Shown: piece after piece, positions 1-64,000 of the stretch
Numbering within the stretch: position 1 is the first letter of the stretch
Layout of the letters: every line of letters begins with the position of its first letter
NCBI RefSeq assembly: GCF_026262575.1
Contig: NZ_JAPKFL010000029.1
Coordinates: 1 to 64,000 of the forward strand
Origin: Streptomyces marinisediminis
GTDB taxonomy: Bacteria; Actinomycetota; Actinomycetes; Streptomycetales; Streptomycetaceae
Length of the DNA stretch: 64,000 nucleotides
Direction of reading: 5' to 3'
Translations under genes and position numbers: made by a program
Notes under the pieces: generated by a model
What the model saw: the letters and a program-made list of their open reading frames with translations, nothing else
The model's database searches: none
Told to the model about the DNA's origin: nothing

Positions 1-97
<97 letters not shown>

Positions 98-160
98 GTT
101 CGGGTGGGGTGCGGGGTTCGTCCGGTGTGGCGGGTGAGGTGGCGGTTTAGGGTGGTTCGG

Positions 161-799
161 GTGGAAGAGCACTCTGCGGTCGTGGTGGGTCCCGAGCGGC
201 TGACGGGGTTGTCGGACGGGGTGTACGCCATCGCGCTGACGCTGCTCGTGCTGGACATCTCGCTGCCGCCGGAGCTGACGGACGCCCAGTTCCGGGAGGC
301 GCTGGGGGAGGCGGTGCCGAACCTGCTGGCCTACGGGCTCAGCTTCACCGTCATCGCCCAGTTCTGGCGGGAGCAGCGCCGGGTGCTGGGGCGGGTGCGC
401 GAGGTGGACGGGAAGGTCGTCGGGCTGACGCTCGTCGGGCTGGCGCTGGTGGCGCTGCTGCCGTTCCCGACCGCCGTGCTCGCCGAGTACGGCCACATCC
501 CGCTGGCGGTGGCGATGTACGCGGCCAACGTCTCGCTCGTCAACGCGGCGCACCTGGCCGTGCTGCACCGCGCGCAGCGGCATCCGCAGGGGCCGCCCGG
601 GCCGGTGGCGCGGCGCGCCGAGCTGCTGGACGTCGCCGACCTGGCCTGTGTCGTCGTGGTGTTCGGGGCGTCGGTGCCGGTGGCGTTCCTCTCACCGCCG
701 GCCGCGACGCTGTCGTGGATCGTGCTGCTGCCGGTGAAGTCCGTCATCGGCGTCGCCCAGGACCGGGCCTACCGTCGGCTGCGCGAGGGCGCCCGCTGA
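161..799 (+). CDS. TMEM175-like (DUF1211) integral membrane protein
   Basis: The 212-residue product carries the family signature RLTGLSDGVYAIALTLLVLD near its N-terminus (the FSDGVFAIA-type motif of the first TM1211 helix), followed by several hydrophobic segments. TMEM175 homologues are potassium channels, so an ion-channel role in the membrane is likely but inferred. I chose the GTG at 161 because a TAGGGT hexamer ends 7 nt before it, which fits a leaderless transcript. The open frame continues upstream to a GTG at 104, but those residues are arginine-rich and lie next to the poly-G artefact. The 3' end overlaps the convergent GlxA-type regulator by about 108 bp. Confidence 0.75.
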   Translation: MEEHSAVVVGPERLTGLSDGVYAIALTLLVLDISLPPELTDAQFREALGEAVPNLLAYGLSFTVIAQFWREQRRVLGRVREVDGKVVGLTLVGLALVALLPFPTAVLAEYGHIPLAVAMYAANVSLVNAAHLAVLHRAQRHPQGPPGPVARRAELLDVADLACVVVVFGASVPVAFLSPPAATLSWIVLLPVKSVIGVAQDRAYRRLREGAR

Positions 800-1780
800 C
801 GCCCGTGCCGTCCCGCTCCGGAACACCCGGCGGTAGGCGGACGGCGAGGTGCGCATCAGGTGCTGGAAGTGGTGCCGGTAGGTGACGACGGACTCGAACC
901 CGACGGCGGCGGCGACCTGCTCGACGGACGCGGTGGTCGTCTCCAGCAGCGGCAGGCTGGCGCGGACGCGGCGGGAGACGAGCCAGCGGATCGGCGTGGT
1001 GCCGGTGCAGCGCGCGAAGTGCCGCAGGTAGCTGCGCTCGGACATGCGGGCGACGCGGGCGAGCGCGGCCACGGTGAGAGGTTCGGCGAGGTGCTCCACG
1101 GCCCAGTTCATGCTGTCCGCGACGCCGCTGCCCTCCGGCGGGGCGGCGAGCGGGGTCTCGATGTACTGGGCCTGGCCGCCGTCCCGGTGCGGCTGCGTCA
1201 CCAGCCGCCGGGCCAGGGTGTTGGCCGCCTCGGCGCCGTGGTCCTTGCGCAGCAGGTACAGGCACAGGTCCAGGCTCGCCGCGCACCCGGCGCTCGTCAG
1301 CACGTCGCCCTCGTCGACGTAGAGCGGGTTGGGATCGACGTCGACGCGCGGGTAGCGGGCCTGGAGGCGGTCGGCGTGGCGCCAGTGCGTGGTGGCGCGG
1401 CGTCCGTCCAGCAGGCCCGCGCCGGCGAGGGCGAAGGCTCCGGTGCAGGTGGAGACGGTGCGGGCGCCGCGGTGGTGGGCGAACCGCAGGGCCTCGACCA
1501 GCTCAGGGGAGGGGTCCAGCGCGTCGTCGGGCGAGCTGGGGACGATCACGGTGTCGGCGCCGGCGAGGGTGTCCAGGCCGTGCAGGGTGGTCAGCGTCAT
1601 GCCGCCGGGCAGGGCGAGGCCGCCGGGGCGCTCCAGGCACACCAGCAGCTCGTAGCGGTCCTCGCTCAGATCGGGCAGGTAGCTGCCGAAGACGGCGTGG
1701 GCCACCCCGGCCTCGAACGTGGCTCCGGTGGCCGTGGCCAGGACGGCGACGCGGTGCCGTCGGGGGGCGGAGTCCGTCAT
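692..1780 (-). CDS. GlxA-family transcriptional regulator (DJ-1/PfpI plus AraC HTH)
   Basis: The 362-residue product has an N-terminal DJ-1/PfpI (class I glutamine amidotransferase-like) domain at about residues 8-175, including STCTGAFALAGAGLL around the nucleophile elbow. A C-terminal AraC-type double helix-turn-helix follows at about 225-325, ending in the usual HHFQHLMRTSPSAYRR. This is the GlxA/FtrA layout; members regulate small-molecule metabolism genes, but no target is evident here. The ATG at 1780 is preceded 6 nt upstream by TAAGAT, so translation is probably leaderless. About 35 residues after the HTH run into the convergent TMEM175-like gene and do not look like part of the family. 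Confidence 0.88.
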   Translation of the reverse strand: MTDSAPRRHRVAVLATATGATFEAGVAHAVFGSYLPDLSEDRYELLVCLERPGGLALPGGMTLTTLHGLDTLAGADTVIVPSSPDDALDPSPELVEALRFAHHRGARTVSTCTGAFALAGAGLLDGRRATTHWRHADRLQARYPRVDVDPNPLYVDEGDVLTSAGCAASLDLCLYLLRKDHGAEAANTLARRLVTQPHRDGGQAQYIETPLAAPPEGSGVADSMNWAVEHLAEPLTVAALARVARMSERSYLRHFARCTGTTPIRWLVSRRVRASLPLLETTTASVEQVAAAVGFESVVTYRHHFQHLMRTSPSAYRRVFRSGTARASAGALAQPTVGPVLGDADDGLHRQQHDPRQRRGRR

Positions 1781-1900
1781 GGCGGAATCTTATCGAAGGG
1801 CGGCGCCAACGCCACTGGTGACCCCGTGGCTCCGGCCCGCATGCTCGAAGTCCGGTGTCCACGGCAGTCGTCAACTGCCCGGTGAGAAGAGGGTGATGAG

Positions 1901-2011
1901 ATGCGTCCGTTCCTCGCGTCGTGCCTGCGGCTGCTGCGGGAGGTCGCCTACGGGATCGACACGGCCCACGCCATCCGGCACGGGGTGCCGCCCCGCGGGG
2001 CGCCGCGCTGA
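1901..2011 (+). CDS. Small ORF, 36 residues, unknown
   Basis: An ATG at 1901 opens a 36-codon frame with GAGAAGAGGG 8-12 nt upstream, a plausible ribosome binding site. The peptide starts MRPFLASCLRLLREVAYGID and ends with a basic, Pro/Gly-rich tail. It lies alone between two minus-strand genes, in a stretch where no other gene fits. I do not recognise a family. Support is limited to the ribosome binding site, the non-repetitive amphipathic N-terminus and its isolated position. Confidence 0.4.
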   Translation: MRPFLASCLRLLREVAYGIDTAHAIRHGVPPRGAPR

Positions 2012-2081
2012 CGCCGACCGCCGCGCGCGGTGCCGGACTGCCGCGCGCGGTGCCGGTCCGCCGCGCGCGGCGGTCGGGGCG

Positions 2082-3938
2082 CTATCCGGCGCCGTGCGGC
2101 AGGGCGGGGTCGGCGGGTTGGGTGGCGCCGACGAGGCCGGCGATGTCCTGCTCGGCCCAGACGATCTTCCCCGCCGGCGTGCGGCACGACCCCCAGCGTC
2201 GGCACAGCAGGTTGACGAGCTGCAGCCCGCGCCCGCCCTCGTCGCTCAGCGAGACGTGCTGGATCTGCGGCAGGTCCGGGCCGGTGTCGGAGACCTCCAC
2301 CACCAGCCGGCCGTGCCGCAGCATGCGCAGCGTGCCCGGCCCGTCGCCGTAGCGCAGCGCGTTGCCGACCAGTTCGCTGACGACCAGCTCGGTGGTCTCG
2401 GACAGCTCCTCCAGCCCCCAGCGGGCGAGCTGTTCGCGCACCAGGCGGCGGGCGCGGGCGGCGGCCGAGCCGTCCGAGGGCAACCCCCACTGCTCCAGCA
2501 GCACGTCGCCTGCGCCGGGGTGGGCGGCGGAGACGATCGCCACCGCCTCGTCGAAGCGCTGCCCGCCCGCGGAGACCGCGTCCACCAGGGCGTCCGCGGT
2601 CAGCCCCGCGCCGTCCGGCCTCGCGCCGTCCTGCCTCGCGCCGTTCGGCCTCGCGCCGTCCAGCCCCGCGGCGGCCGTCCGCAGCCGGGCCAGCGCGGTG
2701 TCCACGTCACCGGAGCGGCTCTTCATCAGCCCGTCGGTGTAGAGGACCAGCCGGTCGCCCTCGGCGGCCTTGACCTCCACCGCGTCGTAGGGGATCACGC
2801 CCGAGCCGAGCGGCGCGCCGACCGGCAGCTCCACGTACCGGGCCTGCCCCGCGGCGTCCACCACCAGCGGCGGCGGCTGCCCGGCGGCCGCGAGCGTGTA
2901 GCTGCCGTGCATGGGGTCGTGCACCGCGACCAGGCAGGTGGCGACCTGGTCCTCCTCCAGATCGCGGGCGGCCAGGTCCATCCGGGCCAGCACCCGCTCC
3001 GGGGCGATGTCCAGGGCCATCAGCGTGCGGGCCACCGCGCGCAGCCGGCCCATGGTGGCCGCGGCGGCCAGGCCGTGGCTCATCACGTCCCCCACCACCA
3101 GCGCCGTCCGCCCGCCGGGCAGGCCGACGACGTCGAACCAGTCGCCGCCCACGCCGCCGGGGTCGGCCGCCGGGGCGTAGCAGGTGTCCACGGCCAGCCC
3201 CGGGGTCGTGGGCGTGCCGCGCGGCAGCAGGCTCCGCTGCAGTGAGACGACGGCCTGCCGCTCGCGCCCGTACAGGCGGGCGTTGTCGACGTAGACGGCG
3301 GCCTTGGAGGCCAGCTCGACGGCGAGGGCCACGTCGGTGCGGTTGAACCCGGGGCGGCCCCCGACGCGGATGAAGTCGGCGATGCCCAGCAGCACCCCGC
3401 GGGCGATCAGCGGCACGGCCATGTAGCTGTGCACCCCGGCCCGGCGCATGGCGTCCGCGCCGTTGCGGGTGGGGGCGATGACGTCGTGCTCGCCCGCGCC
3501 GATCCGGGTGACCAGCACCGGCTTGCGCTCGATCAGGCAGCGGGAGGGGAGGCTGGCCGAGCGGTGGAAGGAGAGGTCCCCGACCGGGTCCGGCTCCAGG
3601 TTCAGCCCCGGCATCTCGGAGACGGCGATCGCCCGGGTGACGGGCAGCTCGCCCACCCGCCAGCAGGGGGCGTCCTCGCCGCGCAGGATGCAGTCGAGCA
3701 GGTCGACGGCGGCCGCGTCGGCCAGGTCGGGCACGCAGAAGTCGGCCAGCTCCTGGGAAGTGCGTTCCAGGTCCAGTGTGGTGCCGATGCGGGTGCTGGC
3801 CTCGTTCAGCCAGGACAGCCGGTCGCGGGGGGCGAGCAACCGCCCCAGCGCCTCGCGGGAGCGGCGCACGGCGGCCGACACCCGCGCCGGGCCGGGCAGG
3901 CGCCTGCGCCCGTCCGCGGACCTCCGCTCGATGACCAC
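2082..3938 (-). CDS. SpoIIE-type PP2C phosphatase with GAF and HATPase domains
   Basis: The 618-residue product has a GAF-like sensor region (about 30-195), a SpoIIE/PPM phosphatase domain with GGDWFDVVGLPGGRTALVVG and GDVMSHG metal-site motifs (about 215-420), and a C-terminal HATPase_c domain with ELVVSELVGNALRYGDG (about 490-590). In Streptomyces such proteins act on anti-sigma/anti-anti-sigma switches; the HATPase part resembles RsbW/SpoIIAB kinases, so one polypeptide could both phosphorylate and dephosphorylate an antagonist. The GTG at 3938 is chosen because AGGAGGTGAGG sits 7 nt upstream; the frame extends further but without this signal. The linker holds a 15-nt tandem repeat. It lies just downstream of a second phosphatase gene on the same strand, 177 bp away. 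Confidence 0.88.
   Translation of the reverse strand: MVIERRSADGRRRLPGPARVSAAVRRSREALGRLLAPRDRLSWLNEASTRIGTTLDLERTSQELADFCVPDLADAAAVDLLDCILRGEDAPCWRVGELPVTRAIAVSEMPGLNLEPDPVGDLSFHRSASLPSRCLIERKPVLVTRIGAGEHDVIAPTRNGADAMRRAGVHSYMAVPLIARGVLLGIADFIRVGGRPGFNRTDVALAVELASKAAVYVDNARLYGRERQAVVSLQRSLLPRGTPTTPGLAVDTCYAPAADPGGVGGDWFDVVGLPGGRTALVVGDVMSHGLAAAATMGRLRAVARTLMALDIAPERVLARMDLAARDLEEDQVATCLVAVHDPMHGSYTLAAAGQPPPLVVDAAGQARYVELPVGAPLGSGVIPYDAVEVKAAEGDRLVLYTDGLMKSRSGDVDTALARLRTAAAGLDGARPNGARQDGARPDGAGLTADALVDAVSAGGQRFDEAVAIVSAAHPGAGDVLLEQWGLPSDGSAAARARRLVREQLARWGLEELSETTELVVSELVGNALRYGDGPGTLRMLRHGRLVVEVSDTGPDLPQIQHVSLSDEGGRGLQLVNLLCRRWGSCRTPAGKIVWAEQDIAGLVGATQPADPALPHGAG
2601..2670. repeat. 15-nt tandem repeat inside the phosphatase linker
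   Basis: Four to five imperfect copies of a 15-base unit (CCGTCCGGCCTCGCG type) encode a five-residue repeat (GARPN/GARQD/GARPD-like) between the phosphatase and HATPase domains. All copies keep frame, so copy-number change would alter only linker length. Confidence 0.8.
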
Positions 3939-4115
3939 CGCCTCACCTCCTGGGGCTGGCCTGAGAGCCGACCCGGCGGTGATCCCCGCGGCTCTCCCGG
4001 TGCACATTCTGCCCCGCCGCGCCGCCCACGTCTTCCGGGCGGCAGGGGGTAATCGGCGCAGGAGGCGCGGGAGGGGGACGGCCCCGGGCGGCCCCCGGGC
4101 CCGCCCGCCCACCGC

Positions 4116-6260
4116 TCATCCGTCCGCCCGCAGCAGCACCACGGCGATGTCGTCGGGGTGCGGGACGGCGGCGGCCGACGCGACGAGCCGGTCGGCCAGC
4201 GCCCCGAGCTCCAGCCGGCGGTCCCGGGCGAGCCGTCCGGCCACCTCGGCCACCTCGGCGGCGTAGTCCCGGCCGCGCTGCTCGACCAGGCCGTCGGTGT
4301 ACATCAGCAGGACGGCGCCGGGCTCCAGCACCGTCTCGGTGACCGGGTAGTCGCCCCCGTCGGGGAAGGTGCCCAGCGGCATGCCGCCGGGCACCTCCAG
4401 TTCACGGGGGCGGCCGTCCGCCCCGACGAGCAGCGGGTAGGGGTGCCCCGCGCGCACCACGCGCAGTCGGCGCCGGGCCGGGTCCACCTCGGCGACGCAG
4501 CAGGTGGCGAACAGGTCGGTGTCCAGCCCGCAGACCATGCCGTTGCCGCGCTTCATCAGCTCCGCGAGCCCGTACCGCTCCTCGGCCCGGGTGCGCATCG
4601 CCGTCCGCACCTGCCCCATCACCGCCGCCGCCCGGGCGCTGTGGCCCTGCACGTCGCCGATGAGCAGGGCCAGTCGGCCACCCGGCAGGGCCACGACGTC
4701 GTACCAGTCGCCACCGACGTCCAGCCCCGCCGAACCGGGCCGGTAGCGCGCCGCGACCTCGGCACCCGGCACCTGCGGCACGCGCCGGGGCAGCATGAGG
4801 TGCTGGAGCTCGGTCAGGTAGCGCCGCCGGGTGTCGTGCAGCCGGGCGCGGGCGAGCGCCTGGCCCAGAATGCTGGCCGCCGCGGTCAGGACGGTGCGGT
4901 CGTCGTCGGAGAAGGCGCGCGGCTCGGCGTAGGTGATGGCACACGTGCCCACCAGCCCGTCGGCCGAGGTCAGCGGCAGGATCGCCCAGGCGTGCTCGTT
5001 CGGCAGCGGGCTCAGCCGGGGGTCGTGGAACAGGGCGCGGTGCTGCCGGCGCGACTCGATCAGCAGGGGCCGGCCGGCGTGCAGCCCGGCCAGCTCCGGG
5101 TGGTCCGGCGTGATCTCCAGAAGCGCCCGCAGCCGGCGCAGCCCCGCGGCGTCGAAGCCGTGCGCACCGGCCAGCCGCGCGCGCCCGCCCTCCTCGCGCA
5201 GCACGAGTGCCATGGTGGTGCCGCCGAGCACGGGCAGGACCGTCTGCGTCACCGCGGTGACGACGTCCTGGGTGGTCAGCGCGGCGGCCAGCTCCCGGGT
5301 GAGGGCGAGCACGAAGTCCTTGCGCGCCTCGCGGGCCGCCTCCCGCTCGTACTCCTCGGTGCGGTCCTGGGCGACGCCGATCATGCCCTGCGGTTGCCCG
5401 GCGCGGTCGAAGAGGACCCTGCTCTCCGCGTCGAGCCGGCGCACCGTGCCGTCCGGGCGCACGATGCGGAAGGCGACGGCGTACCTCCCCGTGCGGTGGC
5501 TCTCGGCCACCGCCTCGTCCACCAGCCGCACGTCCTCGGGGTGCACGGCGGTGAAGAACGTCTCGACGCGGCCGTCGAACTTCTCCGGCTCGATGCCGAA
5601 CAGGTCGCACAGCCGCTCGTCCCAGATCAGCCGGCCGCTGGTGAAGTCCCAGTCGAAGGTGCCGATGCGCGCGTTGGACATCGCCAGTTCCAGCATCGTC
5701 GCGCGGCCCCGGCCCGCCGCGATCGCCCCCGGCGGCGGGCCGACGGGCGCCGGGGCCCCCTCGCCGGCCTCCAGCAGCCGTTCCCAGCGGTGGGCGAAGG
5801 CGGTCGCGACGGCGTGCAGCCGGTGCTCCCGCGCGGCGTCCAGCGAACTGCCAGGAGACAGCCGCAGGCTCAGCACGCCCAGGCAGGCGTCGTCCATCAG
5901 CAGCGGCACCGAGACGAACTCCGCGGACGCCACCGGGGGCCCGCCGCGCCCGTACAGCGCCGGGTCGACGCCAGCCCAGGGGAAGTCGCCCGCCGTCGAG
6001 TACACCGAGCGCCGCTCGCGCACGGCGCGGGCCACCGGCAGCCAGGAGTCCGCGCCGAGCACCCGGTAGGACTCCACCAGGGGCTCGGGCAGTCCGGTGG
6101 CGGCGACGAGCCGCAGCGTGCCGTCCTGTTCGAGCCGGTGCAGCGCGCCCTCGGCGTCCGGCACGTCCGGGGCGCAGGCGGCCACGGCCCCGGCGAGCAG
6201 GGCGTCCGTCCGGCCGGAGCGCAGCAGGCCGACGAGCTGGTCCGCGAACGTGGTCCCCAT
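4116..6260 (-). CDS. SpoIIE-type PP2C phosphatase with GAF-PAS-GAF sensors
   Basis: The 714-residue product contains an N-terminal GAF domain (about 20-160), a PAS/PAC domain (about 190-310, with GTFDWDFTSGRLIWDERLCD and FFTAVHPEDV), a second GAF domain (about 325-475) and a C-terminal SpoIIE phosphatase domain with GGDWYDVVALPGGRLALLIG and GDVQGHS (about 490-710). Unlike its downstream neighbour it has no HATPase domain. It is likely a cytosolic multi-input phosphatase acting on an anti-anti-sigma factor; the input and the target are not visible here. The two phosphatase genes are tandem on the minus strand and may be co-transcribed. Confidence 0.88.
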   Translation of the reverse strand: MGTTFADQLVGLLRSGRTDALLAGAVAACAPDVPDAEGALHRLEQDGTLRLVAATGLPEPLVESYRVLGADSWLPVARAVRERRSVYSTAGDFPWAGVDPALYGRGGPPVASAEFVSVPLLMDDACLGVLSLRLSPGSSLDAAREHRLHAVATAFAHRWERLLEAGEGAPAPVGPPPGAIAAGRGRATMLELAMSNARIGTFDWDFTSGRLIWDERLCDLFGIEPEKFDGRVETFFTAVHPEDVRLVDEAVAESHRTGRYAVAFRIVRPDGTVRRLDAESRVLFDRAGQPQGMIGVAQDRTEEYEREAAREARKDFVLALTRELAAALTTQDVVTAVTQTVLPVLGGTTMALVLREEGGRARLAGAHGFDAAGLRRLRALLEITPDHPELAGLHAGRPLLIESRRQHRALFHDPRLSPLPNEHAWAILPLTSADGLVGTCAITYAEPRAFSDDDRTVLTAAASILGQALARARLHDTRRRYLTELQHLMLPRRVPQVPGAEVAARYRPGSAGLDVGGDWYDVVALPGGRLALLIGDVQGHSARAAAVMGQVRTAMRTRAEERYGLAELMKRGNGMVCGLDTDLFATCCVAEVDPARRRLRVVRAGHPYPLLVGADGRPRELEVPGGMPLGTFPDGGDYPVTETVLEPGAVLLMYTDGLVEQRGRDYAAEVAEVAGRLARDRRLELGALADRLVASAAAVPHPDDIAVVLLRADG

Positions 6261-6393
6261 GCGCCGTCCTCGCCGTCGTGCGCCTGCTTGGTGCCATGGT
6301 CGGCCACGTCCGGGGTTCCCGCGAGGGGAGCGGGCGCGGCGCGACGGGCGACGGTGCCGGTGGACGCCGGGGGCGCGCCGGGCCCGGCCGCCC

Positions 6394-6936
6394 TCAGCCC
6401 GGTACCGGGTCGGAGTGCAGCCGGGTGAGGAGCGGGGCCCGGTGGAGGTCGGCGACCTCGGCCACCAGGTCCGGGTGGCGCAGCAGCGGCGCGGCGCGGC
6501 GGTCGTGCTCGTCGGGGTCCGTCAGGCGGCGGAACCGGCCGGGGGCGTCCGGGGCGTGCTCGGTGTCCGAGAGCGCCGCCACCGCGGCGGCCGCCAGCTC
6601 CGGGGACGCCAGCAGGCACGCCGCCCAGCTCGCGACCACCTCGTCCACCCAGGTGCGCCAGGCCTCCGCTCCCGCCGCCCCGGCGTCCTCGCCCCGCGCC
6701 GTGCGGGGCCCGCCGAGACCGACGAGGCGGTCCAGGCGCGCGGAGCCGCCGGCCCCGGTCAGCGCGGCGAGGGCGGCGTCCAGCGCGGTGGGGTACCGCA
6801 GCCACGCGGCGACGCTCGCCGCCTGCCGGGCCTGGGCCTCGGCGAGCGCGGCGCTCATGGCGCCGCCCGTGGGCGGGTAGGCCCGCACCAGCCACCGCGC
6901 GGTGGCGGCTATGACGGAGGAGACGTCCGCGGACAC
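6394..6936 (-). CDS. Conserved actinobacterial protein of unknown function
   Basis: The 180-residue product is helical and rich in Ala, Asp and Glu, with no transmembrane segment. The GTG at 6936 has GGGAGG 9 nt upstream, which decides the start; the frame stays open far upstream into the next gene but without coding support. No enzymatic motif is recognised. It lies 133 bp upstream of the PAS/GAF phosphatase on the same strand and is divergent from the methyltransferase gene. Confidence 0.65.
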   Translation of the reverse strand: MSADVSSVIAATARWLVRAYPPTGGAMSAALAEAQARQAASVAAWLRYPTALDAALAALTGAGGSARLDRLVGLGGPRTARGEDAGAAGAEAWRTWVDEVVASWAACLLASPELAAAAVAALSDTEHAPDAPGRFRRLTDPDEHDRRAAPLLRHPDLVAEVADLHRAPLLTRLHSDPVPG

Positions 6937-7194
6937 GGCAGCAGACCTCCCAGTTCGCTCGCCCGGCGCGGGACCCGGAACCCCGGGCGCGGGCACCGTA
7001 CCGCGCCGCCGCGCGCGCTCACCATGACACCCCTCACTCCGGCCGGCGCCCGCCCGTGCGGCGCTCGCGCGGCCCGGGCGGCGCCGGGCGCGGTCCCGGG
7101 CGGCGGCGGGCGCGGCGGCCCTGCGTGTGCGCGTGCGCGGCAGGGCGGTACGTTGGGCGGTGAACACCGTGTGACGTGCACAACAGGAGGCGCA

Positions 7195-8004
7195 GTGAGC
7201 GGCGACCGCATACCCGGCCAGGGCGAGCCCGTGATCGACACATCGGTGCCGCACTCGGCGCGGATGTGGAACTACTGGCTCGGCGGCAAGGACAACTACG
7301 AGGTCGACCGGATGGCGGCCGACCAGTTCCGGGCCGCGTTCCCCGCCATCGCCGCCAACGCCCGCGCCTTCCGCTCCTTCCTCTCCCGGGCGATCCGGTA
7401 CCTGGCGGCGGACGCGGGGGTGCGGCAGTTCCTGGACATCGGCACCGGCCTGCCCACCGTGGACAACACCCACGAGGTCGCCCAGCGGGTCGCGCCCGAG
7501 GCGCGCATCGTCTACGTGGACAACGACCCGCTCGTCCTCACGCACGCCCGCGCGCTGCTCACCTCCACCCCCGAGGGCACCACCGCCTACCTCGACGCCG
7601 ACCTGCACGACCCCGGCGCGATCCTCGCGCAAGCGCGGCAGACCCTGGACTTCGACCAGCCGATCGCGCTCATCCTCAGCGGCATCCTCGGCCACGTGCT
7701 GGACACCGGGGAGGCCCAGGGCCTCGTGCGCGAGCTGGTGGCCGCGCTCCCGTCCGGCAGCTACCTGCTCGTCTGCGACGGCACGGACACCGACGACACG
7801 CTCCGCAAGGCCCAGGACGAGCACAACGAGGGCGGGGCCGTGCAGTACCGGCTGCGCAGCCCGGAGGAGCTGGCGGAGTTCTTCACCGGGCTGGAGCTGG
7901 TGGAGCCCGGGGTCGTCTCCTGCCCGCTGTGGCGCCCGGAGCCCAGCCAGGTCGGTGCCCCGGCCCACGTCGACTCCTACGGCGGCGTCGGGCGCAAGCC
8001 CTGA
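7195..8004 (+). CDS. SAM-dependent methyltransferase, SAV2177 family
   Basis: The 269-residue product begins with the family hallmark PHSARMWNYWLGGKDNYEVD and carries a SAM-binding FLDIGTGLPT motif at about residue 80, followed by VYVDNDPLVL. These match the SAV2177/DUF574 methyltransferases, which are abundant in Streptomyces and whose substrates are mostly unknown. The GTG at 7195 has a strong ACAGGAGGCGCA ribosome binding site. A long hairpin 60 bp downstream should end the transcript, so the gene is probably monocistronic. Confidence 0.9.
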   Translation: MSGDRIPGQGEPVIDTSVPHSARMWNYWLGGKDNYEVDRMAADQFRAAFPAIAANARAFRSFLSRAIRYLAADAGVRQFLDIGTGLPTVDNTHEVAQRVAPEARIVYVDNDPLVLTHARALLTSTPEGTTAYLDADLHDPGAILAQARQTLDFDQPIALILSGILGHVLDTGEAQGLVRELVAALPSGSYLLVCDGTDTDDTLRKAQDEHNEGGAVQYRLRSPEELAEFFTGLELVEPGVVSCPLWRPEPSQVGAPAHVDSYGGVGRKP

Positions 8005-8063
8005 GGCGCCGTGCGGCGGGCTCCGAGGCGCCGGGTCCCGGGGCGCCGTGCGGCGGGTCCTGA

Positions 8064-8109
8064 CGCGCCAGGCGCGGGTTCCGGCACGCCGGAACCCGCG
8101 CCTGGCGCG
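8064..8109 (+). terminator. Perfect 21-bp hairpin terminator
   Basis: Bases 8064-8084 and 8089-8109 are exact reverse complements and enclose a CACG loop. The hairpin starts 60 bp after the methyltransferase stop codon. There is no U-tract, as is common in Streptomyces. It separates the methyltransferase from the rodlin gene. Confidence 0.85.
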
Positions 8110-8351
8110 CCGCGTGCCGGTTCTGGGGCGTCGGCAGCCCGAAGACGCCGGGCGGCCGACGCCTGGTGTGAACCGAGGCCCGCCGTGATGACGCGCAGAA
8201 ACGTTCTCACCTGCACAGGCGTGCATTCGGCGGAACAGTGCGGCAATACGAAGAATCCGCAGGTCGAGTGAAGGAAGAGAACTTCTGCCCGGCTCGCGAG
8301 TTGTCCAGTTTGCTCCGGCAGCGGGGCATCCCAGACTCGGAAGGAAAACTC

Positions 8352-8762
8352 GTGATCAAGAAGGTGCTCGCTACGGCTGCTGTGGCGGCTTCCGTCGTCG
8401 GCGTCTCCGGTGCCGTCGCCGCCCCCGCCCTCGCCATCGAGGACACCGGCCACGACACGGCCAGCGGCAACGGGTCGGCCCAGGTTTACGGCAACACCAC
8501 CACGGGCGGCTACATGAGCCCGAACATGAGCCTCGTCAACGGCGCGCTGAACAAGCCCTGCATCACCTTGCTGCCGAACAAGGCCAACGTCGGCTCCGTG
8601 GTCGGCCTCATCCCGATCACCGTTCAGGACATCCTCACCAGCAACAACGCGCAGTCCTGCACGGAGAACTCGACGCAGATCGACGGCGACGACCCGCTGT
8701 CGCACGTTCTGTCGGACATCCCGATCCTGGCGAACAACGGCTCCACCTCCGTCCAGGACTGA
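8352..8762 (+). CDS. Rodlin family secreted spore-surface protein
   Basis: The 136-residue product has a Sec signal peptide (VIKKVLATAAVAASVVGVSG..., cleavage near APALA|IEDTG). The mature part has the rodlin features: an N-terminal Gly/Asn-rich stretch, MSPNMSLVNGALNKPCITLL, a second cysteine in NAQSCTENSTQ, and a C-terminal LSHVLSDIPILANN. Rodlins work with chaplins to form the rodlet layer on aerial hyphae and spores. The GTG at 8352 is preceded by GGAAGGAAA. Only one rodlin is present, whereas S. coelicolor has the adjacent pair rdlA and rdlB; no chaplin gene is nearby. Expression is expected during aerial growth, but no promoter was resolved. Confidence 0.92.
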   Translation: MIKKVLATAAVAASVVGVSGAVAAPALAIEDTGHDTASGNGSAQVYGNTTTGGYMSPNMSLVNGALNKPCITLLPNKANVGSVVGLIPITVQDILTSNNAQSCTENSTQIDGDDPLSHVLSDIPILANNGSTSVQD

Positions 8763-8938
8763 GTCGGCACGGCCGGGCGGCCCGGGCGTCCTCCGGTTCG
8801 CCCGGCCACAGCCCGTTCACCCGCGGGACCCGGGTCTCCTCCTTCTGACCGGCGTTCCGCGCTCCGGCCCCCGCTCCGTGCACCGCACGGGGTGGGGGCC
8901 GAGCCGTGCCCGGGCCGGGATGCGGCATCATCGTGGCC

Positions 8939-10393
8939 ATGGGGATAGCCGCCGGTCTGGACAGCTCGTCCGAGTACACCCGCATCGTCGTCTGCGACAC
9001 CGACACCGGTGCCGTCATCCGGCAGGGGTACGCCCCGCACCCCGGGCCGCCGCAGGAGGGCTCCGGGCGCCGGACGGAGATCGACCCGCAGGCCTGGCTG
9101 CTCTCGCTCGGCGAGGCGGCGGGCGGTGGCCTGCTCGAAGGCGTGCAGGCCATCGGCGTCTCCGCCCAGCAGCAGGGCGTGGTGGCGCTGGACGACGCCG
9201 GGAACGCGGTGCGCCCCGCCCTCGTCGGCAACGACCTGCGCGCCCAGACCGCGGCGGCCGACCTGGTGGACGGGCTCGGCGGCCGGGCGGCGTGGGCCCA
9301 GGCGGTGGGCCTGGTGCCGCAGTCCGGGGAGCCGGTCGCCAAGCTGCGCTGGCTCGCCCGCAACGAGCCCGAGGCGGCCGCGCGCACCGTCGCCGCGCTC
9401 CAGCCCCACGACTGGCTGACCTGGCAGCTCCTGGGGCGTCCGGCCCGCCGCACCACCGACCGCGGGGACGCCTCGGGCACCGGCTACTGGTCGGCGGCGA
9501 CCGGCGCCTGGCGCCCCGACCTGGCCGAGCTCGCCCTCGGCCACCCGGTCGCGCTGCCCGAGGTGCTGGGGCCCGCGCAGGCGGCCGGGCAGACCCCCGA
9601 GGGGCTGCTGATCTCCGCCGGCACCGGCGAGACCATGGCGGCGGCCTTCGGGCTGGGGCTCGGCCTCGGCGACGCCGTCGTCTCCCTCGGCGCCACCGGC
9701 TCCGTCTTCGCCGTCCACCACCAGGCGCTGGCCGACCCGGCCGGGACCATCACCTCCTACGCCGACGCCACCGGCCTGCACCTGCCCGTCGTGCGCACCT
9801 CGAACGCGGTGCGGGTGCTGCGCGGCACGGCGGAGCTGCTGGGCTGCGACCTCGAACGGCTCTCCGAGCTCGCGCTCGCCTCCACCCCCGGCGCGTACGG
9901 GCTGGTGTTCCTGCCCTACCTGGAGGGCGAGCGCACCCCCGAGCTGCCGCACACCGCGGGCACGCTGGCCGGGCTGCGGCGCGACGCGATGAAGCCCGAG
10001 CACCTCGCCCGGGCCGCGTTCGAGGGCATGCTGTGCGGGCTCGCCGACGCCCTGGACGTGCTGCGCCGCCGCGAGGTGCGCGTGGACCGCGTCTTCCTGC
10101 TGGGCAAGGCCGCCGAGCTGCCCGCCGTGCGCCGGCTGGCCCCGGAGCTGTTCGCCGCCCGCGTCGTCGTCCCCGAGCCGGCCGACTACACCACCCTGGG
10201 CGCCGCCCGGCAGGCCGCGTGGGCCCTGGGCGTGGCCCACGGGCACGCCTCGCCCGCGGCGCCCCCGCCGTGGCCGGCGCCCGCCGCCACGCTGTGCGAG
10301 CCGGACGACACCGGGCTGGCCGTGGGCGGCTCGGTGCGCCAGCAGTACGCGGCCGTGCGCGACGAGACCCACCCCGGCGCGTTCCCCGGCTGA
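8939..10393 (+). CDS. FGGY-family carbohydrate kinase, xylulokinase-like
   Basis: The 484-residue product is about the length of xylulokinases. It starts with the phosphate-1 motif GIAAGLDSSSEYTRIVV, has GVSAQQQGVVALDDAG in the N-terminal lobe, and shows SLGATGSVFA and FLPYLEGERTPELPHTAG in the C-terminal half, as in XylB-type kinases. It should phosphorylate a ketopentose or related sugar with ATP in the cytosol. No isomerase or transporter gene adjoins it, so the substrate is open. The ATG at 8939 starts the conserved fold; a CATCAT hexamer 7 nt upstream suggests leaderless translation. The C-terminal ~30 residues are Pro/Ala-rich. Confidence 0.85.
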   Translation: MGIAAGLDSSSEYTRIVVCDTDTGAVIRQGYAPHPGPPQEGSGRRTEIDPQAWLLSLGEAAGGGLLEGVQAIGVSAQQQGVVALDDAGNAVRPALVGNDLRAQTAAADLVDGLGGRAAWAQAVGLVPQSGEPVAKLRWLARNEPEAAARTVAALQPHDWLTWQLLGRPARRTTDRGDASGTGYWSAATGAWRPDLAELALGHPVALPEVLGPAQAAGQTPEGLLISAGTGETMAAAFGLGLGLGDAVVSLGATGSVFAVHHQALADPAGTITSYADATGLHLPVVRTSNAVRVLRGTAELLGCDLERLSELALASTPGAYGLVFLPYLEGERTPELPHTAGTLAGLRRDAMKPEHLARAAFEGMLCGLADALDVLRRREVRVDRVFLLGKAAELPAVRRLAPELFAARVVVPEPADYTTLGAARQAAWALGVAHGHASPAAPPPWPAPAATLCEPDDTGLAVGGSVRQQYAAVRDETHPGAFPG

Positions 10394-10419
10394 GTCACCC
10401 CGCGCCGCCCCGCGCCGCC

Positions 10420-10455
10420 CCGCGCCGCCCCGGCGGCGCCGTCGGGGCGGCGCGG
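10420..10455. terminator. 13-bp hairpin between convergent genes
   Basis: Bases 10420-10432 pair perfectly with 10443-10455 around a 10-nt loop. The left arm is the last of three tandem CCCCGCGCCG copies. The hairpin lies between the convergent sugar kinase and sigma factor genes and could act in both directions. Confidence 0.7.
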
Positions 10456-10476
10456 CGGGGGCGCTCTCGCCGGGCG

Positions 10477-11544
10477 TCAGTCGAGGTAGCCGCGGAGCTG
10501 GTCGGCGTACGCGTGGGCGCGCAGCTTGCCCAGCGTCTTGGACTCGATCTGCCGGATGCGTTCGCGGGTGACGCCGAAGATGCGGCCGATCTCCTCCAGG
10601 GTGCGCGGACGCCCGTCGACCAGCCCGTAGCGGAGCTGCACCACCTCGCGCTCGCGCTCCCCGAGCGTGGAGAGCACCGCGTTCAGGTGCTGGCGCAGCA
10701 GCAGGAACGCCGCGGACTCCACGGGCGAGGGGGCGTCCCCGTCCTCGATCAGATCGCCCAGGTGGACGTCGTCCTCCTCGCCGACCGGGGCGTGCAGCGA
10801 GATCGGCTCCTGCGCCAGCCGCAGCACCTCGCCCACCCGCTCCGCGCTCAGCCCGAGCACGGTCGCCACCTCCTGCGCGGTGGGCTCGTAGCCGCGCTCC
10901 TGGAGGATGCGCCGCTGGGCCCGCACCACCCGGTTGATCAGCTCCACCACGTGCACGGGCACGCGTATCGTGCGCGCCTGGTCGGCCAGGGCGCGGGACA
11001 TCGCCTGGCGGATCCACCAGGTCGCGTACGTGGAGAACTTGAACCCGCGCGCGTAGTCGAACTTCTCCACCGCCCGGATGAGGCCGAGGTTGCCCTCCTG
11101 CACCAGATCCAGCATCGTCAGGCCGCGGCCGACGTAGCGCTTGGCGACGGAGACCACCAGGCGCAGGTTCGCCTCGATCAGCCGGCGCTTGGCCAGCCGC
11201 CCCCGCACCACCAGCCGGTCCAGGTCGAGGACGAGCGCGGTGTCCAGGTGGGCGCCCGCGGTCAGCTTCTGCTCGGCGAACAGGCCGGCCTCCACCCGGC
11301 GGGCCAGCTCCACCTCCTCGGCGGCCGTCAGCAGCGGGATGCGGCCGATCTCGCGCAGGTACTGCCGGAACAGGTCGGGCGAGGGGCCGGTGGCCTCCGT
11401 GCGGAGTGGCGGGAGCGGGTCGAGGGGGACGAGGGGGACCTGCTCCGGGTGCGCGGGCGGCGTCGCGGGCGGCCCGGCGGCCGGAGCCGCGGCGGCCCGC
11501 GCGGGGGAGCGCACGTCGGTGGAAGTCAGGGTCCGGGTCTGCAC
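10477..11544 (-). CDS. RNA polymerase sigma factor, RpoD/Hrd family (group 1/2)
   Basis: The 355-residue product has sigma regions 1.2 ([15 protein letters not shown], from about residue 58), 2 ([20 protein letters not shown] and [20 protein letters not shown]), 3 and 4 ([20 protein letters not shown]). Region 2.4/4.2 residues match principal-type promoters. It lacks the long acidic N-terminus of HrdB, so it fits a non-essential group 2 Hrd sigma factor. Its position beside dnaG recalls the hrdA neighbourhood of other streptomycetes, which is my recollection rather than something the sequence proves. The GTG at 11544 is preceded by GGAGGTCGCCCTC. The N-terminal 50 residues are Ala/Pro-rich. 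Confidence 0.9.
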
Positions 11545-11893
11545 GAGGGCGACCTCCAGGGTGATCGCTGCCGGTTCGCTCCGCGGATTGCGCCGTGCTC
11601 GTGGGCGTGCTGGGACGCCGCTCTCAGTGTGGGGTACGACACACTGCGCTCAGTAGGGGTCTGCGGAGGGTTTTTGCCCGGCGGGCACTACGAGACGCGT
11701 CGGTAGTGCTACGGAACGGGACGAAACCGACCGTTCGGTCGTGCTCCCGCGCGGGGCCACCGCGCGGTCGGCTTGTTCCCGCACGGGCGGTCCGGTGCTG
11801 TCCCTGCGTGGTCGGTGCGGCCTGCTCCCGCGCGGCCCGGTCCGGTCGTGCCCTCGCCCGGTCGGCCAGGTGCCGCTCGGCGCGTGGCGCTCC
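11545..11893. promoter_or_regulatory. Sigma-dnaG intergenic region with a 7-bp inverted repeat
   Basis: This 349-bp stretch holds no convincing gene. It contains CAGTGTG at 11625-11631 and its reverse complement CACACTG at 11640-11646, about 80 bp upstream of the sigma factor start, a plausible operator position. A second short dyad, CGACCG-TT-CGGTCG, lies at 11728-11741. No clear -10/-35 pair could be assigned. Confidence 0.4.
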
Positions 11894-13822
11894 CTACAGG
11901 GCCGCGGCGCCCCTGGCCCGCAGGGAGGTGGCGTACTGCTCCAGCACCCACAGCTCCTGCCAGACGGCCGCCGCCCGCTCCGGCTGACCCTGGGCGTCCA
12001 GCCGTCGCGCGCTGCCCTCCAGCTCCGCCACCCGGGCCCGCACCGCGGCCAGCCGGACGGCCACGAGCTGCTCGCCCGCGTACGCCTCGTCCGGCTCCCC
12101 GCCCCCGGGGTGGCGCGGCGACTCCACCGCCAGCTCCGTGATCAGCTTGCGCACCGCGTCGTCCGGGGCGGCCTCCTGGACGCGGGTCAGGTACGCGCCG
12201 TCCGCGCCGTGCGTGCCGCCCGCCCGCTCGATGACCGTGCGCACGACCGCGTACGGCGCCGCGGTGAACTCGTCCGCCCCGTAGGCGTCGAACGCCGGGG
12301 CGACCAGGTGCGGGTACTGCAGCGCCAGCTTCAGCAGCTCCCGCTCCACCAGGTGCGCCGGACTGCGCAGGTGCAGGGCGGGGCCGTACGACCCCGGGGT
12401 GGGCGGCGCCGCCCTGTTCACCGGGGACGCCAGGGACGCCGGGTGCGTCGGGGACTGCCGCGGGCGCCGTGCCCCGTCCCGGCCGCCGCCGTCCCGCTTC
12501 CACCGGGCGAGCTGACCGACGCGGCGCACCACGAACTGGGTGTCCAGGATGCCCAGCAGCCCCGCGAGCCGGACGGCGTACTCGTGCTGGAGCGAGCCGT
12601 CCTTGATCCGGCTCACGATGGGCGCCGCCGCCTCCAGCGCGGCCGAGCGGCCCTCGGCGGAGTCCAGGTCGTGTTCGTCGACCACCGAGCGCAGCGCGAA
12701 CTCGAACAGGCGCGAGCGGCTGTCCACCAGCTCCCGCACGGCCGCGTCCCCCTTGGTGACCCGCAGCTCGCACGGGTCCATGCCGCCGGGACTGACGGCG
12801 ATCGAGGTGCGGGCCGCGAACTTCTGGTCGTCCTCGAACGCGCGCAGCGCGGCCTTCTGCCCGGCCGCGTCCCCGTCGAAGGTGAAGACCACCTCGGTGC
12901 GGGAGTTGTCCATCAGCAGGCGGCGCAGGATCTTGATGTGGCCCTCGCCGAACGCCGTGCCGGAGGTGGCGATGGCGGTGGTGACCCCGGCCAGGTGGCA
13001 GGCCATCACGTCGGTGTACCCCTCGACGACGACGGCCCGGCCCTCCTTGGCGATGTCCCGCTTGGCCAGGTCGATCCCGTACAGCACCTGCGACTTGCGG
13101 TACACGGGGGTCTCGGGGGTGTTCAGGTACTTCGGGCCGTTGTCGTCCTCGCGCAGCCGGCGCGCGCCGAAGCCGACGACCTCGCCGGTGATGTCCCGGA
13201 TCGGCCACATCAGCCGGCCCCGGAAGCGGTCGATGGGCCCGCGCCGCCCGTCCTGCGAGAGCCCCGAGAGCACCAGCTCCTTGTCGGAGAAACCGTGGCC
13301 GCGCAGGAACCGCGTCAGGTGGTCCCAGCCGGCCGGGGAGTAGCCGACGCCGAAGTGCTCGGCGGCGGCCTGGTCGAAGCCGCGCTCGCGCAGGAACCGG
13401 CGGGCGATCTCCGCCTCGGGGGAGCCGAGCTGCTCGGCGTAGTACCGCGCGGCCACCTTGTGCGCCTCGATCAGCCGGGTGCGCTCCCCCTGCTGGCTGG
13501 CCCGGCCGTAGCCGCCCTCCTCGTAGCGCAGCGTGACGCCCGCCTGGGCGGCCAGCCGCTCCACGGCCTCGGAGAAGGAGAGGTGGTCCACTTTCATCAG
13601 GAAGGCGAGGGTGTCCCCGCCCTCCTGGCAGCCGAAGCAGTGGAAGAGCCCCTTGCCGGGGCTGACGTGGAAGGAGGGCGACTTCTCGTCGTGGAAGGGG
13701 CACAGGCCCTTGAGGTTCCCGCCCCCGGCCGGGCGGAGCTGGAGGTACTCGGAGACGACGGTGTCGATCGAGACAGCGTCCCGCACCGCCCGCACGTCGT
13801 CGTCGTTGATCCGCCCAGCCAC
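11894..13822 (-). CDS. dnaG: DNA primase DnaG
   Basis: The 642-residue product has an N-terminal CHC2 zinc-binding domain with ligands C41, H44, C62 and C65 (CPFHDEKSPSFHVSPGKG then HCFGC). A primase catalytic core follows, with the TOPRIM motifs VVVEGYTDVMA and FTFDGDAAGQ. The C-terminal 200 residues are the variable helicase-binding region. It makes RNA primers for chromosome replication together with DnaB helicase. A GTG at 13822 starts the conserved MAGRINDDDV N-terminus. The gene is upstream of the sigma factor gene on the same strand, separated by 349 bp, an echo of the rpsU-dnaG-rpoD macromolecular synthesis arrangement. Confidence 0.97.
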   Translation of the reverse strand: MAGRINDDDVRAVRDAVSIDTVVSEYLQLRPAGGGNLKGLCPFHDEKSPSFHVSPGKGLFHCFGCQEGGDTLAFLMKVDHLSFSEAVERLAAQAGVTLRYEEGGYGRASQQGERTRLIEAHKVAARYYAEQLGSPEAEIARRFLRERGFDQAAAEHFGVGYSPAGWDHLTRFLRGHGFSDKELVLSGLSQDGRRGPIDRFRGRLMWPIRDITGEVVGFGARRLREDDNGPKYLNTPETPVYRKSQVLYGIDLAKRDIAKEGRAVVVEGYTDVMACHLAGVTTAIATSGTAFGEGHIKILRRLLMDNSRTEVVFTFDGDAAGQKAALRAFEDDQKFAARTSIAVSPGGMDPCELRVTKGDAAVRELVDSRSRLFEFALRSVVDEHDLDSAEGRSAALEAAAPIVSRIKDGSLQHEYAVRLAGLLGILDTQFVVRRVGQLARWKRDGGGRDGARRPRQSPTHPASLASPVNRAAPPTPGSYGPALHLRSPAHLVERELLKLALQYPHLVAPAFDAYGADEFTAAPYAVVRTVIERAGGTHGADGAYLTRVQEAAPDDAVRKLITELAVESPRHPGGGEPDEAYAGEQLVAVRLAAVRARVAELEGSARRLDAQGQPERAAAVWQELWVLEQYATSLRARGAAAL

Positions 13823-14009
13823 GCCCGTCAGTCTACGGCGCGGCGCGGACGGCTCCGCCGGTCAGTCCGCCTCCGGAGCCGGTTCTGCACCGCCCGGCTC
13901 CCGCCCGCGCCCGAACGGCGCGGGGCGTCGCGGGGCGGCGCGGGGCGTCGCGGCGCCGAACACCCGGGCGGGCGGCGGGGGCAGGGGCCGCGGGGTGCCG
14001 GGCGGGGTG

Positions 14010-14186
14010 CTAGTGCCGCATCAGCCAGGGTTTGCCCTGTCGCGACGCCCGGCACGGCGCCTGGCGGCGTTGCCGAATCGACCGAGTAGGCCCCCTACGC
14101 CCGCTACGCCGCCGATCCGGCGCCTTGCGACGCACCGCACCGGACGCCGCTCCTTGACGGGCAAACCCTGACTGACGCGGCACTAG
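14010..14186. mobile_element. 177-bp MITE-like element with CTAG flanks
   Basis: The ends are inverted repeats: 14010-14037 matches the reverse complement of 14159-14186 over 28 bases with two mismatches (CTAGTGCCGC...TCAG.CAGGGTTTGCCC). The core from 14014 to 14182 is bracketed by CTAG on both sides, and CTAG is rare in DNA this G+C-rich. A 2-4 bp TA/CTAG target duplication is typical of the IS427 branch of the IS5 family, so this is probably a non-autonomous derivative. No transposase frame fits in the interior. The right CTAG abuts a further CTAG that supplies the stop codon of the GNAT gene. Confidence 0.72.
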
Positions 14187-14654
14187 CTAGTCGAGCAGTT
14201 CCCGGGCGAAGACGTAGTGGGGGCCCACGCCCTCGATGGTGAACTCCTCGCCGTACGTGCGGTAGCCGTGGTGCTCGTAGAAGCCCCGGGCCCCGGTGCG
14301 CCCGTTGCACCACAGCGCCCTCGCGCCGCGCCGCCGCGCCTCGGCGGTGCCCGCCGCCAGCACGGCGGCGCCGTAGCCCCGGCCCCGGGCGGCCGCCGCG
14401 CTGGCCATGCCGCGGATGCGGTAGGCCGGTCCCGGCGGGCCGCCGGGACCGGGGAAGGGCTCGGGGTAGAAGCTGCCGCAGCCCAGCACCGCGTCCTCGG
14501 CGGAACCCGCGGCGCCGTGGGCGGCCACGTGGAACGCGCCCTCCCACGCGTCCTCGGCGAAGCGGGCGGTCTCCGCCGGCAGGTCGGGGCGCAGCACGCT
14601 CCAGCGCAGGTCGAAGATCGCGTCCAGGGGTACGACGGCGGTCCTGATCGGCAT
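14187..14654 (-). CDS. GNAT-family N-acetyltransferase
   Basis: The 155-residue product has the GNAT acetyl-CoA loop (ASAAAARGRGYGAAVLAAG) and the C-terminal ARGFYEHHGYRTYGEEF motif. It likely transfers an acetyl group to a small molecule or protein N-terminus; the substrate is unknown. The ATG at 14654 is preceded 6 nt upstream by TACGCT, which suggests a leaderless transcript. Its stop codon lies in a CTAG immediately next to the MITE-like element, so the insertion is flush with the 3' end but leaves the protein intact. Confidence 0.88.
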   Translation of the reverse strand: MPIRTAVVPLDAIFDLRWSVLRPDLPAETARFAEDAWEGAFHVAAHGAAGSAEDAVLGCGSFYPEPFPGPGGPPGPAYRIRGMASAAAARGRGYGAAVLAAGTAEARRRGARALWCNGRTGARGFYEHHGYRTYGEEFTIEGVGPHYVFARELLD

Positions 14655-14723
14655 GCGCGCAGCGTACTGCGCCGCGCGCCGTGCGGGGCGGGCCCGCGGC
14701 GGGTGCTCGCGGTGCCCGCTCTG

Positions 14724-15536
14724 TCAGCGGCGGGCCCGGCGGGGCACCGGGACGGCCGGGGTGCGGCCGTCGGGCAGGAAGAGCACCGAGTTCACGTAGC
14801 GGCGGTGGGGCAGCACCGAGCGGCGCAGCAGGCCGTGCTCGGCGACGTGCGCGGTGCGCTCCTGGTGCCCGGCCAGGTCGAACGCCTCCACCGGTATCCA
14901 GTGCGCGGCGGGCAGCACCCACCCCGCGTAGCCGAGGTCGGACAGCAGCTCCAGCACGGGGCCCGGGGGCGCGATGCGCGTCTCCAGCTCGACGAACAGG
15001 GCCGGGCGCCAGCGGCGCAGGGTGGCCTCGGCGCCGCGCAGCACGGCGGCCTCGTGCCCGTCCACGTCGATCTTGACCAGGCGGACGTCCGCCAGGCCCA
15101 GCCCGTCGAGGCCGACGCAGCCGACCTCCAGCCGCTCGGCGTGCACCTCCGCGCGGCGCACCAGGGAGGAGACCCCGCGCTCGCCGGTGCCGCCGGGCGG
15201 CAGCCACAGCGTGGCGGTGCCCGCCCGCTCGGCCGCCGCCGCCTGCACCACGCGGACGTTGCCGGGGACGGTGGCCCGCAGCACGGCGGCCAGCGCGGGC
15301 ACCGGTTCCACGGTGACCACGCTCTCCGCGCGGCGGGCCAGCCGGTGCGTCCAGGGGCCGTACCAGCCGCCGACGTCCACGGCGGTGCCGCCGCGCGGGC
15401 AGAAGTCGGCGAGGCGGCGCAGCTCCGGCTCGAAGCGCGGGTAGAGCCGTACCGCCGCGCCCGCGACGAGCCGGGCGGGCAGGTGCGGTCCGAGGCGGGC
15501 GGCGAGCGTCACGGCGTCCCGGCCCGCGCGCACCAC
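14724..15536 (-). CDS. FkbM-family methyltransferase
   Basis: The 270-residue product has the SAM site AVDVGGWYGPWTHRLARRAE (about 48-67), the acidic VEPVPALAAVL, and the FkbM-typical VKIDVDGHEAAVLRGAE at about 154-170. FkbM enzymes O-methylate sugars, polyketides or glycolipids. It is the last gene of an eight-gene overlapping run and overlaps the Trm112-like gene by 28 bp. Within that run it may methylate the glycan or lipid product; this is inferred from context. Confidence 0.88.
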   Translation of the reverse strand: MVRAGRDAVTLAARLGPHLPARLVAGAAVRLYPRFEPELRRLADFCPRGGTAVDVGGWYGPWTHRLARRAESVVTVEPVPALAAVLRATVPGNVRVVQAAAAERAGTATLWLPPGGTGERGVSSLVRRAEVHAERLEVGCVGLDGLGLADVRLVKIDVDGHEAAVLRGAEATLRRWRPALFVELETRIAPPGPVLELLSDLGYAGWVLPAAHWIPVEAFDLAGHQERTAHVAEHGLLRRSVLPHRRYVNSVLFLPDGRTPAVPVPRRARR

Positions 15537-15721
15537 CGGGCGTGGTCGGCGTCCCCGACCGGTTCCCCCGAGGCGGGCAGCAGCCGGGGCACGCCGTCGA
15601 CGATGGGGTAGCGGCGGCGCAGCCGGGGGTTGTAGAGGCCGTCCCCCCGCTCCAGCAGCAGGAGCGGCCCCTTGTCGAGGGGGCAGGCGAGGATGGCCAG
15701 GAGCGGGTCGTCAGGGGACAT
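15509..15721 (-). CDS. Trm112-like small protein
   Basis: The 70-residue product has the Trm112/UPF0434 fold signature: LLAILACPLDKGPLLLLERG then NPRLRRRYPIVDGVPRLLP. Only one of the usual zinc-site cysteines is present in the first half, which is normal for bacterial members. Trm112 proteins stabilise or activate partner methyltransferases. It overlaps the FkbM methyltransferase by 28 bp and the DMT-type gene by 11 bp, so a partnership with one of the operon's methyltransferases is plausible. Confidence 0.88.
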   Translation of the reverse strand: MSPDDPLLAILACPLDKGPLLLLERGDGLYNPRLRRRYPIVDGVPRLLPASGEPVGDADHARWCARAGTP

Positions 15722-16688
15722 GGCGTACGCCTTCCGTACGGGGGTGGGGGAGCGGGACCGCGCCGGCCGGGTGGGGCGGCGTGGGGACGGTGGGGGAGTC
15801 GGGGGAGCCGGCGGGCTCGTCGTGCCGGGGCAGGGCGAGCAGCACCGTGACGGCCAGCGCGGCGCCGCCCAGCCGCAGGGCCAGCCGCAGCGGCTCCGCG
15901 GGCAGCGGCTCGTCGAACGCGACCGTCCCGGCGGCGACGGTGAACAGGAACGTCACGGTGGTGCACACCGGGACGATGAGCGAGGCCCGGCAGCGCTGGA
16001 GCGCGGTCTGCGAGAGCACCAGCCCGCTGGAGCCGGTGCACAGCAGCAGGTAGGGATAGGGGGAGGCCAGCACCGCCAGCCCCCACTCCGGCACGGTGCG
16101 CTCCTCCAGCAGCCCGGCCACGCCCTTGATCGCCAGCGAGCTGACGCCGTACAGGAAGCCGACGGCCACGCCGTAGGGCACTCCGGCCGTCGGCAGCCGG
16201 TGCCGCCGCCGGGACCGGCGCTCGGCCGTGACGAACAGCAGCAGGCCCAGCGCCAGCGACGGGACGGTCAGGGCCAGCAGCAGCGGCGGGGGCGCGGTGT
16301 GGCTGATCGCCTCCGGCCCACCGCGCAGCGACAGCACGATCATCACCAGCGCCGCCAGGATCGCGAGCATGGCCAGCCGCTCGCGCCCGCTGGAGCGCTC
16401 GCCGAGGAAGACCGGCGACAGCAGGAGCAGCATCACCAGACCGGTGACGAACAGCCCCTGGGCGGCCACCAGCGGCAGCGTGCGGTAGACGGCGAGCTGG
16501 GCGGCGAAGCCCAGGCCCAGCGCCCCGGCGCCCACCAGCCACAGCGGGCTGCGCACCAGGTGCAGCACCACCTGCCCGGGGCGGGCGGCCGACAGCGGCG
16601 GCAGGCCGGTCAGCGCCCGCTTCTCCACCACGAAGCCGACGCTGAACAGCAGGTTGGCCAGCAGCGCCGCGGCGACGCCCAGCCACAC
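15711..16688 (-). CDS. DMT/EamA-type multi-pass membrane protein
   Basis: The 325-residue product shows about nine to ten hydrophobic helices, starting WLGVAAALLANLLFSVGFVV, with two EamA-like halves. Members of this superfamily export metabolites or lipid-linked sugars. It is separated from the upstream methyltransferase stop by 2 bp and overlaps the Trm112-like gene by 11 bp. In this operon it could move a glycolipid intermediate across the membrane; that is inference. The C-terminal 45 residues are Pro/His-rich and cytoplasmic. Confidence 0.8.
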   Translation of the reverse strand: MWLGVAAALLANLLFSVGFVVEKRALTGLPPLSAARPGQVVLHLVRSPLWLVGAGALGLGFAAQLAVYRTLPLVAAQGLFVTGLVMLLLLSPVFLGERSSGRERLAMLAILAALVMIVLSLRGGPEAISHTAPPPLLLALTVPSLALGLLLFVTAERRSRRRHRLPTAGVPYGVAVGFLYGVSSLAIKGVAGLLEERTVPEWGLAVLASPYPYLLLCTGSSGLVLSQTALQRCRASLIVPVCTTVTFLFTVAAGTVAFDEPLPAEPLRLALRLGGAALAVTVLLALPRHDEPAGSPDSPTVPTPPHPAGAVPLPHPRTEGVRHVP

Positions 16689-16690
16689 GG

Positions 16691-17455
16691 CTAGCCGCCG
16701 TCCCGCGGGGTGACGCGGCCCGCTCCGTCGACGGGACCCGCCCGGTCGACGCGGCGGGCGTGCACGAGCAGGATCGAGGCGAGCGACGGCGCCCGGCAGG
16801 CGAGCCGGTCCAGGGGCCGCAGCGGGCGCGGCACGTCGTGGTAGGGCGCGCCGGTGACGCGTACGACGCGGAACCCGGCGGCCGGCAGCATCGAGCGCAG
16901 CGCGCGGGCGGTGTAGAGCCGCAGGTGGCCGACGACCTGGGCGCCCGGACGCCCGTGGACGCCGCGCAGCGACACCTCGGAGAAGACCGGCTGCACCCCG
17001 GCCAGCAGCAGCCCGCGGTTGTACCAGGCGGCCAGGTTCGGGGTGGACAGCAGCAGGTGGCCGCCGGGGCGCAGCACCCGGTGCAGCTCGTCGAGCGCTG
17101 CGTCGGGGTCCACCAGGTGCTCGATGACCTCGCTGAACAGCACCGCGTCGGCGGCCCCCGTGGCGAACGGCAGCGCGGCCAGCTCGCCGCGCACGGCGCT
17201 CAGGCGGGTGTTCGCCCGGCGCAGCGCGTCGTGCGACCAGTCGCAGCCCACGATCCGCTTGCCCGGCAGCAGCGGCGTGGCGACGGCGGCGGCCGTGCCG
17301 TCACCGCAGCCGACGTCCAGCACGGTGCCGGCGCCGGGGCCGAGCGCGCGGGCCAGGAGGGCGGCCTGGCGGCGGGAGCGGTCGGCACCGGAGGCGACCG
17401 GCGTGGCCGGGTCCTCGTACAGCTCCCGCAGGGTGTCGCTCCGGACGGTGCTCAC
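16691..17455 (-). CDS. Class I SAM-dependent methyltransferase
   Basis: The 254-residue product has a complete methyltransferase_11-type core: TVLDVGCGDGTAAAVATPLL (about 44-63), VGCDWSHDALRRAN, DAVLFSEVIEHLVDPDAAL and VLRPGGHLLLSTPN. The GTG at 17455 follows AGGAGGCCACCCC and overlaps the upstream stop in a GTGA arrangement, which implies translational coupling. It belongs to the overlapping envelope operon, where it may methylate a sugar or lipid. Confidence 0.88.
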   Translation of the reverse strand: MSTVRSDTLRELYEDPATPVASGADRSRRQAALLARALGPGAGTVLDVGCGDGTAAAVATPLLPGKRIVGCDWSHDALRRANTRLSAVRGELAALPFATGAADAVLFSEVIEHLVDPDAALDELHRVLRPGGHLLLSTPNLAAWYNRGLLLAGVQPVFSEVSLRGVHGRPGAQVVGHLRLYTARALRSMLPAAGFRVVRVTGAPYHDVPRPLRPLDRLACRAPSLASILLVHARRVDRAGPVDGAGRVTPRDGG

Positions 17456-18753
17456 GGGGTGGCCTCCTGACCGGCCGCCGGCGCGGCACCGGCGGTCTGC
17501 GCGAGGGTGCGGGTGAACAGCTCGCCGAGCCGCTGCCCGGCCGCGTCGTCCAGCCGGGTGCGCGACCAGCGCAGCGCGAGCTGGAGCCGCCGGCTGACGG
17601 AGATCGTGGTCAGGGCCACGCCGCGGGGCATCCGCGCCGGGGCCGAGAACCAGGCGCGGGTGGCCCGGCCCGCGTCGCCGAAGTCCATCGGGTACGCCAG
17701 CCGCCCCAGGTTGGACAGCAGCGTCGTGGACGCCCACGGGGCCGCCGCGCCGCGCAGCGCCCGGGCGGCGGCCGCGCGGACGCCCACCGGCAGGACGGGG
17801 GCGGTCAGCAGGGCGCCGCTGCGGCCCAGTTGCGGCCGCGGCACGGCCTTGAGCGCGCGGGTGCGCAGTGCCGTGGCGCGCAGCAGCGCCTCGACCGCCT
17901 CCGGGTCGCCGTCCACGGCCGCGCCCGGGGTGCCGAAGGGCACTTCCACCAGCCGGGTGCCGTTGCCGATGGGCATCTCGGCGGTGCGCGGGCGGTCGTC
18001 GACGGGCATGGTCAGCCGGACGGGGCGGTCGGGCTCGCCGTGCTCGCGGTTCCAGCGGGCGGCCGTCAGGCAGGCGGCCACCAGCAACTGGTCGTTGACC
18101 GTGTACGGGGACCCGGGGGGCCGGGTGGGCAGCGGCAGGTCGGCCAGGTACATGCCGTTGCCCAGGCCGGGCGCGCCGCTGGTGTGCTCGGCGGCGATGC
18201 GCGCCGGGCGGGCCCACGGCGAGCCGGCCGGCGGCGGCGCACCGACCGGCGCGGCACCGCCGCCGCGCACTGGCACCGGGGCGGGCGCGTTGTCCCGGCC
18301 GCCGTACAGCTCGGCCGCGGTGGCGAGCACGCGCAGGCAGGCGGGGCCGTCCAGCGCGGTGTGGTGCACCGTCGCCACCAGCACGCAGCCCGCCCCCTCG
18401 GGGGCGTCGACCACCTCGATGCGCACCGGCGGCGCGGCCTCCAGCGGCGGCGCGTCGGTGAGCGCGCGGCGGCGCGCGTCGGCCAGGGTGCCGCCGGGGA
18501 AGCGGACCGGGTCGGTGTCCGGTTCGGCGGTCAGCTCCCAGGCGTAGCTCCGGTGCCACCAGCGCACCGGGGCCTGCCGCACGAGGATGCGCGGGTGCCG
18601 GGTGAACGCCTCCCGGACGGCGGTGCGCAGCCGGTCGGGGTCGAGTCGGCCCGGGAGGTGGATCTCGATGTGGACGGTGTCCGGCTCGTACTGCTCCAGG
18701 CAGTGCCGGGAGATCTCGTCCACGGTGGGGAAGGGGATGCGCCGCGTGGTCAT
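17452..18753 (-). CDS. Condensation/WS-DGAT-type acyltransferase
   Basis: The 433-residue product carries the catalytic HHxxxDG motif as VHHTALDGPACLRVLATAAE at about residue 130. A later stretch resembles the DFGWG region (MDFGDAGRATRAWFSAPARM). This fits the BAHD/condensation superfamily, which includes PapA acyltransferases and wax ester synthases. It is a free-standing protein with no carrier or adenylation domain, so acylation of a surface glycolipid or trehalose-type lipid is a reasonable guess. The ATG at 18753 follows GGGAGGCCCG and overlaps the AftD-like stop (ATGA). Confidence 0.75.
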   Translation of the reverse strand: MTTRRIPFPTVDEISRHCLEQYEPDTVHIEIHLPGRLDPDRLRTAVREAFTRHPRILVRQAPVRWWHRSYAWELTAEPDTDPVRFPGGTLADARRRALTDAPPLEAAPPVRIEVVDAPEGAGCVLVATVHHTALDGPACLRVLATAAELYGGRDNAPAPVPVRGGGAAPVGAPPPAGSPWARPARIAAEHTSGAPGLGNGMYLADLPLPTRPPGSPYTVNDQLLVAACLTAARWNREHGEPDRPVRLTMPVDDRPRTAEMPIGNGTRLVEVPFGTPGAAVDGDPEAVEALLRATALRTRALKAVPRPQLGRSGALLTAPVLPVGVRAAAARALRGAAAPWASTTLLSNLGRLAYPMDFGDAGRATRAWFSAPARMPRGVALTTISVSRRLQLALRWSRTRLDDAAGQRLGELFTRTLAQTAGAAPAAGQEATP

Positions 18754-21700
18754 CGGGCCTCCCGGGTGTCGCCGTGGCCCCGGACTGGTCCGCCGGGCGG
18801 AGGGCCGCCGGGGGCGGGTCCGGCCGGGGCCGGGCCGCCGGGCGGCGGCCCGGTGAGCGCGGGCGGGCCCAGGGTCGGGGCGGTGTCGTCGTGGACGGGG
18901 GCGGAGGTGGCCCCGGGCCGGTGGCGGCCCGGCTCGCGGCGCGCGGGCACCGTGACGACGGCGGCCGCCAGGGCCAGCAGGGCGAGCGCCTGCCCCTCGG
19001 GCCCGAAGGCACCGCGCTCCTGGGCGACGGCGGAGTCCGCGAACAGCACGGCCACCGCGCCGCCGAGCGCCATCGCCCCGACCGCCAGCGGCACCAGCAG
19101 GCCCGGACGCCACCAGGCGAGCAGCGCGACCGCCGGCACCACCAGCGCGTAGGGCCCGGCCACCAGCGCCAGGACGAGCGTCAGCGCCCCCGAGCCCAGC
19201 AGCCAGCCCGGAGCGGGCGGCGGCACGGCGCCCGCCCGCTCGTCGACGTCCCGGCGGCGGACGAGCGCCAGCGCGGCGAGCACCAGCACGCCCACCACCG
19301 CCGCGACCATGCCACCGGTGTACCAGGCGGCCGGGCGGTACTCCAGGGTGATCGTGCCGCCCGCGCCCTCGGGGACGAGGAAGCCCTGCTGCCACCCGTC
19401 CAGCCGCACCGGGCTGAGCTCCTCGCCGTCCAGCGTGGCCGCCCAGCCCTCGTTGGCCGCCAGGAAGGTGCGCAGGTAGGACGCCGGTCCCGCGGAGACC
19501 TCCACGGTGCGCTCGTCGCCGCTCCACTCCTGGGCGGACGCCGAGCGGGCGGGGGCACCGGTCGCGGTGTCGCCGCGGGTGAGGGAGACCCGGGTGAGCG
19601 CGAGCGGCCCCTCGTCGCCGGTGGTCAGGGTGTGCTCACCGGCGTCCAGCCGCAGACCGCCGTCGGTGGTGCCCTCGCCGCACAGCTCCACCGCGAGCGG
19701 GCGCCGCTCCGTCAGGTCGCGGACGGTGCCGGAGACGCTGGTGCGGTACTCCCGCCCGTCCACGGTGACGGCCGGGCCCCGGCCGCACTCCAGCGTGAGG
19801 GGGCGGTCCTCGGCGGGCGGGCCGACGCGGTGGGCCTCCAGACCGGGGACGTGGATCTCGTTGAGGCCGACCGGGAGCTGGAGGTCGCCGTCGGCCAGCG
19901 GGTGCGCGACCGTGAGCGGCGCCGTCTCCAGCACGGTGATGGTCAGCTCGTCGGTGGTCATCGCCTCGAACCGCGCCCAGCCGTTCTCGTCGACGGCCGT
20001 GGTGACCGCGCCGCCCGGGGAGGTGATCTCCACCTTCGTCGGACGGGCGGAGACGCCTCCGGCCGCGGAGAGGACGACGGCGTCCACCGGCCGGGCCCCG
20101 GGCCAGGAGACGGTGACGACCGGGTCGTCGCCCGCGATCCACGCCGTGGTCAGGTCGCCGTCCACCAGGTTGCGCGGGCTGAGCGAGTGCCCGGTGGGGC
20201 TGGTGGACGCGGCGGTCGCGGTGACGCGGTCGCCGCGACCGGGGGCGACCTCGTCCAGCAGCTCGTCGAACGCCTCGCCGGGCACCGGCAGGGCGCCGGC
20301 CCGGACGGCGTAGGTGCCGCCTTCGGTGAGGGAGAAGTGGCGGGCCATGCCCCGCTCGGCGCCGACCGGGTTCAGGCCCCCGGGGTCGGCGTCCCGGTGC
20401 AGGGAGACCGTCTCCGCCCGCGCGGGCTCGGCGTCGGTCGCGTCCTCGGGCAGCGACAGCATCCGGCTGACGTCCACGCCGGGCACGGAGATCTCCGCGA
20501 AGCCCGCGCCGGTCAGTCCCGGGCGGCGCTCCTCGGTCCGCAGGATCGTCAGCCTCAGCCACTGCGCCGCTCCGGCCGGTGCCCGCACGCGCTGCGGGCC
20601 GTCGCCGTCCCGGAGCACGGTGGTCTCGGCGCCCCGGTCCGTCTCGACCAGCACCTCGGTGGGGGTCGGGCGCAGGCCGTCGTCCGGGAGCGGGGTCAGC
20701 TCGATCGTCGCGGGGACGTCGGTCTTCTCGGTGAAGTCGATCCGCACCCACTGACCGGCGCTGTCGTCGGCGCTGCCCTCGGCCCAGCCCGTGCGCGGGT
20801 CGTTGTCGAAGGCGTGCACGGGGTCGAACTGCGGCAGGTGGAAGAGCCAGCTACCGCTGCTGGAGGCGGTCACGGACCTCGCGCCGCGGAAGGTGGCCAC
20901 CGTCTGGTGCGCCACGCCGTCCACCGGGAGGATCTGCTGGGGCTCCTCGCCCGGGTCCTGGAGGCTGTCCGGGTGGTTGCGGCCCTGCGCGGTGTAGGTG
21001 AAGGAGGTGTTGTGGTTGACCAGGCCGAACCGGGTGTCGGCGCGGCGCAGCCCGTCGGCGGTGACCTGGAGGTCCGGGGCGTCGACGCCGGGGTGCGCGT
21101 CACCGGTCAGCACCGCGGGACGGGCGCGGAAGTCCGGGTCCGCCGACAGCGGTAGCAGGGCCTCCGGGCCGCCGCTGACGCGGGCGGTCTCCGCGACGGC
21201 CTGCGCCTCGACCCGGCCGGGCCGCTCGGGCGCGTCCTCGCCCGCCGGCGCGTAGATCTCCACCGCCTGCTGGCGTGCGTAGAAGCCCTGGATCTCCACC
21301 GGGGTGTCGGGCGGGATGCGCCCGCCGGTGGTCAGCGGCCCGAAGCCCTCGACCTTCTCGTAGCCGGAGGACGCGAGCGTCCGCTTGACCATCTGCGGCG
21401 GCACGTAGCCGACCTGGTCCGGGTCGAGGTCGTTGCGGACGACGACGTAGTGCAGCCCCGCGCGGCTCAGGTAGTGCGCCAGCCCCGGCACCTCGCCGCC
21501 GCCCAGCAGCGCCTGCTCCACGGCGTCCAGCATGCGGCGTTCACCGGGCGGGCCGAAGGGCACGTAGTCGCGCTGCGCCCAGGGCGAGCGGGCCAGCACG
21601 TGCAGCGGCTGGTCGATGGGCGAGCCCCAGGTGTAGACGCCGTGCGCGGTGGCGGGCACCACCAGGGCGCGAGTGTGCGGGGAGTTGTCCTCCAGCCAGG

Positions 21701-23096
21701 CGGCGGTGTCCTTCCAGTGGTCGGGCAGCTCCTCGAACGCGCCCGGCTGGAGCACCGCGCCGGTCAGGTAGGGCAGGGCCAGGCCCGGCAGGACGAGCAG
21801 CGCCGCCAGCGCCGGCACCAGCCGCCCGGAACGCGTCCGGCCGGCCCCGCCCGGTACGCCGCCCGCGCCCGGCGCACCGGCGCGCTCGCGGTGGCGCGCG
21901 GCCAGGACGGCGGTCAGGTGGGCGAGGCCGAACGCGAGGGCGAGCGCCATGCCGGGCTGGAACTTGTAGATGTTGCGGAACGGCTTGAGCCAGCCGTCCA
22001 GCCAGCCCTGGAAGCCCTCGGCGAACGGCGCGCCGAGCGCGCCCCCGTACCCGGCGAGCATCACGAGCGTGACCGTGAGCAGGGTGAGCACCAGCCAGCG
22101 CCGCTCGGGCATGTCCCGCCGGGCGACGCCGCCGAGGCCGAGCGCGGCGGCCAGCGCGGACGCGGCGATGGCCAGCGCGCCGGTGGCCATCAGCCAGCCG
22201 GCCGGGAGCCAGGCCTCGCCGAAGTGGAGGTAGGCCACCCAGTTGCCCGCGCCGCGCAGCATCTCCAGCGCCGACATGGTGGAGGTGGTGGCCGTCGCCT
22301 GCTCGACGTAGGGCATGAAGTCCTCGCCGTAGACGCCGAGGAGCAGCAGCGGGACGACCCACCACAGCGTCGCCAGGACGACGCCCGGGGCCCACCACAG
22401 CAGCAGCGAGGTGCGCCGCCGCCCGGTGCGGGTGAGGACGTACAGGCCCACCGGCAGCAGCGCGGCCAGCGTGGAGGCCGCGTTGACGCCGCCCATGAAC
22501 GGGATGAGCAGCGCCGAGCGGGCCGCGGCGACGCGCGCGGTGGGGGCCGTGCCGTCGAGCCGGGGCACCAGGGGCAGCAGCACCCACGGCAGCAGCGCGC
22601 CGGGCAGCGCGCCGGCCGAGGTGGAGCCGACGATGATGGTGAACGTCGGCCACAGCGCGTACGCGGCCGAGCCCAGCAGCCGGGTGCGCGCGGTGCCGAC
22701 GCCGAAGCGCTCGGCCAGCCGCAGCGCGCCCCAGAAGGCGGTCGTCACCACCAGGGCCAGCCACAGCCGCTCGGCCAGCCACACCGGCACGCCGACGAGG
22801 TCGGCCAGGGCGTAGAACGGCAGCATCGGGAAGAGGTAGCCGACGTACTGGTCGGCGATGCCGCCGAAGCCGGAGCGGTCCGACCACAGGCTGCCGAGCT
22901 CGCCGAGGAACCTCAGCGGGTCCGTGGCGACGCCCAGCTTCGTCTCGAAGGTCATCGCGCCCGGCGCGGCCAGGACGAAGGCGACCAGGACCAGCACGTA
23001 GGCGCCCAGCAGCCAGCGGCGGCCGCGGGGCGGCTCCGCGGGCTGGGCACCTGGCCCCACCGGGTCCAGTGGGAGGGTGCGATCAGTGGTCGTCAT
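18750..23096 (-). CDS. AftD-like arabinofuranosyltransferase family (DUF3367) membrane protein
   Basis: The 1,448-residue product starts with about a dozen transmembrane helices (GT-C-like; LLGAYVLVLVAFVLAAPGAM from about residue 30). A very large extracellular region follows with discoidin-like F5/8-type blocks, for example SSGSWLFHLPQFDPVHAFDN and LVDGDLTTAWI. The C-terminus has further membrane helices and a Pro/Gly tail. This is the layout of mycobacterial AftD, which adds alpha-1,3-arabinofuranose to arabinogalactan and lipoarabinomannan. Streptomyces lack mycolyl-arabinogalactan, so the acceptor here is unknown. The ATG at 23096 overlaps the upstream methyltransferase by 14 bp. At over 4.3 kb it is the largest gene in the window. 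Confidence 0.88.
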   Translation of the reverse strand: MTTTDRTLPLDPVGPGAQPAEPPRGRRWLLGAYVLVLVAFVLAAPGAMTFETKLGVATDPLRFLGELGSLWSDRSGFGGIADQYVGYLFPMLPFYALADLVGVPVWLAERLWLALVVTTAFWGALRLAERFGVGTARTRLLGSAAYALWPTFTIIVGSTSAGALPGALLPWVLLPLVPRLDGTAPTARVAAARSALLIPFMGGVNAASTLAALLPVGLYVLTRTGRRRTSLLLWWAPGVVLATLWWVVPLLLLGVYGEDFMPYVEQATATTSTMSALEMLRGAGNWVAYLHFGEAWLPAGWLMATGALAIAASALAAALGLGGVARRDMPERRWLVLTLLTVTLVMLAGYGGALGAPFAEGFQGWLDGWLKPFRNIYKFQPGMALALAFGLAHLTAVLAARHRERAGAPGAGGVPGGAGRTRSGRLVPALAALLVLPGLALPYLTGAVLQPGAFEELPDHWKDTAAWLEDNSPHTRALVVPATAHGVYTWGSPIDQPLHVLARSPWAQRDYVPFGPPGERRMLDAVEQALLGGGEVPGLAHYLSRAGLHYVVVRNDLDPDQVGYVPPQMVKRTLASSGYEKVEGFGPLTTGGRIPPDTPVEIQGFYARQQAVEIYAPAGEDAPERPGRVEAQAVAETARVSGGPEALLPLSADPDFRARPAVLTGDAHPGVDAPDLQVTADGLRRADTRFGLVNHNTSFTYTAQGRNHPDSLQDPGEEPQQILPVDGVAHQTVATFRGARSVTASSSGSWLFHLPQFDPVHAFDNDPRTGWAEGSADDSAGQWVRIDFTEKTDVPATIELTPLPDDGLRPTPTEVLVETDRGAETTVLRDGDGPQRVRAPAGAAQWLRLTILRTEERRPGLTGAGFAEISVPGVDVSRMLSLPEDATDAEPARAETVSLHRDADPGGLNPVGAERGMARHFSLTEGGTYAVRAGALPVPGEAFDELLDEVAPGRGDRVTATAASTSPTGHSLSPRNLVDGDLTTAWIAGDDPVVTVSWPGARPVDAVVLSAAGGVSARPTKVEITSPGGAVTTAVDENGWARFEAMTTDELTITVLETAPLTVAHPLADGDLQLPVGLNEIHVPGLEAHRVGPPAEDRPLTLECGRGPAVTVDGREYRTSVSGTVRDLTERRPLAVELCGEGTTDGGLRLDAGEHTLTTGDEGPLALTRVSLTRGDTATGAPARSASAQEWSGDERTVEVSAGPASYLRTFLAANEGWAATLDGEELSPVRLDGWQQGFLVPEGAGGTITLEYRPAAWYTGGMVAAVVGVLVLAALALVRRRDVDERAGAVPPPAPGWLLGSGALTLVLALVAGPYALVVPAVALLAWWRPGLLVPLAVGAMALGGAVAVLFADSAVAQERGAFGPEGQALALLALAAAVVTVPARREPGRHRPGATSAPVHDDTAPTLGPPALTGPPPGGPAPAGPAPGGPPPGGPVRGHGDTREAR

Positions 23097-23829
23097 GGGG
23101 GCACCGCCGGAGGATGAGGAGGAGGTTCCAGGTGGCGATCTCGCGCAGGACCGGGACCCGGGTGATGGCATGGGCCCAGAAGGGCCAGTAACGCGACCGG
23201 GCCGCGACGATCTCGACGTCGTCGCGGGAGCGGACGTGGCGCAGGGTGGAGCCGACGTGCACGGCGAAGAGGTTGTCGCCCAGGGTGTGCTTGGCGGGGC
23301 GGCCGTGGCGGCGGGCGTAGCGGGCGCGGGCCCGCTCGTGGCCCAGGTAGTGCCAGGGCGCGGTCTCGTGGCCGCCCCAGGGGGAGTACCAGTTGGTGAA
23401 GGCGACGTAGAGCAGCCCGCCGGGCCGGGTGACGCGCACCAGCTCGCTGAGGAACGTCCGCGGGTCCGCCACGTGCTCCAGCACGTTGGAGGAGAAGGTG
23501 ACGTCGGCGACGGCGTCGGCCACCGGCAGCAGGTAGCCGTCGGCCAGGACCGCCCCGGGGGGCCGTTCTCCGCGCGCGAACAGCTCGCGCGGGTCGGGTT
23601 CGAGGAGGAGGGCCTGGGCGCCGCGACGCCGGAACTCCTCGCTGAAGTGGCCGCTGCCGCCGCCCACGTCGAGAACGGTTTGGCCGCGCAGCGGCACGTG
23701 GCGCTCGACCTGGTCGGCCGCGTCGCGCGCCAGGAGCCGGTAGCAGGTCTCGGGGTCGCGCTGTTCGCGCAGGAACGCCGTGAACAGGGCGGCCGACCGC
23801 CGCAGGGACGGGTCCTTCACCAGCGTCAC
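23083..23829 (-). CDS. Class I SAM-dependent methyltransferase
   Basis: The 248-residue product has TVLDVGGGSGHFSEEFRRRG at about residue 50, ADVTFSSNVLEHVADPRTFL, and VTRPGGLLYVAFTNWYSPWG. This is a methyltransferase_11-type fold often found in glycan clusters. The GTG at 23829 overlaps the stop of the upstream glycosyltransferase (GTGA), and the 3' end overlaps the AftD-like gene by 14 bp. It is probably translated with them and may modify a sugar of the same product. Confidence 0.87.
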   Translation of the reverse strand: MTLVKDPSLRRSAALFTAFLREQRDPETCYRLLARDAADQVERHVPLRGQTVLDVGGGSGHFSEEFRRRGAQALLLEPDPRELFARGERPPGAVLADGYLLPVADAVADVTFSSNVLEHVADPRTFLSELVRVTRPGGLLYVAFTNWYSPWGGHETAPWHYLGHERARARYARRHGRPAKHTLGDNLFAVHVGSTLRHVRSRDDVEIVAARSRYWPFWAHAITRVPVLREIATWNLLLILRRCPHDDH

Positions 23830-25049
23830 CTCGCGGCTCCGCCGGCCCGCCGCGCGGCGGCCGCGCGGTGGGGTGCCCACGCCTCGGCGGCCACCTCGCG
23901 GAAGGCGGCGACGGTGCGCGACCAGCCGAACTCGGCGGCCCGGGCCCGGGCCGCCTCGCCCATCGCGACGCGGCGCGCGGTGGACAGGCCCAGCGTGCAC
24001 CAGGCCGCGGCGAAGGAGCTCTCGCCGCGGGCCAGCACCCCGGTGGTGCCGTCGGCGACGGAGTCCCGCAGCCCGGGGATGTCGAAGCCGACGGCGGGCG
24101 TGCCGCGCGCGGCGGCCTCCATGACCACCAGGCCCCAGCCCTCCACCATCGAGGGGTGCAGCAGCAGCCACGCCGAGCACAGCAGCCGGTGCTTCTCCGC
24201 CTCCGGGACGTGCCCGGTGAAGGTGACGTCCGGCCCGGCCATGGCCTCCAGCCGGGCCCGCTCGGGACCGTCCCCGACGATGACCAGCCGGCCTCCGGTC
24301 ACCGGGCGGACCCGCTCCCACAGGCGCAGCAGCAGGTCGATGCGCTTGTACTCCACCAGGCGGCCGACGGCCAGGAACACCGGCTCGGGCGCGGTGGGCA
24401 GCGGCGTCCCGGCCTCCTCGACGCCGTTGTGCACGATGCGGATGCGCTCGCCCGCGACGCCGATGCCGCGCAGCGCCGCGGCGGTGGAGCCGGAGACGGC
24501 GACCATGAGGTTGTCCCGGTGGGTGCGGGCCAGCGCCCAGTGCTCCAGCCGCCGGCCCAGCCGCGCGGCCGGGGCCGGGTAGCGCACGCCCCACAGCTCG
24601 GTGTGCACGTGGTTGACGAAGCACAGGGTGGGGCCCCGGTGCCACAGCGGCGCCAGGTAGGGCATGCCGTTGCACACCTCGACCAGCAGGTCGGACGGGC
24701 CCACCTGCCGGGCCAGCGTGCGGGGGGCGCGCAGGAAGTGCGCGGTGTCGCCGCCGGCCGAGACCACCCGGTAGTCCCGCCGGGCGGCGGGTCCGCCGCA
24801 CACCAGGGTCACCTCGTGGCCGTGGGCGGTGAGCCCGGCGGCGATCCGGTCGATGAGCAGTTCGGAACCGCCCGCGGCCGGGTTGTCCAGGTCACGACGG
24901 GCGAGGAAGACGATGCGGCGCGGGTGGCGGTCCGCCGGGGCGGCGGGGGTGTCGGCCTGAGCGGTGGCGGCCGCCGGGGCCGCGGCGGCCGGCCGCCGCG
25001 AGGGGACGAAGGCGGCGGAGGAGGCCACCGAGGGCACCTGCTGGGGCAT
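23826..25049 (-). CDS. GT4-family glycosyltransferase
   Basis: The product of about 407 residues has a GT-B fold. The N-terminal acceptor domain starts RRIVFLARRDLDNPAAGGSE. The C-terminal donor domain contains IVHNGVEE, FLAVGRLVEYKRIDLLLRLW, VIVGDGPE and the GT4 EX7E region MVEGWGLVVMEAAARGTPAV. It should transfer a nucleotide-activated sugar to a lipid or glycan acceptor at the inner membrane face. I prefer the ATG at 25049, because GGAG lies 6 nt upstream inside the GTG-started longer frame (25061). It is the first gene of the overlapping operon. Confidence 0.88.
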   Translation of the reverse strand: MPQQVPSVASSAAFVPSRRPAAAAPAAATAQADTPAAPADRHPRRIVFLARRDLDNPAAGGSELLIDRIAAGLTAHGHEVTLVCGGPAARRDYRVVSAGGDTAHFLRAPRTLARQVGPSDLLVEVCNGMPYLAPLWHRGPTLCFVNHVHTELWGVRYPAPAARLGRRLEHWALARTHRDNLMVAVSGSTAAALRGIGVAGERIRIVHNGVEEAGTPLPTAPEPVFLAVGRLVEYKRIDLLLRLWERVRPVTGGRLVIVGDGPERARLEAMAGPDVTFTGHVPEAEKHRLLCSAWLLLHPSMVEGWGLVVMEAAARGTPAVGFDIPGLRDSVADGTTGVLARGESSFAAAWCTLGLSTARRVAMGEAARARAAEFGWSRTVAAFREVAAEAWAPHRAAAARRAGGAAR

Positions 25050-25394
25050 GGGGCGCTCCACTCGTGTGAGGGGTGCGGTGGTGGACAGTGGCGTGCGTGG
25101 CGGTGCGGGGGTGGTGTGGCGCGGATGCGGGGGTGGCGCGGTACGGGGTGGTGCGGGGTCGTGCGAACTGCGGGGCTACCGGGCGGGGTGGTGCGCGGGT
25201 AGGGCCGCGGGTGCGCGGCGGAGACCGAGAGCCGCGAGCCGGGGGCGGTGGCTGGCCGTCGGGATGCTCAGTTTTCGCCGCTGCGTCCGATCGGGCTACT
25301 CACCCGTATGACAATTTCGCCCCGAACTTACCGGCGGGTCCTGTCACCCCCGTCCGCACGCTCCCCCGCGGTCCCCGCGGCGCTGTGACCCGTG
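25050..25394. other. 345-bp gene-free stretch, strongly G/T-skewed on the plus strand
   Basis: No coding signal is convincing. Bases 25065-25205 are rich in GTG/GGT/GCG triplets on the plus strand, a low-complexity skew. The lower-GC block at about 25265-25330 (around CCCGTATGACAATTTCGCC) is the most promoter-like part and could drive the envelope operon, but no -10/-35 pair could be fixed. Confidence 0.5.
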
Positions 25395-26339
25395 TCACCG
25401 CGGGCCGGGGCGCCCGCGCACCACCAGGAAACCGCCGACGGCGGCGAGCACCGCGCCGGCGATCCCTGCGCCCAGGGGGGCCGTGGTGCCCACCAGCCGC
25501 AGTCGGCCGCTGTCCGCCGAGGCCAGCTCGACCTGGTTCTCGACCGTCTCGTCGGTGAAGGTGAGGGCGTCGCTGTGCAGCAGCGTGACGGCGTCCTCGT
25601 CGGCGCCGGGCGCCCGCAGCGTCACCCGCGGGCCGATGGTGGCCTTCAGGATGCGTCCGGTGGCCTCGTCGACGATCAGCTCGATGTTGTCGTTGGCGTA
25701 CCACTCCTCGGCCATGACCTGCGGGGCGCTGGAGCCCACGAGGGCGCCGGGCACCTGGCGGCTGCCCGTGCGGGTGGCGTCCACGCTGCCGGTGAACCGC
25801 AGGCCCTCGTAGCCGTCCACCTCGGCCCGCTCCTCGTACGTCAGCGGCACGGCGCCGCCCAGCGTGCTGTCCCACCAGCGGTAACCGCGCTCCTGGACGT
25901 CGAAGGGGAACTTCAGGTACGCGTCGCCGGAGAACCGGGTGGGCCCCTCGTCGCAGCAGTGCACCGGCCGGTTCGTCGCCCGGTCGGTCACCCAGCGCTC
26001 GGTGGTCCACTGGAACGACTTGCGCGGGTCCGCCAGCTTCAGCGTGTCCGGGTTGTCGATCGTCGTGGAGACCTCCCAGGCGGCGACGTCGTTCTCCGTG
26101 CTGACCTCGACGTTGCCCAGCACCCGGCGGGTGACGGTGAGCTTCTGGTCCTCCCGCACCCTGACCGACTCCTGGTCGAAGTAGGACCCCGTCCCGGTCA
26201 GGACCGTGGTCTGGTCCACGTCGATCGGGGTGCGCTTGGCGCGCGGCTCCACGTAGAACGCCAGCATCGGCGCGAGGACCAGCAGGAAGACGCCGAGGCC
26301 CAGCAGGGTCAACGACAACGGTGAGGCGGAACGGCGCAT
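25395..26339 (-). CDS. DUF3068 / PorA-family membrane-anchored protein
   Basis: The 314-residue product has an N-terminal membrane segment (LTLLGLGVFLLVLAPMLAFY), a large extracytoplasmic region with TIDNPDTLKLADP and HCCDEGPTRFSGDAYLKFPF, and a C-terminal hydrophobic helix ending in a basic tail. This is the DUF3068 (porin PorA family) architecture found in actinobacteria. Function in Streptomyces is not established. It lies upstream of the envelope operon on the same strand and may belong to the same surface programme. The adjacent cysteines C126-C127 (approximate) in the CCDEG motif could form a disulfide or metal site. Confidence 0.85.
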   Translation of the reverse strand: MRRSASPLSLTLLGLGVFLLVLAPMLAFYVEPRAKRTPIDVDQTTVLTGTGSYFDQESVRVREDQKLTVTRRVLGNVEVSTENDVAAWEVSTTIDNPDTLKLADPRKSFQWTTERWVTDRATNRPVHCCDEGPTRFSGDAYLKFPFDVQERGYRWWDSTLGGAVPLTYEERAEVDGYEGLRFTGSVDATRTGSRQVPGALVGSSAPQVMAEEWYANDNIELIVDEATGRILKATIGPRVTLRAPGADEDAVTLLHSDALTFTDETVENQVELASADSGRLRLVGTTAPLGAGIAGAVLAAVGGFLVVRGRPGPR

Positions 26340-26626
26340 GACGGTGCTCCCGTGAGAGATGGGTGGTGCGCGGTGGGCGTGCTGCGTGCGCTGCGAGGAG
26401 GTGCCGCGGAGGTGCGTGCGGTGCCGCGGGTCCGCGCGGGGCGGGGAGGGGTGGCATCCCGCCGCGCGGCGTGGTCGGCCCGCGTCCGCTCGTCGGCGGG
26501 CCCTCTGGGCCGGTGACGGTAAGCGAACACTTGACAGCGAGTCAATGCCTCCCCAGACTCGCAGAGCAACTGGTGTCGGGGGCGACGTCTGGTGCCTTAG
26601 CAGTCATGAGAGAGGTCCCCCGCGTC

Positions 26627-27256
26627 ATGCACAGACTCCTCACAGCCGGCCTGACCTGCGCTGTTTCCGCGCTGCTCGCCGTCGGTGCCGGCGTGGGCGC
26701 CGTGAGCGTGCTGAACGCCACGCCGGAGCAGCCCAACGTGCCGCTGGTGCACTTCCCCGACCATGAGCCGCAGGCGTCCGGCACGCCGTCACCCACCGCG
26801 ACGGAGGCGGACGCCGAACCCTCGCCGCCGCCCGGCGAGGCCGGGAGCGGGGACGCCGAAGACGGCCCGGGCGCCGTCGCGGCTCCGCCCCCGGGGCCGG
26901 CCGCCGCGGCCCCCGCCCCCGCACCCGGGGCGGCCGAGGGCGGCACGCGGGCCGAGGGCGACGGCGACCGTGCGGCGGCTCCGCCCGCCTCCGCCGACCG
27001 TCCGGCCCCGTCCGCCGGACCCGGCGACGGGCCCGGCGCGGGACGCGGCGAGGAGCGCGGCCCCGGCTCCGGCGAAGAGCGCGGCGAGGGCGCGGGCGGC
27101 GGCGCGGACGACGAAGGCCGTCCGGGCGAAGGGCCCGCCGACCAGGACGACGGCGCGGCGGGCGGCGGCGACGACGTGCCCGGTCCCGTGGAGCTGATCG
27201 TCCACAGCCTGCTCGGCCCGGTCCTCACCCTCCTGGACGGCGGCGGGCGGACGTGA
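26627..27256 (+). CDS. Small secreted Gly/Pro/Asp-Glu-rich protein
   Basis: The 209-residue product has a signal-peptide-like N-terminus (MHRLLTAGLTCAVSALLAVG). Next comes a short conserved-looking segment (PNVPLVHFPDHEPQ), then about 130 residues of low-complexity Gly, Pro, Ala, Asp and Glu. The end is a hydrophobic amphipathic tail, VELIVHSLLGPVLTLLDGGG. I prefer the ATG at 26627 because GAGAGAGG lies upstream; an in-frame ATG at 26606 has no ribosome binding site. The stop overlaps the PucR regulator start (GTGA), implying coupled translation. A TTGACA at 26531-26536 could be a -35 element, without a good -10. Function unknown. Confidence 0.7.
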   Translation: MHRLLTAGLTCAVSALLAVGAGVGAVSVLNATPEQPNVPLVHFPDHEPQASGTPSPTATEADAEPSPPPGEAGSGDAEDGPGAVAAPPPGPAAAAPAPAPGAAEGGTRAEGDGDRAAAPPASADRPAPSAGPGDGPGAGRGEERGPGSGEERGEGAGGGADDEGRPGEGPADQDDGAAGGGDDVPGPVELIVHSLLGPVLTLLDGGGRT

Positions 27257-28467
27257 CGGCCACGGTGCGGTCGGCCTGGAGCGCGGTCCCGGCCGGGCAG
27301 GTGTCGGCCTTCACCCGGCAAACGCGGGCCGCCATCCCGGGGCTGGCCGGGGACATCCTGCGCGAGATCCGCCGGGCGTACCCGGACCTGCCCGTCGTGC
27401 TGGACGAGTCCTCGGGCGAGCCGATGTCGCTCATCGGCATCCGCCGCGCCCTGGAGCACTTCGTCGAGCACCTGGCCACCGGCCTGGGTGCCCCGCACGC
27501 CCACCTCGCCGTCTTCCAGGAGTTCGGCCGGGGTGAGCTGCTGGGCGGCCGCAGCCTCGACTCGCTCCAGGCGATCTACCGGCTGGGCGTGCGGCTGGCC
27601 TGGCGGCGCATGGCCGAGATCGGCCAGCAGACCGAGATCCCGGCCCCGGCGATGTACGAGCTGGCCGAGTCCGGCTTCCAGTACCTCGACGGCCTGGTCG
27701 CCGAGTCCGTGCGCGGGTACGCGGAGGCCGCCGCCCGGCAGGCGGGGGAGCGGCTGCGCCTGCAACGCCGCCTGCTGGACCTGCTGCTGGACGGCGAGGC
27801 GCACGACGGCCAGGTGGAGACGCTGCTCGCCGAGCGGGCCGCCCGCATCGGCTGGCCGGTGCCCCGGTCCGTCGCGGTGGCCGTCCTCGTCCCGCCCGCC
27901 CGCGAGGCCGTGCCCCCGGCCGTGGGGCCCGAGGTGCTGCTCGACATGGAGCGCGAGCAGCCGATCATGGTCGTCCCCGAGCCGGACGCCGCGGGGCGCG
28001 GCGAGCTCCTGCGCCGGGCCACGGCCGGCTGGTCCGGCGCGATCGGCCCCCCGGTGGGCCTGGCCGACGCGGCCAAGTCCCTGCGCTGGGCGCAGTCGGC
28101 GGTGGCGCTGATGGAGCGCGGCCTGCTGCCCTCGGGCGGCCTGCTGGAGTGCACCGAGCACACCGAGGCGCTGGTGCTGCTGCCGCCCGAGGAACTCATC
28201 GACGACCTCGGCCGCCGGCTCCTCGCGCCGCTGTCCGAGTGCGGGCCCACCCACGCCCGGCGGCTGGCCGAGACCCTGCTGGCCTGGCTGGAGACCCGGG
28301 GCGGGGCCCCGGAGGTGGCCGCGCGCCTGGGCGTGCACCCGCAGACGGTGCGCTACCGGCTGCGTCAGATCCGCGAGATGTGGGGCGAGACCGTCGACGA
28401 CCCGGACCAGCGGTTCGCGCTGGAGCTGGTGCTGCGCGCGCGTCGCCTGCGCGGCGACCTGACGTGA
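27253..28467 (+). CDS. PucR-family transcriptional regulator (HTH_30)
   Basis: The 404-residue product ends with the PucR-type helix-turn-helix VAARLGVHPQTVRYRLRQIR (about 355-374). Its N-terminal 200 residues form the helical sensor region typical of actinobacterial PucR/CdaR-like regulators (RRALEHFVEHLATGLGAPHA, ELAESGFQYLDGLVAE). It is similar in size and layout to FasR about 10 kb away, so the two are paralogues. It is translated from a GTG that overlaps the stop of the secreted-protein gene, an unusual pairing. Its target is not known. Confidence 0.88.
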   Translation: MTATVRSAWSAVPAGQVSAFTRQTRAAIPGLAGDILREIRRAYPDLPVVLDESSGEPMSLIGIRRALEHFVEHLATGLGAPHAHLAVFQEFGRGELLGGRSLDSLQAIYRLGVRLAWRRMAEIGQQTEIPAPAMYELAESGFQYLDGLVAESVRGYAEAAARQAGERLRLQRRLLDLLLDGEAHDGQVETLLAERAARIGWPVPRSVAVAVLVPPAREAVPPAVGPEVLLDMEREQPIMVVPEPDAAGRGELLRRATAGWSGAIGPPVGLADAAKSLRWAQSAVALMERGLLPSGGLLECTEHTEALVLLPPEELIDDLGRRLLAPLSECGPTHARRLAETLLAWLETRGGAPEVAARLGVHPQTVRYRLRQIREMWGETVDDPDQRFALELVLRARRLRGDLT

Positions 28468-28513
28468 GCCGCCGCCCGGTGCTCCGCTCACGCGGGGGCC
28501 GCCGGGCGCCTCC

Positions 28514-28966
28514 CTACCCCGGGGGCCGCGGGGCGTCGTCCACCATGCGGTGCAGCAGGTCCCGCAGCACGCGCCGCTCCCGCTCGGGCAGCCGGCCCAG
28601 CGGCTCCCGGGCGAAGTCGCCGAGGGACTCGCGCAGTTCGGTGGCCGTGCGCAGGCCCTCCGGCGTCGCCGCCGCCAGCTTCACCCGGCGGTCGGCCTCG
28701 TCCGCGCGGCGCTCGACCAGGCCGCGGGCCGCCAGCCGGTCCACGATCCCGGTCACGTTGGACGGCTCGCACTTCAGCCGGTCGGCCAGCCGACGCATCG
28801 GCATCGGCCCGTAGGCCAGCAGCGCGAGCACCCGCGCCTGGGCGCCGGTGAGCGCGTAGTCGGCGGCGGCGCGGTCGTAGTCGTCGTGGTACCGGCGCAC
28901 GACCTCGCCCAGCAGCTCGACCACCTCGCACGTCAGCGCGTCGGGCGGCGGCGTTCGGCGTGTCAT
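28514..28966 (-). CDS. MarR-family transcriptional regulator
   Basis: The 150-residue product has a winged HTH (MRRLADRLKCEPSNVTGIVD at about 57-76, then GLVERRADEADRRVKLAATP-like wing). It lacks the N-terminal reactive-cysteine motif of OhrR. It is divergent from the oxidoreductase gene and shares a 106-bp intergenic region containing a 9-bp dyad, so it likely represses both itself and the oxidoreductase. TATGCT lies 6 nt before the ATG at 28966, which fits a leaderless transcript. Confidence 0.9.
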   Translation of the reverse strand: MTRRTPPPDALTCEVVELLGEVVRRYHDDYDRAAADYALTGAQARVLALLAYGPMPMRRLADRLKCEPSNVTGIVDRLAARGLVERRADEADRRVKLAAATPEGLRTATELRESLGDFAREPLGRLPERERRVLRDLLHRMVDDAPRPPG

Positions 28967-28972
28967 GCCAGC

Positions 28973-29040
28973 AGCATAGCGATTTACTTGACAAGGTGAA
29001 ATATGCAGGTGCAGTGTTGTTTTAGTTCATGAAGTAAATC
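28973..29040. promoter_or_regulatory. Divergent promoter region with a 9-bp dyad (likely MarR operator)
   Basis: GATTTACTT at 28981-28989 is exactly repeated in inverted orientation as AAGTAAATC at 29032-29040. The interval is AT-rich compared with its surroundings. TTGACA at 28988-28993 is a good plus-strand -35, with TGCAGT 17 bp later as a weak -10. On the minus strand, TATGCT (28978-28973) is the -10 for the marR gene. The dyad arms overlap these elements, as expected for repression. Confidence 0.6.
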
Positions 29041-29072
29041 TTTCGCGGACCCGCACCTCCCGAGGAGCTGAG

Positions 29073-30089
29073 ATGAGCCTGCCCACCACCGGTCGCGCCT
29101 GGCACCTGACCGCCCGCCCGGACGGCTGGCCGACGCCGGACGACTTCGCGCTGCGCGAGGAGCCCGTCCGGGCGCCCGGTGCCGGCCAGGTCCTGGTGCG
29201 CAACCTGGCGCTGTCCGTGGACCCCTACATGCGGGGCCGGATGAACGACGTCAAGTCCTACGTCCCGCCCTTCCGGCTCGACCGGCCGATGGACGGCGCG
29301 GCCGTCGGCGTCGTGGTCGCCTCCGAGGCCGAGGGCCTGGCCCCCGGTGACCACGTGCTGCACTCCCTCGGCTGGCGCGAGTACGCCACGCTCGACGCGC
29401 GGCACGCCGAGAAGGTCTCCGCCGACCTCGCCCCGCTCACCACCTACCTCGGCGTCCTCGGCATGCCGGGCCTGACCGCCTACGCCGGGCTGCTGGAGGT
29501 GGCCTCCTTCCGCGAGGGCGACGCCGTCTTCGTCTCCGGCGCGGCCGGCGCCGTGGGCAGCCAGGTGGGCCAGATCGCCCGCCTCAAGGGCGCCTCCCGG
29601 GTCATCGGCAGCGCGGGCTCGGCGGAGAAGGTCAAGCTGCTCACCGAGAAGTACGGCTTCGACGCCGCCTTCAACTACAAGGACGGCCCCGTCGCCGAGC
29701 AGCTCGCCGCCGCCGCACCCGACGGCATCGACGTCTACTTCGACAACGTCGGCGGGGACCACCTGGAGGCCGCCCTCGGCCGGCTCAACGTGCACGGCCG
29801 CGTCACCCTGTGCGGCATGATCTCCGGCTACAACGACAGCTGGCCCGCGCCCGGGCCCGCCAACCTCATGCTGGCCATCGGCAAGCGGCTGCGCCTGCAG
29901 GGCATGCTCGTGGGCGACCACGACGCGCTCAAGCCGCAGTTCGTGCGGGAGACCGCCGCCTGGATCGCCTCCGGCGAGCTGATCTACCAGGAGACCGTCG
30001 CCGACGGCATCGAGAACGCCGTGAACGCCTTCCTCGGCATGCTGCGCGGCGGCAACACCGGCAAGATGATCGTCCGTCTCGCGGACTGA
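29073..30089 (+). CDS. NADP-dependent oxidoreductase, zinc-independent MDR family
   Basis: The 338-residue product belongs to the leukotriene B4 12-hydroxydehydrogenase/CurA-like branch. It has NLALSVDPYMRGRM, GMPGLTAYAGLLEVASFREG, the nucleotide site VFVSGAAGAVGSQVGQIARL and YFDNVGGDHLEAAL. It lacks the structural zinc cysteines. It should reduce alpha,beta-unsaturated carbonyls or quinones with NADPH. GAGGAGCTGAG precedes the ATG. It is divergent from marR and 94 bp upstream of ohr, so the pair may respond together to electrophile or peroxide stress. Confidence 0.93.
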   Translation: MSLPTTGRAWHLTARPDGWPTPDDFALREEPVRAPGAGQVLVRNLALSVDPYMRGRMNDVKSYVPPFRLDRPMDGAAVGVVVASEAEGLAPGDHVLHSLGWREYATLDARHAEKVSADLAPLTTYLGVLGMPGLTAYAGLLEVASFREGDAVFVSGAAGAVGSQVGQIARLKGASRVIGSAGSAEKVKLLTEKYGFDAAFNYKDGPVAEQLAAAAPDGIDVYFDNVGGDHLEAALGRLNVHGRVTLCGMISGYNDSWPAPGPANLMLAIGKRLRLQGMLVGDHDALKPQFVRETAAWIASGELIYQETVADGIENAVNAFLGMLRGGNTGKMIVRLAD

Positions 30090-30183
30090 CGCCCCGCCCG
30101 GCCGCACGCGGCCCGTACACTCGTGCGCGCCGGAGGGTCGTGGGCGCGAGCCCCCGGTGCCGCTTCCAACCAGGAGGAACCGC

Positions 30184-30609
30184 ATGTCCATCCAGCCCGT
30201 CGACGTCCTGTACACCGCCGTGGCCACCGCGGAGAACGGCCGGGACGGCAAGGTCGCCAGCGACGACGGCCAGCTCGAGGTCGTCGTGAACCCGCCCAAG
30301 GAGATGGGCGGCAGCGGCGCGGGCACCAACCCGGAGCAGCTCTTCGCCGCCGGGTACAGCGCCTGCTTCCAGGGCGCCCTGGGCGTCGTCGCCCGCAAGG
30401 AGAACGCCGACGTCTCCGGGTCCACGGTGACCGCCGAGGTCGGCATCGGCAAGACCCCCGAGGGCGGCTTCGGCCTGAAGGTCGCCATCCGGGCCAGCAT
30501 CCCGAATCTCGACGAGGCCACCGCCAGGGCGCTCGTGGAGAAGGCGCACCAGGTGTGCCCCTACTCCAACGCCACCCGCGGCAACATCGAGGTCACGCTC
30601 TCCGTCTGA
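30184..30609 (+). CDS. ohr: Organic hydroperoxide resistance protein Ohr (OsmC superfamily)
   Basis: The 141-residue product has both redox cysteines of Ohr: C61 in AAGYSACFQGALGV and C125 in VCPYSNATRGN. The helper residues R20 and E51 are also present. Ohr reduces organic hydroperoxides using a lipoyl-type dithiol. The ATG follows CCAGGAGGAACCGC, and a stem-loop 55 bp after the stop ends the unit. No ohrR lies next to it; the nearby MarR lacks the OhrR cysteine signature, so control may come from that MarR or elsewhere. Confidence 0.95.
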   Translation: MSIQPVDVLYTAVATAENGRDGKVASDDGQLEVVVNPPKEMGGSGAGTNPEQLFAAGYSACFQGALGVVARKENADVSGSTVTAEVGIGKTPEGGFGLKVAIRASIPNLDEATARALVEKAHQVCPYSNATRGNIEVTLSV

Positions 30610-30663
30610 GTTCCGGCCGGGCCCGGGCCCGGCGGGACCGGCGGCCGTGACGCAGGCCCGACC

Positions 30664-30695
30664 GGAAGGCCGTCCGCTCGTGCGGGCGGCCTTCC
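30664..30695 (+). terminator. Hairpin terminator after ohr
   Basis: GGAAGGCCG pairs with CGGCCTTCC, followed by a T-G wobble and CCGC/GCGG, closing on a TCGT loop. The total stem is 14 bp. It lies 55 bp after the ohr stop codon. Confidence 0.85.
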
Positions 30696-30877
30696 GCCGT
30701 CTCCGGCGGGTGCGACCGAACGGTCCTTCACCGCGCGGCCCGTCACCCCGACCGGTGCCGGACGCGGACGCGCCCGGACGCGCCCGGACGCGGGCGAGCG
30801 CCGGGTGCGGTGCGGTCCGGGCGCGGGTGCGGCCCGCGCGCCGGTGTGCCCTGGGGCGGGGCCAGGCCGGGCGGCGG

Positions 30878-31774
30878 TCACGGCCGGAGCAGGACCCGGC
30901 CCAGTCGGCGCGGGTCGGCGCTGCGGGCCATGGCCTCCCCGAACTCCGTCAGCGGCACCACGCCGCTCACCAGCGCGCCCAGCTCCAGCCAGCCCGCGGC
31001 GAACAGGCCGATCACCTCCGTCCAGGCGGCGGCCGTGGGCGCGCCCGCGCCGGTGCGGACCGTCCGGCCGCCGACGCCCGCGAGCGCCCCGGCGGCGGGC
31101 GCCGCCCGCGGGGCGGCGCCGCGGGCCGTGGTGTCCACCACCAGGTCGTAGCGGCCCCGCAGGTTCCGGGCGCCCACCGGGTCGGTCGCGTCGTCGGCAC
31201 CGAGCGTCAGCGCGTACTCGGCGCGCCGCACCCGCGGGTCGATGGCCAGCAGCTCGCCCGGCGCGCACGCCGCCAGCAGCCGCAGGGCCAGCAGGCCGGT
31301 CGTGCCCGCACCCAGCACGGCGACGCGTTCGCCGGGGGCGGGGCGGCCGGAGTGTACGGCGGCGGCCGCCGAGGCGGCGGGCCCCAGCAGCGCGGCGGCG
31401 CGGGCGTCCACGGCGTCCGGCAGCGGGTGCGCCGCACCGGCCGCGACCGTGACCACGTCGGCGCACGCGCCCCCGCCCCCCGCCGCGCCACCCGCCACCG
31501 CGCGCCCCAGCAGCCGGGCCGGGACGCGCGAGCCGCACGCCTCCACCCTCCCCGACCACGCCTTGCCCGGGGTGAGCGGGTACGGGCGCAGCCCGTCGAC
31601 GTGGGTGCCCTCGAAGAGCGCGCGGTCCTCGGCGGACAGGGCGGCGGCCCGCACCGCGACCCGTACCTCGTGCGGCCCGGGGACGGCCGCGGGGCCGCGC
31701 ACCAGCCGGTGGCTACCGGGCCTGTCGAGTACGACGGCGCGCGCCGTGCGGGGGGCGGGGTCCACGGCGGCCAT
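30878..31774 (-). CDS. Alcohol dehydrogenase-like MDR protein
   Basis: The 298-residue product has a shortened GroES-like N-terminal domain (PGPHEVRVAVRAAALSAEDR) and a Rossmann domain with VAVLGAGTTGLLALRLLAAC. The family's catalytic zinc ligands (C/D-H-E cluster) are not evident, and the protein is about 40 residues shorter than typical MDR enzymes. It could be a zinc-free oxidoreductase of unknown substrate. It is convergent with ohr across a repeat-rich 250-bp gap. GC is very high even for this window. Confidence 0.78.
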   Translation of the reverse strand: MAAVDPAPRTARAVVLDRPGSHRLVRGPAAVPGPHEVRVAVRAAALSAEDRALFEGTHVDGLRPYPLTPGKAWSGRVEACGSRVPARLLGRAVAGGAAGGGGACADVVTVAAGAAHPLPDAVDARAAALLGPAASAAAAVHSGRPAPGERVAVLGAGTTGLLALRLLAACAPGELLAIDPRVRRAEYALTLGADDATDPVGARNLRGRYDLVVDTTARGAAPRAAPAAGALAGVGGRTVRTGAGAPTAAAWTEVIGLFAAGWLELGALVSGVVPLTEFGEAMARSADPRRLGRVLLRP

Positions 31775-31831
31775 TGTGCCGCCACGGCCGCCGGCGTCAC
31801 ATCGGGCCGACGGGTTCGCGCCATCCCGTCG

Positions 31832-32740
31832 TCAGGGCCGCTGAGCGCTCGTCACCTGATCGTGTGCCAGCTCGGCCAGCACCGCCTGCCCCCGCTCGCT
31901 CGGGTGGAACCAGTCGTACGTGCTCAGCTCGCGGGCGGTGAAGGCGTAGTCGTGCACGGCCCCGCCGTCGTGGCGGCACCGCTCGTCGGTCGCGCACACC
32001 TCACGCAGCGCCGTGTTGTACGCGTCCACGCGCTCGGCGACCAGCTCCCGCCGCTCGGTGGCCGCCGCGTCCGTGACGGCCGGGTCGCGCAGCATCGTCG
32101 GGCAGACGCCGAGCTGCCACACCCGGACCGCCGCCACGTTGTCCCGGCCGACCGACCACAGCCGCTCCAGGTCCGGCACGCTGGCGACGTACACCTGGCT
32201 GCCGGGGGACTCCTCGCGCAGCGTCCGCAGCGCCCGGGTGAAGTCGGCCCGGAACTCCGCGACCGGGGTCATCGCCGAGACCTCCGGGGCGCAGGCGTCG
32301 TTCGCGCCCACCAGGACGGTGACCAGCTCCGGCTCGTGCGCCGCCGCCCGCGCGGCCTGGCCCGGCAACTCGGCCATCGTGGCCCCGGCCACCGCGTAGT
32401 TCCAGGTGCGCCCGTCCCGCTCGTCCAGCAGCCGGTCGGCCAGGCTGTCCACCTCGGCCCGGGTTCCGGTGGCCCAGGACGCCTCGGGGCAGTCGGCCAG
32501 CAGGGAGCAGGTGTCGAAACCGGTGGTGATCGAGTCGCCCAGGGCGGCGATGCTGTCCGGGCTGGTGTCCCAGGCGGGGTCGGCGGAGGGCGGGGCGCTG
32601 TCGGCGGTGTAGGACGCGCGGGGGTCGGCCGGCTCCTCGCCGGAGGCGCCCGAGTCACCGCTGCACGCCGTGGCCGTGCACGCCAGGGCGAGCAGCGCCG
32701 TCAGCAGGGCCCGGCCCCGGTTCCGTCGACCACTGGCCAT
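31832..32740 (-). CDS. SGNH/GDSL-family hydrolase, probable lipoprotein
   Basis: The 302-residue product has a signal peptide with a lipobox-like TATAC|SGDSG. The SGNH motifs follow in order: IAALGDSITTGFD (catalytic Ser), a block I/II Gly region, VLVGANDAC (block III Asn) and DWFHPSERGQ (catalytic Asp and His). It should be an extracytoplasmic esterase or lipase. Several cysteines in the mature part may form disulfides. The ATG at 32740 follows GGGAGGAGCACGCG, which decides the start over longer upstream frames. Confidence 0.9.
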   Translation of the reverse strand: MASGRRNRGRALLTALLALACTATACSGDSGASGEEPADPRASYTADSAPPSADPAWDTSPDSIAALGDSITTGFDTCSLLADCPEASWATGTRAEVDSLADRLLDERDGRTWNYAVAGATMAELPGQAARAAAHEPELVTVLVGANDACAPEVSAMTPVAEFRADFTRALRTLREESPGSQVYVASVPDLERLWSVGRDNVAAVRVWQLGVCPTMLRDPAVTDAAATERRELVAERVDAYNTALREVCATDERCRHDGGAVHDYAFTARELSTYDWFHPSERGQAVLAELAHDQVTSAQRP

Positions 32741-32917
32741 CGCGTGCTCCTCCCTCACCCGCCGGCGGGCGCCGGTCATCTGATCCGACGGTACGGGACG
32801 CGCGCCCGCCCCGACGCCCCCGCCGGGCGGACCCGGACCCGCGGTGGGCCGTTCGGGAGCGGGCGGCGACACTTACGGCACGTCATATGACGACCGTTTT
32901 GAGGAGAATGACCGCGA

Positions 32918-32998
32918 ATGGTGTTTACTGTTCGTAACCCAGGAGCTGGTGGTCACGTTGGTGATGGGGAAGAATGTCAGGCGCCGGCCGGGCGCTGA
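32918..32998 (+). CDS. Possible 26-residue leader ORF upstream of the DUF3145 gene
   Basis: An ATG at 32918 opens a 26-codon frame (MVFTVRNPGAGGHVGDGEEC...) with GAGGAG 11 nt upstream, in a relatively AT-rich segment. It ends 70 bp before the DUF3145 start. The evidence is weak: no family is recognised and the spacing of the ribosome binding site is long. It may just be untranslated leader or promoter DNA. Confidence 0.2.
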   Translation: MVFTVRNPGAGGHVGDGEECQAPAGR

Positions 32999-33067
32999 TC
33001 CGCCTCCGGCCGGGAGCGACGCGAGGCCGTCGGCGGCGGCGTGCCTCGAACCGCACGGGAGGTCCCG

Positions 33068-33562
33068 GTGACGACACGTGGCGTTCTGTACGTGCACTCC
33101 GCGCCGAGCGCGCTGTGTCCGCACGTCGAGTGGGCCGTGGCGGGTGTGCTGGGGACCCGCGTCAGCCTCGACTGGATCAAGCAGCCCGCCTCGCCGGGCA
33201 CCTGGCGCGCGGAGCTGTCCTGGCAGGGCGCCCCCAGCACCGCCTCGAAGATCGCCTCCGCGCTCCGCGGCTGGCACCTGCTGCGCTTCGAGGTGACCGC
33301 GGAGCCGTGTGCCACCGCCGAGGGCGAGCGCTACAGCTCCACCCCGCGCCTGGGCATCTTCCACGCCGTCACCGGCATGCACGGTGACATCCTCATCCCC
33401 GAGGACCGGCTGCGCGCGGCGATGGACCGCGCCGCCCGCGGCGAGACGGAGCTCGCCGCCGAGGTCGAACGCCTGCTGGGCAAGGACTGGGACGACGAGC
33501 TGGAGCCCTTCCGCTACGCCGGCGAGGGCGCCCCCGTGCGCTGGCTGCACCAGGTCGTCTGA
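33068..33562 (+). CDS. DUF3145 domain-containing protein
   Basis: The 164-residue product starts TTRGVLYVHSAPSALCPHVE and includes LGTRVSLDWIKQP and LGKDWDDELEPFRYAGEGAP, which match DUF3145, an actinobacterial family without an assigned function. It has no membrane segment. The GTG at 33068 follows GGGAGGTCCCG. Its position next to the fab cluster, convergent with fabF and separated by a strong terminator, is the usual Streptomyces arrangement as I recall it. Confidence 0.92.
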   Translation: MTTRGVLYVHSAPSALCPHVEWAVAGVLGTRVSLDWIKQPASPGTWRAELSWQGAPSTASKIASALRGWHLLRFEVTAEPCATAEGERYSSTPRLGIFHAVTGMHGDILIPEDRLRAAMDRAARGETELAAEVERLLGKDWDDELEPFRYAGEGAPVRWLHQVV

Positions 33563-33592
33563 GCGCGCCCCTGCCGCCCGGGCGGGTCCGGG

Positions 33593-33639
33593 CACGGCGA
33601 AGGCCGCACCGCGCCGGGCGGGGTGCGGCCTTCGCCGTG
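33593..33639. terminator. 18-bp perfect hairpin between DUF3145 gene and fabF
   Basis: Bases 33593-33610 (CACGGCGAAGGCCGCACC) pair exactly with 33622-33639 around an 11-nt loop. The hairpin lies 30 bp after the DUF3145 stop and 37 bp beyond the fabF stop on the other strand, so it can terminate both convergent units. Confidence 0.9.
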
Positions 33640-33676
33640 TGAGCACCGGTCCGCCGGGCGGGCCGGTGCGCGGCCC

Positions 33677-34942
33677 TCACACGGAGCGGAACGCCAGGAC
33701 GACGTTGTGGCCGCCGAAGCCGAACGAGTTGTTGACCGCCGCGATTGTGCCCTCCGGCAGCGTCCGCGCCGCGTCGCGCACGACGTCGGCGTCCACCTCC
33801 GGGTCCAGGTCGTCGACGTTGACCGTCGGCGGGGCGAGCCGGTGGTGCAGCGCGAGCACGGTCGCCACCGTCTCGATGCCGCCCGCTCCGCCCAGCAGGT
33901 GGCCGGTCATCGACTTCGTCGCCGAGATGGCCACGTGGTCCAGGTGGTCGCCGAGGACCTTGCGCAGCGCCTTCACCTCCGCCACGTCCCCCAGGGGCGT
34001 GGAGGTGGCGTGCGCGTTGAGGTGCACGACCTGCTCCGCCTTGGTGTCCGTGGTGTCCAGCAGGTGCTGGAGCGCGGCGGAGATGCCGCGGCCGGTGGGC
34101 TCCGGCTGCGCGATGTGGTGGCTGTCGGCGGACAGCCCCTGGCCCAGCGCCTCGCAGTACACGCGGGCCCCGCGCCGCTGGGCGTGCTCGGCGGACTCCA
34201 GCACGACCACGCCCGCGCCCTCGCCGAGCACGAACCCGTCGCGCGCGGTGTCGTAGGGGCGCGACGCCCGCTCGGGGGCGTCGTTGTTCTTCGACATCGC
34301 CATCATGTTGGCGAACGCCACCACCGGCAGCGGGTGGATGGCCGCCTCGGTGCCGCCCGCCACCACGACGTCCGCCCGGCCGGAGCGGATCATCTCGATG
34401 GCGTAGCCGATCGCCTCGGCGCCCGAGGCGCAGGCGCTGACCGGCGTGTGCACGCCCGCCTGCGCGTTGACCTCCAGGCCCACGTTGGCCGACGGGCTGT
34501 TGGGCATGAGCATCGGCACGGTGTGCGGGGAGACGCGGCGGACGCCCTTCTCCTTGAGCACGTCGTACTGGTCCAGCAGGGTGGTGACGCCGCCGATGCC
34601 GGAGGCGATCACGGTGCCCAGCCGGGCCGGGTCCAGGCCGGTGTCCGGTTCGCCCGCGGCGCCGGGGAAACCGGCGTCCGCCCACGCCTCACGGGCCGCG
34701 ATCAGCGCGAACTGCGCCGAGCGGTCCATCTTGCGGGCCTGCGGACGGGGCAGGACCTCACCAGGCTCCACCGCCACGCGGGCGGCGATGCGGACGGGCA
34801 GCTCGGCCGCCCAGTCCTCCGTCAGTGCCGCGATGCCCGACCGGCCGGCGGCCAGGGCCTCCCACGTCGATGCGCTGTCGCCACCCAGCGGTGTGGTTGC
34901 GCCGATACCGGTGACGACCACGGTGCGGTTGGTCGCGTTCAC
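33677..34942 (-). CDS. fabF: Beta-ketoacyl-ACP synthase II FabF
   Basis: The 421-residue product has the KAS catalytic triad C171 (VSACASGAEA), H311 (NAHATSTPLGD) and H348 (KSMTGHLLGGAG), plus the closing NSFGFGGHN loop. It elongates acyl-ACP by condensing it with malonyl-ACP in type II fatty acid synthesis. It is the last gene of fasR-fabD-fabH-acpP-fabF. An 81-bp gap separates it from acpP, with no terminator seen, so it is likely co-transcribed. Confidence 0.96.
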   Translation of the reverse strand: MNATNRTVVVTGIGATTPLGGDSASTWEALAAGRSGIAALTEDWAAELPVRIAARVAVEPGEVLPRPQARKMDRSAQFALIAAREAWADAGFPGAAGEPDTGLDPARLGTVIASGIGGVTTLLDQYDVLKEKGVRRVSPHTVPMLMPNSPSANVGLEVNAQAGVHTPVSACASGAEAIGYAIEMIRSGRADVVVAGGTEAAIHPLPVVAFANMMAMSKNNDAPERASRPYDTARDGFVLGEGAGVVVLESAEHAQRRGARVYCEALGQGLSADSHHIAQPEPTGRGISAALQHLLDTTDTKAEQVVHLNAHATSTPLGDVAEVKALRKVLGDHLDHVAISATKSMTGHLLGGAGGIETVATVLALHHRLAPPTVNVDDLDPEVDADVVRDAARTLPEGTIAAVNNSFGFGGHNVVLAFRSV

Positions 34943-35023
34943 GGGATTCCTGTCTCCACGGGTTGAGGGGTGCGAGATGCCACCCGGGGGCCGGGTGGCG
35001 ACAGACGCATCGCCGAGCGGACG

Positions 35024-35272
35024 TCAGTCCTGGTGCTCGACGATGTACTTGACGGCGTCGCCGACGGTCTTGAGGTTCTTGACGTCGTCGTCCGGGATCT
35101 TCACGTCGAAGCGCTCCTCGGCGGCGACGACGACCTCGACCATGGACAGCGAGTCGACGTCGAGGTCGTCGGTGAAGGACTTGTCGAGCTGGACGTCCTC
35201 CTCGGGGATACCGGCGATCTCGTTGACGATCTCGGCGAGACCCTTGACGATCTCTTCCTGCGTGGCGGCCAT
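35024..35272 (-). CDS. acpP: Acyl carrier protein of primary fatty acid synthesis
   Basis: The 82-residue acidic product has the phosphopantetheine site DLDVDSLSMVEVV, with S41 as the attachment residue. It is about the standard ACP length. It carries acyl intermediates between FabD, FabH and FabF. The start ATG follows AGAAGGAGTG on the minus strand. It is flanked by fabH and fabF. Confidence 0.97.
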   Translation of the reverse strand: MAATQEEIVKGLAEIVNEIAGIPEEDVQLDKSFTDDLDVDSLSMVEVVVAAEERFDVKIPDDDVKNLKTVGDAVKYIVEHQD

Positions 35273-35348
35273 GTTGGCACTCCTTCTGATGTGTTGCCCT
35301 TGAGTGGGTTGCGGTGTGCACCGGCCGCGTGACCGGCTGCGGTACCGA

Positions 35349-36362
35349 CTAGGGGAGAGTAACGACCGTCGCCGCGTACACGAGACCCGCCCCGAAGCCG
35401 ATGACCAGGGCGGTGTCGCCGCTCTTGGCCTGGCCGGTCGCCAGCATGCGCTCCATGGCGAGCGGGATGGAGGCGGCCGAGGTGTTGCCGGTGGTCTCCA
35501 CGTCGCGCGCGACCGCGACGTGTTCCGGCAGCCCCAGAGTCTTCACCATCGAGTCGATGATGCGCAGGTTGGCCTGGTGCGGGATGAAGACGTCCAGCTC
35601 CTGCGCGGTGAGCCCGGCGGCGTCCAGCGCCTGCTGGGCGACCTTGGCCATCTCGTACACGGCCCAGCGGAAGACCGTCTGGCCCTCCTGCCGGATCGCC
35701 GGGAACTTCCCGACCTGCTCGGCGGGGGTGAAGCGGTAGATGTCCCAGGAGACGGTCTGCGAGATCGTCTCGTGCTTGTCGCCCTCCGAGCCCCAGATCG
35801 TCGGGCCGATCTCCGGCGTCTGCGAGGGGCCGAGGACCGCGGCGCCCGCGCCGTCCCCGAAGAGGAAGGCGGTGGACCGGTCGGACAGGTCCGTGAGGTC
35901 CGACAGGCGCTCCACCCCGACGACCAGCACGTGGCGGGCGCTGCCCTCGACGATGAGGCCCTTGGCGATCGTCAGGCCGTAGCCGAACCCCGCGCAGGCG
36001 GCCGAGATGTCGAACGCGGCCGCCTTCCCGGCGCCGAGCTGGTGGGCGATCTCGGTGGCCACCGACGGCGTCTGCTTGAAGTGCGAGACGGTCGAGATGA
36101 CCACCGCGTCGACGTCCTCGGGGGCCAGCCCCGCGGCGGCCAGGGCCTTGCCCGAGGCGGCCAGCGTCATCTGCGTGACCGTCTCGTCCGGCCCCGCCCA
36201 GTGCCGGGTGGTGATGCCCGAGCGCGAGCGGATCCACTCGTCCGAGGAGTCGATGTGCTTGAGGATCTCCTCGTTCGGCACCACGCGGTCCGGGCGGTAC
36301 CCGCCGACGCCGAGGACCCGCGCGTACGGGGCCCCCTGGGCGGGCTTGATCTTCGCAGGCAT
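35349..36362 (-). CDS. fabH: Beta-ketoacyl-ACP synthase III FabH
   Basis: The 337-residue product has the KAS III triad C123 (DISAACAGFGYGL), H262 (IPHQANLRI) and N293 (TTGNTSAAS), and the substrate loop GITTRHWAGPDETV. It starts fatty acid chains by condensing acyl-CoA with malonyl-ACP. In Streptomyces it accepts branched starters. It lies 12 bp downstream of fabD and 76 bp upstream of acpP. Confidence 0.97.
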   Translation of the reverse strand: MPAKIKPAQGAPYARVLGVGGYRPDRVVPNEEILKHIDSSDEWIRSRSGITTRHWAGPDETVTQMTLAASGKALAAAGLAPEDVDAVVISTVSHFKQTPSVATEIAHQLGAGKAAAFDISAACAGFGYGLTIAKGLIVEGSARHVLVVGVERLSDLTDLSDRSTAFLFGDGAGAAVLGPSQTPEIGPTIWGSEGDKHETISQTVSWDIYRFTPAEQVGKFPAIRQEGQTVFRWAVYEMAKVAQQALDAAGLTAQELDVFIPHQANLRIIDSMVKTLGLPEHVAVARDVETTGNTSAASIPLAMERMLATGQAKSGDTALVIGFGAGLVYAATVVTLP

Positions 36363-36374
36363 GGGCTCGGGCTC

Positions 36375-37307
36375 CTATTCGGCAGTGCCGTGCTCGGCGA
36401 TCAGCTCACGGGCCGCGTCGAGCTGGTCGGGGGTCTTGAGCGCCAGCGTCCTCACGCCGGGCAGGGCGCGCTTGGCCAACCCGGTGAGCGTGCCGCCCGG
36501 GCAGAGCTCGATCAGGGCGGTGGCGCCCAGGCGCTGGAACGTCTCCATGCACAGGTCCCAGCGCACGGGGCTGGCCACCTGGTCCACCAGGCGGTCCACG
36601 AACTCCGGGCCGTCGGCGACGACCGCGCCGTCCCGGTTGGACACCAGCCGCAGCGCGGGCTCGCCCACGGCGACACCGGCGACCGCCTCCCGTAGCGCCC
36701 CGACGGCCGGCGCCATGTGCGCGGTGTGGAAGGCACCGGCCACCTTCAGCGCGCGCACGGCCCGGGCCCCCTCGGGCTTGTCGGCGGCCAGCTCGGCGAG
36801 CTGCTCGGTGGTTCCGGCGGCGACGATCTGGCCCGCTCCGTTGATGTTGGCCGGGGTCAGGCCCAGCTTCTCCAGGTGCGTCACGACGGTCTCGGCGTCA
36901 CCGCCCAGCACGGCCGACATGCCGGTGTCCGTCACCGCCGCCGCCTCGGCCATCGCCTGGCCGCGCCGGGTGACCACGGCCATCGCGTCCGCCTCCGGCA
37001 GCACACCGGCCAGCGCGGCGGCCGTCAGCTCGCCGACGCTGTGGCCGGCGACGACACCGGGGCGGGCGGCGGCCACGCCGTCCAGCAGGGCCCGGGCGGA
37101 GACCAGGCCCGCCGCCACCAGCAGCGGCTGGGCCACCGCGGTGTCGGTGATTTCCTCCGCGCCGGCCTCGGTGCCGTAGCGCACCAGGTCCAGGCCGGTG
37201 ATCTCCGACCACCGCGCGAGGGAATCGGCCACACCGGGGAGTTCGAGCCAGGGATTGAGGAAGCCGGGGGCCTGGGCGCCCTGGCCTGGAGCGACGAGTA
37301 CGAGCAC
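36375..37307 (-). CDS. fabD: Malonyl-CoA:ACP transacylase FabD
   Basis: The 310-residue product has APGQGAQ at its N-terminus, the nucleophile S90 in VAGHSVGEL, the R114/R115 carboxylate-binding pair in VTRRGQAMAEA, and H194 in GAFHTAHM. It loads malonate on ACP. The GTG at 37307 follows GAAGGTGGAAGG. The promoter region just upstream holds the candidate FasR site at 37376-37392. Confidence 0.97.
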   Translation of the reverse strand: MLVLVAPGQGAQAPGFLNPWLELPGVADSLARWSEITGLDLVRYGTEAGAEEITDTAVAQPLLVAAGLVSARALLDGVAAARPGVVAGHSVGELTAAALAGVLPEADAMAVVTRRGQAMAEAAAVTDTGMSAVLGGDAETVVTHLEKLGLTPANINGAGQIVAAGTTEQLAELAADKPEGARAVRALKVAGAFHTAHMAPAVGALREAVAGVAVGEPALRLVSNRDGAVVADGPEFVDRLVDQVASPVRWDLCMETFQRLGATALIELCPGGTLTGLAKRALPGVRTLALKTPDQLDAARELIAEHGTAE

Positions 37308-37375
37308 CCTTCCACCTTCTCCCGAGCTGTGGCGTCCGCGCTGATGGGGACCGAGACGAAGAACGCCCGAGTGAA

Positions 37376-37392
37376 TTGTGGACCTCGGACAA
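37376..37392 (-). promoter_or_regulatory. Candidate FasR operator upstream of fabD
   Basis: On the minus strand this 17-mer is TTGTCCGAGGTCCACAA, with TTGT and ACAA as inverted ends and TCC repeated inside. It lies about 70 bp upstream of the fabD start, between fasR and fabD. FasR is known to bind the fabD promoter region in S. coelicolor; matching this exact sequence to its site is my inference. Confidence 0.4.
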
Positions 37393-37401
37393 AGACGCGC
37401 G

Positions 37402-38625
37402 TCAAGGCCGTCCGAGCGGCGCGCCCTCCGCGAGACGCCCCAGGATCAGCGCGATACGCAGGGTGAACGCCGAGCGCACGTCCGACGGCGACCAGCCGGT
37501 GACGTCTGTCACACGTCGCAGCCGGTAGCGGACGGTGTTGGGGTGAACGAACAGCATCCGCGCGGCCCCCTCCAGGCTACTGGCCTGCTCCAGATAGACG
37601 CTCAGCGTTTCCAGCAGCGCCGAGCCGGCCTCCTCCAGCGGTCTGTAGATCTCCTCCACCAGCAGCGCCCGCGCCGCCGGGTCTCCGGCCATCGCGCGCT
37701 CGGGCAGCACATCGTCCGCGAGTACCGGACGCGGCGCGTCCGGCCACGCCGAGCACGCCCGCAGCCCGGCCGCCGCCGCCTGCGCCGACCGCGTGGCCGA
37801 CAGCAGGTCGCCGACCACCGGGCCCGCCACCACCGGACCCGGCGCGAACGGCCCGATCAGCGACCTGGCCGCCTTCAGCGGATCGGCCGCCCCGCCCGCG
37901 ACCACCACCAGGCGGCTGCCCAGCACCCCCGTCAGCACCTGGAGCTTGGCGTACCGCGCGGCGCGGCGGATCGCCTCCACCGTCAGCTCGCTGTCCCCCT
38001 CCGGCGCGTTGCCCAGCACCACGCACACGTGGTCGGGGGAGTTCCAGCCCAGCGCCGCCGCGCGGGACACCGCGCCCTCGTCCGCCTCGCCGGAGAGCAC
38101 CGCGTTGACCACGAGCGACTCCAGCCGCGCGTCCCACGCGCCGCGGGCCTCGGCGGCCTGCGCGTACACCTGCGCGGTCGCGAACGCGATCTCGCGCGCG
38201 TAGACCAGCAGCGCCTCGCGCAGCACCGCCTCGTCGCCCGGCGCCGCCACCTCGTCGATGGCCGCCTCCACGACCTCGATCGTCGTGCGCACCATCTCCA
38301 CCGTCTGACGCAGGGTGACCGCCCGGGTCAGCTCGCGCGGGGCCGTGCCGAAGACGTCCGTGCTGATCGCCCGCGGCGCCTCCGGGCGGCGGAACCACTC
38401 GGTGAACGCGGCGATGCCCGCCTGCGCCACCAGCCCGATCCACGACCGGTTCTCCGGGGGCATCGCGCGGTACCAGGACAACTGCTCGTCCATCCGCGCG
38501 ATGGCGGCCGCCGCCAGTTTGCCGGAGTGCTGCTGCAGGCGGCGCAGCGTCGCCGCGTGCGGGTGGTCGGGCACGGGCTGCGGGGTGGTCTCAGAGGGTT
38601 CGGGCACGGCACAAGCCTGCCTCAT
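37402..38625 (-). CDS. fasR: FasR-type regulator of fatty acid synthesis (PucR-like HTH)
   Basis: The 407-residue product ends in the HTH MLFVHPNTVRYRLRRVTDVT and has a GGDEF-like/PucR middle region (SPDHVCVVLGNAPEGDSELT). It sits directly upstream of fabD-fabH-acpP-fabF, the position of fasR in S. coelicolor, where it activates that operon. I use the ATG at 38625; an in-frame GTG at 38607 with GAGGCAGG upstream is an alternative. It is a paralogue of the PucR regulator at 27-28 kb. Confidence 0.92.
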   Translation of the reverse strand: MRQACAVPEPSETTPQPVPDHPHAATLRRLQQHSGKLAAAAIARMDEQLSWYRAMPPENRSWIGLVAQAGIAAFTEWFRRPEAPRAISTDVFGTAPRELTRAVTLRQTVEMVRTTIEVVEAAIDEVAAPGDEAVLREALLVYAREIAFATAQVYAQAAEARGAWDARLESLVVNAVLSGEADEGAVSRAAALGWNSPDHVCVVLGNAPEGDSELTVEAIRRAARYAKLQVLTGVLGSRLVVVAGGAADPLKAARSLIGPFAPGPVVAGPVVGDLLSATRSAQAAAAGLRACSAWPDAPRPVLADDVLPERAMAGDPAARALLVEEIYRPLEEAGSALLETLSVYLEQASSLEGAARMLFVHPNTVRYRLRRVTDVTGWSPSDVRSAFTLRIALILGRLAEGAPLGRP

Positions 38626-38745
38626 GGCCGCACCGCCCCGGGACCCTGCCCCTGCGCCGCCCGGCGCGGGCGGGGGTGCGGGCGGCCGGACGCGGGCGAC
38701 CGGGGGCGGGCGGCCCGGCGCGGGTCCGGCCGCTACCGTGGGGGC

Positions 38746-39420
38746 ATGCTGGACGTGCGCAGGGCCGGGGAGCGCTACCGGGGCGGGGACGCGGACGCCG
38801 GAGTCGACACCCGGCACGCCTTCTCCTTCTCCGGCCACTACGACCCCGACAACACCGGATTCGGCCTCCTCGTCGCCTGCAACGAGGAACGGCTCGCGCC
38901 CGGCGCCGGGTTCGACACCCACCCCCACCGCGACCTGGAGATCGTCACCTGGGTGGCCGAGGGGGAGCTGACACACGCCGACTCCACCGGGCACACCGGC
39001 GTCGTCCGCCCCGGCGACCTCCAGCACCTGAGCGCCGGGTCCGGCGTCCGGCACAGTGAGCGCAACACCGGCGGCACGCCGCTGCGGTTCGTGCAGATGT
39101 GGCTGGTGCCCGGCGTCTTCGGCGTCCCGCCCCGGTACGCGGTCGTGCCCGCCCCCGCCGACGCGGCCCCGTACGCGCTGGAGCGGACGCGGGCGGTGCT
39201 GCACGTCGGCCGTCCGCGCACCGGCGCGTGCGCCGTCGTCCCCGCCGCGCCGTGGGTCTACGTGCACGTCGTGCGCGGTGAGGTCGAGCTCCTCGGCGCG
39301 CGGCTGCGCGACGGCGACGCCGCCCGGCTGCGCGACGCCGGGGAACTCACCGTGCGCGCGGCCACCGGTGACGCGGAGTTCCTGGCGTGGGAGATGCACG
39401 CCGAGCCGGCCTACGGCTGA
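38746..39420 (+). CDS. Pirin-family protein
   Basis: The 224-residue product has the pirin cupin motif with metal ligands in FDTHPHRDLEIVTWVAEGEL and the following HLSAGSGVRHSERN, then RFVQMWLVPG. Bacterial pirins bind iron and some act as quercetinases or regulators of metabolic enzymes. In Streptomyces a pirin affecting acyl-CoA dehydrogenase and redox balance is known, so location next to fasR is suggestive. TACCGT lies 6 nt before the ATG, indicating a leaderless transcript. Confidence 0.92.
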   Translation: MLDVRRAGERYRGGDADAGVDTRHAFSFSGHYDPDNTGFGLLVACNEERLAPGAGFDTHPHRDLEIVTWVAEGELTHADSTGHTGVVRPGDLQHLSAGSGVRHSERNTGGTPLRFVQMWLVPGVFGVPPRYAVVPAPADAAPYALERTRAVLHVGRPRTGACAVVPAAPWVYVHVVRGEVELLGARLRDGDAARLRDAGELTVRAATGDAEFLAWEMHAEPAYG

Positions 39421-39483
39421 GCGGCGCGGCACCGGGCGGCCGCGGTGGGCGCGGTGGGCCGGACCCGGCCGAGGCGCACGGTC

Positions 39484-40296
39484 TCAGGCCAGCTCCGCGA
39501 GGACGGCGTCGGTGAAGGGGGGCCACGCCGCCACCGCCCACTCCCCGAACGCGCGGTCGGCGAGCGCCACGCACGCCGCTCCGACGCTCGGGTCGACCCA
39601 CAGGAAGGTGCCCGCCTGCCCGAAGTGTCCGAACGTCCGCGGCGAGGAGTGCGCCCCCGTCCAGTGCGGCGACTTGGTGCCGCGGATCTCCACCCCGAGC
39701 CCCCAGTCGTTGGGGGACTGGTTGCCGTACCCGGGAAGTACCCCGCGCGTGCCCGGGAACTGCACGGAGGTCGCCTCCTCCAGCGTCCGGCGGTGCACCA
39801 GCCGCGGGTCCAGCAGCTCGGCCGCGAACCGCGTCAGGTCGCCCAGGGTGGAGACGCCGTCCTTGGCGGGGGAGCCGTCCACCGTGGTCGCCCCCATGCC
39901 CAGGGGCTGGAGCACCGCCTGGCGCACGTAGTCCGCGAACGGGATGTCGCTGGCCTTGGCGACGTGGTCGCCCAGCGCCTCGAAGCCGGTGTTGGAGTAG
40001 ATGCGCCGACTGCCGGGCTCGGCCATCGTCCGGTCCTCGTCGAAGGCCAGGCCCGAGGTGTGCGCGAGCAGGTGGCGCACCGTCGCACCGGGCGGCCCGG
40101 CCGGCTCGTCCAGCTCCACCGCGCCCTCCTCGACGGCGACCAGCACGGCGTAGGCGGCCAGCGGCTTGGTCACCGAGGCGAGGGCGAAGCGCCGGTCGAC
40201 GGGGCCGTGGGCGCCCGCCACGGTGCGGTCCGCTCGGACGACGGCCGCCGCCGCCGTGTCCACCGGCCAGTTGTCGATCATCCGCAGGCTCTCCAT
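39484..40296 (-). CDS. Serine hydrolase, beta-lactamase/esterase (class C-like) family
   Basis: The 270-residue product has the SxxK motif in LASVTKPLAAYAVL, the YxN motif in IYSNTGFEALGDHV and a C-terminal HFGQAGTFLWVD in place of KTG. It is shorter than true class C beta-lactamases and has no signal peptide, so it is likely a cytosolic esterase or amidase. ATG at 40296; a second in-frame ATG five codons later is possible. It is divergent from the merR gene. Confidence 0.88.
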   Translation of the reverse strand: MESLRMIDNWPVDTAAAAVVRADRTVAGAHGPVDRRFALASVTKPLAAYAVLVAVEEGAVELDEPAGPPGATVRHLLAHTSGLAFDEDRTMAEPGSRRIYSNTGFEALGDHVAKASDIPFADYVRQAVLQPLGMGATTVDGSPAKDGVSTLGDLTRFAAELLDPRLVHRRTLEEATSVQFPGTRGVLPGYGNQSPNDWGLGVEIRGTKSPHWTGAHSSPRTFGHFGQAGTFLWVDPSVGAACVALADRAFGEWAVAAWPPFTDAVLAELA

Positions 40297-40329
40297 GGCC
40301 CCCGAGCGTACGGGACGGAGGAAACGCCC

Positions 40330-40360
40330 TTGCCTGGAGTGCGCTCCAGCCCTCTAGCGT
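40330..40360 (+). promoter_or_regulatory. MerR-type promoter with 19-bp spacer and dyad operator
   Basis: TTGCCT (40330-40335) and TAGCGT (40355-40360) are separated by 19 bp, the long spacer typical of MerR-activated promoters. The spacer holds the dyad CTGGAG-TGCG-CTCCAG (40334-40349). The ATG of the merR gene follows the -10 by 7 nt, so the message is leaderless and the regulator controls its own operon. Confidence 0.8.
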
Positions 40361-40367
40361 TCCCGGC

Positions 40368-40934
40368 ATGACCGTGCTCGACGACACCACGCACCACACA
40401 GAGCGGGACGAGACCGAACAGCACGAGACCGAAACCGGGGGCGGGCCCGGCACCGTCGCCGTCGCGGAGGGCGGGGCCGGGCCCGTGTGCCAAGGCGGCG
40501 CGCTGCCCGACGCCTGCGCGACGGTGGACGTGCCCCACCCCCGCCCGGACGGCACCGACCGCTACACCATCGGCGAGGTGGCGGCGGTGACCGGACTGAG
40601 CGCGGACACCCTGCGCTGGTACGAGCGGATCGGCCTGCTGCCGCACGTCGACCGCTCGCACACCGGACAGCGCCGCTTCTCCAACCGGGACCTCGACTGG
40701 CTCTCGCTCGTCGGGAAGCTGCGGCTGACCGGGATGCCGGTGGCGGACATGGTCCGCTACGCCGAGCTCGTCCGGCAGGGCGAGCACACCTACCCCGAGC
40801 GGCTGCGGCTGCTGCGCACGACCCGCGAGAGCGTGCTCCGCCGCGTCGCCGAGCTCCGGGACACCCTGGCCGTACTCGACTACAAGATCGACATCTACGC
40901 GCACGCCGCACCGGCGTCGGAGAGGCAGCGATGA
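40368..40934 (+). CDS. MerR-family transcriptional regulator
   Basis: The 188-residue product has a MerR DNA-binding domain (YTIGEVAAVTGLSADTLRWY at about 65-84, then ERIGLLPHVDRS and GQRRFSNRDLDWL) and a short C-terminal coiled coil. An unusual ~64-residue N-terminal extension, rich in Asp, Glu, Thr and His with two cysteines, precedes it. Promoter position supports the ATG at 40368, so the extension appears real. The stop overlaps the aldo/keto reductase start (ATGA). It likely activates this two-gene operon in response to an electrophile or drug. Confidence 0.92.
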   Translation: MTVLDDTTHHTERDETEQHETETGGGPGTVAVAEGGAGPVCQGGALPDACATVDVPHPRPDGTDRYTIGEVAAVTGLSADTLRWYERIGLLPHVDRSHTGQRRFSNRDLDWLSLVGKLRLTGMPVADMVRYAELVRQGEHTYPERLRLLRTTRESVLRRVAELRDTLAVLDYKIDIYAHAAPASERQR

Positions 40935-42022
40935 ACTCCACCAGCCACCCCGCCAACGACCCCGCCAACGACCCCGCCAACGGCCCCGCCAACGACCCCG
41001 CCAACGGCCCCGCCCAGCCCCTGCCCGACGCGCCCCTGGGCGACAGCGGCCTGCGCGTGGGCGTGCAGGGCCTGGGCTGCATGGGCATGAGCTTCGCCTA
41101 CGGCCCCACCGACGCCGACGAGGCCCGCCGCACGCTCGACCACGCCCTGGAGCTGGGCGTCACCCTCCTGGACACCGCCGACCTGTACGGCTACGGCGCC
41201 AACGAGGAGTTCCTCGCCCCCTTCGTCCGGGCCCACCGCGACGCCCTGGTGGTGGCGACCAAGTTCGGCATCGTGTACGGCTCGGACGGCCCCTCCGGCC
41301 ACGGCGTCCGCAACGACCCGGCCTACGTCCGGCAGTGCGTCGAAGGCAGCCTGCGCCGACTCGGCGTCGACATCATCGACCTCTACTACATGCACCGCCG
41401 CGACCCGGAGGTGCCCATCGAGGAGACCGTCGGCGCGATGGCCGAACTGGTCGCCGAGGGGAAGGTCCGCGCGCTGGGGCTGAGCGAGGTGACCGGCGCC
41501 GAGCTGCGCGCGGCGCACGCCGTCCACCCGATCGCGGCCCTCCAGTCGGAGTGGTCCGTCTTCAGCCGCGACGTGGAGCGCACGGCCGTGCCCGCCGCCC
41601 GCGAACTGGGCGTGGCCTTCGTGCCCTACTCGCCGCTCGGACGCGGGTTCCTCACCGGCTCCTTCACCCGGGCCGACCAGGAGCTGTCCCCGGACGACTT
41701 CCGGCGCACCATGCCCCGCTTCACCGGCGAGAACGCCCACGTCAACGCGGCCCTGCTGGACCCGCTGCGGGCGATCGCGCAGCGGCGCGGGCTGACCCCG
41801 GCCCAGGTCGCCCTGGCCTGGGTGCAGCAGCAGGCGGACGTGCACGGGCTCACCGTCGTCCCCATCCCCGGCACCCGGCGCCGGACCCGGGTGGCGGAGA
41901 ACGTGGCCGCGGCCCGGGTCCGGCTGGCGGCGGCCGAGCTGGCGGAGCTGGAGCCGCTGGCCGCCCAGGTGGCCGGGGACCGGTACGCCAGCATGGCGCT
42001 CACCAGCGCCGGACGCGAGTAG
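40931..42022 (+). CDS. Aldo/keto reductase
   Basis: The 363-residue product has the AKR barrel motifs GLGCMGMSFAYGP, LLDTADLYGYGANEEF (catalytic Asp and Tyr), VVATKFGIVYG (Lys) and YYMHRRDPEVPIEETV (His). It reduces aldehydes or ketones with NADPH. The N-terminus carries five PAND/PANG units from a 12-nt tandem repeat before the conserved core begins near residue 30. It is co-transcribed with merR, matching a common Streptomyces MerR-AKR pair. A hairpin 57 bp after the stop can terminate the message. Confidence 0.94.
   Translation: MNSTSHPANDPANDPANGPANDPANGPAQPLPDAPLGDSGLRVGVQGLGCMGMSFAYGPTDADEARRTLDHALELGVTLLDTADLYGYGANEEFLAPFVRAHRDALVVATKFGIVYGSDGPSGHGVRNDPAYVRQCVEGSLRRLGVDIIDLYYMHRRDPEVPIEETVGAMAELVAEGKVRALGLSEVTGAELRAAHAVHPIAALQSEWSVFSRDVERTAVPAARELGVAFVPYSPLGRGFLTGSFTRADQELSPDDFRRTMPRFTGENAHVNAALLDPLRAIAQRRGLTPAQVALAWVQQQADVHGLTVVPIPGTRRRTRVAENVAAARVRLAAAELAELEPLAAQVAGDRYASMALTSAGRE
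40949..41008. repeat. 12-nt tandem repeat (five copies) in the aldo/keto reductase N-terminus
   Basis: Five copies of CCCGCCAACGRC encode PAND or PANG. All remain in frame. The repeat lies outside the conserved barrel, so copy number may vary freely among strains. Confidence 0.9.
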
Positions 42023-43302
42023 CGGCACGCGCCCCCTTCCGCCGGTGCCCTCCCGGGACGCCTCACCCGGGGCCGGACGTGCCCCGCGCCACCGTCGGCG
42101 CGGGGCACGGCGTCGTACCGGCCCAGGGTGATCGCCGCGTACGCCGCGAGCGAGGCGGTGCCCGGAGCGAAGTAGCCGTCGTGACCCTCGGCGCCCGCGG
42201 CGGAGACGACGCGGGCGCCGAACGCGGGGTCGGTCGGGTCGGTGCCGTGGCCGAGGCCGAGCAGGCGGACGTGGGGCACGTGGGCGACCCAGTCGGCCTC
42301 GGCCAGCTCGGTGGCCCACACCCGGCGCGCGCCGGGCACGTCCGCGGCGTGCGACAGGCCGGTGCCGGGGCTGCCCAGGAACACCACGTCGCCGGCGTCC
42401 GCCCGGTCCGCGCCCGCCCGGTCCGGGTCCGTTCGATCCGCGTCCGTTCGACCGGCGTCCGTCCGGTGGGTGTCCGCCCGGTCCGCGTCCGCCCGCGCGC
42501 ACAGCAGCGAGCCGTAGCTGTGGCAGAACAGGGCGGGGGCGGCCGCGTCGGTGGTCGCGGCCAGGCCGGTCAGGAAGCGCGTCAGCCGGGGCGCGCCCGC
42601 TTCGGCGAGGCGGTCGGTGGCGGCGTCGATGCCGAGGCCGTCGGGTGTGGTGTAGCCGACCCAGGCGACGACGGCCGTCGGCACCCCGGGGGCCGTCCGC
42701 TCCAGGCGCGCGTGCAGGTTGCGGGCGGCGGTCCGGGCGCCGTCGTGGTCGGCGAGGTCCAGGTCGGACCCGGGCACCACGACGGCCACCCGGCGCGCCC
42801 GGGACAGGTCGCCGACCACCTCGGTGACCAGGCCGCGGCCGCGAGGGTCGAAGGCCAGCAACTGACGCTCACCGGGCAGCGGTCGGCCGGTGTGCCGGGC
42901 GTAGGCCAGCGCGTTGGCCGCGTACCGCAGCGCCACCGGGGCGCCGTCCAGGTTGCCCACCACGCCCGGGTGGCGCTCCGCCAGCTCCCGGCGCGCGTCC
43001 GGGCTGAGCGAGGCGAAGAACGCGGCGACGCGCCGCGGGGACGCCGTCGCCGGGTCGGGCAGCTCACGGCCCTGCACGGTGTCGGCCCGCCACGCCGCCG
43101 TGCCCGGTGGCGGGCCGGTGATCGGTTGCTGCTGCGGGCCCGCCGCCCAGCCTCCGGCCCCGACCACGGCGGTCAGCGCCAGCGTCCCCGCCGCCGTCGC
43201 GCGGGCCAGCCGTCGGCGCGCGGTCCGGGCGGCCGCCCACCCGGTCCGGTGGGCGTCGACGCCCCTGGTGCCGCCGCTCCGTACCGCTTTCCGCTGCCAC
43301 AT
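41626..43302 (-). CDS. DUF1023 alpha/beta hydrolase with run-on C-terminus
   Basis: The frame encodes 558 residues. An N-terminal signal/anchor helix (ATAAGTLALTAVVGAGGWAA) is followed by the hydrolase core with NLDGAPVALRYAANALAYAR, VVVPGSDLDL and the nucleophile elbow FCHSYGSLLC. The family normally ends soon after SLAAYAAITLGRYDAV (about 42110), as its paralogue at 45324 does. Here the frame has no stop and runs about 400 bp into the convergent aldo/keto reductase gene, crossing a terminator hairpin on the way. I suspect a lost stop or small frameshift near 42100, or a sequencing error. A 15-nt repeat expansion follows the nucleophile. The start ATG at 43302 follows GAGGGAG. Confidence 0.72.
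   Translation of the reverse strand: MWQRKAVRSGGTRGVDAHRTGWAAARTARRRLARATAAGTLALTAVVGAGGWAAGPQQQPITGPPPGTAAWRADTVQGRELPDPATASPRRVAAFFASLSPDARRELAERHPGVVGNLDGAPVALRYAANALAYARHTGRPLPGERQLLAFDPRGRGLVTEVVGDLSRARRVAVVVPGSDLDLADHDGARTAARNLHARLERTAPGVPTAVVAWVGYTTPDGLGIDAATDRLAEAGAPRLTRFLTGLAATTDAAAPALFCHSYGSLLCARADADRADTHRTDAGRTDADRTDPDRAGADRADAGDVVFLGSPGTGLSHAADVPGARRVWATELAEADWVAHVPHVRLLGLGHGTDPTDPAFGARVVSAAGAEGHDGYFAPGTASLAAYAAITLGRYDAVPRADGGAGHVRPRVRRPGRAPAEGGACRYSRPALVSAMLAYRSPATWAASGSSSASSAAASRTRAAATFSATRVRRRVPGMGTTVSPCTSACCCTQARATWAGVSPRRCAIARSGSSRAALTWAFSPVKRGMVRRKSSGDSSWSARVKEPVRNPRPSGE
42079..42108. terminator. 12-bp perfect hairpin between aldo/keto reductase and hydrolase
   Basis: GTGCCCCGCGCC (42079-42090) pairs exactly with 42097-42108 around ACCGTC. 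It starts 57 bp after the aldo/keto reductase stop and lies where the convergent hydrolase gene would be expected to end. Confidence 0.8.
42395..42499. repeat. 15-nt tandem repeat (about seven copies) inside the DUF1023 hydrolase
   Basis: Seven imperfect copies of a 15-base unit (GCGTCCGCCCGGTCC type) encode a pentapeptide series of the form DADRA/DTHRT/DAGRT on the minus strand. It interrupts the hydrolase shortly after the CHSYGS nucleophile elbow, at a place where the paralogue has an ordinary helix. Confidence 0.88.
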
Positions 43303-43569
43303 CCGGCGCTCCCTCGCTCGCTTCCGGTGGGGTCGCCGGAGAGCGTGCGCGGACGGCCGTGGACGCCGCGTCACCCCGCGGAGCCATCCGCGGGGTGGTA
43401 CCGGGGTAGGGGCAGGGGGAGACCGGGGGCGGGGTCGGGCTCCGCGTGCGTCCGGGTGTGCCGCAGGGGGCGCGGGGGCGGTACGGGGCCGCGCGCCGGA
43501 CGTTTCCGGCCGCTTCGAACCGCTCGGGACGTCGCGGGTCGTGCGGGACGTCGCGGGCCGCTCGGTCGG

Positions 43570-44327
43570 TCAGCCCTCGCCGGGGGTGACGAGCCCGGAT
43601 TCGTGGGCGAAGACGACGGCCTGCGGCCGGTCGCGCAGCTCCAGTGTGGTCAGGACGCGGCTGACGTGGGTCTTCACCGTCTGCTCGGCCACCACGAGGT
43701 CGGCTGCGATCTCCGCGTTGGACCGGCCCCGCGCCACCAGGCCCAGCACCTCCGTCTCGCGTTCGGTCAGCCCGTTCAGACGCAGCCGGGGAGCGCCGCG
43801 CGGGGCCCGGCGCTGCGCCGCGAAGCCCGCGATCAGTCGGCGGGTGACGGACGGGGCCAGCAGCGCGTCCCCGGCGGCCACCACGCGCACCGCCGCGGTC
43901 AGGTCCGCCGGCGGGGCGTCTTTGAGCAGGAAGCCGCTGGCCCCCGCGCGCAGCGCCTCGTAGACGTAGTCGTCCACGTCGAACGTCGTGAGCATGCGCA
44001 CCCTGGGTCGGTGCGTGACGCCCCGGGCCGGCTCCAGCAGCCTGCGGGTGGCGGCGAGGCCGTCCGGCACCGGCATCCGCACGTCCATCAGCACCACGTC
44101 GGGGTGGGGGCGGTGGCCCAGGTCGACGCCGCCACGCCGTCGGGCGCCTCCCCGACGACGTCGATGTCGCTCTGCGCGGACAGCAGCGCGGCGAAGCCGC
44201 CGACCGCAGCGGGCTCGGCCGGGGACCCCGAGGTGGGTTCGGGGCTGCGCGCCCCGGCGCCTTCGGGCCCGGGCGCGCCGGGGCTGTCGGCGTCCGGCGG
44301 CGGGGCGGGGGAGTGAGGTGCGCTCAT
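43570..44327 (-). pseudogene. Broken NarL/LuxR-type response regulator
   Basis: The 3' part encodes VVLMDVRMPVPDGLAATRRL (phospho-acceptor Asp), the receiver's Thr and Lys (MLTTFDV, GFLLKDAPPADL) and a LuxR HTH (LTERETEVLGLVARGRSNAE). The 5' part, in another frame, encodes GGFAALLSAQSDIDVVGEAP, the usual sequence preceding that Asp. The frames join with a one-base shift near 44123. In addition, the N-terminal strand with the acidic pair (LLADDQ-type) that should precede GGFAALL is missing and replaced by a Pro/Gly/Ala-rich stretch from MSAPHSPAPPPD. No histidine kinase gene lies beside it. The regulator is therefore decayed rather than merely mis-sequenced. Confidence 0.78.
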
Positions 44328-44367
44328 TGCGGTGTGGTGCGGCACGGGGGCCGCGACGGGGCCGAGG

Positions 44368-45267
44368 CTACAGCTCGGCGAGCAGGTCGGCCTTCTTGGC
44401 GGAGAACTCCTCGTCGGTCAGCAGGCCGGAGTCGTGCAGCCGGCCGAGGTGGCGGATGCGCTCGGCGATGTCGGCCGGATCGGCGCGCAGCGCGCTCGGC
44501 GCGGAGCCCGGCAGACCCGTGCCGCTGCCGCCGAGCGCCTCGCCGGCGGCGCGCGTGCGGGGGATCTTCTCCAGCACCGAGGCGGCCAGCGGCAGCGACT
44601 CGTGCACCAGGCCGTAGCCGAGGCCGAAGACCACGGCCGCCGGGTCCTGGTCCGCCTCCGCGGCATCGCCCTCCGGCGCGTCCGCGCCGCGTCGCAACAG
44701 CCGCAGGTGCCCGCCCAGCAGCTCGGGCGAATGCCAGTCGACGCCCTCCAGGTCCTCCACGGGGAAGAACTGGTCACCGGCCTTCCACTTGGCCGACGAG
44801 GCGCCCGTCCAGAACCAGCGGAACGCCACGGTGCTGCCGTCGAAGCTCGCCTTGCCGTCGTAGGCCTTGAACTGCAACGGCGGCTCCGGGGCGGCCACCA
44901 GGAACTCGTCGGCCGGGTGGTCCGCGTCCGGGCCGAGGACGCCGCGCAGCTCGGTGGCGTAGTAGTCCGCGAGGGTCTCGCGCTCGGCGGGCAGCACCAG
45001 ACGGTAGGGGTCGCAGGCGAGCTTGAGCTGCCCGGCGGCGGCGTCCAGCAGCGGATCGGCGCCCTTGCGGGGCACCACCCGCAGCGCCACCGTGCCCCGG
45101 CGCAGGCCCGGCCCGAGCTCGACACCGGCCAGCGCCGCGTAGGGCACCGTTCTCTCCCGCAGGACGTGGAACAGCTTGGGTGTGCGAATCCCCCGTTCGA
45201 AGCGGATGCGCACGGAGTCGGTGTCGAACTCCCAGGCGGAGTGGATTCCGGCCAGCACATCACCCAT
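44368..45267 (-). CDS. DUF4429 domain protein with C-terminal SHOCT motif
   Basis: The 299-residue product contains two DUF4429-type beta modules (SVRIRFERGIRTPKLFHVLR and QFKAYDGKASFDGSTVAFRW) and ends with a SHOCT helix-turn-helix (IAERIRHLGRLHDSGLLTDE). SHOCT motifs mediate oligomerisation; the overall function is not known. I prefer the ATG at 45267 because TACGAT lies exactly 7 nt upstream (leaderless); an ATG at 45276 is also in frame. It sits between the broken response regulator and the second DUF1023 hydrolase. Confidence 0.88.
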   Translation of the reverse strand: MGDVLAGIHSAWEFDTDSVRIRFERGIRTPKLFHVLRERTVPYAALAGVELGPGLRRGTVALRVVPRKGADPLLDAAAGQLKLACDPYRLVLPAERETLADYYATELRGVLGPDADHPADEFLVAAPEPPLQFKAYDGKASFDGSTVAFRWFWTGASSAKWKAGDQFFPVEDLEGVDWHSPELLGGHLRLLRRGADAPEGDAAEADQDPAAVVFGLGYGLVHESLPLAASVLEKIPRTRAAGEALGGSGTGLPGSAPSALRADPADIAERIRHLGRLHDSGLLTDEEFSAKKADLLAEL

Positions 45268-45323
45268 GCGGCCCATCGTATGCGGCGACGGCCCGCGCGT
45301 CCCCCCGTCGCGGCTAACGGCCG

Positions 45324-46565
45324 TTAATGCAGCTCAGCGGAACCGTAGGTGCCGCTTCCGATCGCGGCCAGGTTCGCCAGGCTCTCCGTGCCCGGCGTGA
45401 AGTAGGCTGTGTGCCCCCTTGCGCTCCCCGTGGCCAGCCGGCGCGCGCCGAACGCCGGAGACACCGGGTCCGCGCCGTGGCCCAGGTCCCCGAGGCTGAG
45501 GTAGGGCACGTCGGCGATCCAGTCGTCCGGGGTGCGCATCGCCCACACCGCGACGCCGGGGGCGAGGTCCTCGGCGCAGCCCGCCCGCATGCCCGGACTC
45601 CCGGCCACCGCGACATCCGTGACGCGCGCGGCGATGACCGGGTCCCGGGCGGCCAGGCCGCACACCACGGAGCCGTAACTGTGGCACAGCAGCGCGACGC
45701 GTCCCGCCCCGGGCAGGCCCGCCACCAGCTCCGTGAGGCGCCGCGCCCCCGCCTGCGCCAGCTCGCCGGTGGCCGCGTCCACGCTCGCGCCGCGCGGCGC
45801 GGTGTAGTCGGCCCAGGCGATGGTGGCGGTGCGCACGCCGGGTGCCGTGCGGCGCTGCTCGGCCCGCACCGCCTGCGCCATCCCCACCGGGGCGGCGTAC
45901 TTCATCCGCGTCCGCTCGAAGGTCAGCACGTCCACGTCCGCTCCCGGCACCACGACGGAGACGCGTTCGGCGCGGCGGAGGTCACCGAAGACCTCCGCGA
46001 CCCGGCCCCCGCCGGTCGGGTCGAACGCGAGGATCTGCCGGCCGTCCTCCAGCAGTGAGGTGAAACGGTTCATCCGGCGCCCGGCGAGGTGGCGCCCGAC
46101 CGGGCTCAGCCGCGGGTCGGCGTGCCGCTCGGCCTCGGCGGCGGCCGCGCGCCGCAGCGCGATGCGGTTGGCCTGGTACCGCAGCCGCACGGGGACTCCG
46201 TCGAGGTTGCCGACCACGAGGGGATGGCGCCGCGTCAGCGCCCGGCGCTGGTGGGGGTCGAGCGTGCCGAAGAAGCGGGCCAGCTCAGCGGCTCCGGCCT
46301 CGGCACTGGGGAGCCCCCGGCCGCCGAGGGTGGCCTCCTCCCAGGCCAGCAGTGCCTCGGTGCGCGCGTCGGGGGCCTGCTCCCCGTCCTGCCGCGCCGT
46401 CCACCCCGTGGTGGTCAGCAGCACGAACACCACCGCCACCGTGAGCAGGATGCGCCACGGACTCCAGTGGGTCTGCTCGGCCGAAGGCTCGGTCCACCCG
46501 GCCGACGGCGCACCGCGGGTGGGCGGAGACGTGCTGGGGTGCGGGGAGAAGATCGCGGAAGCCAC
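45324..46565 (-). CDS. DUF1023 alpha/beta hydrolase, membrane-anchored
   Basis: The 413-residue product has a cytoplasmic N-terminus of about 38 residues, a single membrane helix (ILLTVAVVFVLLTTTGW), and the hydrolase domain with NLDGVPVRLRYQANRIALRR, VVVPGADVDV, the nucleophile elbow LLCHSYGSVVCG and GHTAYFTPGTESLANLAAIG near its end. It is a clear paralogue of the gene at 41626-43302, which keeps the same motifs. The catalytic domain is predicted outside the cell. Substrate unknown. Confidence 0.9.
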   Translation of the reverse strand: MASAIFSPHPSTSPPTRGAPSAGWTEPSAEQTHWSPWRILLTVAVVFVLLTTTGWTARQDGEQAPDARTEALLAWEEATLGGRGLPSAEAGAAELARFFGTLDPHQRRALTRRHPLVVGNLDGVPVRLRYQANRIALRRAAAAEAERHADPRLSPVGRHLAGRRMNRFTSLLEDGRQILAFDPTGGGRVAEVFGDLRRAERVSVVVPGADVDVLTFERTRMKYAAPVGMAQAVRAEQRRTAPGVRTATIAWADYTAPRGASVDAATGELAQAGARRLTELVAGLPGAGRVALLCHSYGSVVCGLAARDPVIAARVTDVAVAGSPGMRAGCAEDLAPGVAVWAMRTPDDWIADVPYLSLGDLGHGADPVSPAFGARRLATGSARGHTAYFTPGTESLANLAAIGSGTYGSAELH

Positions 46566-47200
46566 ACCCTACGAGACGCCGCACCTCCGTCCCCGGAGCC
46601 GTGAGACACATCACGTTTCCCTCCAGTCCACCCGTCTGAGCACCACCTTTCCGACCAGCACACCCGGCGGTGCGACGGGCAGCAGCTCCCCGTCCGGACC
46701 GCCCGGCCCCCCCGGAGTCGCCAACCACGAACCCGGCCGGAACCCGCCCCGACACCCGTGCCCCCGGCCCGGCAACTCCGGTGCACGAGACCCGGGGCAC
46801 CCGACCAGCCGAGCCCCGAACGCCCGGCGTCCGCGACCTCACCACCCGGAGCCCCAACCCCCCGAGCCGCGATGGCCCGGCGCGCGGAACCCAGGGCGTT
46901 GGCCCCCGGTGCCCCGATCGCCCAGCGTGCGGAGACCCGAGGCGTTGACTCCCCGGTGCCCCGATTCGCCCGGCATGCGTCACCTCACCGCCCGGGGGTC
47001 TGGCGCCCGGGGCCCTGGGAGCCCGGGGGCGGGGGTGTGAAGGTCCCGCGCTCCGATTCGCCCGGCATGCGTCACCCCACCACCCGGGGGCCGGAGGCCG
47101 GGGTGCGAAGGCCCGACGCCTGCGTCCCACCGTCCGGAGGTCCGGCGGCCCGAAGCCGCGGCGTGCGGGGCCCGCCCGGGTCGGTCTCCCACCGCTCGGC
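46566..47200. other. 635-bp gene-poor stretch with degenerate direct repeats
   Basis: No frame here has a recognisable protein or a ribosome binding site. The sequence is C-rich on the plus strand and built from degenerate CCCGG/GCC-type blocks. Two related repeat families occur (see the 40-base repeat). It may be eroded coding DNA or a recombination-generated spacer between the hydrolase and tetR. Confidence 0.6.
46961..47092. repeat. 40-base direct repeat, two copies 92 bp apart
   Basis: The 40-mer starting CCGATTCGCCCGGCATGCGT occurs at 46961-47000 and 47053-47092 with three mismatches. A related, less similar copy of its upstream part (CCCCGGTGCCCCGATCGCCC) lies at about 46905-46925. The copies have the same orientation. 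Confidence 0.85.
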
Positions 47201-47851
47201 TCACCGGCGGCCGGGGCACCCGCGGCGCCGGGAGCGCCATCCGGAGAACAGGGAGGGGGTGAGCTGGTCGAGGTGCCGGTCCATCTCCCGTCTGGCCCGC
47301 TCGATGGTGATGTCGTCCCCGAGGGCCCAGCGGTGCATCGCCACCCGCATGACCGCGGCGAAGGCCGCGACCAGGACCCGGGGTCGGGGGTCGGCGTCGG
47401 GGTCCAGGCCTTCCCGATCGGCGACGATCAGGGCGAGCCGTTCCTCCATCTCCGTGGACCGCCGCAGCTCGACGGCCACCAGCGTCGGCGTGGTCTCGAT
47501 CACGTGCGCCAGCCGCAGGTGCAGGTCCAGGGGCACGACCTCGGCGATCGCCTCACCGGTCGAATCCCAGGTCTCGGCCAGCGCTCCGCGCAGCGCCGTG
47601 ATCGGCGCCTCGCGCCTCGGCCGGTCCCGGAAGGCCGCGACGAAGCGCTCCTGGATCATGTTCTGCACGGCGAAGGCCACGTCCTCCTTCCCGGCGAAGT
47701 AGCGGAAGAAGGTGCGCTGGGACACGTCCACGGCGGTGGCGATCTCGTCCACGGTCGTGTGCTCGTAGCCCTGGGAGACGAACAGCTCGTGGGCGGCGCG
47801 GACGAGTGCGTCCCGGGTGCGCTGCTTCTTGCTCTCGCGCAGGCCCGCCAA
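47201..47851 (-). CDS. TetR-family transcriptional regulator
   Basis: The 216-residue product has a TetR HTH (AAHELFVSQGYEHTTVDEIA then VSQRTFFRYFAGKEDVAFAV). The start decision matters: two TTG codons lie at 47854 and 47851, and GGAGG is spaced 6 nt from the second one, so TTG at 47851 is most likely. It is divergent from the MFS transporter gene and should repress it by binding the dyads between them. The C-terminal domain is TetR_C-like and its ligand is unknown. Confidence 0.9.
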   Translation of the reverse strand: MAGLRESKKQRTRDALVRAAHELFVSQGYEHTTVDEIATAVDVSQRTFFRYFAGKEDVAFAVQNMIQERFVAAFRDRPRREAPITALRGALAETWDSTGEAIAEVVPLDLHLRLAHVIETTPTLVAVELRRSTEMEERLALIVADREGLDPDADPRPRVLVAAFAAVMRVAMHRWALGDDITIERARREMDRHLDQLTPSLFSGWRSRRRGCPGRR

Positions 47852-47880
47852 CAACTACCTCCAGAGGCTTTCCCCCGCCG

Positions 47881-47974
47881 TTTCGAACGGTTCACCCTAC
47901 CTGTGAGCAAGGCGACAGGCGCGAGCCGGAAAACCGTTCGAAAACTGTCACTCGCTGACATTAATCTCGGGCGC
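47881..47974 (+). promoter_or_regulatory. Divergent tetR/MFS operator-promoter region
   Basis: TTTCGAACGGTT (47881-47892) is exactly inverted at 47932-47943. A second palindrome, TGTCA-CTCGC-TGACA (47946-47960), directly precedes the -10 TAATCT (47962-47967), which lies 7 nt before the MFS start codon. The palindrome position is ideal for TetR repression of a leaderless MFS transcript. Confidence 0.7.
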
Positions 47975-49588
47975 ATGACCACCGACACCTCCCCTGCGCA
48001 CGCCCCGGCGCCCGGCTCCCCACCCGATCAACCCCCGCCCGCGCCGCGCGCAGGGCTGCGCGGCCACCCCTGGCTGACCCTGGTCACCGTCGCGATCGGC
48101 GTCATGATGGTGGCGCTGGACGGCACCATCGTCGCGGTCGCCAATCCGGCCATCACCGCGGACCTCGGCGCCTCCCTCGCCGACGTGCAGTGGATCACCA
48201 ACGGCTATCTGCTGGCGCTCGCCGTCGCCCTCATCACCGCCGGCAAGGTCGGCGACCGCTTCGGCCACCGCCAGACCTTCCTGGTCGGCGTCCTGGGGTT
48301 CGCCGCCGCCTCCGCCGCGATCGGGTTCTCCGGCAGCGTCGCCTGGCTGATCGCCTTCCGCGTGCTGCAAGGCCTCTTCGGCGCGCTCCTGATGCCCGCC
48401 GCCCTCGGGCTGCTGCGCGCCACCTTCCCGGCCGAGAAGCTCAACATGGCGATCGGGATCTGGGGAGCCGTCATCGGTGCCTCCACCGCCGGCGGCCCGA
48501 TCGCCGGCGGCCTGCTCGTGGAGCACGTGAGCTGGCAGTCCGTCTTCTTCATCAACGTGCCCGTCGGCCTGCTGGCCTGCGTGCTCGGCCTGGCCATCCT
48601 CGTCGACCACCGAGCCGCCGCCGCGCCCAGGTCCTTCGACATACCCGGGGTCCTGCTGCTGTCCGGCGGCATGTTCTGCCTCATCTGGGCACTGATCAAC
48701 GCCCCCGAGTGGGGCTGGGGCGACGGCACGACCTGGCTCTTCCTCGCCGTCTCCGTGGTCGCCTTCGTGGCCTTCGCCGTCTGGGAGCGCAGGGCCGCGG
48801 AACCGCTCCTGCCGCTGTCGATGTTCCGTTCCGTGCCGCTGTCGGCGGGGACGGTGCTCATGGTGCTCATGGCCTTCGGCTTCATGGGGGGCATCTTCTT
48901 CGTCACCTTCTACTTGCAGAACGTGCATGGGATGAGTCCGGTGGACAGCGGCCTGCACCTGCTGCCGCTGACCGCGATGATGATCGTCGCCTCCCCGCTG
49001 GCCGGAGCCGTCATCACGCGCGTCGGTCCGCGCATCCCGCTGGTCACGGCCATGGGGCTGTCGGCGGTCGCCATGTTCGGCCTGTCCACGCTCCAGCCGG
49101 AGACCGGAACGCTGGAGATGTCGGTCTGGTTCGCCCTGCTGGGCCTCGGCCTGGCGCCGGTGATGGTGGGAGCGACCGAGGTCATCGTGGGCAACGCGCC
49201 CCTGCAGCACGCCGGGGTCGCCGGCGGGCTCCAGCAGGCCGCCATGCAGGTCGGCGGCGCGCTCGGTACCGCCGTCCTGGGCGCCGTCATGGCCTCCCGG
49301 GTCGGCAGCACCCTGCCGGGGGAGTGGCAGGCGGCCGGGCTGGCCCCGCTGGATGCGGAGCAGTCCGCGGCGCTGCGAGAGGCCGCCGAGGTCGGCGTCG
49401 TCCCGCCACCGCCCGAGGGAGCGCCCGAGCAGATGGCGTCCGCCATGGCGGACGCCGTGCACGGTGCGTTCATCTCCGGCATGGGGCTCGCGTTCGCCAT
49501 CGCCGGCGGGGTCGCCGTCCTGGCTGCGGGGGTCGCCCTGTTCACCAAGCGGGGGCGGAGCGACGCGGGCCCTGCGGTGCACGTGTGA
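47975..49588 (+). CDS. DHA2-type MFS drug/proton antiporter (14 TM)
   Basis: The 537-residue product has MFS motifs of the DHA2 family: TVAIGVMMVALDGTIVAVAN (TM1), GKVGDRFGHRQTFL (motif A) and GAVIGASTAGGPIAGGLLVE (motif C). About 14 membrane helices are predicted, then a short cytoplasmic tail. It probably exports a drug or metabolite by proton antiport. The ATG at 47975 is favoured by the -10 hexamer 7 nt upstream. It is controlled by the divergent TetR gene. Confidence 0.93.
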   Translation: MTTDTSPAHAPAPGSPPDQPPPAPRAGLRGHPWLTLVTVAIGVMMVALDGTIVAVANPAITADLGASLADVQWITNGYLLALAVALITAGKVGDRFGHRQTFLVGVLGFAAASAAIGFSGSVAWLIAFRVLQGLFGALLMPAALGLLRATFPAEKLNMAIGIWGAVIGASTAGGPIAGGLLVEHVSWQSVFFINVPVGLLACVLGLAILVDHRAAAAPRSFDIPGVLLLSGGMFCLIWALINAPEWGWGDGTTWLFLAVSVVAFVAFAVWERRAAEPLLPLSMFRSVPLSAGTVLMVLMAFGFMGGIFFVTFYLQNVHGMSPVDSGLHLLPLTAMMIVASPLAGAVITRVGPRIPLVTAMGLSAVAMFGLSTLQPETGTLEMSVWFALLGLGLAPVMVGATEVIVGNAPLQHAGVAGGLQQAAMQVGGALGTAVLGAVMASRVGSTLPGEWQAAGLAPLDAEQSAALREAAEVGVVPPPPEGAPEQMASAMADAVHGAFISGMGLAFAIAGGVAVLAAGVALFTKRGRSDAGPAVHV

Positions 49589-49621
49589 CGCTACGCCCGT
49601 GACCAGGCCGCCGCAGCGGCC

Positions 49622-49648
49622 TGTGGACAACTGACGGGTTGTGGACAA
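49622..49648 (-). other. Two perfect DnaA boxes in direct repeat
   Basis: TGTGGACAA occurs at 49622-49630 and 49640-49648. Its complement TTGTCCACA is the preferred Streptomyces DnaA box. The boxes are 18 bp apart, in the same orientation, and lie between the MFS stop codon and its terminator. No dnaA, dnaN or origin-type box cluster is nearby, so this may be an accessory DnaA-binding site or chance. Confidence 0.5.
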
Positions 49649-49667
49649 CTCGGCCCCCCGTGACGGT

Positions 49668-49704
49668 GAAACGGCCGGTCTGCTCTTGGCAGGCCGGCCG
49701 TTTC
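49668..49704 (+). terminator. Hairpin terminator after the MFS gene
   Basis: GAAACGGCCGG (49668-49678) pairs exactly with 49694-49704, and CTGC/GCAG pair inside the 15-nt loop. A smaller hairpin (AGGCCGC/GCGGCCT) precedes it at 49605-49622. Confidence 0.8.
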
Positions 49705-49794
49705 GCGTCGAGTCTTGGTGCCAGCGCGGCGCTCCCACGCCGCCGTCGCACTCCGCGACACGACCACCTCGACCACACCGCTCCGGGGGTACCC

Positions 49795-50325
49795 ATGCGC
49801 CTCTCCACCCGCACGTTCACCCGCACGTTCACCCGCACGTTCACCCGCACGACCGTCCACGCCACGACCGCCACACCGACCGCCGCGCCGCGGAAGCACC
49901 TCGCGGGCGCGGGCCACACGCCGGGCACCGCACGGCACAGGCGGGGCGGCACCGGCCGCCGCTTCGGCCGGGCGCTGGGCGCCGGCGCCGCCGTCCTCGG
50001 GCTCGTCGCGGCCCCCGCCGCCGCCGCGTCCGCCGCCGCGCCGGAGCTGGGGGCGTGTACGCCCGGCCAGCTCTGTCTGTGGTCAGGGACGGACTTCACC
50101 GGGGAGCGGCACGCCTACGAGCTGACCGACACCGGCATCGAGAGCTGCGTCGCACTGCCGCGGGACGTCAGTGCCGCGGCCGTCGCCAACCGCACCGGCC
50201 GCCCGGTGACGGTCTACCAGAGCCGGACGTGCGCCGAGACGGGGGAGTTCCACACCCATCCCACGGGTTCGTGGGCTCCGCGGACGCCGTACGCCGTGCG
50301 CGCGTTCAAGGTGTGGGAGAGGTGA
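49795..50325 (+). CDS. Secreted peptidase inhibitor family I36-like protein
   Basis: The 176-residue product ends in a small Cys-containing beta/gamma-crystallin-like domain (CTPGQLCLWSGTDFTGERHA ... AVRAFKVWER) typical of I36-type inhibitors. Before it is a signal-like hydrophobic segment (LGAGAAVLGLVAAPAAAASA). The N-terminal 50 residues before that are unusual: a TFTR repeat encoded by a 12-nt tandem repeat, then a Thr/Arg-rich stretch. A later start would give a more normal signal peptide, but no better ribosome binding site was seen, and the ATG at 49795 follows a G-run. Confidence 0.75.
   Translation: MRLSTRTFTRTFTRTFTRTTVHATTATPTAAPRKHLAGAGHTPGTARHRRGGTGRRFGRALGAGAAVLGLVAAPAAAASAAAPELGACTPGQLCLWSGTDFTGERHAYELTDTGIESCVALPRDVSAAAVANRTGRPVTVYQSRTCAETGEFHTHPTGSWAPRTPYAVRAFKVWER
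49813..49848. repeat. 12-nt tandem repeat at the start of the I36-type gene
   Basis: Three exact copies of ACGTTCACCCGC, plus a partial copy upstream, encode TFTR units directly after the start codon. Changes in copy number would keep frame. Confidence 0.9.
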
Positions 50326-50333
50326 GCACGCAA

Positions 50334-50360
50334 GAGGCGGCCCGCCGAGCGGGCCGCCTC
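50334..50360. terminator. 12-bp hairpin between the I36-type gene and aceE
   Basis: GAGGCGGCCCGC pairs exactly with GCGGGCCGCCTC around CGA. It lies 8 bp after the plus-strand stop and 21 bp beyond the aceE stop on the minus strand, so it can serve both convergent genes. Confidence 0.88.
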
Positions 50361-50381
50361 CCCGTACTGCTCCGACGCTGC

Positions 50382-53114
50382 CTACGCGTCGCCGCCGGCG
50401 GGGCCCGGGTCGGCCGCCGCCACATCCAGGAGCTTGTAGCGGTCGATGGCCTGCTTGGGCGCCGAGCGGTCCACCTTCCCCTCCTTCGCCAGCTCCACGA
50501 GCACACCCAGCACGATCGACTGGGCGTCGATGTGGAAGTAACGCCGGGCCGCACCCCGCGTGTCCGCGAAACCGAACCCGTCCGCGCCGAGGGACTGGTA
50601 CGGCCCCGGCACCCAGCGGGCGATCTGGTCCGGCACACCGCGCATCCAGTCGGAGACGGCCAGCACCGGTCCTTCGGCGTCCTGGAGGACCCGCGTGACG
50701 TACGGCACCCGCTGCTCCTCGTCGGGGTGCAGCAGGTTGTGCTCCTCGGCCGCCACCGCGTCACGCCGCAGCTCGTTCCAGGACGTCGCCGACCACACGT
50801 CGGCGCGCACGCCCCACTCGTCCGCGAGGATCTGCTGCGCCTCCAGGGCCCAGCCCATGGCCACGCCCGACGCCAGGATGTGCGCCCGCTGCTCGCCCCG
50901 GTCCCCGGCGCGGTAGCGGTACAGCCCGCGCACGATGCCCTCGGCGTCCACGTCCTCCGGCTCGGCCGGCTGCTGGATCGGCTCGTTGTAGACGGTCAGG
51001 TAGTAGAAGACGTCCTCGGCGTCCTCTCCGTACATCCGCCGCAGGCCGTCCTTGACGATGTGGGCGATCTCGAAGCCGAACGACGGGTCGTAGGCCACAC
51101 ACGCCGGATTCGTGGAAGCCAGCAGTTGCGAGTGGCCGTCGGCGTGCTGCAGCCCCTCACCCGTCAGCGTCGTGCGCCCCGCCGTCGCGCCGAGCACGAA
51201 TCCCCGGGCGAGCTGGTCGGCCATCTGCCAGAACTGGTCGCCGGTGCGCTGGAATCCGAACATCGAGTAGAAGACGTACACCGGGATCATCGGCTCGCCG
51301 TGCGTCGCGTAGGCCGAACCGGCCGCGATGAGCGAGGCCGCGCAGCCCGCCTCGGAGATGCCGTCGTGCAGCATCTGGCCGGTCGGGGACTCCTTGTAGG
51401 CGAGCAGGAGTTCGCGGTCGACGGACTCGTAGCTCTGCCCGAGCGGGTTGTAGATCTTGGCCGTCGGGAACAGCGAGTCCATGCCGAAGGTGCGGTACTC
51501 GTCGGGCGCGATCGGCACGAAGCGCTTGCCGATCTCCTTGTCCTTCATCAGATCCCGCAGCAGCCGCACGAAAGCCATCGTGGTGGCGACCTGCTGGTTG
51601 CCCGAGCCCTTCTTCAGTGCCGCGTACGCCTTGTCGTCCGGGAGCTCCAGGGGCTTGGCGCGCACCACCCGCGTCGGCACGTAGCCGCCCAGCCCCTGAC
51701 GGCGGTCGTGCATGTACTGGATCTCCTCCGAGTCCCGCCCCGGGTGGTAGTACGGGGGCGGGCCGGACTCCAGCTCCCGGTCGGTGATCGGGATGTGCAG
51801 CCGGTCACGGAAGCGCTTGAGGTCGTCGATGGTCAGCTTCTTCATCTGGTGCGTGGCGTTGCGGCCCTCGAAGTTCGGACCGAGCGTCCAGCCCTTGATC
51901 GTCTGGGCCAGGATGACCGTCGGCTGACCCTTGTGCTCCCGGGCGGCCTTGTAGGCGGCGAAGACCTTGCGGTGGTCGTGCCCGCCACGGCCCAGGTGCA
52001 GGAGCTGGTCGTCGGTCATGTCCTCGACCATGGCGCGCAGCCGGTGGTCGTCGCCGAAGAAGTGTTCGCGGATGTAGGCGCCGGTCTCGGTGGCGTACGT
52101 CTGGAACTGACCGTCGGGCGTGGTGTTGAGCCTGTTCACCAGGACGCCGTCGCGGTCCTGGGCGAGCAGCGGGTCCCACGAGCGGTCCCAGATCAGCTTG
52201 ATCACGTTCCAGCCGGCCCCGCGGAACTGGGACTCCAGTTCCTGGATGATCTTGCCGTTGCCGCGCACCGGGCCGTCGAGCCGCTGGAGGTTGCAGTTGA
52301 CGACGAACGTCAGGTTGTCCAGGCCCTCGCGCGCGGCGATGGAGAGCTGCCCGAGCGACTCGGGCTCGTCCATCTCGCCGTCCCCGAGGAAGGCGTACAC
52401 GTGCGAGCGGGAGGTGTCGGCGATGCCGCGCGCCTCCATGTAGCGGTTCATCCGGGCCTGGTAGATCGCCCCGATCGGCCCGAGGCCCATCGAGACCGTG
52501 GGGAACTCCCAGAAGTCGGGCATGGACCGCGGGTGCGGGTAGCTGGAGAGCCCGTTGGGATAGGCGGACTTCTCCTGCCGGAAGCCGTCGAGCTGTGCCT
52601 CGGTCAGCCGGTCCAGCAGGTAGGCACGGGCATAGATGCCCGGGGAGGCGTGGCCCTGGAAGAAGACCTGGTCGCCGCCGTCGCCCTCGTCCTTGCCCCG
52701 GAAGAAGTGGTTGAAGCCGACGTCGTAGAGGGAGGCAGAGGAGGCGAAGGTCGCGATGTGGCCGCCGACGCCGATGCCCGGGCGCTGCGCGCGCGAGACC
52801 ATGACCGCCGCGTTCCACCGGGTGGCGTTGAGGACCTTGCGCTCGATCTCCTCGTTGCCGGGGAAGAACGGCTCGTCACGGGTGGCGATGGTGTTGACGT
52901 AGTCCGTACTGCGCATCTCCGGCACGGCCACCCGCTTGGCGCGGGCGCGCTCGATGAGGCGGAGCATGAGATAGCGGGCACGTTCCCTGCCTCGCTCGTC
53001 GACGGCCGCGTCGAGCGAGTCGAGCCACTCCTGGGTCTCTTCGGGATCGAAGTCCGGGACCTGACTGGGAAGGCCGCCAATGATGATCGGGTTGCGATCG
53101 GATGCGGAAGCCAC
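50382..53114 (-). CDS. aceE: Pyruvate dehydrogenase E1 component AceE (homodimeric type)
   Basis: The 910-residue product has the ThDP-binding motif [10 protein letters not shown] ... VVNCNLQ (about 244-277), an E. coli-like E1 N-terminal region ([20 protein letters not shown]), and a transketolase-type C-terminal half. It decarboxylates pyruvate and passes acetyl groups to the lipoyl E2. The GTG at 53114 is preceded by GAAGGAACAGC; the frame opens 17 codons earlier at 53165 without such a signal. No E2 or E3 gene adjoins it, which is normal for actinobacterial aceE. It is divergent from the DUF3052 gene. Confidence 0.97.
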
Positions 53115-53557
53115 GCTGTTCCTTCGCTGCTCGGTAGTGCTCTGGTGGTGTCGCGCCGACTCCATCGTCTACCGCTGGGCCGCCCGCGTCACCTCTACTG
53201 GGAGGTAACCGCAGCCGGTCTCGGGGTGACGCGCGGCGGCGCGCGCGGGCCGGCCGCACCGGTCGGCCAAATTGCAACCTTACGCCCACAGCGCCCATGC
53301 TTCGCTGACGGACGGGTAGTGGGCGGGTAGGGGGCAAGGAGTCGTTTGCCCGGCGCGGTCGCCTGTACGGCCCCGCTACCAGCGGTTTCGGACGGCTGAC
53401 GGTGCGCAGCCGTGTGGCCGTGCCGACACGTCACCGTTTGGGCTGCTCCGGGCGGCCGGGTACTTGCGCGATCCGCCCGGCACGTGTGGACTACGGCCAA
53501 GTACCTCGCGTACACGCGAGGATCTCGATACGTTCGAACCATGACAGGAGGCAATCC
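53115..53557. promoter_or_regulatory. Divergent aceE/DUF3052 intergenic region
   Basis: This 443-bp stretch contains no gene that I can support. CCTCGCG-TACA-CGCGAGG at 53504-53521 is a perfect 7-bp dyad about 37 bp upstream of the DUF3052 start and could be an operator or a 5' hairpin. No confident promoter hexamers were assigned for aceE. Confidence 0.5.
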
Positions 53558-53998
53558 GTGAGCGCGACCGCGGACCACGCGGAGGAGCGGACCAACCCCG
53601 CCGCAAGGCTGGGTTTCCAGCCCGGGCAGGTGGTCCAGGAGCTCGGCTTCGACGACGACACCGAGCAGTCACTTCGCGAGGGCATCGAGGCCATCACGGG
53701 CACCGAGCTGGTCGACGAAACCTACGACGACCTGGCCGACGCCGTGGTGCTGTGGTTCCGCGAGGACGACGGCGACCTGACGGACGCGCTGGTGGACGCC
53801 ATCTCGCTGGTCGATGACGGGGCGCCGATCTGGCTGATGACGCCCAAGACGGGCCGGGACGGCTACGTCGAGGCGAGCGACATCGGCGAGGCTGCCCAGA
53901 CGGCCGGCCTCCAGCAGACCAAGCCCATGAACATCGGCAAGGACTGGACCGGCAGCCGCCTGGTCACCCCGAAGACGAGCCGCGCGGCCAAGGGCTGA
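53558..53998 (+). CDS. DUF3052 domain-containing protein
   Basis: The 146-residue acidic product contains ARLGFQPGQVVQELGFDDDT and WFREDDGDLTDALVDAISLV, then IWLMTPKTGRDGYVEASDIG, matching DUF3052, a small actinobacterial family of unknown function. The GTG at 53558 follows CAGGAGGCAATCC. It lies between aceE and ahpE, an arrangement I recall from other Streptomyces. A long hairpin follows the stop. Confidence 0.93.
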   Translation: MSATADHAEERTNPAARLGFQPGQVVQELGFDDDTEQSLREGIEAITGTELVDETYDDLADAVVLWFREDDGDLTDALVDAISLVDDGAPIWLMTPKTGRDGYVEASDIGEAAQTAGLQQTKPMNIGKDWTGSRLVTPKTSRAAKG

Positions 53999-54041
53999 GC
54001 GGGCCGACCGGGGCGCGTCCCGCCCGTGCGGCGGCTGTGAG

Positions 54042-54076
54042 CCGGGGCCGGGCGGCGCGGTGCCGCCCGGCCCCGG
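54042..54076 (+). terminator. 15-bp hairpin terminator after the DUF3052 gene
   Basis: Bases 54042-54056 pair with 54062-54076 around GCGGT. It lies about 45 bp after the stop and separates the gene from ahpE. Confidence 0.85.
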
Positions 54077-54216
54077 GCCGTGATCGGCTCCCCGCCCCGT
54101 GCGCCGCCGCGAGACCGCCGGATACCGCGGAAGCGGGCCCGTGAACCGCCCGTGGCGCCGGAGGCATAGGGTGGGGGCACGATCAGCAGCCGCCACCATC
54201 GGAGGACCACACGACC

Positions 54217-54675
54217 ATGGCGATCGCCGTCGGCACCAAGGCCCCGGACTTCCAGCTCAAGAACCAGCACGGCGAGACGGTCTCACTCGCCGACTTCCAC
54301 GGCCGCAAGAACGTCGTCCTGCTGTTCTACCCGTTCGCCTTCACCGGGGTCTGCACCGGTGAGCTGTGCGCTCTGCGTGACGAGCTGCCGCGGTTCGTCA
54401 ACGACGACGTGCAGCTCCTCGCCGTCTCCAACGACTCCCCCTTCGCGCTGCGCGTCTTCGCCGAGCAGGAACAGCTCGGCTACCCGCTGCTGTCCGACTT
54501 CTGGCCGCACGGCGAGGTCTCCCGCGCCTACGAGGTCTTCGACGAGGAGAAGGGCTGCGCCGTGCGCGGCACGTTCGTCATCGACAAGGAGGGCGTCGTG
54601 CGCTGGACCGTGGTCAACGGCCTGCCCGACGCCCGTGACCTCAACGAGTACGCCGAGGCCCTCGCGGCCCTGTGA
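54217..54675 (+). CDS. ahpE: Peroxiredoxin AhpE
   Basis: The 152-residue product has the peroxiredoxin active site PFAFTGVCTGEL with the peroxidatic C46 and T43; no classic resolving cysteine is present, which is typical of the AhpE one-Cys type. It reduces peroxides and peroxynitrite, probably with mycothiol or mycoredoxin in this lineage. GGAGGACCACACGACC precedes the ATG. TAGGGT about 50 bp upstream (near 54167) is a candidate -10. It is followed 122 bp later by terD. Confidence 0.95.
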   Translation: MAIAVGTKAPDFQLKNQHGETVSLADFHGRKNVVLLFYPFAFTGVCTGELCALRDELPRFVNDDVQLLAVSNDSPFALRVFAEQEQLGYPLLSDFWPHGEVSRAYEVFDEEKGCAVRGTFVIDKEGVVRWTVVNGLPDARDLNEYAEALAAL

Positions 54676-54797
54676 CACACCGGGGGAACCGTCACCGTCG
54701 CCCCGTTCGTTGAGGCGACGGCACCCGACACCGACTGAACGACACCCGGCCAGAGGGGCGGCAGCACTGCTCCTCGTGTGACCCACCTGGAGGACTC

Positions 54798-55373
54798 GTG
54801 GGAGTGAGTCTCAGCAAAGGCGGCAACGTCTCGCTGACTAAGGAAGCGCCGAACCTGACCGCCGTCCTGGTGGGCCTGGGCTGGGACGCCCGCACCACCA
54901 CCGGCGCGGACTTCGACCTGGACGCCAGCGCCCTGCTCACCGACGGTCAGGGCAAGGTGCTCAGCGACCAGCACTTCGTCTTCTTCAACAACCTCACCAG
55001 CCCCGAGGGCTCCGTGGAGCACACCGGTGACAACCTCACCGGTGAGGGCGACGGGGACGACGAGGCGATCAAGGTCAACCTCGCCTCGGTGCCCGCCGAG
55101 GTCGAGAAGGTCGTCTTCCCGGTCTCCATCTACGAGGCGGAGACGCGCCAGCAGAGCTTCGGCCAGGTCCGCAACGCCTACATCCGCGTGGTCGACCAGG
55201 CGGACGGCCGCGAGCTGGCGCGGTACGACTTGACGGAGGACGCCTCCACGGAGACGGCGATGGTCTTCGGCGAGCTGTACCGGCACGGCGCGGAGTGGAA
55301 GTTCCGCGCCATCGGCCAGGGATACGCCTCCGGGCTGCGCGGCATCGCACAGGACTTCGGCGTCAACGTCTGA
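54798..55373 (+). CDS. terD: TerD-family protein
   Basis: The 191-residue product is a full-length Ter[61 protein letters not shown], the acidic calcium-site loop GEGDGDDE and the end [17 protein letters not shown]. TerD proteins bind calcium and act in tellurite/stress response and, in Streptomyces, in development and ion homeostasis. The GTG at 54798 follows CTGGAGGACTC. Downstream lies a decayed second copy. Confidence 0.95.
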
Positions 55374-55598
55374 GAGCGGCTGGTCCCGGTGTCGGCTGTG
55401 TGCGTCGGCGCCGGCGCCGCCCTCAGCCGGGGCGGCACCGGCGCGTGTGTCGGCTGTCAGCCCCGCGCCGCCGGCGCGGGGCCGGGCGGTGCGCGGTCCC
55501 CGGAGACGCGAGCAGCGGGCGGGGCGTGACGCCCGGCAGAAGGTCGACCTCTCCACAGCAGTGCGGCGGCGAACAGGCCGGGGGTGCGGACGGGAGCG

Positions 55599-56086
55599 GG
55601 TCGGCCCGCCCGAGCGGCCACCGAAACACCCTGCGCCCTGGACGCCGCGGTGCCGAGGCGCGCGCCGGTCGACGACCACGTCGCCTGTCACCACCTGGTG
55701 AGCCCGAGGTTCCCGGCGGGCACGCCCTAGTCCGGCTCGTCGGCTCGTCGGCGGCGGTGAGGCGTAGGCGCCGCTGCCGGAAACCGGCCGCGTCCTCGCA
55801 CGTGGGCGGGGCGCGGGGCCGTCGCCGTCGTGTCCCACCACGCCGATGCGGCCTTCCGCCGTCAGGTCTCCGGCCAGGTCAGCGGCGCGCGCACCGGTGT
55901 GGGAGGCGAGGAGAGCGGGCAGGAGCCGGTCCGGTACGAGCCGACGGGGTACGCCTCCACGGAGCCCGCCACGAGCTTCGGCGAGTTGTACCGCTATGGC
56001 GGGAAAGAACGTTCCGGGCCGTCGGCCGGGGGTACGCATCGGGGTCGCGGGGCATCGCCCTAGACTTCGGCGTCGACGTCACGTGA
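55599..56086 (+). pseudogene. Decayed second terD copy
   Basis: Pieces of a TerD protein can be followed in order across shifting frames. ...ALDAAVPRRAPVDDHVACHH at about 55635-55692 matches LDASALLT...[10 protein letters not shown]. After a stop and about 200 bp, VRYEPTGYASTEPATSFGEL at 55931-55990 matches [20 protein letters not shown]. Then, after a shift near 56000, RAVGRGYASGSRGIALDFGV up to a stop at 56084-56086 matches [20 protein letters not shown]. The spacing equals that of the intact gene. It is a tandem duplicate of terD that has lost reading frame. Confidence 0.82.
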
Positions 56087-56157
56087 CCGGGTCCGTCGTG
56101 CGCGGGCCGGCCACGCCGATGCGCGGGGAGGACTCCGTGCGAGAGACGAGGTAAGCA

Positions 56158-57306
56158 GTGGTTCTGAGAACCTTCGGGTGGTCCTTCGGCGTCACTGCCG
56201 TCGGCCTCGCCGCGGCGGCGTTCTTCTGGGGGTGGCAGGGCTTCGCCATCGTGGCGATCCTGTCGATTCTGGAGATCTCGCTGTCGTTCGACAACGCCGT
56301 GGTGAACGCCGGTGTGCTGAAGAAGATGAACGCCTTCTGGCAGAAGATCTTCCTCACCATCGGCATCCTCATCGCCGTCTTCGGCATGCGGTTGGTCTTC
56401 CCGGTGGCCATCGTGGCCGTCACGGCGGGCATCGGGCCGGTCGAGGCGGTCGACCTCGCGATGAGCGAGCCGGAGACCTACGAGCAGATGGTCACCGACG
56501 CCCACCCCTCGATCGCGGCGTTCGGCGGCATGTTCCTGCTGATGATCTTCTTGAACTTCATCTTCGACGAGCGCGAGCACAAGTGGATTCCGTGGCTGGA
56601 GAAGCCGCTGGGCAAGCTCAGTGCCGTGAACGGCCTCGCGGTGTGCGTCGCGCTCATCGCGCTGCTGCTGACGGCGAGCTTCCTCGCTCCGATGGCCCAC
56701 CAGTACGGAGGTCACGCGGACAAGACCTCCACGGTGCTGCTGTCCGGCGTGGCCGGTCTGATCACCTACCTGATCGTCGGTGGACTCTCCGGATTCTTCG
56801 AGAACAAGCTGGAGCAGGAGGAGGCCCGCGAAGAGGAGGCCGAGGAGGCGGCCCGGCGCTCCGGCAAGGAGGTCACCGCCCTCGGCGTCGGCGGTAAGGC
56901 GGCCTTCTTCCTCTTCCTCTACCTGGAGGTCCTGGACGCCTCCTTCTCCTTCGACGGCGTCATCGGCGCCTTCGCCATCACCAACCACATCTTCTGGATG
57001 GCGCTGGGTCTGGGCATCGGTGCGATGTACGTCCGTTCGCTCACCGTCTACCTGGTCCGCCAGGGCACGCTGGACGAGTACGTGTTCCTTGAGCACGGGG
57101 CGCACTACGCGATCGGCGCGCTGGCCACCATTCTCCTCGTCACGGTGCGGTGGGAGATCCACGAGGTCATCACCGGCCTGTTCGGTGTCGCGCTGATCGG
57201 CCTGGCCTTCGCCTCGTCGCTGCGGTACAACCGCCGCCGGGACGCCAGTGGCGACGACGACGGGGGCAGTCCGCAGGAGCAGGCACCGGTGACCTCCGGA
57301 GTGTGA
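56158..57306 (+). CDS. DUF475 / TerC-like integral membrane protein
   Basis: The 382-residue product has about nine membrane helices with the paired TerC-like acidic signatures SILEISLSFDNAVVNAGVLK and LYLEVLDASFSFDGVIGAFA, which are probably metal-binding. A cytoplasmic acidic coiled segment (NKLEQEEAREEEAEEAARRS) connects the halves. TerC-superfamily proteins partner with TerD proteins in metal/stress response. The GTG at 56158 follows ACGAGGTAAGCA. It lies just after the decayed terD and is followed by a hairpin. Confidence 0.92.
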   Translation: MVLRTFGWSFGVTAVGLAAAAFFWGWQGFAIVAILSILEISLSFDNAVVNAGVLKKMNAFWQKIFLTIGILIAVFGMRLVFPVAIVAVTAGIGPVEAVDLAMSEPETYEQMVTDAHPSIAAFGGMFLLMIFLNFIFDEREHKWIPWLEKPLGKLSAVNGLAVCVALIALLLTASFLAPMAHQYGGHADKTSTVLLSGVAGLITYLIVGGLSGFFENKLEQEEAREEEAEEAARRSGKEVTALGVGGKAAFFLFLYLEVLDASFSFDGVIGAFAITNHIFWMALGLGIGAMYVRSLTVYLVRQGTLDEYVFLEHGAHYAIGALATILLVTVRWEIHEVITGLFGVALIGLAFASSLRYNRRRDASGDDDGGSPQEQAPVTSGV

Positions 57307-57361
57307 ACAGCGGGTGAACGCGGGTGTCGCGGCCCCGTAATTGCGGAAGTCTCTGAGCGGA

Positions 57362-57387
57362 GCGGCCGTCCGTCGCGGGACGGCCGC
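57362..57387 (+). terminator. 10-bp hairpin after the DUF475 gene
   Basis: GCGGCCGTCC pairs exactly with GGACGGCCGC around GTCGCG, 56 bp after the stop codon and before the TerA-like gene. Confidence 0.75.
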
Positions 57388-57430
57388 CCCGCGGCAGTGG
57401 GCTGTCCGAACACCGGATTGGGGGCGCGGC

Positions 57431-58195
57431 ATGGTTTCCCTGTGGGAGCACTGGAGAACGGCGGGGCGGGGTCCTGGCAAGGGCCCGAAGTTCGACACGG
57501 TGGGCGGCCCGTCGTCGTACGCGGTGGAGCTGACCCGCCGGTACCCGAAGGTCTCGCTCACCCAGCAGGGCGGCGACACCGGCACGATGCGCGTCAACCT
57601 CTCCTGGCAGATGCGCACCTCGGACCTCAACGACCGCCCGCGGCGGCCGAGTCTGCTGCGCAATCCCGGCCAGCTCCTGAAACCGCAGCCCGTCCACGGC
57701 CACACCCAGGGCATGGTGAACGTCGACCTGGACCTGGCGTGCATGTACGAGCTGAAGGACGGCTCCAAGGGCGTGGTCCAACCGCTGGGCGAGTTCGTCG
57801 GCAACATGCACGAGCCGCCCTACGTCAAACTGAGCGGTGACGACCGATTCGGCTCGGGCACCGGCGAGACGATCTACGTCAACCTCGACCACGCCGACGA
57901 GATCGGCCGCCTGCTGTTCTTCGTCTACATCTACGACGGCACCCCCGCCTTCGACCGCACGCAGGCGGTGGTGACGCTCGTGCCCGGCAACGGCCCGCAC
58001 ATCGAGGTCGGTCTCGACGAGCGCGCGCCGGACGCCCGCTCGTGCGCCGTGCTGATGATCGAGCACGACAAGAACGGCGACCTGGTCGTCCGCCGCGAGG
58101 CCCGCTACATCTACGGCTTCCAGGCCGACCTGGACCGGCTGTACGGCTGGGGCATGACGTGGGGGCGCGGCTACAAGTCGCCCACCCGCCGCTGA
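57431..58195 (+). CDS. TerD-superfamily protein, TerA-like
   Basis: The 254-residue product shows the TerD/TerA core pattern: VNVDLDLACMYELKDGSKGV, PYVKLSGDDRFGSGTGETIY, LLFFVYIYDGTPAFDRTQAV and FQADLDRLYGWGMTWGRGYK. An N-terminal 60-residue basic extension precedes it. It probably acts with the TerD and DUF475 proteins at the inner membrane face. The ATG at 57431 is the first in-frame start that keeps the conserved region; the ribosome binding site is weak. Its stop is 33 bp from the convergent TerD-like gene. Confidence 0.85.
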   Translation: MVSLWEHWRTAGRGPGKGPKFDTVGGPSSYAVELTRRYPKVSLTQQGGDTGTMRVNLSWQMRTSDLNDRPRRPSLLRNPGQLLKPQPVHGHTQGMVNVDLDLACMYELKDGSKGVVQPLGEFVGNMHEPPYVKLSGDDRFGSGTGETIYVNLDHADEIGRLLFFVYIYDGTPAFDRTQAVVTLVPGNGPHIEVGLDERAPDARSCAVLMIEHDKNGDLVVRREARYIYGFQADLDRLYGWGMTWGRGYKSPTRR

Positions 58196-58228
58196 CCCCA
58201 GCGCGGGCGTCCGGGCCCCGGCGGCGGG

Positions 58229-59185
58229 TCAGCGCCCGGCGAACTGCGGCCCCTGGGGCGGCAGCGTGAACGCCGGCTCCGGGCGGGGGTAGGCGTACGC
58301 CGCGCCCGCTGGCTGCGGTACCGGCTGCGGATACCCGTATCCGGGCTGCTGGGCGGGCACCGGCGGGTGTGCCGGCGGTTGCGGGTACCCGTACGGCGCC
58401 CGTTCCCCGGGTCCGGCCGGCGGGGGCGGCTGCGGCACGGGTCCGGGCGCGGGCGGCTCCGGCTCGGGGGCCGGTCCCGGCTGCGGCCCGGGCTCCGGCG
58501 GTGGGCCCGGCTCCGGGCGGGGCGCGGGTTCGGGGCCGGGGTGGGGCACCGGCTCCGGCTCCGGGACGCCCGGCTCGTGCGGCGGGCGCGGCACGGTGCC
58601 CTGATCGGGCGGCGCCGGGGCGCCGTCCGCGGTGGCCGCGGTCTCGCCGTCGTCCACCGAGACGCCGAACGCCGTGGCCAGCCCCACCAGTCCGGTGGTG
58701 TACCCCTGGCCCAGCGCGCGGAACTTCCACCCGCCGCCCCGGCGGTAGAGCTCGCCGCACAGCAGGGCCGTCTCCTCACCCGTCTCCGGGTGGATGTCGA
58801 AGTGCGCCAGGCCCGCCCCGCTCGCCGCGTCCCGCAACAGCAGCCGCAGCCCGCCACCGAGCCGTGCGAAGGTGCCGCCGTCGGCCGAGGCGGTAAGCAT
58901 GACCCGGTCAACCGAGGGGTCGAGCGCGGCGAGTTCGGCCTCGACGGTGTCCGTCAGCCCCTCCGACTCGCGGGTCTTGGCCAGGTGCCGGACCAGGCCG
59001 GAGGGGTGGCGGGGCTGGTTGTAGAAGACGAAGTCCTCGTCGGAGCGGACGCGGCCGTCCGTGCCCAGCAGCAGCGCGGAGGCGTCGACGTCCGGCCCGC
59101 CGTGCGCGTCCGACCAGCGCAGGACCGCCTGCACCGTGGCCGCCCGCAACTCGATGTTCGAGCCCTTCGCCATCACCTGGGTCAT
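58229..59185 (-). CDS. TerD-family protein with Pro/Gly-rich C-terminal tail
   Basis: The 318-residue product has a TerD domain (residues 1-180: MAKGSNIELRAATVQAVLRW, VDASALLLGTDGRVRSDEDF, FRALGQGYTTGLVGLATAFG). An extended Pro/Glu/Gly then Tyr/Gln-rich tail of about 135 residues follows. The second acidic calcium loop (GEGDGDDE in the other TerD) is replaced by SEGLTDTVEAEL, so metal binding may be weaker. The tail could anchor the protein to a partner or polymer. The ATG at 59185 follows GGAGGATGGCGGT. It is divergent from the HpcH-led operon. Confidence 0.9.
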   Translation of the reverse strand: MTQVMAKGSNIELRAATVQAVLRWSDAHGGPDVDASALLLGTDGRVRSDEDFVFYNQPRHPSGLVRHLAKTRESEGLTDTVEAELAALDPSVDRVMLTASADGGTFARLGGGLRLLLRDAASGAGLAHFDIHPETGEETALLCGELYRRGGGWKFRALGQGYTTGLVGLATAFGVSVDDGETAATADGAPAPPDQGTVPRPPHEPGVPEPEPVPHPGPEPAPRPEPGPPPEPGPQPGPAPEPEPPAPGPVPQPPPPAGPGERAPYGYPQPPAHPPVPAQQPGYGYPQPVPQPAGAAYAYPRPEPAFTLPPQGPQFAGR

Positions 59186-59506
59186 ACCGCCATCCTCCGA
59201 CGCACGACCCGCCCCGGGCAAGCGGGGCGCCGCCCTGTCCGGCCCGACGCGCACCACCGCCCCGCTGCGGGCCCGCCCCCGACCCGCCTCGCGCCCGAGC
59301 CCGCGCCCGACGCCGCCGTGCCGCCCGGGAAAGCCGCGCCACGCGGTGCCGACCGTCCCGCCGGGGGACCCGGACACCAGGCGGAAGAACAGATTCCGGT
59401 AACGTGATTTTCGGGCACGGGCGAACTCGTGGTCGGCTTCCGCACGTACGATGAGCCGGCCGGGCGCCGCCGCGCAGGTCCGGTGTTCCACAGAAACGGG
59501 GGTTGC
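59186..59506. promoter_or_regulatory. Divergent region between TerD-like gene and HpcH-led operon
   Basis: This 321-bp stretch holds no gene. The relatively AT-rich part at about 59388-59415 (GATTCCGGTAACGTGATTTT) and TACGAT at 59447-59452 are the most promoter-like parts for the plus-strand operon, but no convincing -35 partner was found. Confidence 0.45.
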
Positions 59507-60730
59507 ATGCGCCACTTCGGGCACCTGACGCCGACCGTGCGTGACGCCCTGTTCCACCGGCAGCCCGTCGAGTTCACCGCCGACGCACCCGCCCACTTCC
59601 TGTCCGTCGCCCTCGGCGCGACGCTCTACAGCCCGGCCACACGCCCCCGCCTCGCCCACGACGTGCGGAGGCTGGCCGCGGGCGGCGTCGTCTCGATGGT
59701 CCTGTGCCTGGAGGACTCCATCGCGGACGACGACGTGCCGCAGGGGGAGGACAACCTGGTGCGCCAGTTCGCCGACCTGGAGCGCGCGGCCCTGCCGGAC
59801 GGGCCCTCGGCGCCGGCCGGCACGGAGCGGTCCGACGGCCCCCCGGCGCCACTGCCGCTGCTGTTCGTACGGGTGCGCGAACCGGAGCAGATATCCCGCC
59901 TCGTCGCCCGGCTCGGCACGAGCGCGCGCCTGCTGTCCGGGTTCGTGCTGCCGAAGTTCACCGAGGACCGCGGCGTGCCGTTCCTGGAGGCCCTCGCCCG
60001 CGCCGAGGACGAGTGCGGCAGGCGCCTGTTCGCGATGCCGGTGCTGGAGTCGCCGGAGCTGCTCTACCTGGAGTCCCGCGCGGAGACGCTGGCCGGGATC
60101 GCCCGGACCGTGGACAAGTACCGCGACCGGGTGCTGGCGCTGCGCCTGGGCGTCACCGACTTCTGCTCCGCCTACGGCCTGCGCCGCACGCCGCACATCA
60201 CGGCCTACGACGTCGGCCTGGTCGCCACGGTCATCGCCGACGTCGTCAACGTGTTCGGCCGCAGCGACAGCACCGGCTGCACGGTGACCGGCCCGGTGTG
60301 GGAGTACTTCCGCTTCGCCGAGCGCATGTTCAAACCGCAGTTGCGCAGCTCCCCGTTCACCTACCGCGGGGCGGAGGAGCTGCGCCGCGAGCTGATCGCG
60401 CACGACATGGACGGGCTGCTGCGCGAGATCCAGCTCGACCGCGCCAACGGCCTCCAGGGCAAGACGTGCATCCACCCCTCGCACGTGGCGCCCGTGCACG
60501 CGCTGTCCGTCGTCAGCCACGAGGAGTTCAGCGACGCCACCGACATCCTGCGGCCCGAGCGCACCGGCGGAGGGGTGCTGCGTTCGGCGTACACGAACAA
60601 GATGAACGAGGTCAAGCCGCACCGCGCCTGGGCCGAGCGCACCCTGCTGCGCGCGGAGGTCTTCGGCGTCGCCCGCGCCGGGGTGGACTTCGTGGACCTG
60701 CTCGCGGCCGACGCGGACCGCGGCCGGTGA
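59507..60730 (+). CDS. HpcH/HpaI aldolase / CitE-like lyase of a Ter-associated operon
   Basis: The 407-residue product is a CitE-type TIM-barrel lyase: HFLSVALGATLYSPATRPRL, MVLCLEDSIADDDV (metal-binding Glu-Asp), LPKFTEDRGVPFLEAL, FAMPVLESPELLYLESRAET, LRLGVTDFCSAYGLRRTPH and GLQGKTCIHPSHVAPVHALS. It is longer than ordinary CitE. Proteins of this type lead the biosynthetic module linked to Ter genes, proposed from comparative genomics to make a nucleoside-like metabolite. ATG at 59507 follows GGGGGTTGC. It is 56 bp upstream of the PRTase fusion gene. Confidence 0.88.
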   Translation: MRHFGHLTPTVRDALFHRQPVEFTADAPAHFLSVALGATLYSPATRPRLAHDVRRLAAGGVVSMVLCLEDSIADDDVPQGEDNLVRQFADLERAALPDGPSAPAGTERSDGPPAPLPLLFVRVREPEQISRLVARLGTSARLLSGFVLPKFTEDRGVPFLEALARAEDECGRRLFAMPVLESPELLYLESRAETLAGIARTVDKYRDRVLALRLGVTDFCSAYGLRRTPHITAYDVGLVATVIADVVNVFGRSDSTGCTVTGPVWEYFRFAERMFKPQLRSSPFTYRGAEELRRELIAHDMDGLLREIQLDRANGLQGKTCIHPSHVAPVHALSVVSHEEFSDATDILRPERTGGGVLRSAYTNKMNEVKPHRAWAERTLLRAEVFGVARAGVDFVDLLAADADRGR

Positions 60731-60786
60731 CGGCGGCGCCCCGGGGGGCGGCGGCCCGGGAGACGGAACGACGGGAAGAACGTGTG

Positions 60787-63309
60787 ATGTGGACAGGCGC
60801 GTGGACCGCTGAACGGCTCGGCATCGAGCTGGCCGGGGACGGCGTGCGGGACCTGCTGGGGCTGGCGGTCCGCCGCAACCCGCGGCGCGCGCACCTGCTG
60901 GTGTCCAACGTGCTGGGCAAGCACGTGCCCCAGCACCCCGTGGTCGTGTACGGCACCGCGCTGGGGCTGGGCCACCGGGTGCGGGAGCTGCTCGGGGACG
61001 AGGCCGCGGCGCGCGCCGTCGTCCTCGGCTACGCGGAGACGGCCACCGGGCTCGGGCACTGCGTGGCCGACGGCATCGGCCGCGTCCCCTACCTGCACTC
61101 CACCCGCCGTCCGGTGCCCGGGTACGCCCAGGCGGCCGGCTTCGAGGAGGAGCACTCCCACCACACCTCCCACCTGCTGCTCCCCCGGGACCGGGGCCTG
61201 CTCGCCGGGGAGGGGCCGCTGGTGCTGGTGGACGACGAGCTGTCCACCGGCCGCACCGTGCGCAACACGATCACCGCGTTGCACCGCTCCTTCCCCCGCG
61301 AGCGGTACGTGGTGGTCGCCCTGACGGACATGCGCACGCCGCGGGACGCCGCGGCGCTGGAGAAGTGCGCCGCCGAGCTCGGTGCCCGGATCGAGGTGGT
61401 GGCGCTCGCGGACGGCACCCTCACCCTGCCGCCCGACGTGCTCGACCGCGCCGCCGCACTCGTCGCCGCCCACCCGCAGGACCCGGCCGACGCGCAGGAG
61501 GCAGCCGGGGCCCGCGGTATTGCCGGCGCGCAGGGCGCGGTCCGAGCCGGTGACGTTGCCGGCGCGCGGGACGCCGCCGAGGCCGGTGCCGCCGTCGGTA
61601 CGCCGGCCGCCGCCCGGCCCGACGGCACCGCGGGCCCGGGCGCCGCGGGCGCGGCCGACGTCGTGCGCCTCGACCTCGGCTGGCCCGCCGGGCTGCCCGA
61701 CGGCGGACGCCACGGCTTCACCCCCGAGCACCGCGCCCGGCTGGACGCCGCACTGCCGGCCATGGCCGACCGCCTCGCCGCCGCGCTGCCCGAGGACGCC
61801 GCCCGCGTGCTCGTGCTGGGCACCGAGGAGCTCATGTACGCCCCGCTGCGCCTGGCCGACGCGCTGACCGGGGCGACCGGGGCCGAGGTGCGCTTCTCGA
61901 CCACCACCCGCTCCCCGGTCCTGGCCGTGGACGACCCCGGCTACGCCATCCGCCACCGCCTGGTCTTCCCCGCCCACGACACGCCCGCCGACGGCCCCGG
62001 CCCGCGGTACGCCTACAACGTGCCGCCCCGCCACGCCGGCGGGTTCGACGCCGTCGTCGTGGTCACCGACACCCCCGGCGACACCCCGGCGCTGCACGCC
62101 CCCGGCGGCCTGCTCGCCCGGCTGGCGGCCCGCACCGGGTGCGTCGTCCTGGCCACCGTGCCCGCGCCCGCCCCGCTGCCGGCCCCGCTGCGCGGCCCGG
62201 CGTTCTCGTCCTACCCGGCGGCGGACTGCGGCTGGCTCCTCCAGGACCTCTCGGACGCCGCGCTGGAGGCACCCACCGAGGAGCGCGAGGAGGCGATCCA
62301 GCGCGGCGGCGCCCACTACGCCGAGTCGCTCCCCGTGGAGTACCAGCCCACCCCGGAGTACCAGCGGCTCTTCCACGCGGCGCTGGAGACCTCCGCCGCG
62401 CGGGTCGCCCGCGCGGTCGGCGCCGTCACCGAGACCGTGCTCGCCGAGCGGGGGCCGCGCCCGGTACTCGCCTCGCTCGCCCGCGCCGGCACGCCCGTCG
62501 GTGTCCTCATGCGCCGCTACGCCGCCCGCGTGCACGGCGTCGACCTCCCGCACTACGCCGTCTCCATCGTGCGCGGCCGGGGCATCGACACCACCGCCGT
62601 GCGCTGGCTGGCCGCCCACCACGACCCCGGCGACGTGGTGTTCGTCGACGGCTGGACGGGCAAGGGGGCCATCACCCGCGAACTGGCCGAGGCGCTGCGC
62701 CCGTTCCCAGGCTTCGACCCGGAGCTGGCCGTCCTCGCCGACCCCGGCGGCTGCGTGCGCACCTACGGCACCCGCGAGGACTACCTCATCCCCTCCGCGT
62801 GCCTGAACTCCACCGTCTCCGGGCTCGTCTCGCGCACCGTGCTGCGCGCGGACCTGGTGGGCCCCGGCGACTTCCACGGGGCCAAGTACTACCGCGAGCT
62901 GGCCGGAGCCGACCTCTCCGCCCACTTCCTCGACGCCGTCTCCGCGCACTTCCCCGCCGTCGCCGCCGCCGCGGCGGACGACTCCCGGGCCCTGCGCGCC
63001 ACCGACCGCACGCCCGGCTGGCAGGGCTGGCGCGCGGTGGAGCGCATCAGCGCCGCGTACGACATCGGCGACGTCAACCTCGTCAAGCCGGGCGTGGGCG
63101 AGACGACGCGGGTGCTGCTGCGCCGCGTCCCCTGGCGCGTCCTGGCCCGCCGGGGCGCGGGCGCCGACCTCGACCACGTGCGGCTGCTGGCCGAGCAGCG
63201 CGGCGTACCGGTCGAGGAGACCGACGACCTGCCCTACACCTGCGTCGGCCTCATCCACCCCCGCTACACCAGGGGCGCCACCGGTGCCGACGGGAAGGCC
63301 GCGTCATGA
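60787..63309 (+). CDS. Fused PRTase-TRSP and StiP cysteine protease-PELOTA protein
   Basis: The 840-residue product joins two proteins usually encoded apart. Residues 1-215 are a type I phosphoribosyltransferase with the PRPP loop LVLVDDELSTGRTVRN (about 145-160). A TRSP-type region containing GRHGFTPEHRARLDAA and VLVLGTEELMYAPLRLADAL follows an Ala/Gly linker (about 230-290) of degenerate repeats. From about residue 460 comes a StiP-type module (FSSYPAADCGWLLQDLSDAA, FVDGWTGKGAITRELAEALR), ending in a PELOTA-like RNA-binding region (DDLPYTCVGLIHPRYT). I use the ATG at 60787; a GTG one codon earlier is equally possible after GGGAAGAA. The stop overlaps the HAD gene (ATGA). Confidence 0.82.
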   Translation: MWTGAWTAERLGIELAGDGVRDLLGLAVRRNPRRAHLLVSNVLGKHVPQHPVVVYGTALGLGHRVRELLGDEAAARAVVLGYAETATGLGHCVADGIGRVPYLHSTRRPVPGYAQAAGFEEEHSHHTSHLLLPRDRGLLAGEGPLVLVDDELSTGRTVRNTITALHRSFPRERYVVVALTDMRTPRDAAALEKCAAELGARIEVVALADGTLTLPPDVLDRAAALVAAHPQDPADAQEAAGARGIAGAQGAVRAGDVAGARDAAEAGAAVGTPAAARPDGTAGPGAAGAADVVRLDLGWPAGLPDGGRHGFTPEHRARLDAALPAMADRLAAALPEDAARVLVLGTEELMYAPLRLADALTGATGAEVRFSTTTRSPVLAVDDPGYAIRHRLVFPAHDTPADGPGPRYAYNVPPRHAGGFDAVVVVTDTPGDTPALHAPGGLLARLAARTGCVVLATVPAPAPLPAPLRGPAFSSYPAADCGWLLQDLSDAALEAPTEEREEAIQRGGAHYAESLPVEYQPTPEYQRLFHAALETSAARVARAVGAVTETVLAERGPRPVLASLARAGTPVGVLMRRYAARVHGVDLPHYAVSIVRGRGIDTTAVRWLAAHHDPGDVVFVDGWTGKGAITRELAEALRPFPGFDPELAVLADPGGCVRTYGTREDYLIPSACLNSTVSGLVSRTVLRADLVGPGDFHGAKYYRELAGADLSAHFLDAVSAHFPAVAAAAADDSRALRATDRTPGWQGWRAVERISAAYDIGDVNLVKPGVGETTRVLLRRVPWRVLARRGAGADLDHVRLLAEQRGVPVEETDDLPYTCVGLIHPRYTRGATGADGKAAS

Positions 63310-64000
63310 ACCCCGCTCCCCGCGTGCTCGTCGCCAGCGACCTGGACCGCACGCTGATCTACTCGGCCGCGGCCCTGCACCTGACCGTGCCCGACGCCGA
63401 GGCACCCCGGCTGCTGTGCGTCGAGGTGTACGACGCCAAGCCGCTGTCCTACCTCACCGAGCGCGCCGCGCGGCTGCTGCCGGAGCTGGCCGCGCGCAGC
63501 GTCCTCGTCCCCACCACCACCCGCACCCGCGAGCAGTACCGGCGCGTGCGCCTGCCCGGGCCGCCCGCGCCGTACGCGATCTGCGCCAACGGCGGGCACC
63601 TGCTGGTCGACGGCCGCACCGACCACGACTGGCACCGCGCGGTACGCGACCGCCTGGCCGGCGAGTGCGCCCCGCTGGCGGAGGTCGGCGACCACCTGCG
63701 CCGCACCGCCGACCCCGGCTGGCTGCGCAAGCGCCGCACCGCCGAGGACCTGTTCGCCTACCTGGTCGTCGACCGCGCGCTGCTGCCCGGGGCGTGGGTC
63801 AAGGAGCTGGCCGCCTGGGCGGAGCCGCTGGGCTGGACCGTCTCCCTGCAGGGCCGCAAGCTCTACCTCGTGCCGCGTCCGCTGACCAAGAGCGCCGCCG
63901 TCGCCGAGGTGGTCCGGCGCGCCGGGACGACCCGCACGCTCGCCGCCGGGGACTCCCTGCTGGACACCGACCTGCTGCTAGCCGCCGACGCCGGGTGGCG
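63306..64000 (+). CDS. HAD-superfamily phosphatase (cut by the window end)
   Basis: The visible 231 residues start MNPAPRVLVASDLDRTLIYS, with HAD motif I DLDRT, and include the motif IV GDSLLDTDLLLAADAG near the end of the window, so only the C-terminus is missing. The cap region (YAICANGGHLLVDGRTDHDW) resembles Cof/sucrose-phosphatase-type enzymes. It overlaps the PRTase fusion stop by 4 bp and completes the Ter-linked operon, where a HAD phosphatase would dephosphorylate the product of the PRTase step. Confidence 0.88.
   Translation, partial: MNPAPRVLVASDLDRTLIYSAAALHLTVPDAEAPRLLCVEVYDAKPLSYLTERAARLLPELAARSVLVPTTTRTREQYRRVRLPGPPAPYAICANGGHLLVDGRTDHDWHRAVRDRLAGECAPLAEVGDHLRRTADPGWLRKRRTAEDLFAYLVVDRALLPGAWVKELAAWAEPLGWTVSLQGRKLYLVPRPLTKSAAVAEVVRRAGTTRTLAAGDSLLDTDLLLAADAGW

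Follow-up and report, generated by a model that had tools for sequence, protein, structure and literature searches.

The window, by which we mean the whole 64,000-nt stretch of DNA analysed here, carries on its minus strand, from 25049 to 14724, eight co-directional genes in the order GT4-MT1-AftD-AcT-MT2-DMT-Trm112-FkbM, preceded by a PgfA gene read in the same direction and, further out, by a divergent PucR gene:

27253..28467, plus strand: PucR-type regulator (PF13556, HTH_30), divergent to the cluster
25395..26339, minus strand: PgfA/LmcA-family lipid-binding envelope protein, 314 aa (NF053601, PF11271)
23826..25049, minus strand: GT4-family glycosyltransferase (PF13692/PF00534, ~1e-27), first gene of the overlapping run
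23083..23829, minus strand: MT1, class I SAM methyltransferase (PF08241), placed in the MtrP (Rv0224c/NCgl2764) family by synteny and a single hit per genome
18750..23096, minus strand: AftD-like GT-C glycosyltransferase, 1448 aa (PF11847, 721 bits; PF00754; PF24607)
17452..18753, minus strand: AcT, predicted stand-alone condensation-fold acyltransferase (motif HHTALDG and predicted fold)
16691..17455, minus strand: MT2, second class I SAM methyltransferase (PF13489, 5e-24)
15711..16688, minus strand: DMT/NIPA-like polytopic membrane protein (PF05653, 44 bits, cut-off 26)
15509..15721, minus strand: Trm112-like small protein, 70 aa (PF03966, 3e-11)
14724..15536, minus strand: FkbM-family methyltransferase, last gene (TIGR01444, 69 bits, cut-off 37.7)

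The family names are backed by Pfam except for that of AcT, which has weak matches only. From GT4 to FkbM the successive junctions are -4, -14, -4, -4, +2, -11 and -28 nt, the last overlap being 25 nt if FkbM starts at 15533, and the outer coordinates and the junctions agree with the first-pass annotation. That annotation had let the probable operon begin at GT4; its eight genes stood but its start did not, since PgfA lies 345 nt upstream in the same direction, giving nine co-directional genes, and the divergent PucR gene travels along with them. Third-position GC was 0.956–0.981 across all eight genes, and none of them contains a TTA codon. A scan of 14000–27300 found no promoter-like sites; its only terminator-like site lies on the opposite strand, against 0.8 expected by chance, and RNA folding of 25055–25394 gave a z of 0.18.

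The same gene order recurs in named Streptomyces, with AftD identities of 57–66% over the best segment, and the arrangement is therefore more than chance. The named loci number 79, of which 75 are Streptomyces, and are the best 79 of 577 relatives, not a random draw; gene order was counted in 54 of these 75, the other 21 being left out for flanks truncated at the end of a contig or locus. PgfA-GT4-MT1-AftD-AcT-MT2 and Trm112 were kept in 54/54, so that the outcome named as refuting the first-pass reading, homologues that drift apart in related genomes, did not arise. The models were built mainly from Streptomyces and relatives and refined iteratively on these very loci; where HMM hits overlapped only the best was retained, and consecutive repeats of a name were merged; MT2 scores best with the MT1 model in these scans, and a label "MT1" after AcT therefore denotes MT2. 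DnaG and GNAT were sought in 84 loci, many of them reaching only a few kb further downstream.

Among the same best 79 of 577 relatives, PucR was the divergent neighbour in 62 of the 63 loci of named Streptomyces in which the sequence reaches 5.5 kb or more upstream of AftD. It was present in 5/5 sampled relatives, and a search of 13 Streptomyces genomes returned 69–75% identity in the three with AftD and no hit above 41% in the ten without, so PucR is likely to be the regulator of the cluster. A link to the fatty-acid operon lying 7–11 kb upstream (FabF, ACP, FabH, FabD; 33677–37307) was rejected, as no match was found within 18 kb beyond PgfA in 5/5 relatives.

AftD was found in 89 of 197 genomes of the class (the calls of G130 and G177 are weak) and in 104 of 246 genomes of the genus; its absence from the other 142 sampled species argues that the locus is probably dispensable in Streptomyces. 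MT1, at E <=1e-15, gave one hit per genome and was strong in 79 of the 89 genomes with AftD, while the 108 AftD-less genomes yielded none bar one weak hit (G028); only the best first-look candidates were scored per genome (13 in the MT1 search, 7 for AcT, up to 109 for MmpA). PgfA lay within 12 kb of AftD in 63/89 genomes and at 12.8–17 kb in 4 more, with none listed on the AftD contig in 22, a count that takes one AftD hit per genome and the PgfA hits sharing its contig, most of those elsewhere being dropped. The core can come apart, since 15/89 AftD genomes had no PgfA hit and 10/89 no strong MT1 hit, the weakly called G130 and G177 being among these; 13 genomes carried PgfA-family genes without AftD, with one of these hits under the cut-off. 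The core is common to many families of the class: all four core genes were present in 26 of 36 AftD stretches read outside one family, f4, and in 21 of the 31 of these that lie outside the genus. In a 40-row MT1 tree, read with no species tree alongside, the Streptomyces sequences formed a clade whose sister was two Streptosporangiaceae MAGs. A PDB sequence search with MT1 at 1e-8 gave no lead. Family membership of GT4, MT1, MT2 and FkbM gives no clue to the acceptor.

The family f4, which we infer to be mycobacterial because of its Emb, DprE1 and gene order, ties the cluster to a locus that is already studied. Three of its stretches (L188, L189, L191) hold AftD, TmaT, PgfA, MmpA, GT4 and MT1 together, the fourth (L190) the same minus AftD, and they match the printed gene list of C. 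glutamicum cg3161-cg3168 in an excerpt of PMC7775120. The mainly-Streptomyces models pick up the LmcA/PgfA, GT and MtrP homologues in all four, where the GT4 homologue adjoins MT1 near PgfA (440–458 bits); a single MT1/MtrP hit (E <=1e-15) was found in 14/14 f4 genomes, at 1.1e-61 to 8.5e-45. Streptomyces AftD is ~30% identical to that of f4. MmpA is stated, in the portions of PMC8698533 available, to have no homologue outside corynebacteria and mycobacteria; the loci read here, with their putative MmpA homologues, contradict that restriction. Judged by titles and some passages, the open-licence PMC literature found on AftD or TmaT in Streptomyces leaves the present locus undescribed and otherwise concerns Corynebacteriales or unrelated subjects.

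The AftD of the window matches chains 6w98 (E 2.5e-143) and 6wbx (about 1e-143) over residues 25–1392 and carries F5/8-type C and CBM_AftD carbohydrate-binding modules. The acidic residue of the (D/E)TK motif in its first external loop, which we take to be catalytic, was conserved in 17/17 aligned sequences. The arabinan polymerase Emb (PF17689), however, was found in only 14 of 197 class genomes, all of them f4, and in 0/16 genomes of the genus, our own genome included, and 75 of the 89 AftD-bearing genomes are without it. DprE1 exceeded its cut-off in four of six AftD-bearing Streptomyces of the class sample (G039, G057, G073 and, as two joined hits, G191), was missing above cut-off from the other two (our own genome, best score 63 bits against 500, and G182) and was present in six AftD-less Streptomyces, so it does not follow AftD; 52/89 AftD genomes had none above cut-off. 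Since our own genome is without DprE1, arabinose is unlikely as the donor sugar here, as far as gene content can tell. Arabinogalactan or LAM synthesis as such was rejected on the Emb and DprE1 tests. The core is no orphan but the counterpart of a studied Corynebacterineae locus, and this, with the Emb count, shifts the sense of the label "AftD-like", "arabinofuranosyltransferase" being probably wrong for many bacteria with an AftD gene.

The PgfA protein scored 298 bits against the NF053601 equivalog (cut-off 160) and 5e-76 against PF11271, and its AlphaFold model (pLDDT 90.5) is a helix - beta barrel - helix that matches M. smegmatis LmcA (7shw_A) with a target-normalised TM of 0.83 and an rmsd of 2.7. 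It has no C-terminal tail, ending just past the last helix: 45–47 residues lie past the model end in three of four f4 proteins and 23 in the fourth, vs 0–14 in four other Streptomyces. Tails also occur on some PgfA proteins outside f4 (L053, L058). We know of no reason to expect a trehalose mycolate cargo for Streptomyces PgfA. The C-terminal cytoplasmic tail of PgfA is reported as critical in an excerpt of PMC9678360.

AcT owes its name to its active-site motif and predicted fold, for its profile matches to Condensation (PF00668, 19 bits) and WS/DGAT (TIGR02946, 38 bits) both fall below cut-off. The second His and the Asp of its HHxxxDG motif were invariant in 20/20 sequences, and the matches listed for its model (pLDDT 89) are mostly peptide-synthetase domains of the condensation or a related type, with TRI3 (3fot), WS/DGAT (6chj) and SgcC5 of S. 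globisporus (4znm) at ranks 48–50; a PDB sequence search with E up to 1 found no relative. Within the genus, AcT was present in 103 of 104 AftD-bearing and 0 of 142 AftD-less genomes. TmaT, an acyltransferase-3 protein, is neither among the nine co-directional genes of the cluster nor in L039-L043, and the 36 AftD stretches outside f4 held TmaT in 21, AcT in 6 and both in none. One chromosome can nevertheless carry both, since a TmaT-family gene lies past the cluster end in 2 of the 75 named Streptomyces loci (best 79 of 577 relatives; loci only). For comparison, the Actinoplanes acyltransferase AtsA shares only 13% identity with TmaT (PMC11064477, in excerpt). MmpA was found in none of nine Streptomyces genomes searched whole, our own included, and in all three non-Streptomyces genomes of that search.

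Downstream of AcT, again in the 54 fully flanked named Streptomyces loci among the best 79 of 577 relatives, the second methyltransferase was present in 54, DMT in 52, Trm112 in 54 and FkbM in 46. The DMT/NIPA-like protein is a candidate flippase or exporter, and the Trm112-like protein a candidate methyltransferase partner. FkbM was rejected as its main partner, Trm112 being retained in all 8 loci without FkbM, which makes MT1 or MT2 the more likely one.

Taken together, we regard the cluster, with a probability of about 0.62, as the form taken in Streptomyces by a locus for assembling an envelope glycolipid (or lipoglycan) that is widespread in actinobacteria; among its relatives, the mycobacterial and corynebacterial tmaT/aftD neighbourhood has been studied most. 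At the level of sequence there is four-core-gene homology, conserved linkage, co-inheritance and a set of Streptomyces-specific additions, and homology to the known tmaT/aftD locus is, on that basis, close to certain; a function in a surface glycoconjugate is quite probable. Most likely, the cluster builds a surface glycolipid or lipoglycan that does not depend on mycolates, adding methyl and acyl groups and exporting the product; to our knowledge, Streptomyces are not mycolate makers. The first-pass proposal of a sugar-lipid assembled, methylated, acylated and exported to the surface, other than mycolyl-arabinogalactan, fits this reading, though it had missed PgfA/LmcA and PucR.

A mechanism can be sketched, although as a complete scheme it is doubtful. 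Cytosolic GT4 would glycosylate a carrier, either a lipid or a polyprenyl; MT1, MT2 and FkbM would add O-methyl groups to the sugar or the lipid, the Trm112-like protein serving as partner of a methyltransferase; and AcT would esterify a hydroxyl with an acyl group, a role that may fall elsewhere to the unrelated membrane acyltransferase TmaT. The DMT protein would carry either the product or a donor through the membrane, where the AftD-like GT-C enzyme would extend the product outside, its carbohydrate-binding modules holding the glycan and its donor being a polyprenyl-phosphate sugar other than decaprenyl-phospho-arabinose, for which polyprenol-phosphate mannose is the obvious candidate. Finally, PgfA/LmcA would bind the lipid part and hand the product on.

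The rival that survives best, while still unlikely, is that the cluster decorates a known Streptomyces polymer, whether lipoteichoic or wall teichoic acid or protein O-glycans. Lipoteichoic acid is described from S. hygroscopicus NRRL 2387 in an excerpt of PMC3196553, and S. hygroscopicus ATCC 21589, a different strain, carries the cluster (L177, among the best 79 of 577 relatives); S. coelicolor O-mannosylates proteins from polyprenol-phosphate mannose according to parts of PMC5882110. PgfA/LmcA and the acyltransferase, however, suggest a lipid-bearing intermediate, and Pfam finds no teichoic-acid gene in the conserved block.

Specialised-metabolite clusters often contain GT4, FkbM, methyltransferases and condensation-fold enzymes, and FkbM and class I methyltransferases also work in natural-product pathways. 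A glycosylated, methylated and acylated natural product would further suit the patchy spread of the cluster (104/246 genus genomes) and the listed AcT fold matches, which are mostly to peptide-synthetase condensation or related domains and include one to SgcC5. We nevertheless regard it as improbable: Pfam shows no PKS, full NRPS, terpene, RiPP or other scaffold gene in the unit, the core spans many families of the class and holds a lipid-binding protein of the envelope as well as a GT-C enzyme that bears glycan-binding modules, and AftD is present in all 79 genomes with a strong MT1. Least probable is an arabinan polymer (a Streptomyces arabinogalactan or lipoarabinomannan to which AftD adds arabinofuranose from decaprenyl-phospho-arabinose), to which the full-length AftD architecture with its carbohydrate-binding modules and the DprE1 of some AftD-bearing Streptomyces would lend themselves, but against which stand the missing Emb and a DprE1 that does not track AftD.

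A locus studied as mycomembrane machinery may tentatively be seen as older and wider than mycolates and arabinan, building and exporting an acylated, methylated glycolipid or lipoglycan across actinobacteria that have no arabinan polymerase. AftD and MmpA would then be GT-C enzymes with a non-arabinose donor, the parts that MtrP, TmaT and MmpA play with trehalose mycolates would be indirect effects or a later re-use, and Streptomyces would have swapped TmaT for a condensation-fold acyltransferase and dropped MmpA. In the field, the substrates on which MtrP and PgfA/LmcA act are disputed or unknown, and PgfA, MtrP and MmpA each have an M. tuberculosis homologue that is reported as essential in excerpts of PMC9678360, PMC7775120 and PMC8698533. 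A probably dispensable Streptomyces version, with no arabinan polymerases to confuse the phenotype, would allow the basic biochemistry to be read directly.

Compared with the tmaT/aftD locus (cg3161 AftD, cg3163 TmaT, cg3164 LmcA, cg3165 MmpA, cg3166 GT, cg3168 MtrP; Rv0224c-Rv0228), the Streptomyces cluster likewise has LmcA/PgfA, GT and MtrP homologues in one neighbourhood with AftD; unlike it, it has no TmaT within the cluster, no MmpA in the nine genomes searched and a host without Emb, runs in a single direction through its nine genes from PgfA onwards, and adds AcT, MT2, DMT, Trm112, usually FkbM and the divergent PucR. In C. glutamicum, as excerpted from PMC8698533, lmcA gives an LM/LAM phenotype, whereas tmaT, mmpA and mtrP affect trehalose mycolate transport and MtrP is required for acetylated trehalose corynomycolate, so that neighbours in the locus need not serve one product. 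The window PgfA shares family and LmcA fold with PgfA (MSMEG_0317/Rv0227c) and LmcA (NCgl2760), but is without PgfA's cytoplasmic tail. Its AftD is homologous to the arabinofuranosyltransferase (6w98, 6wbx) over nearly the whole length, with GT-C and carbohydrate-binding modules common to both, yet sits in a Streptomyces host without Emb and DprE1, and donor and product probably differ. Lastly, AcT shares its predicted fold and the catalytic His/Asp of HHxxxDG with stand-alone condensation-fold acyltransferases (WS/DGAT, TRI3, SgcC5 and presumably also the PapA proteins), but falls below the PF00668 and TIGR02946 cut-offs and, in the genus, occurs only with AftD.

We confirmed on the sequence the coordinates and overlaps given in the first-pass annotation for an operon of eight genes, which follow one another on the minus strand between 25049 and 14724, their junctions measuring -4, -14, -4, -4, +2, -11 and -28 nt. 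The genome, probably a Streptomyces judging by its closest named relatives, is 5.65 Mb, with the window (75% GC) on its contig 64, and third-position GC was strong for all eight genes (0.956–0.981). In gene order, the Pfam assignments were GT4; methyltransferase (MT1, MtrP family); GT-C_AftD with F5/8-type C and CBM_AftD modules; condensation (weak; AcT, a condensation-fold acyltransferase); methyltransferase (MT2); NIPA/DMT; Trm112p; and FkbM. The broad reading proposed earlier, surface sugar-lipid assembly, methylation, acylation and export, is plausible. Although the operon is real, its limits had been drawn too narrowly, leaving out two upstream genes, and its kinship with a known locus had been overlooked. 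The added features are:

25395-26339, minus strand: PgfA/LmcA-family protein (298 bits for NF053601, whose cut-off is 160; PF11271, 5e-76)
27253-28467, divergent to the cluster, beyond the PgfA/LmcA gene: PucR-type regulator

The PgfA/LmcA gene lies directly upstream of the GT4 run on the same strand. The AlphaFold model of its product (pLDDT 90.5) matched the crystal structures of M. smegmatis LmcA best (target-normalised TM 0.77–0.83, rmsd 2.7–3.0), with LIMP-2 and CD36 as the next, weaker fold matches. Because the protein is without the C-terminal tail required by PgfA, we assigned it to the PgfA/LmcA family and not to PgfA in function; a passage of PMC9678360 ties M. smegmatis PgfA to trehalose monomycolate transport. 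A PgfA-family gene away from AftD is also possible in Streptomyces, as in seven stretches (L192-L196, L198 and L199), five of them from AftD-less species, where a methyltransferase gene lies 2.5–3.1 kb from it.

Of the best-scoring named Streptomyces loci, 63 extended far enough upstream, and 62 of these had PucR at >55% identity, always divergent. Among 13 Streptomyces genomes searched, all three with AftD carried it at 69–75% identity, and none of the ten without AftD had a match above 41%. PucR would be the regulator of the cluster. Between PucR and PgfA, an ORF at 26363-27256 (plus strand) encodes a proline-/serine-rich, possibly secreted protein, with relatives at 1e-10 in only three of 84 loci (L109, L117 and L184).

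AftD was found in 104 of 246 genomes of the genus sample, which was drawn evenly; the named loci, being the best-scoring ones, are an unfair sample, in which 54 of 75 Streptomyces loci were fully flanked and 45 of these 54 held all nine genes in order, the incomplete ones lacking FkbM (seven), DMT (one) or both (one). The gene order is complete in the S. griseus and S. lincolnensis loci (L147 and L126). Strong AcT matches (E 9e-41 or better) occurred in 103 of the 104 AftD-bearing genus genomes and in none of the 142 AftD-less ones, where top matches reached only 5e-16. The sole AftD genome without strong AcT, G245, has an assembly 82% complete in ~1770 contigs.

The genes flanking the conserved block differ between loci. 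In the window, the fatty-acid genes FabF-ACP-FabH-FabD form an operon (33677-37307, minus), and after it, from 37402, comes an ORF whose end is PucR-like; the operon had no match beside the cluster in any of five relatives. Just downstream of the cluster lie a sigma-70-type factor and a DnaG primase (10477-13822, minus), the latter 83% identical to the S. alkaliterrae gene at the equivalent place; downstream DnaG plus GNAT was matched in that species only among 84 loci, many ending too early to tell. Further along (2082-6260, minus), a tandem pair of genes encodes SpoIIE-type phosphatases that carry GAF or PAS domains.

In the class sample, AftD was detected in 89 of 197 genomes (weakly in G130 and G177), the PgfA family in 87 (86 above cut-off) and MT1 at 8.5e-45 or better in 79, with one further weak match (3e-16). 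All 79 strong MT1 genomes carried AftD, and no AftD-less genome had strong MT1, one weak match aside. PgfA occurred in 74 of the 89 AftD genomes, within 12 kb of AftD in 63, and in 13 genomes without AftD. Fisher values for this co-occurrence overstate independence because the genomes are related, but the pattern spans many families. The arabinan polymerase Emb was found in 14 of the 197 genomes, all within f4, the mycobacterium-like family, and 75 of the 89 AftD genomes had no match to it. The 14 highest DprE1 scores (at least 765 bits) were also in f4, whose AftD fragment matched solved AftD chains at 8e-169. Some genomes have two to four AftD-family matches, some near each other (L067, L076, genome G178 and the f18 genomes), and the second matches in f18 include a divergent type (~277–310 bits). 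The main value of the finding is how widely actinobacteria without detectable arabinan polymerase carry the core of AftD, PgfA, GT4 and MtrP, to which TmaT and MmpA are often added.

The donor used by mycobacterial AftD is decaprenyl-phospho-arabinose. The arabinose-donor enzyme DprE1 was not detected in the present genome (top score 63 bits, cut-off 500), nor does it follow AftD in the genus, since class-sample genus genomes had both (four), AftD alone (two), DprE1 alone (six) or neither (four). It was absent above cut-off from 52 of the 89 AftD genomes, an upper bound, since some assemblies are fragmented and some scores, such as that of G105 (484 bits), fall just short. According to passages of PMC5882110, S. 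coelicolor Ppm1 makes polyprenol-phosphate mannose, and Streptomyces are not known as makers of lipomannan or lipoarabinomannan. Polyprenol-phosphate mannose would be a natural candidate donor for the Streptomyces AftD.

TmaT is not in the Streptomyces cluster, where AcT stands in its place. The second His and the Asp of the AcT motif were invariant in 20 of 20 sequences, the first His was not, and the AcT model (pLDDT 89) had condensation domains as its top matches and ester-forming relatives further down the ranking. We examined 40 AftD stretches, 36 of them outside f4 and 31 outside both f4 and the genus; the 36 held AcT in six, TmaT in 21 and both together in none. A TmaT-family gene lay past the cluster end in two of the 75 best-scoring named Streptomyces loci. 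The simplest reading would be a non-orthologous acyltransferase replacement. Since Trm112 was present in 54 of 54 fully flanked best-scoring named Streptomyces loci and FkbM in only 46, Trm112 probably serves MT1 or MT2.

MmpA, found in 26 of the 36 non-f4 stretches and in none of nine Streptomyces genomes searched, is said in a passage of PMC8698533 to have no homologue beyond corynebacteria and mycobacteria; the homologues in non-f4 loci contradict the restriction as worded there. In L181, a Streptosporangiaceae MAG, MmpA (578 bits) shares one stretch with PgfA, MT1, GT4, AftD, AcT and Trm112. Another copy lies at L188:8230-10017, and homologues occur across L044-L078 (alignment A4). The partial similarity of MmpA to AftD already remarked in that source was supported by profile comparison with the AftD GT-C domain (hhalign, probability 98.8%, E 8.6e-17, 467 columns), and the protein might act as a glycosyltransferase and not as a membrane anchor.

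We propose that GT4 would assemble a lipid-linked glycan inside the cell, which would then be methylated and acylated and moved out, possibly by the DMT protein; the AftD-like GT-C enzyme would extend the exported glycan, and PgfA/LmcA would handle the extended product, with substrates at each step being putative. The gene families, two predicted folds, linkage and co-inheritance are the part of this picture that rests on sequence. According to passages of PMC8698533, LM/LAM are affected in C. glutamicum when lmcA is lost, and mutants without tmaT, mmpA or mtrP are altered in the acetylation and transport of trehalose mycolates; these split phenotypes are a warning for a combined single-pathway picture.

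In f4 stretches, GT4 (440–458 bits) adjoins MT1 (295–312 bits) with PgfA near, AftD is also present in three of four, and an acyltransferase-3 gene (PF01757) and a membrane protein assigned to no Pfam family stand among the core genes. This is the same gene content as in C. glutamicum, for which PMC7775120 lists cg3161 (AftD), cg3163 (TmaT), cg3164, cg3165, cg3166 (putative GT) and cg3168 (MtrP); in the NCgl numbering of a passage of PMC8698533, LmcA is NCgl2760, MmpA NCgl2761 and MtrP NCgl2764. All four core genes (AftD, PgfA, GT4 and MT1) were together in 26 of the 36 non-f4 stretches, and in 21 of the 31 that also lie outside the genus. The Streptomyces cluster is a variant form of the known tmaT/aftD locus.
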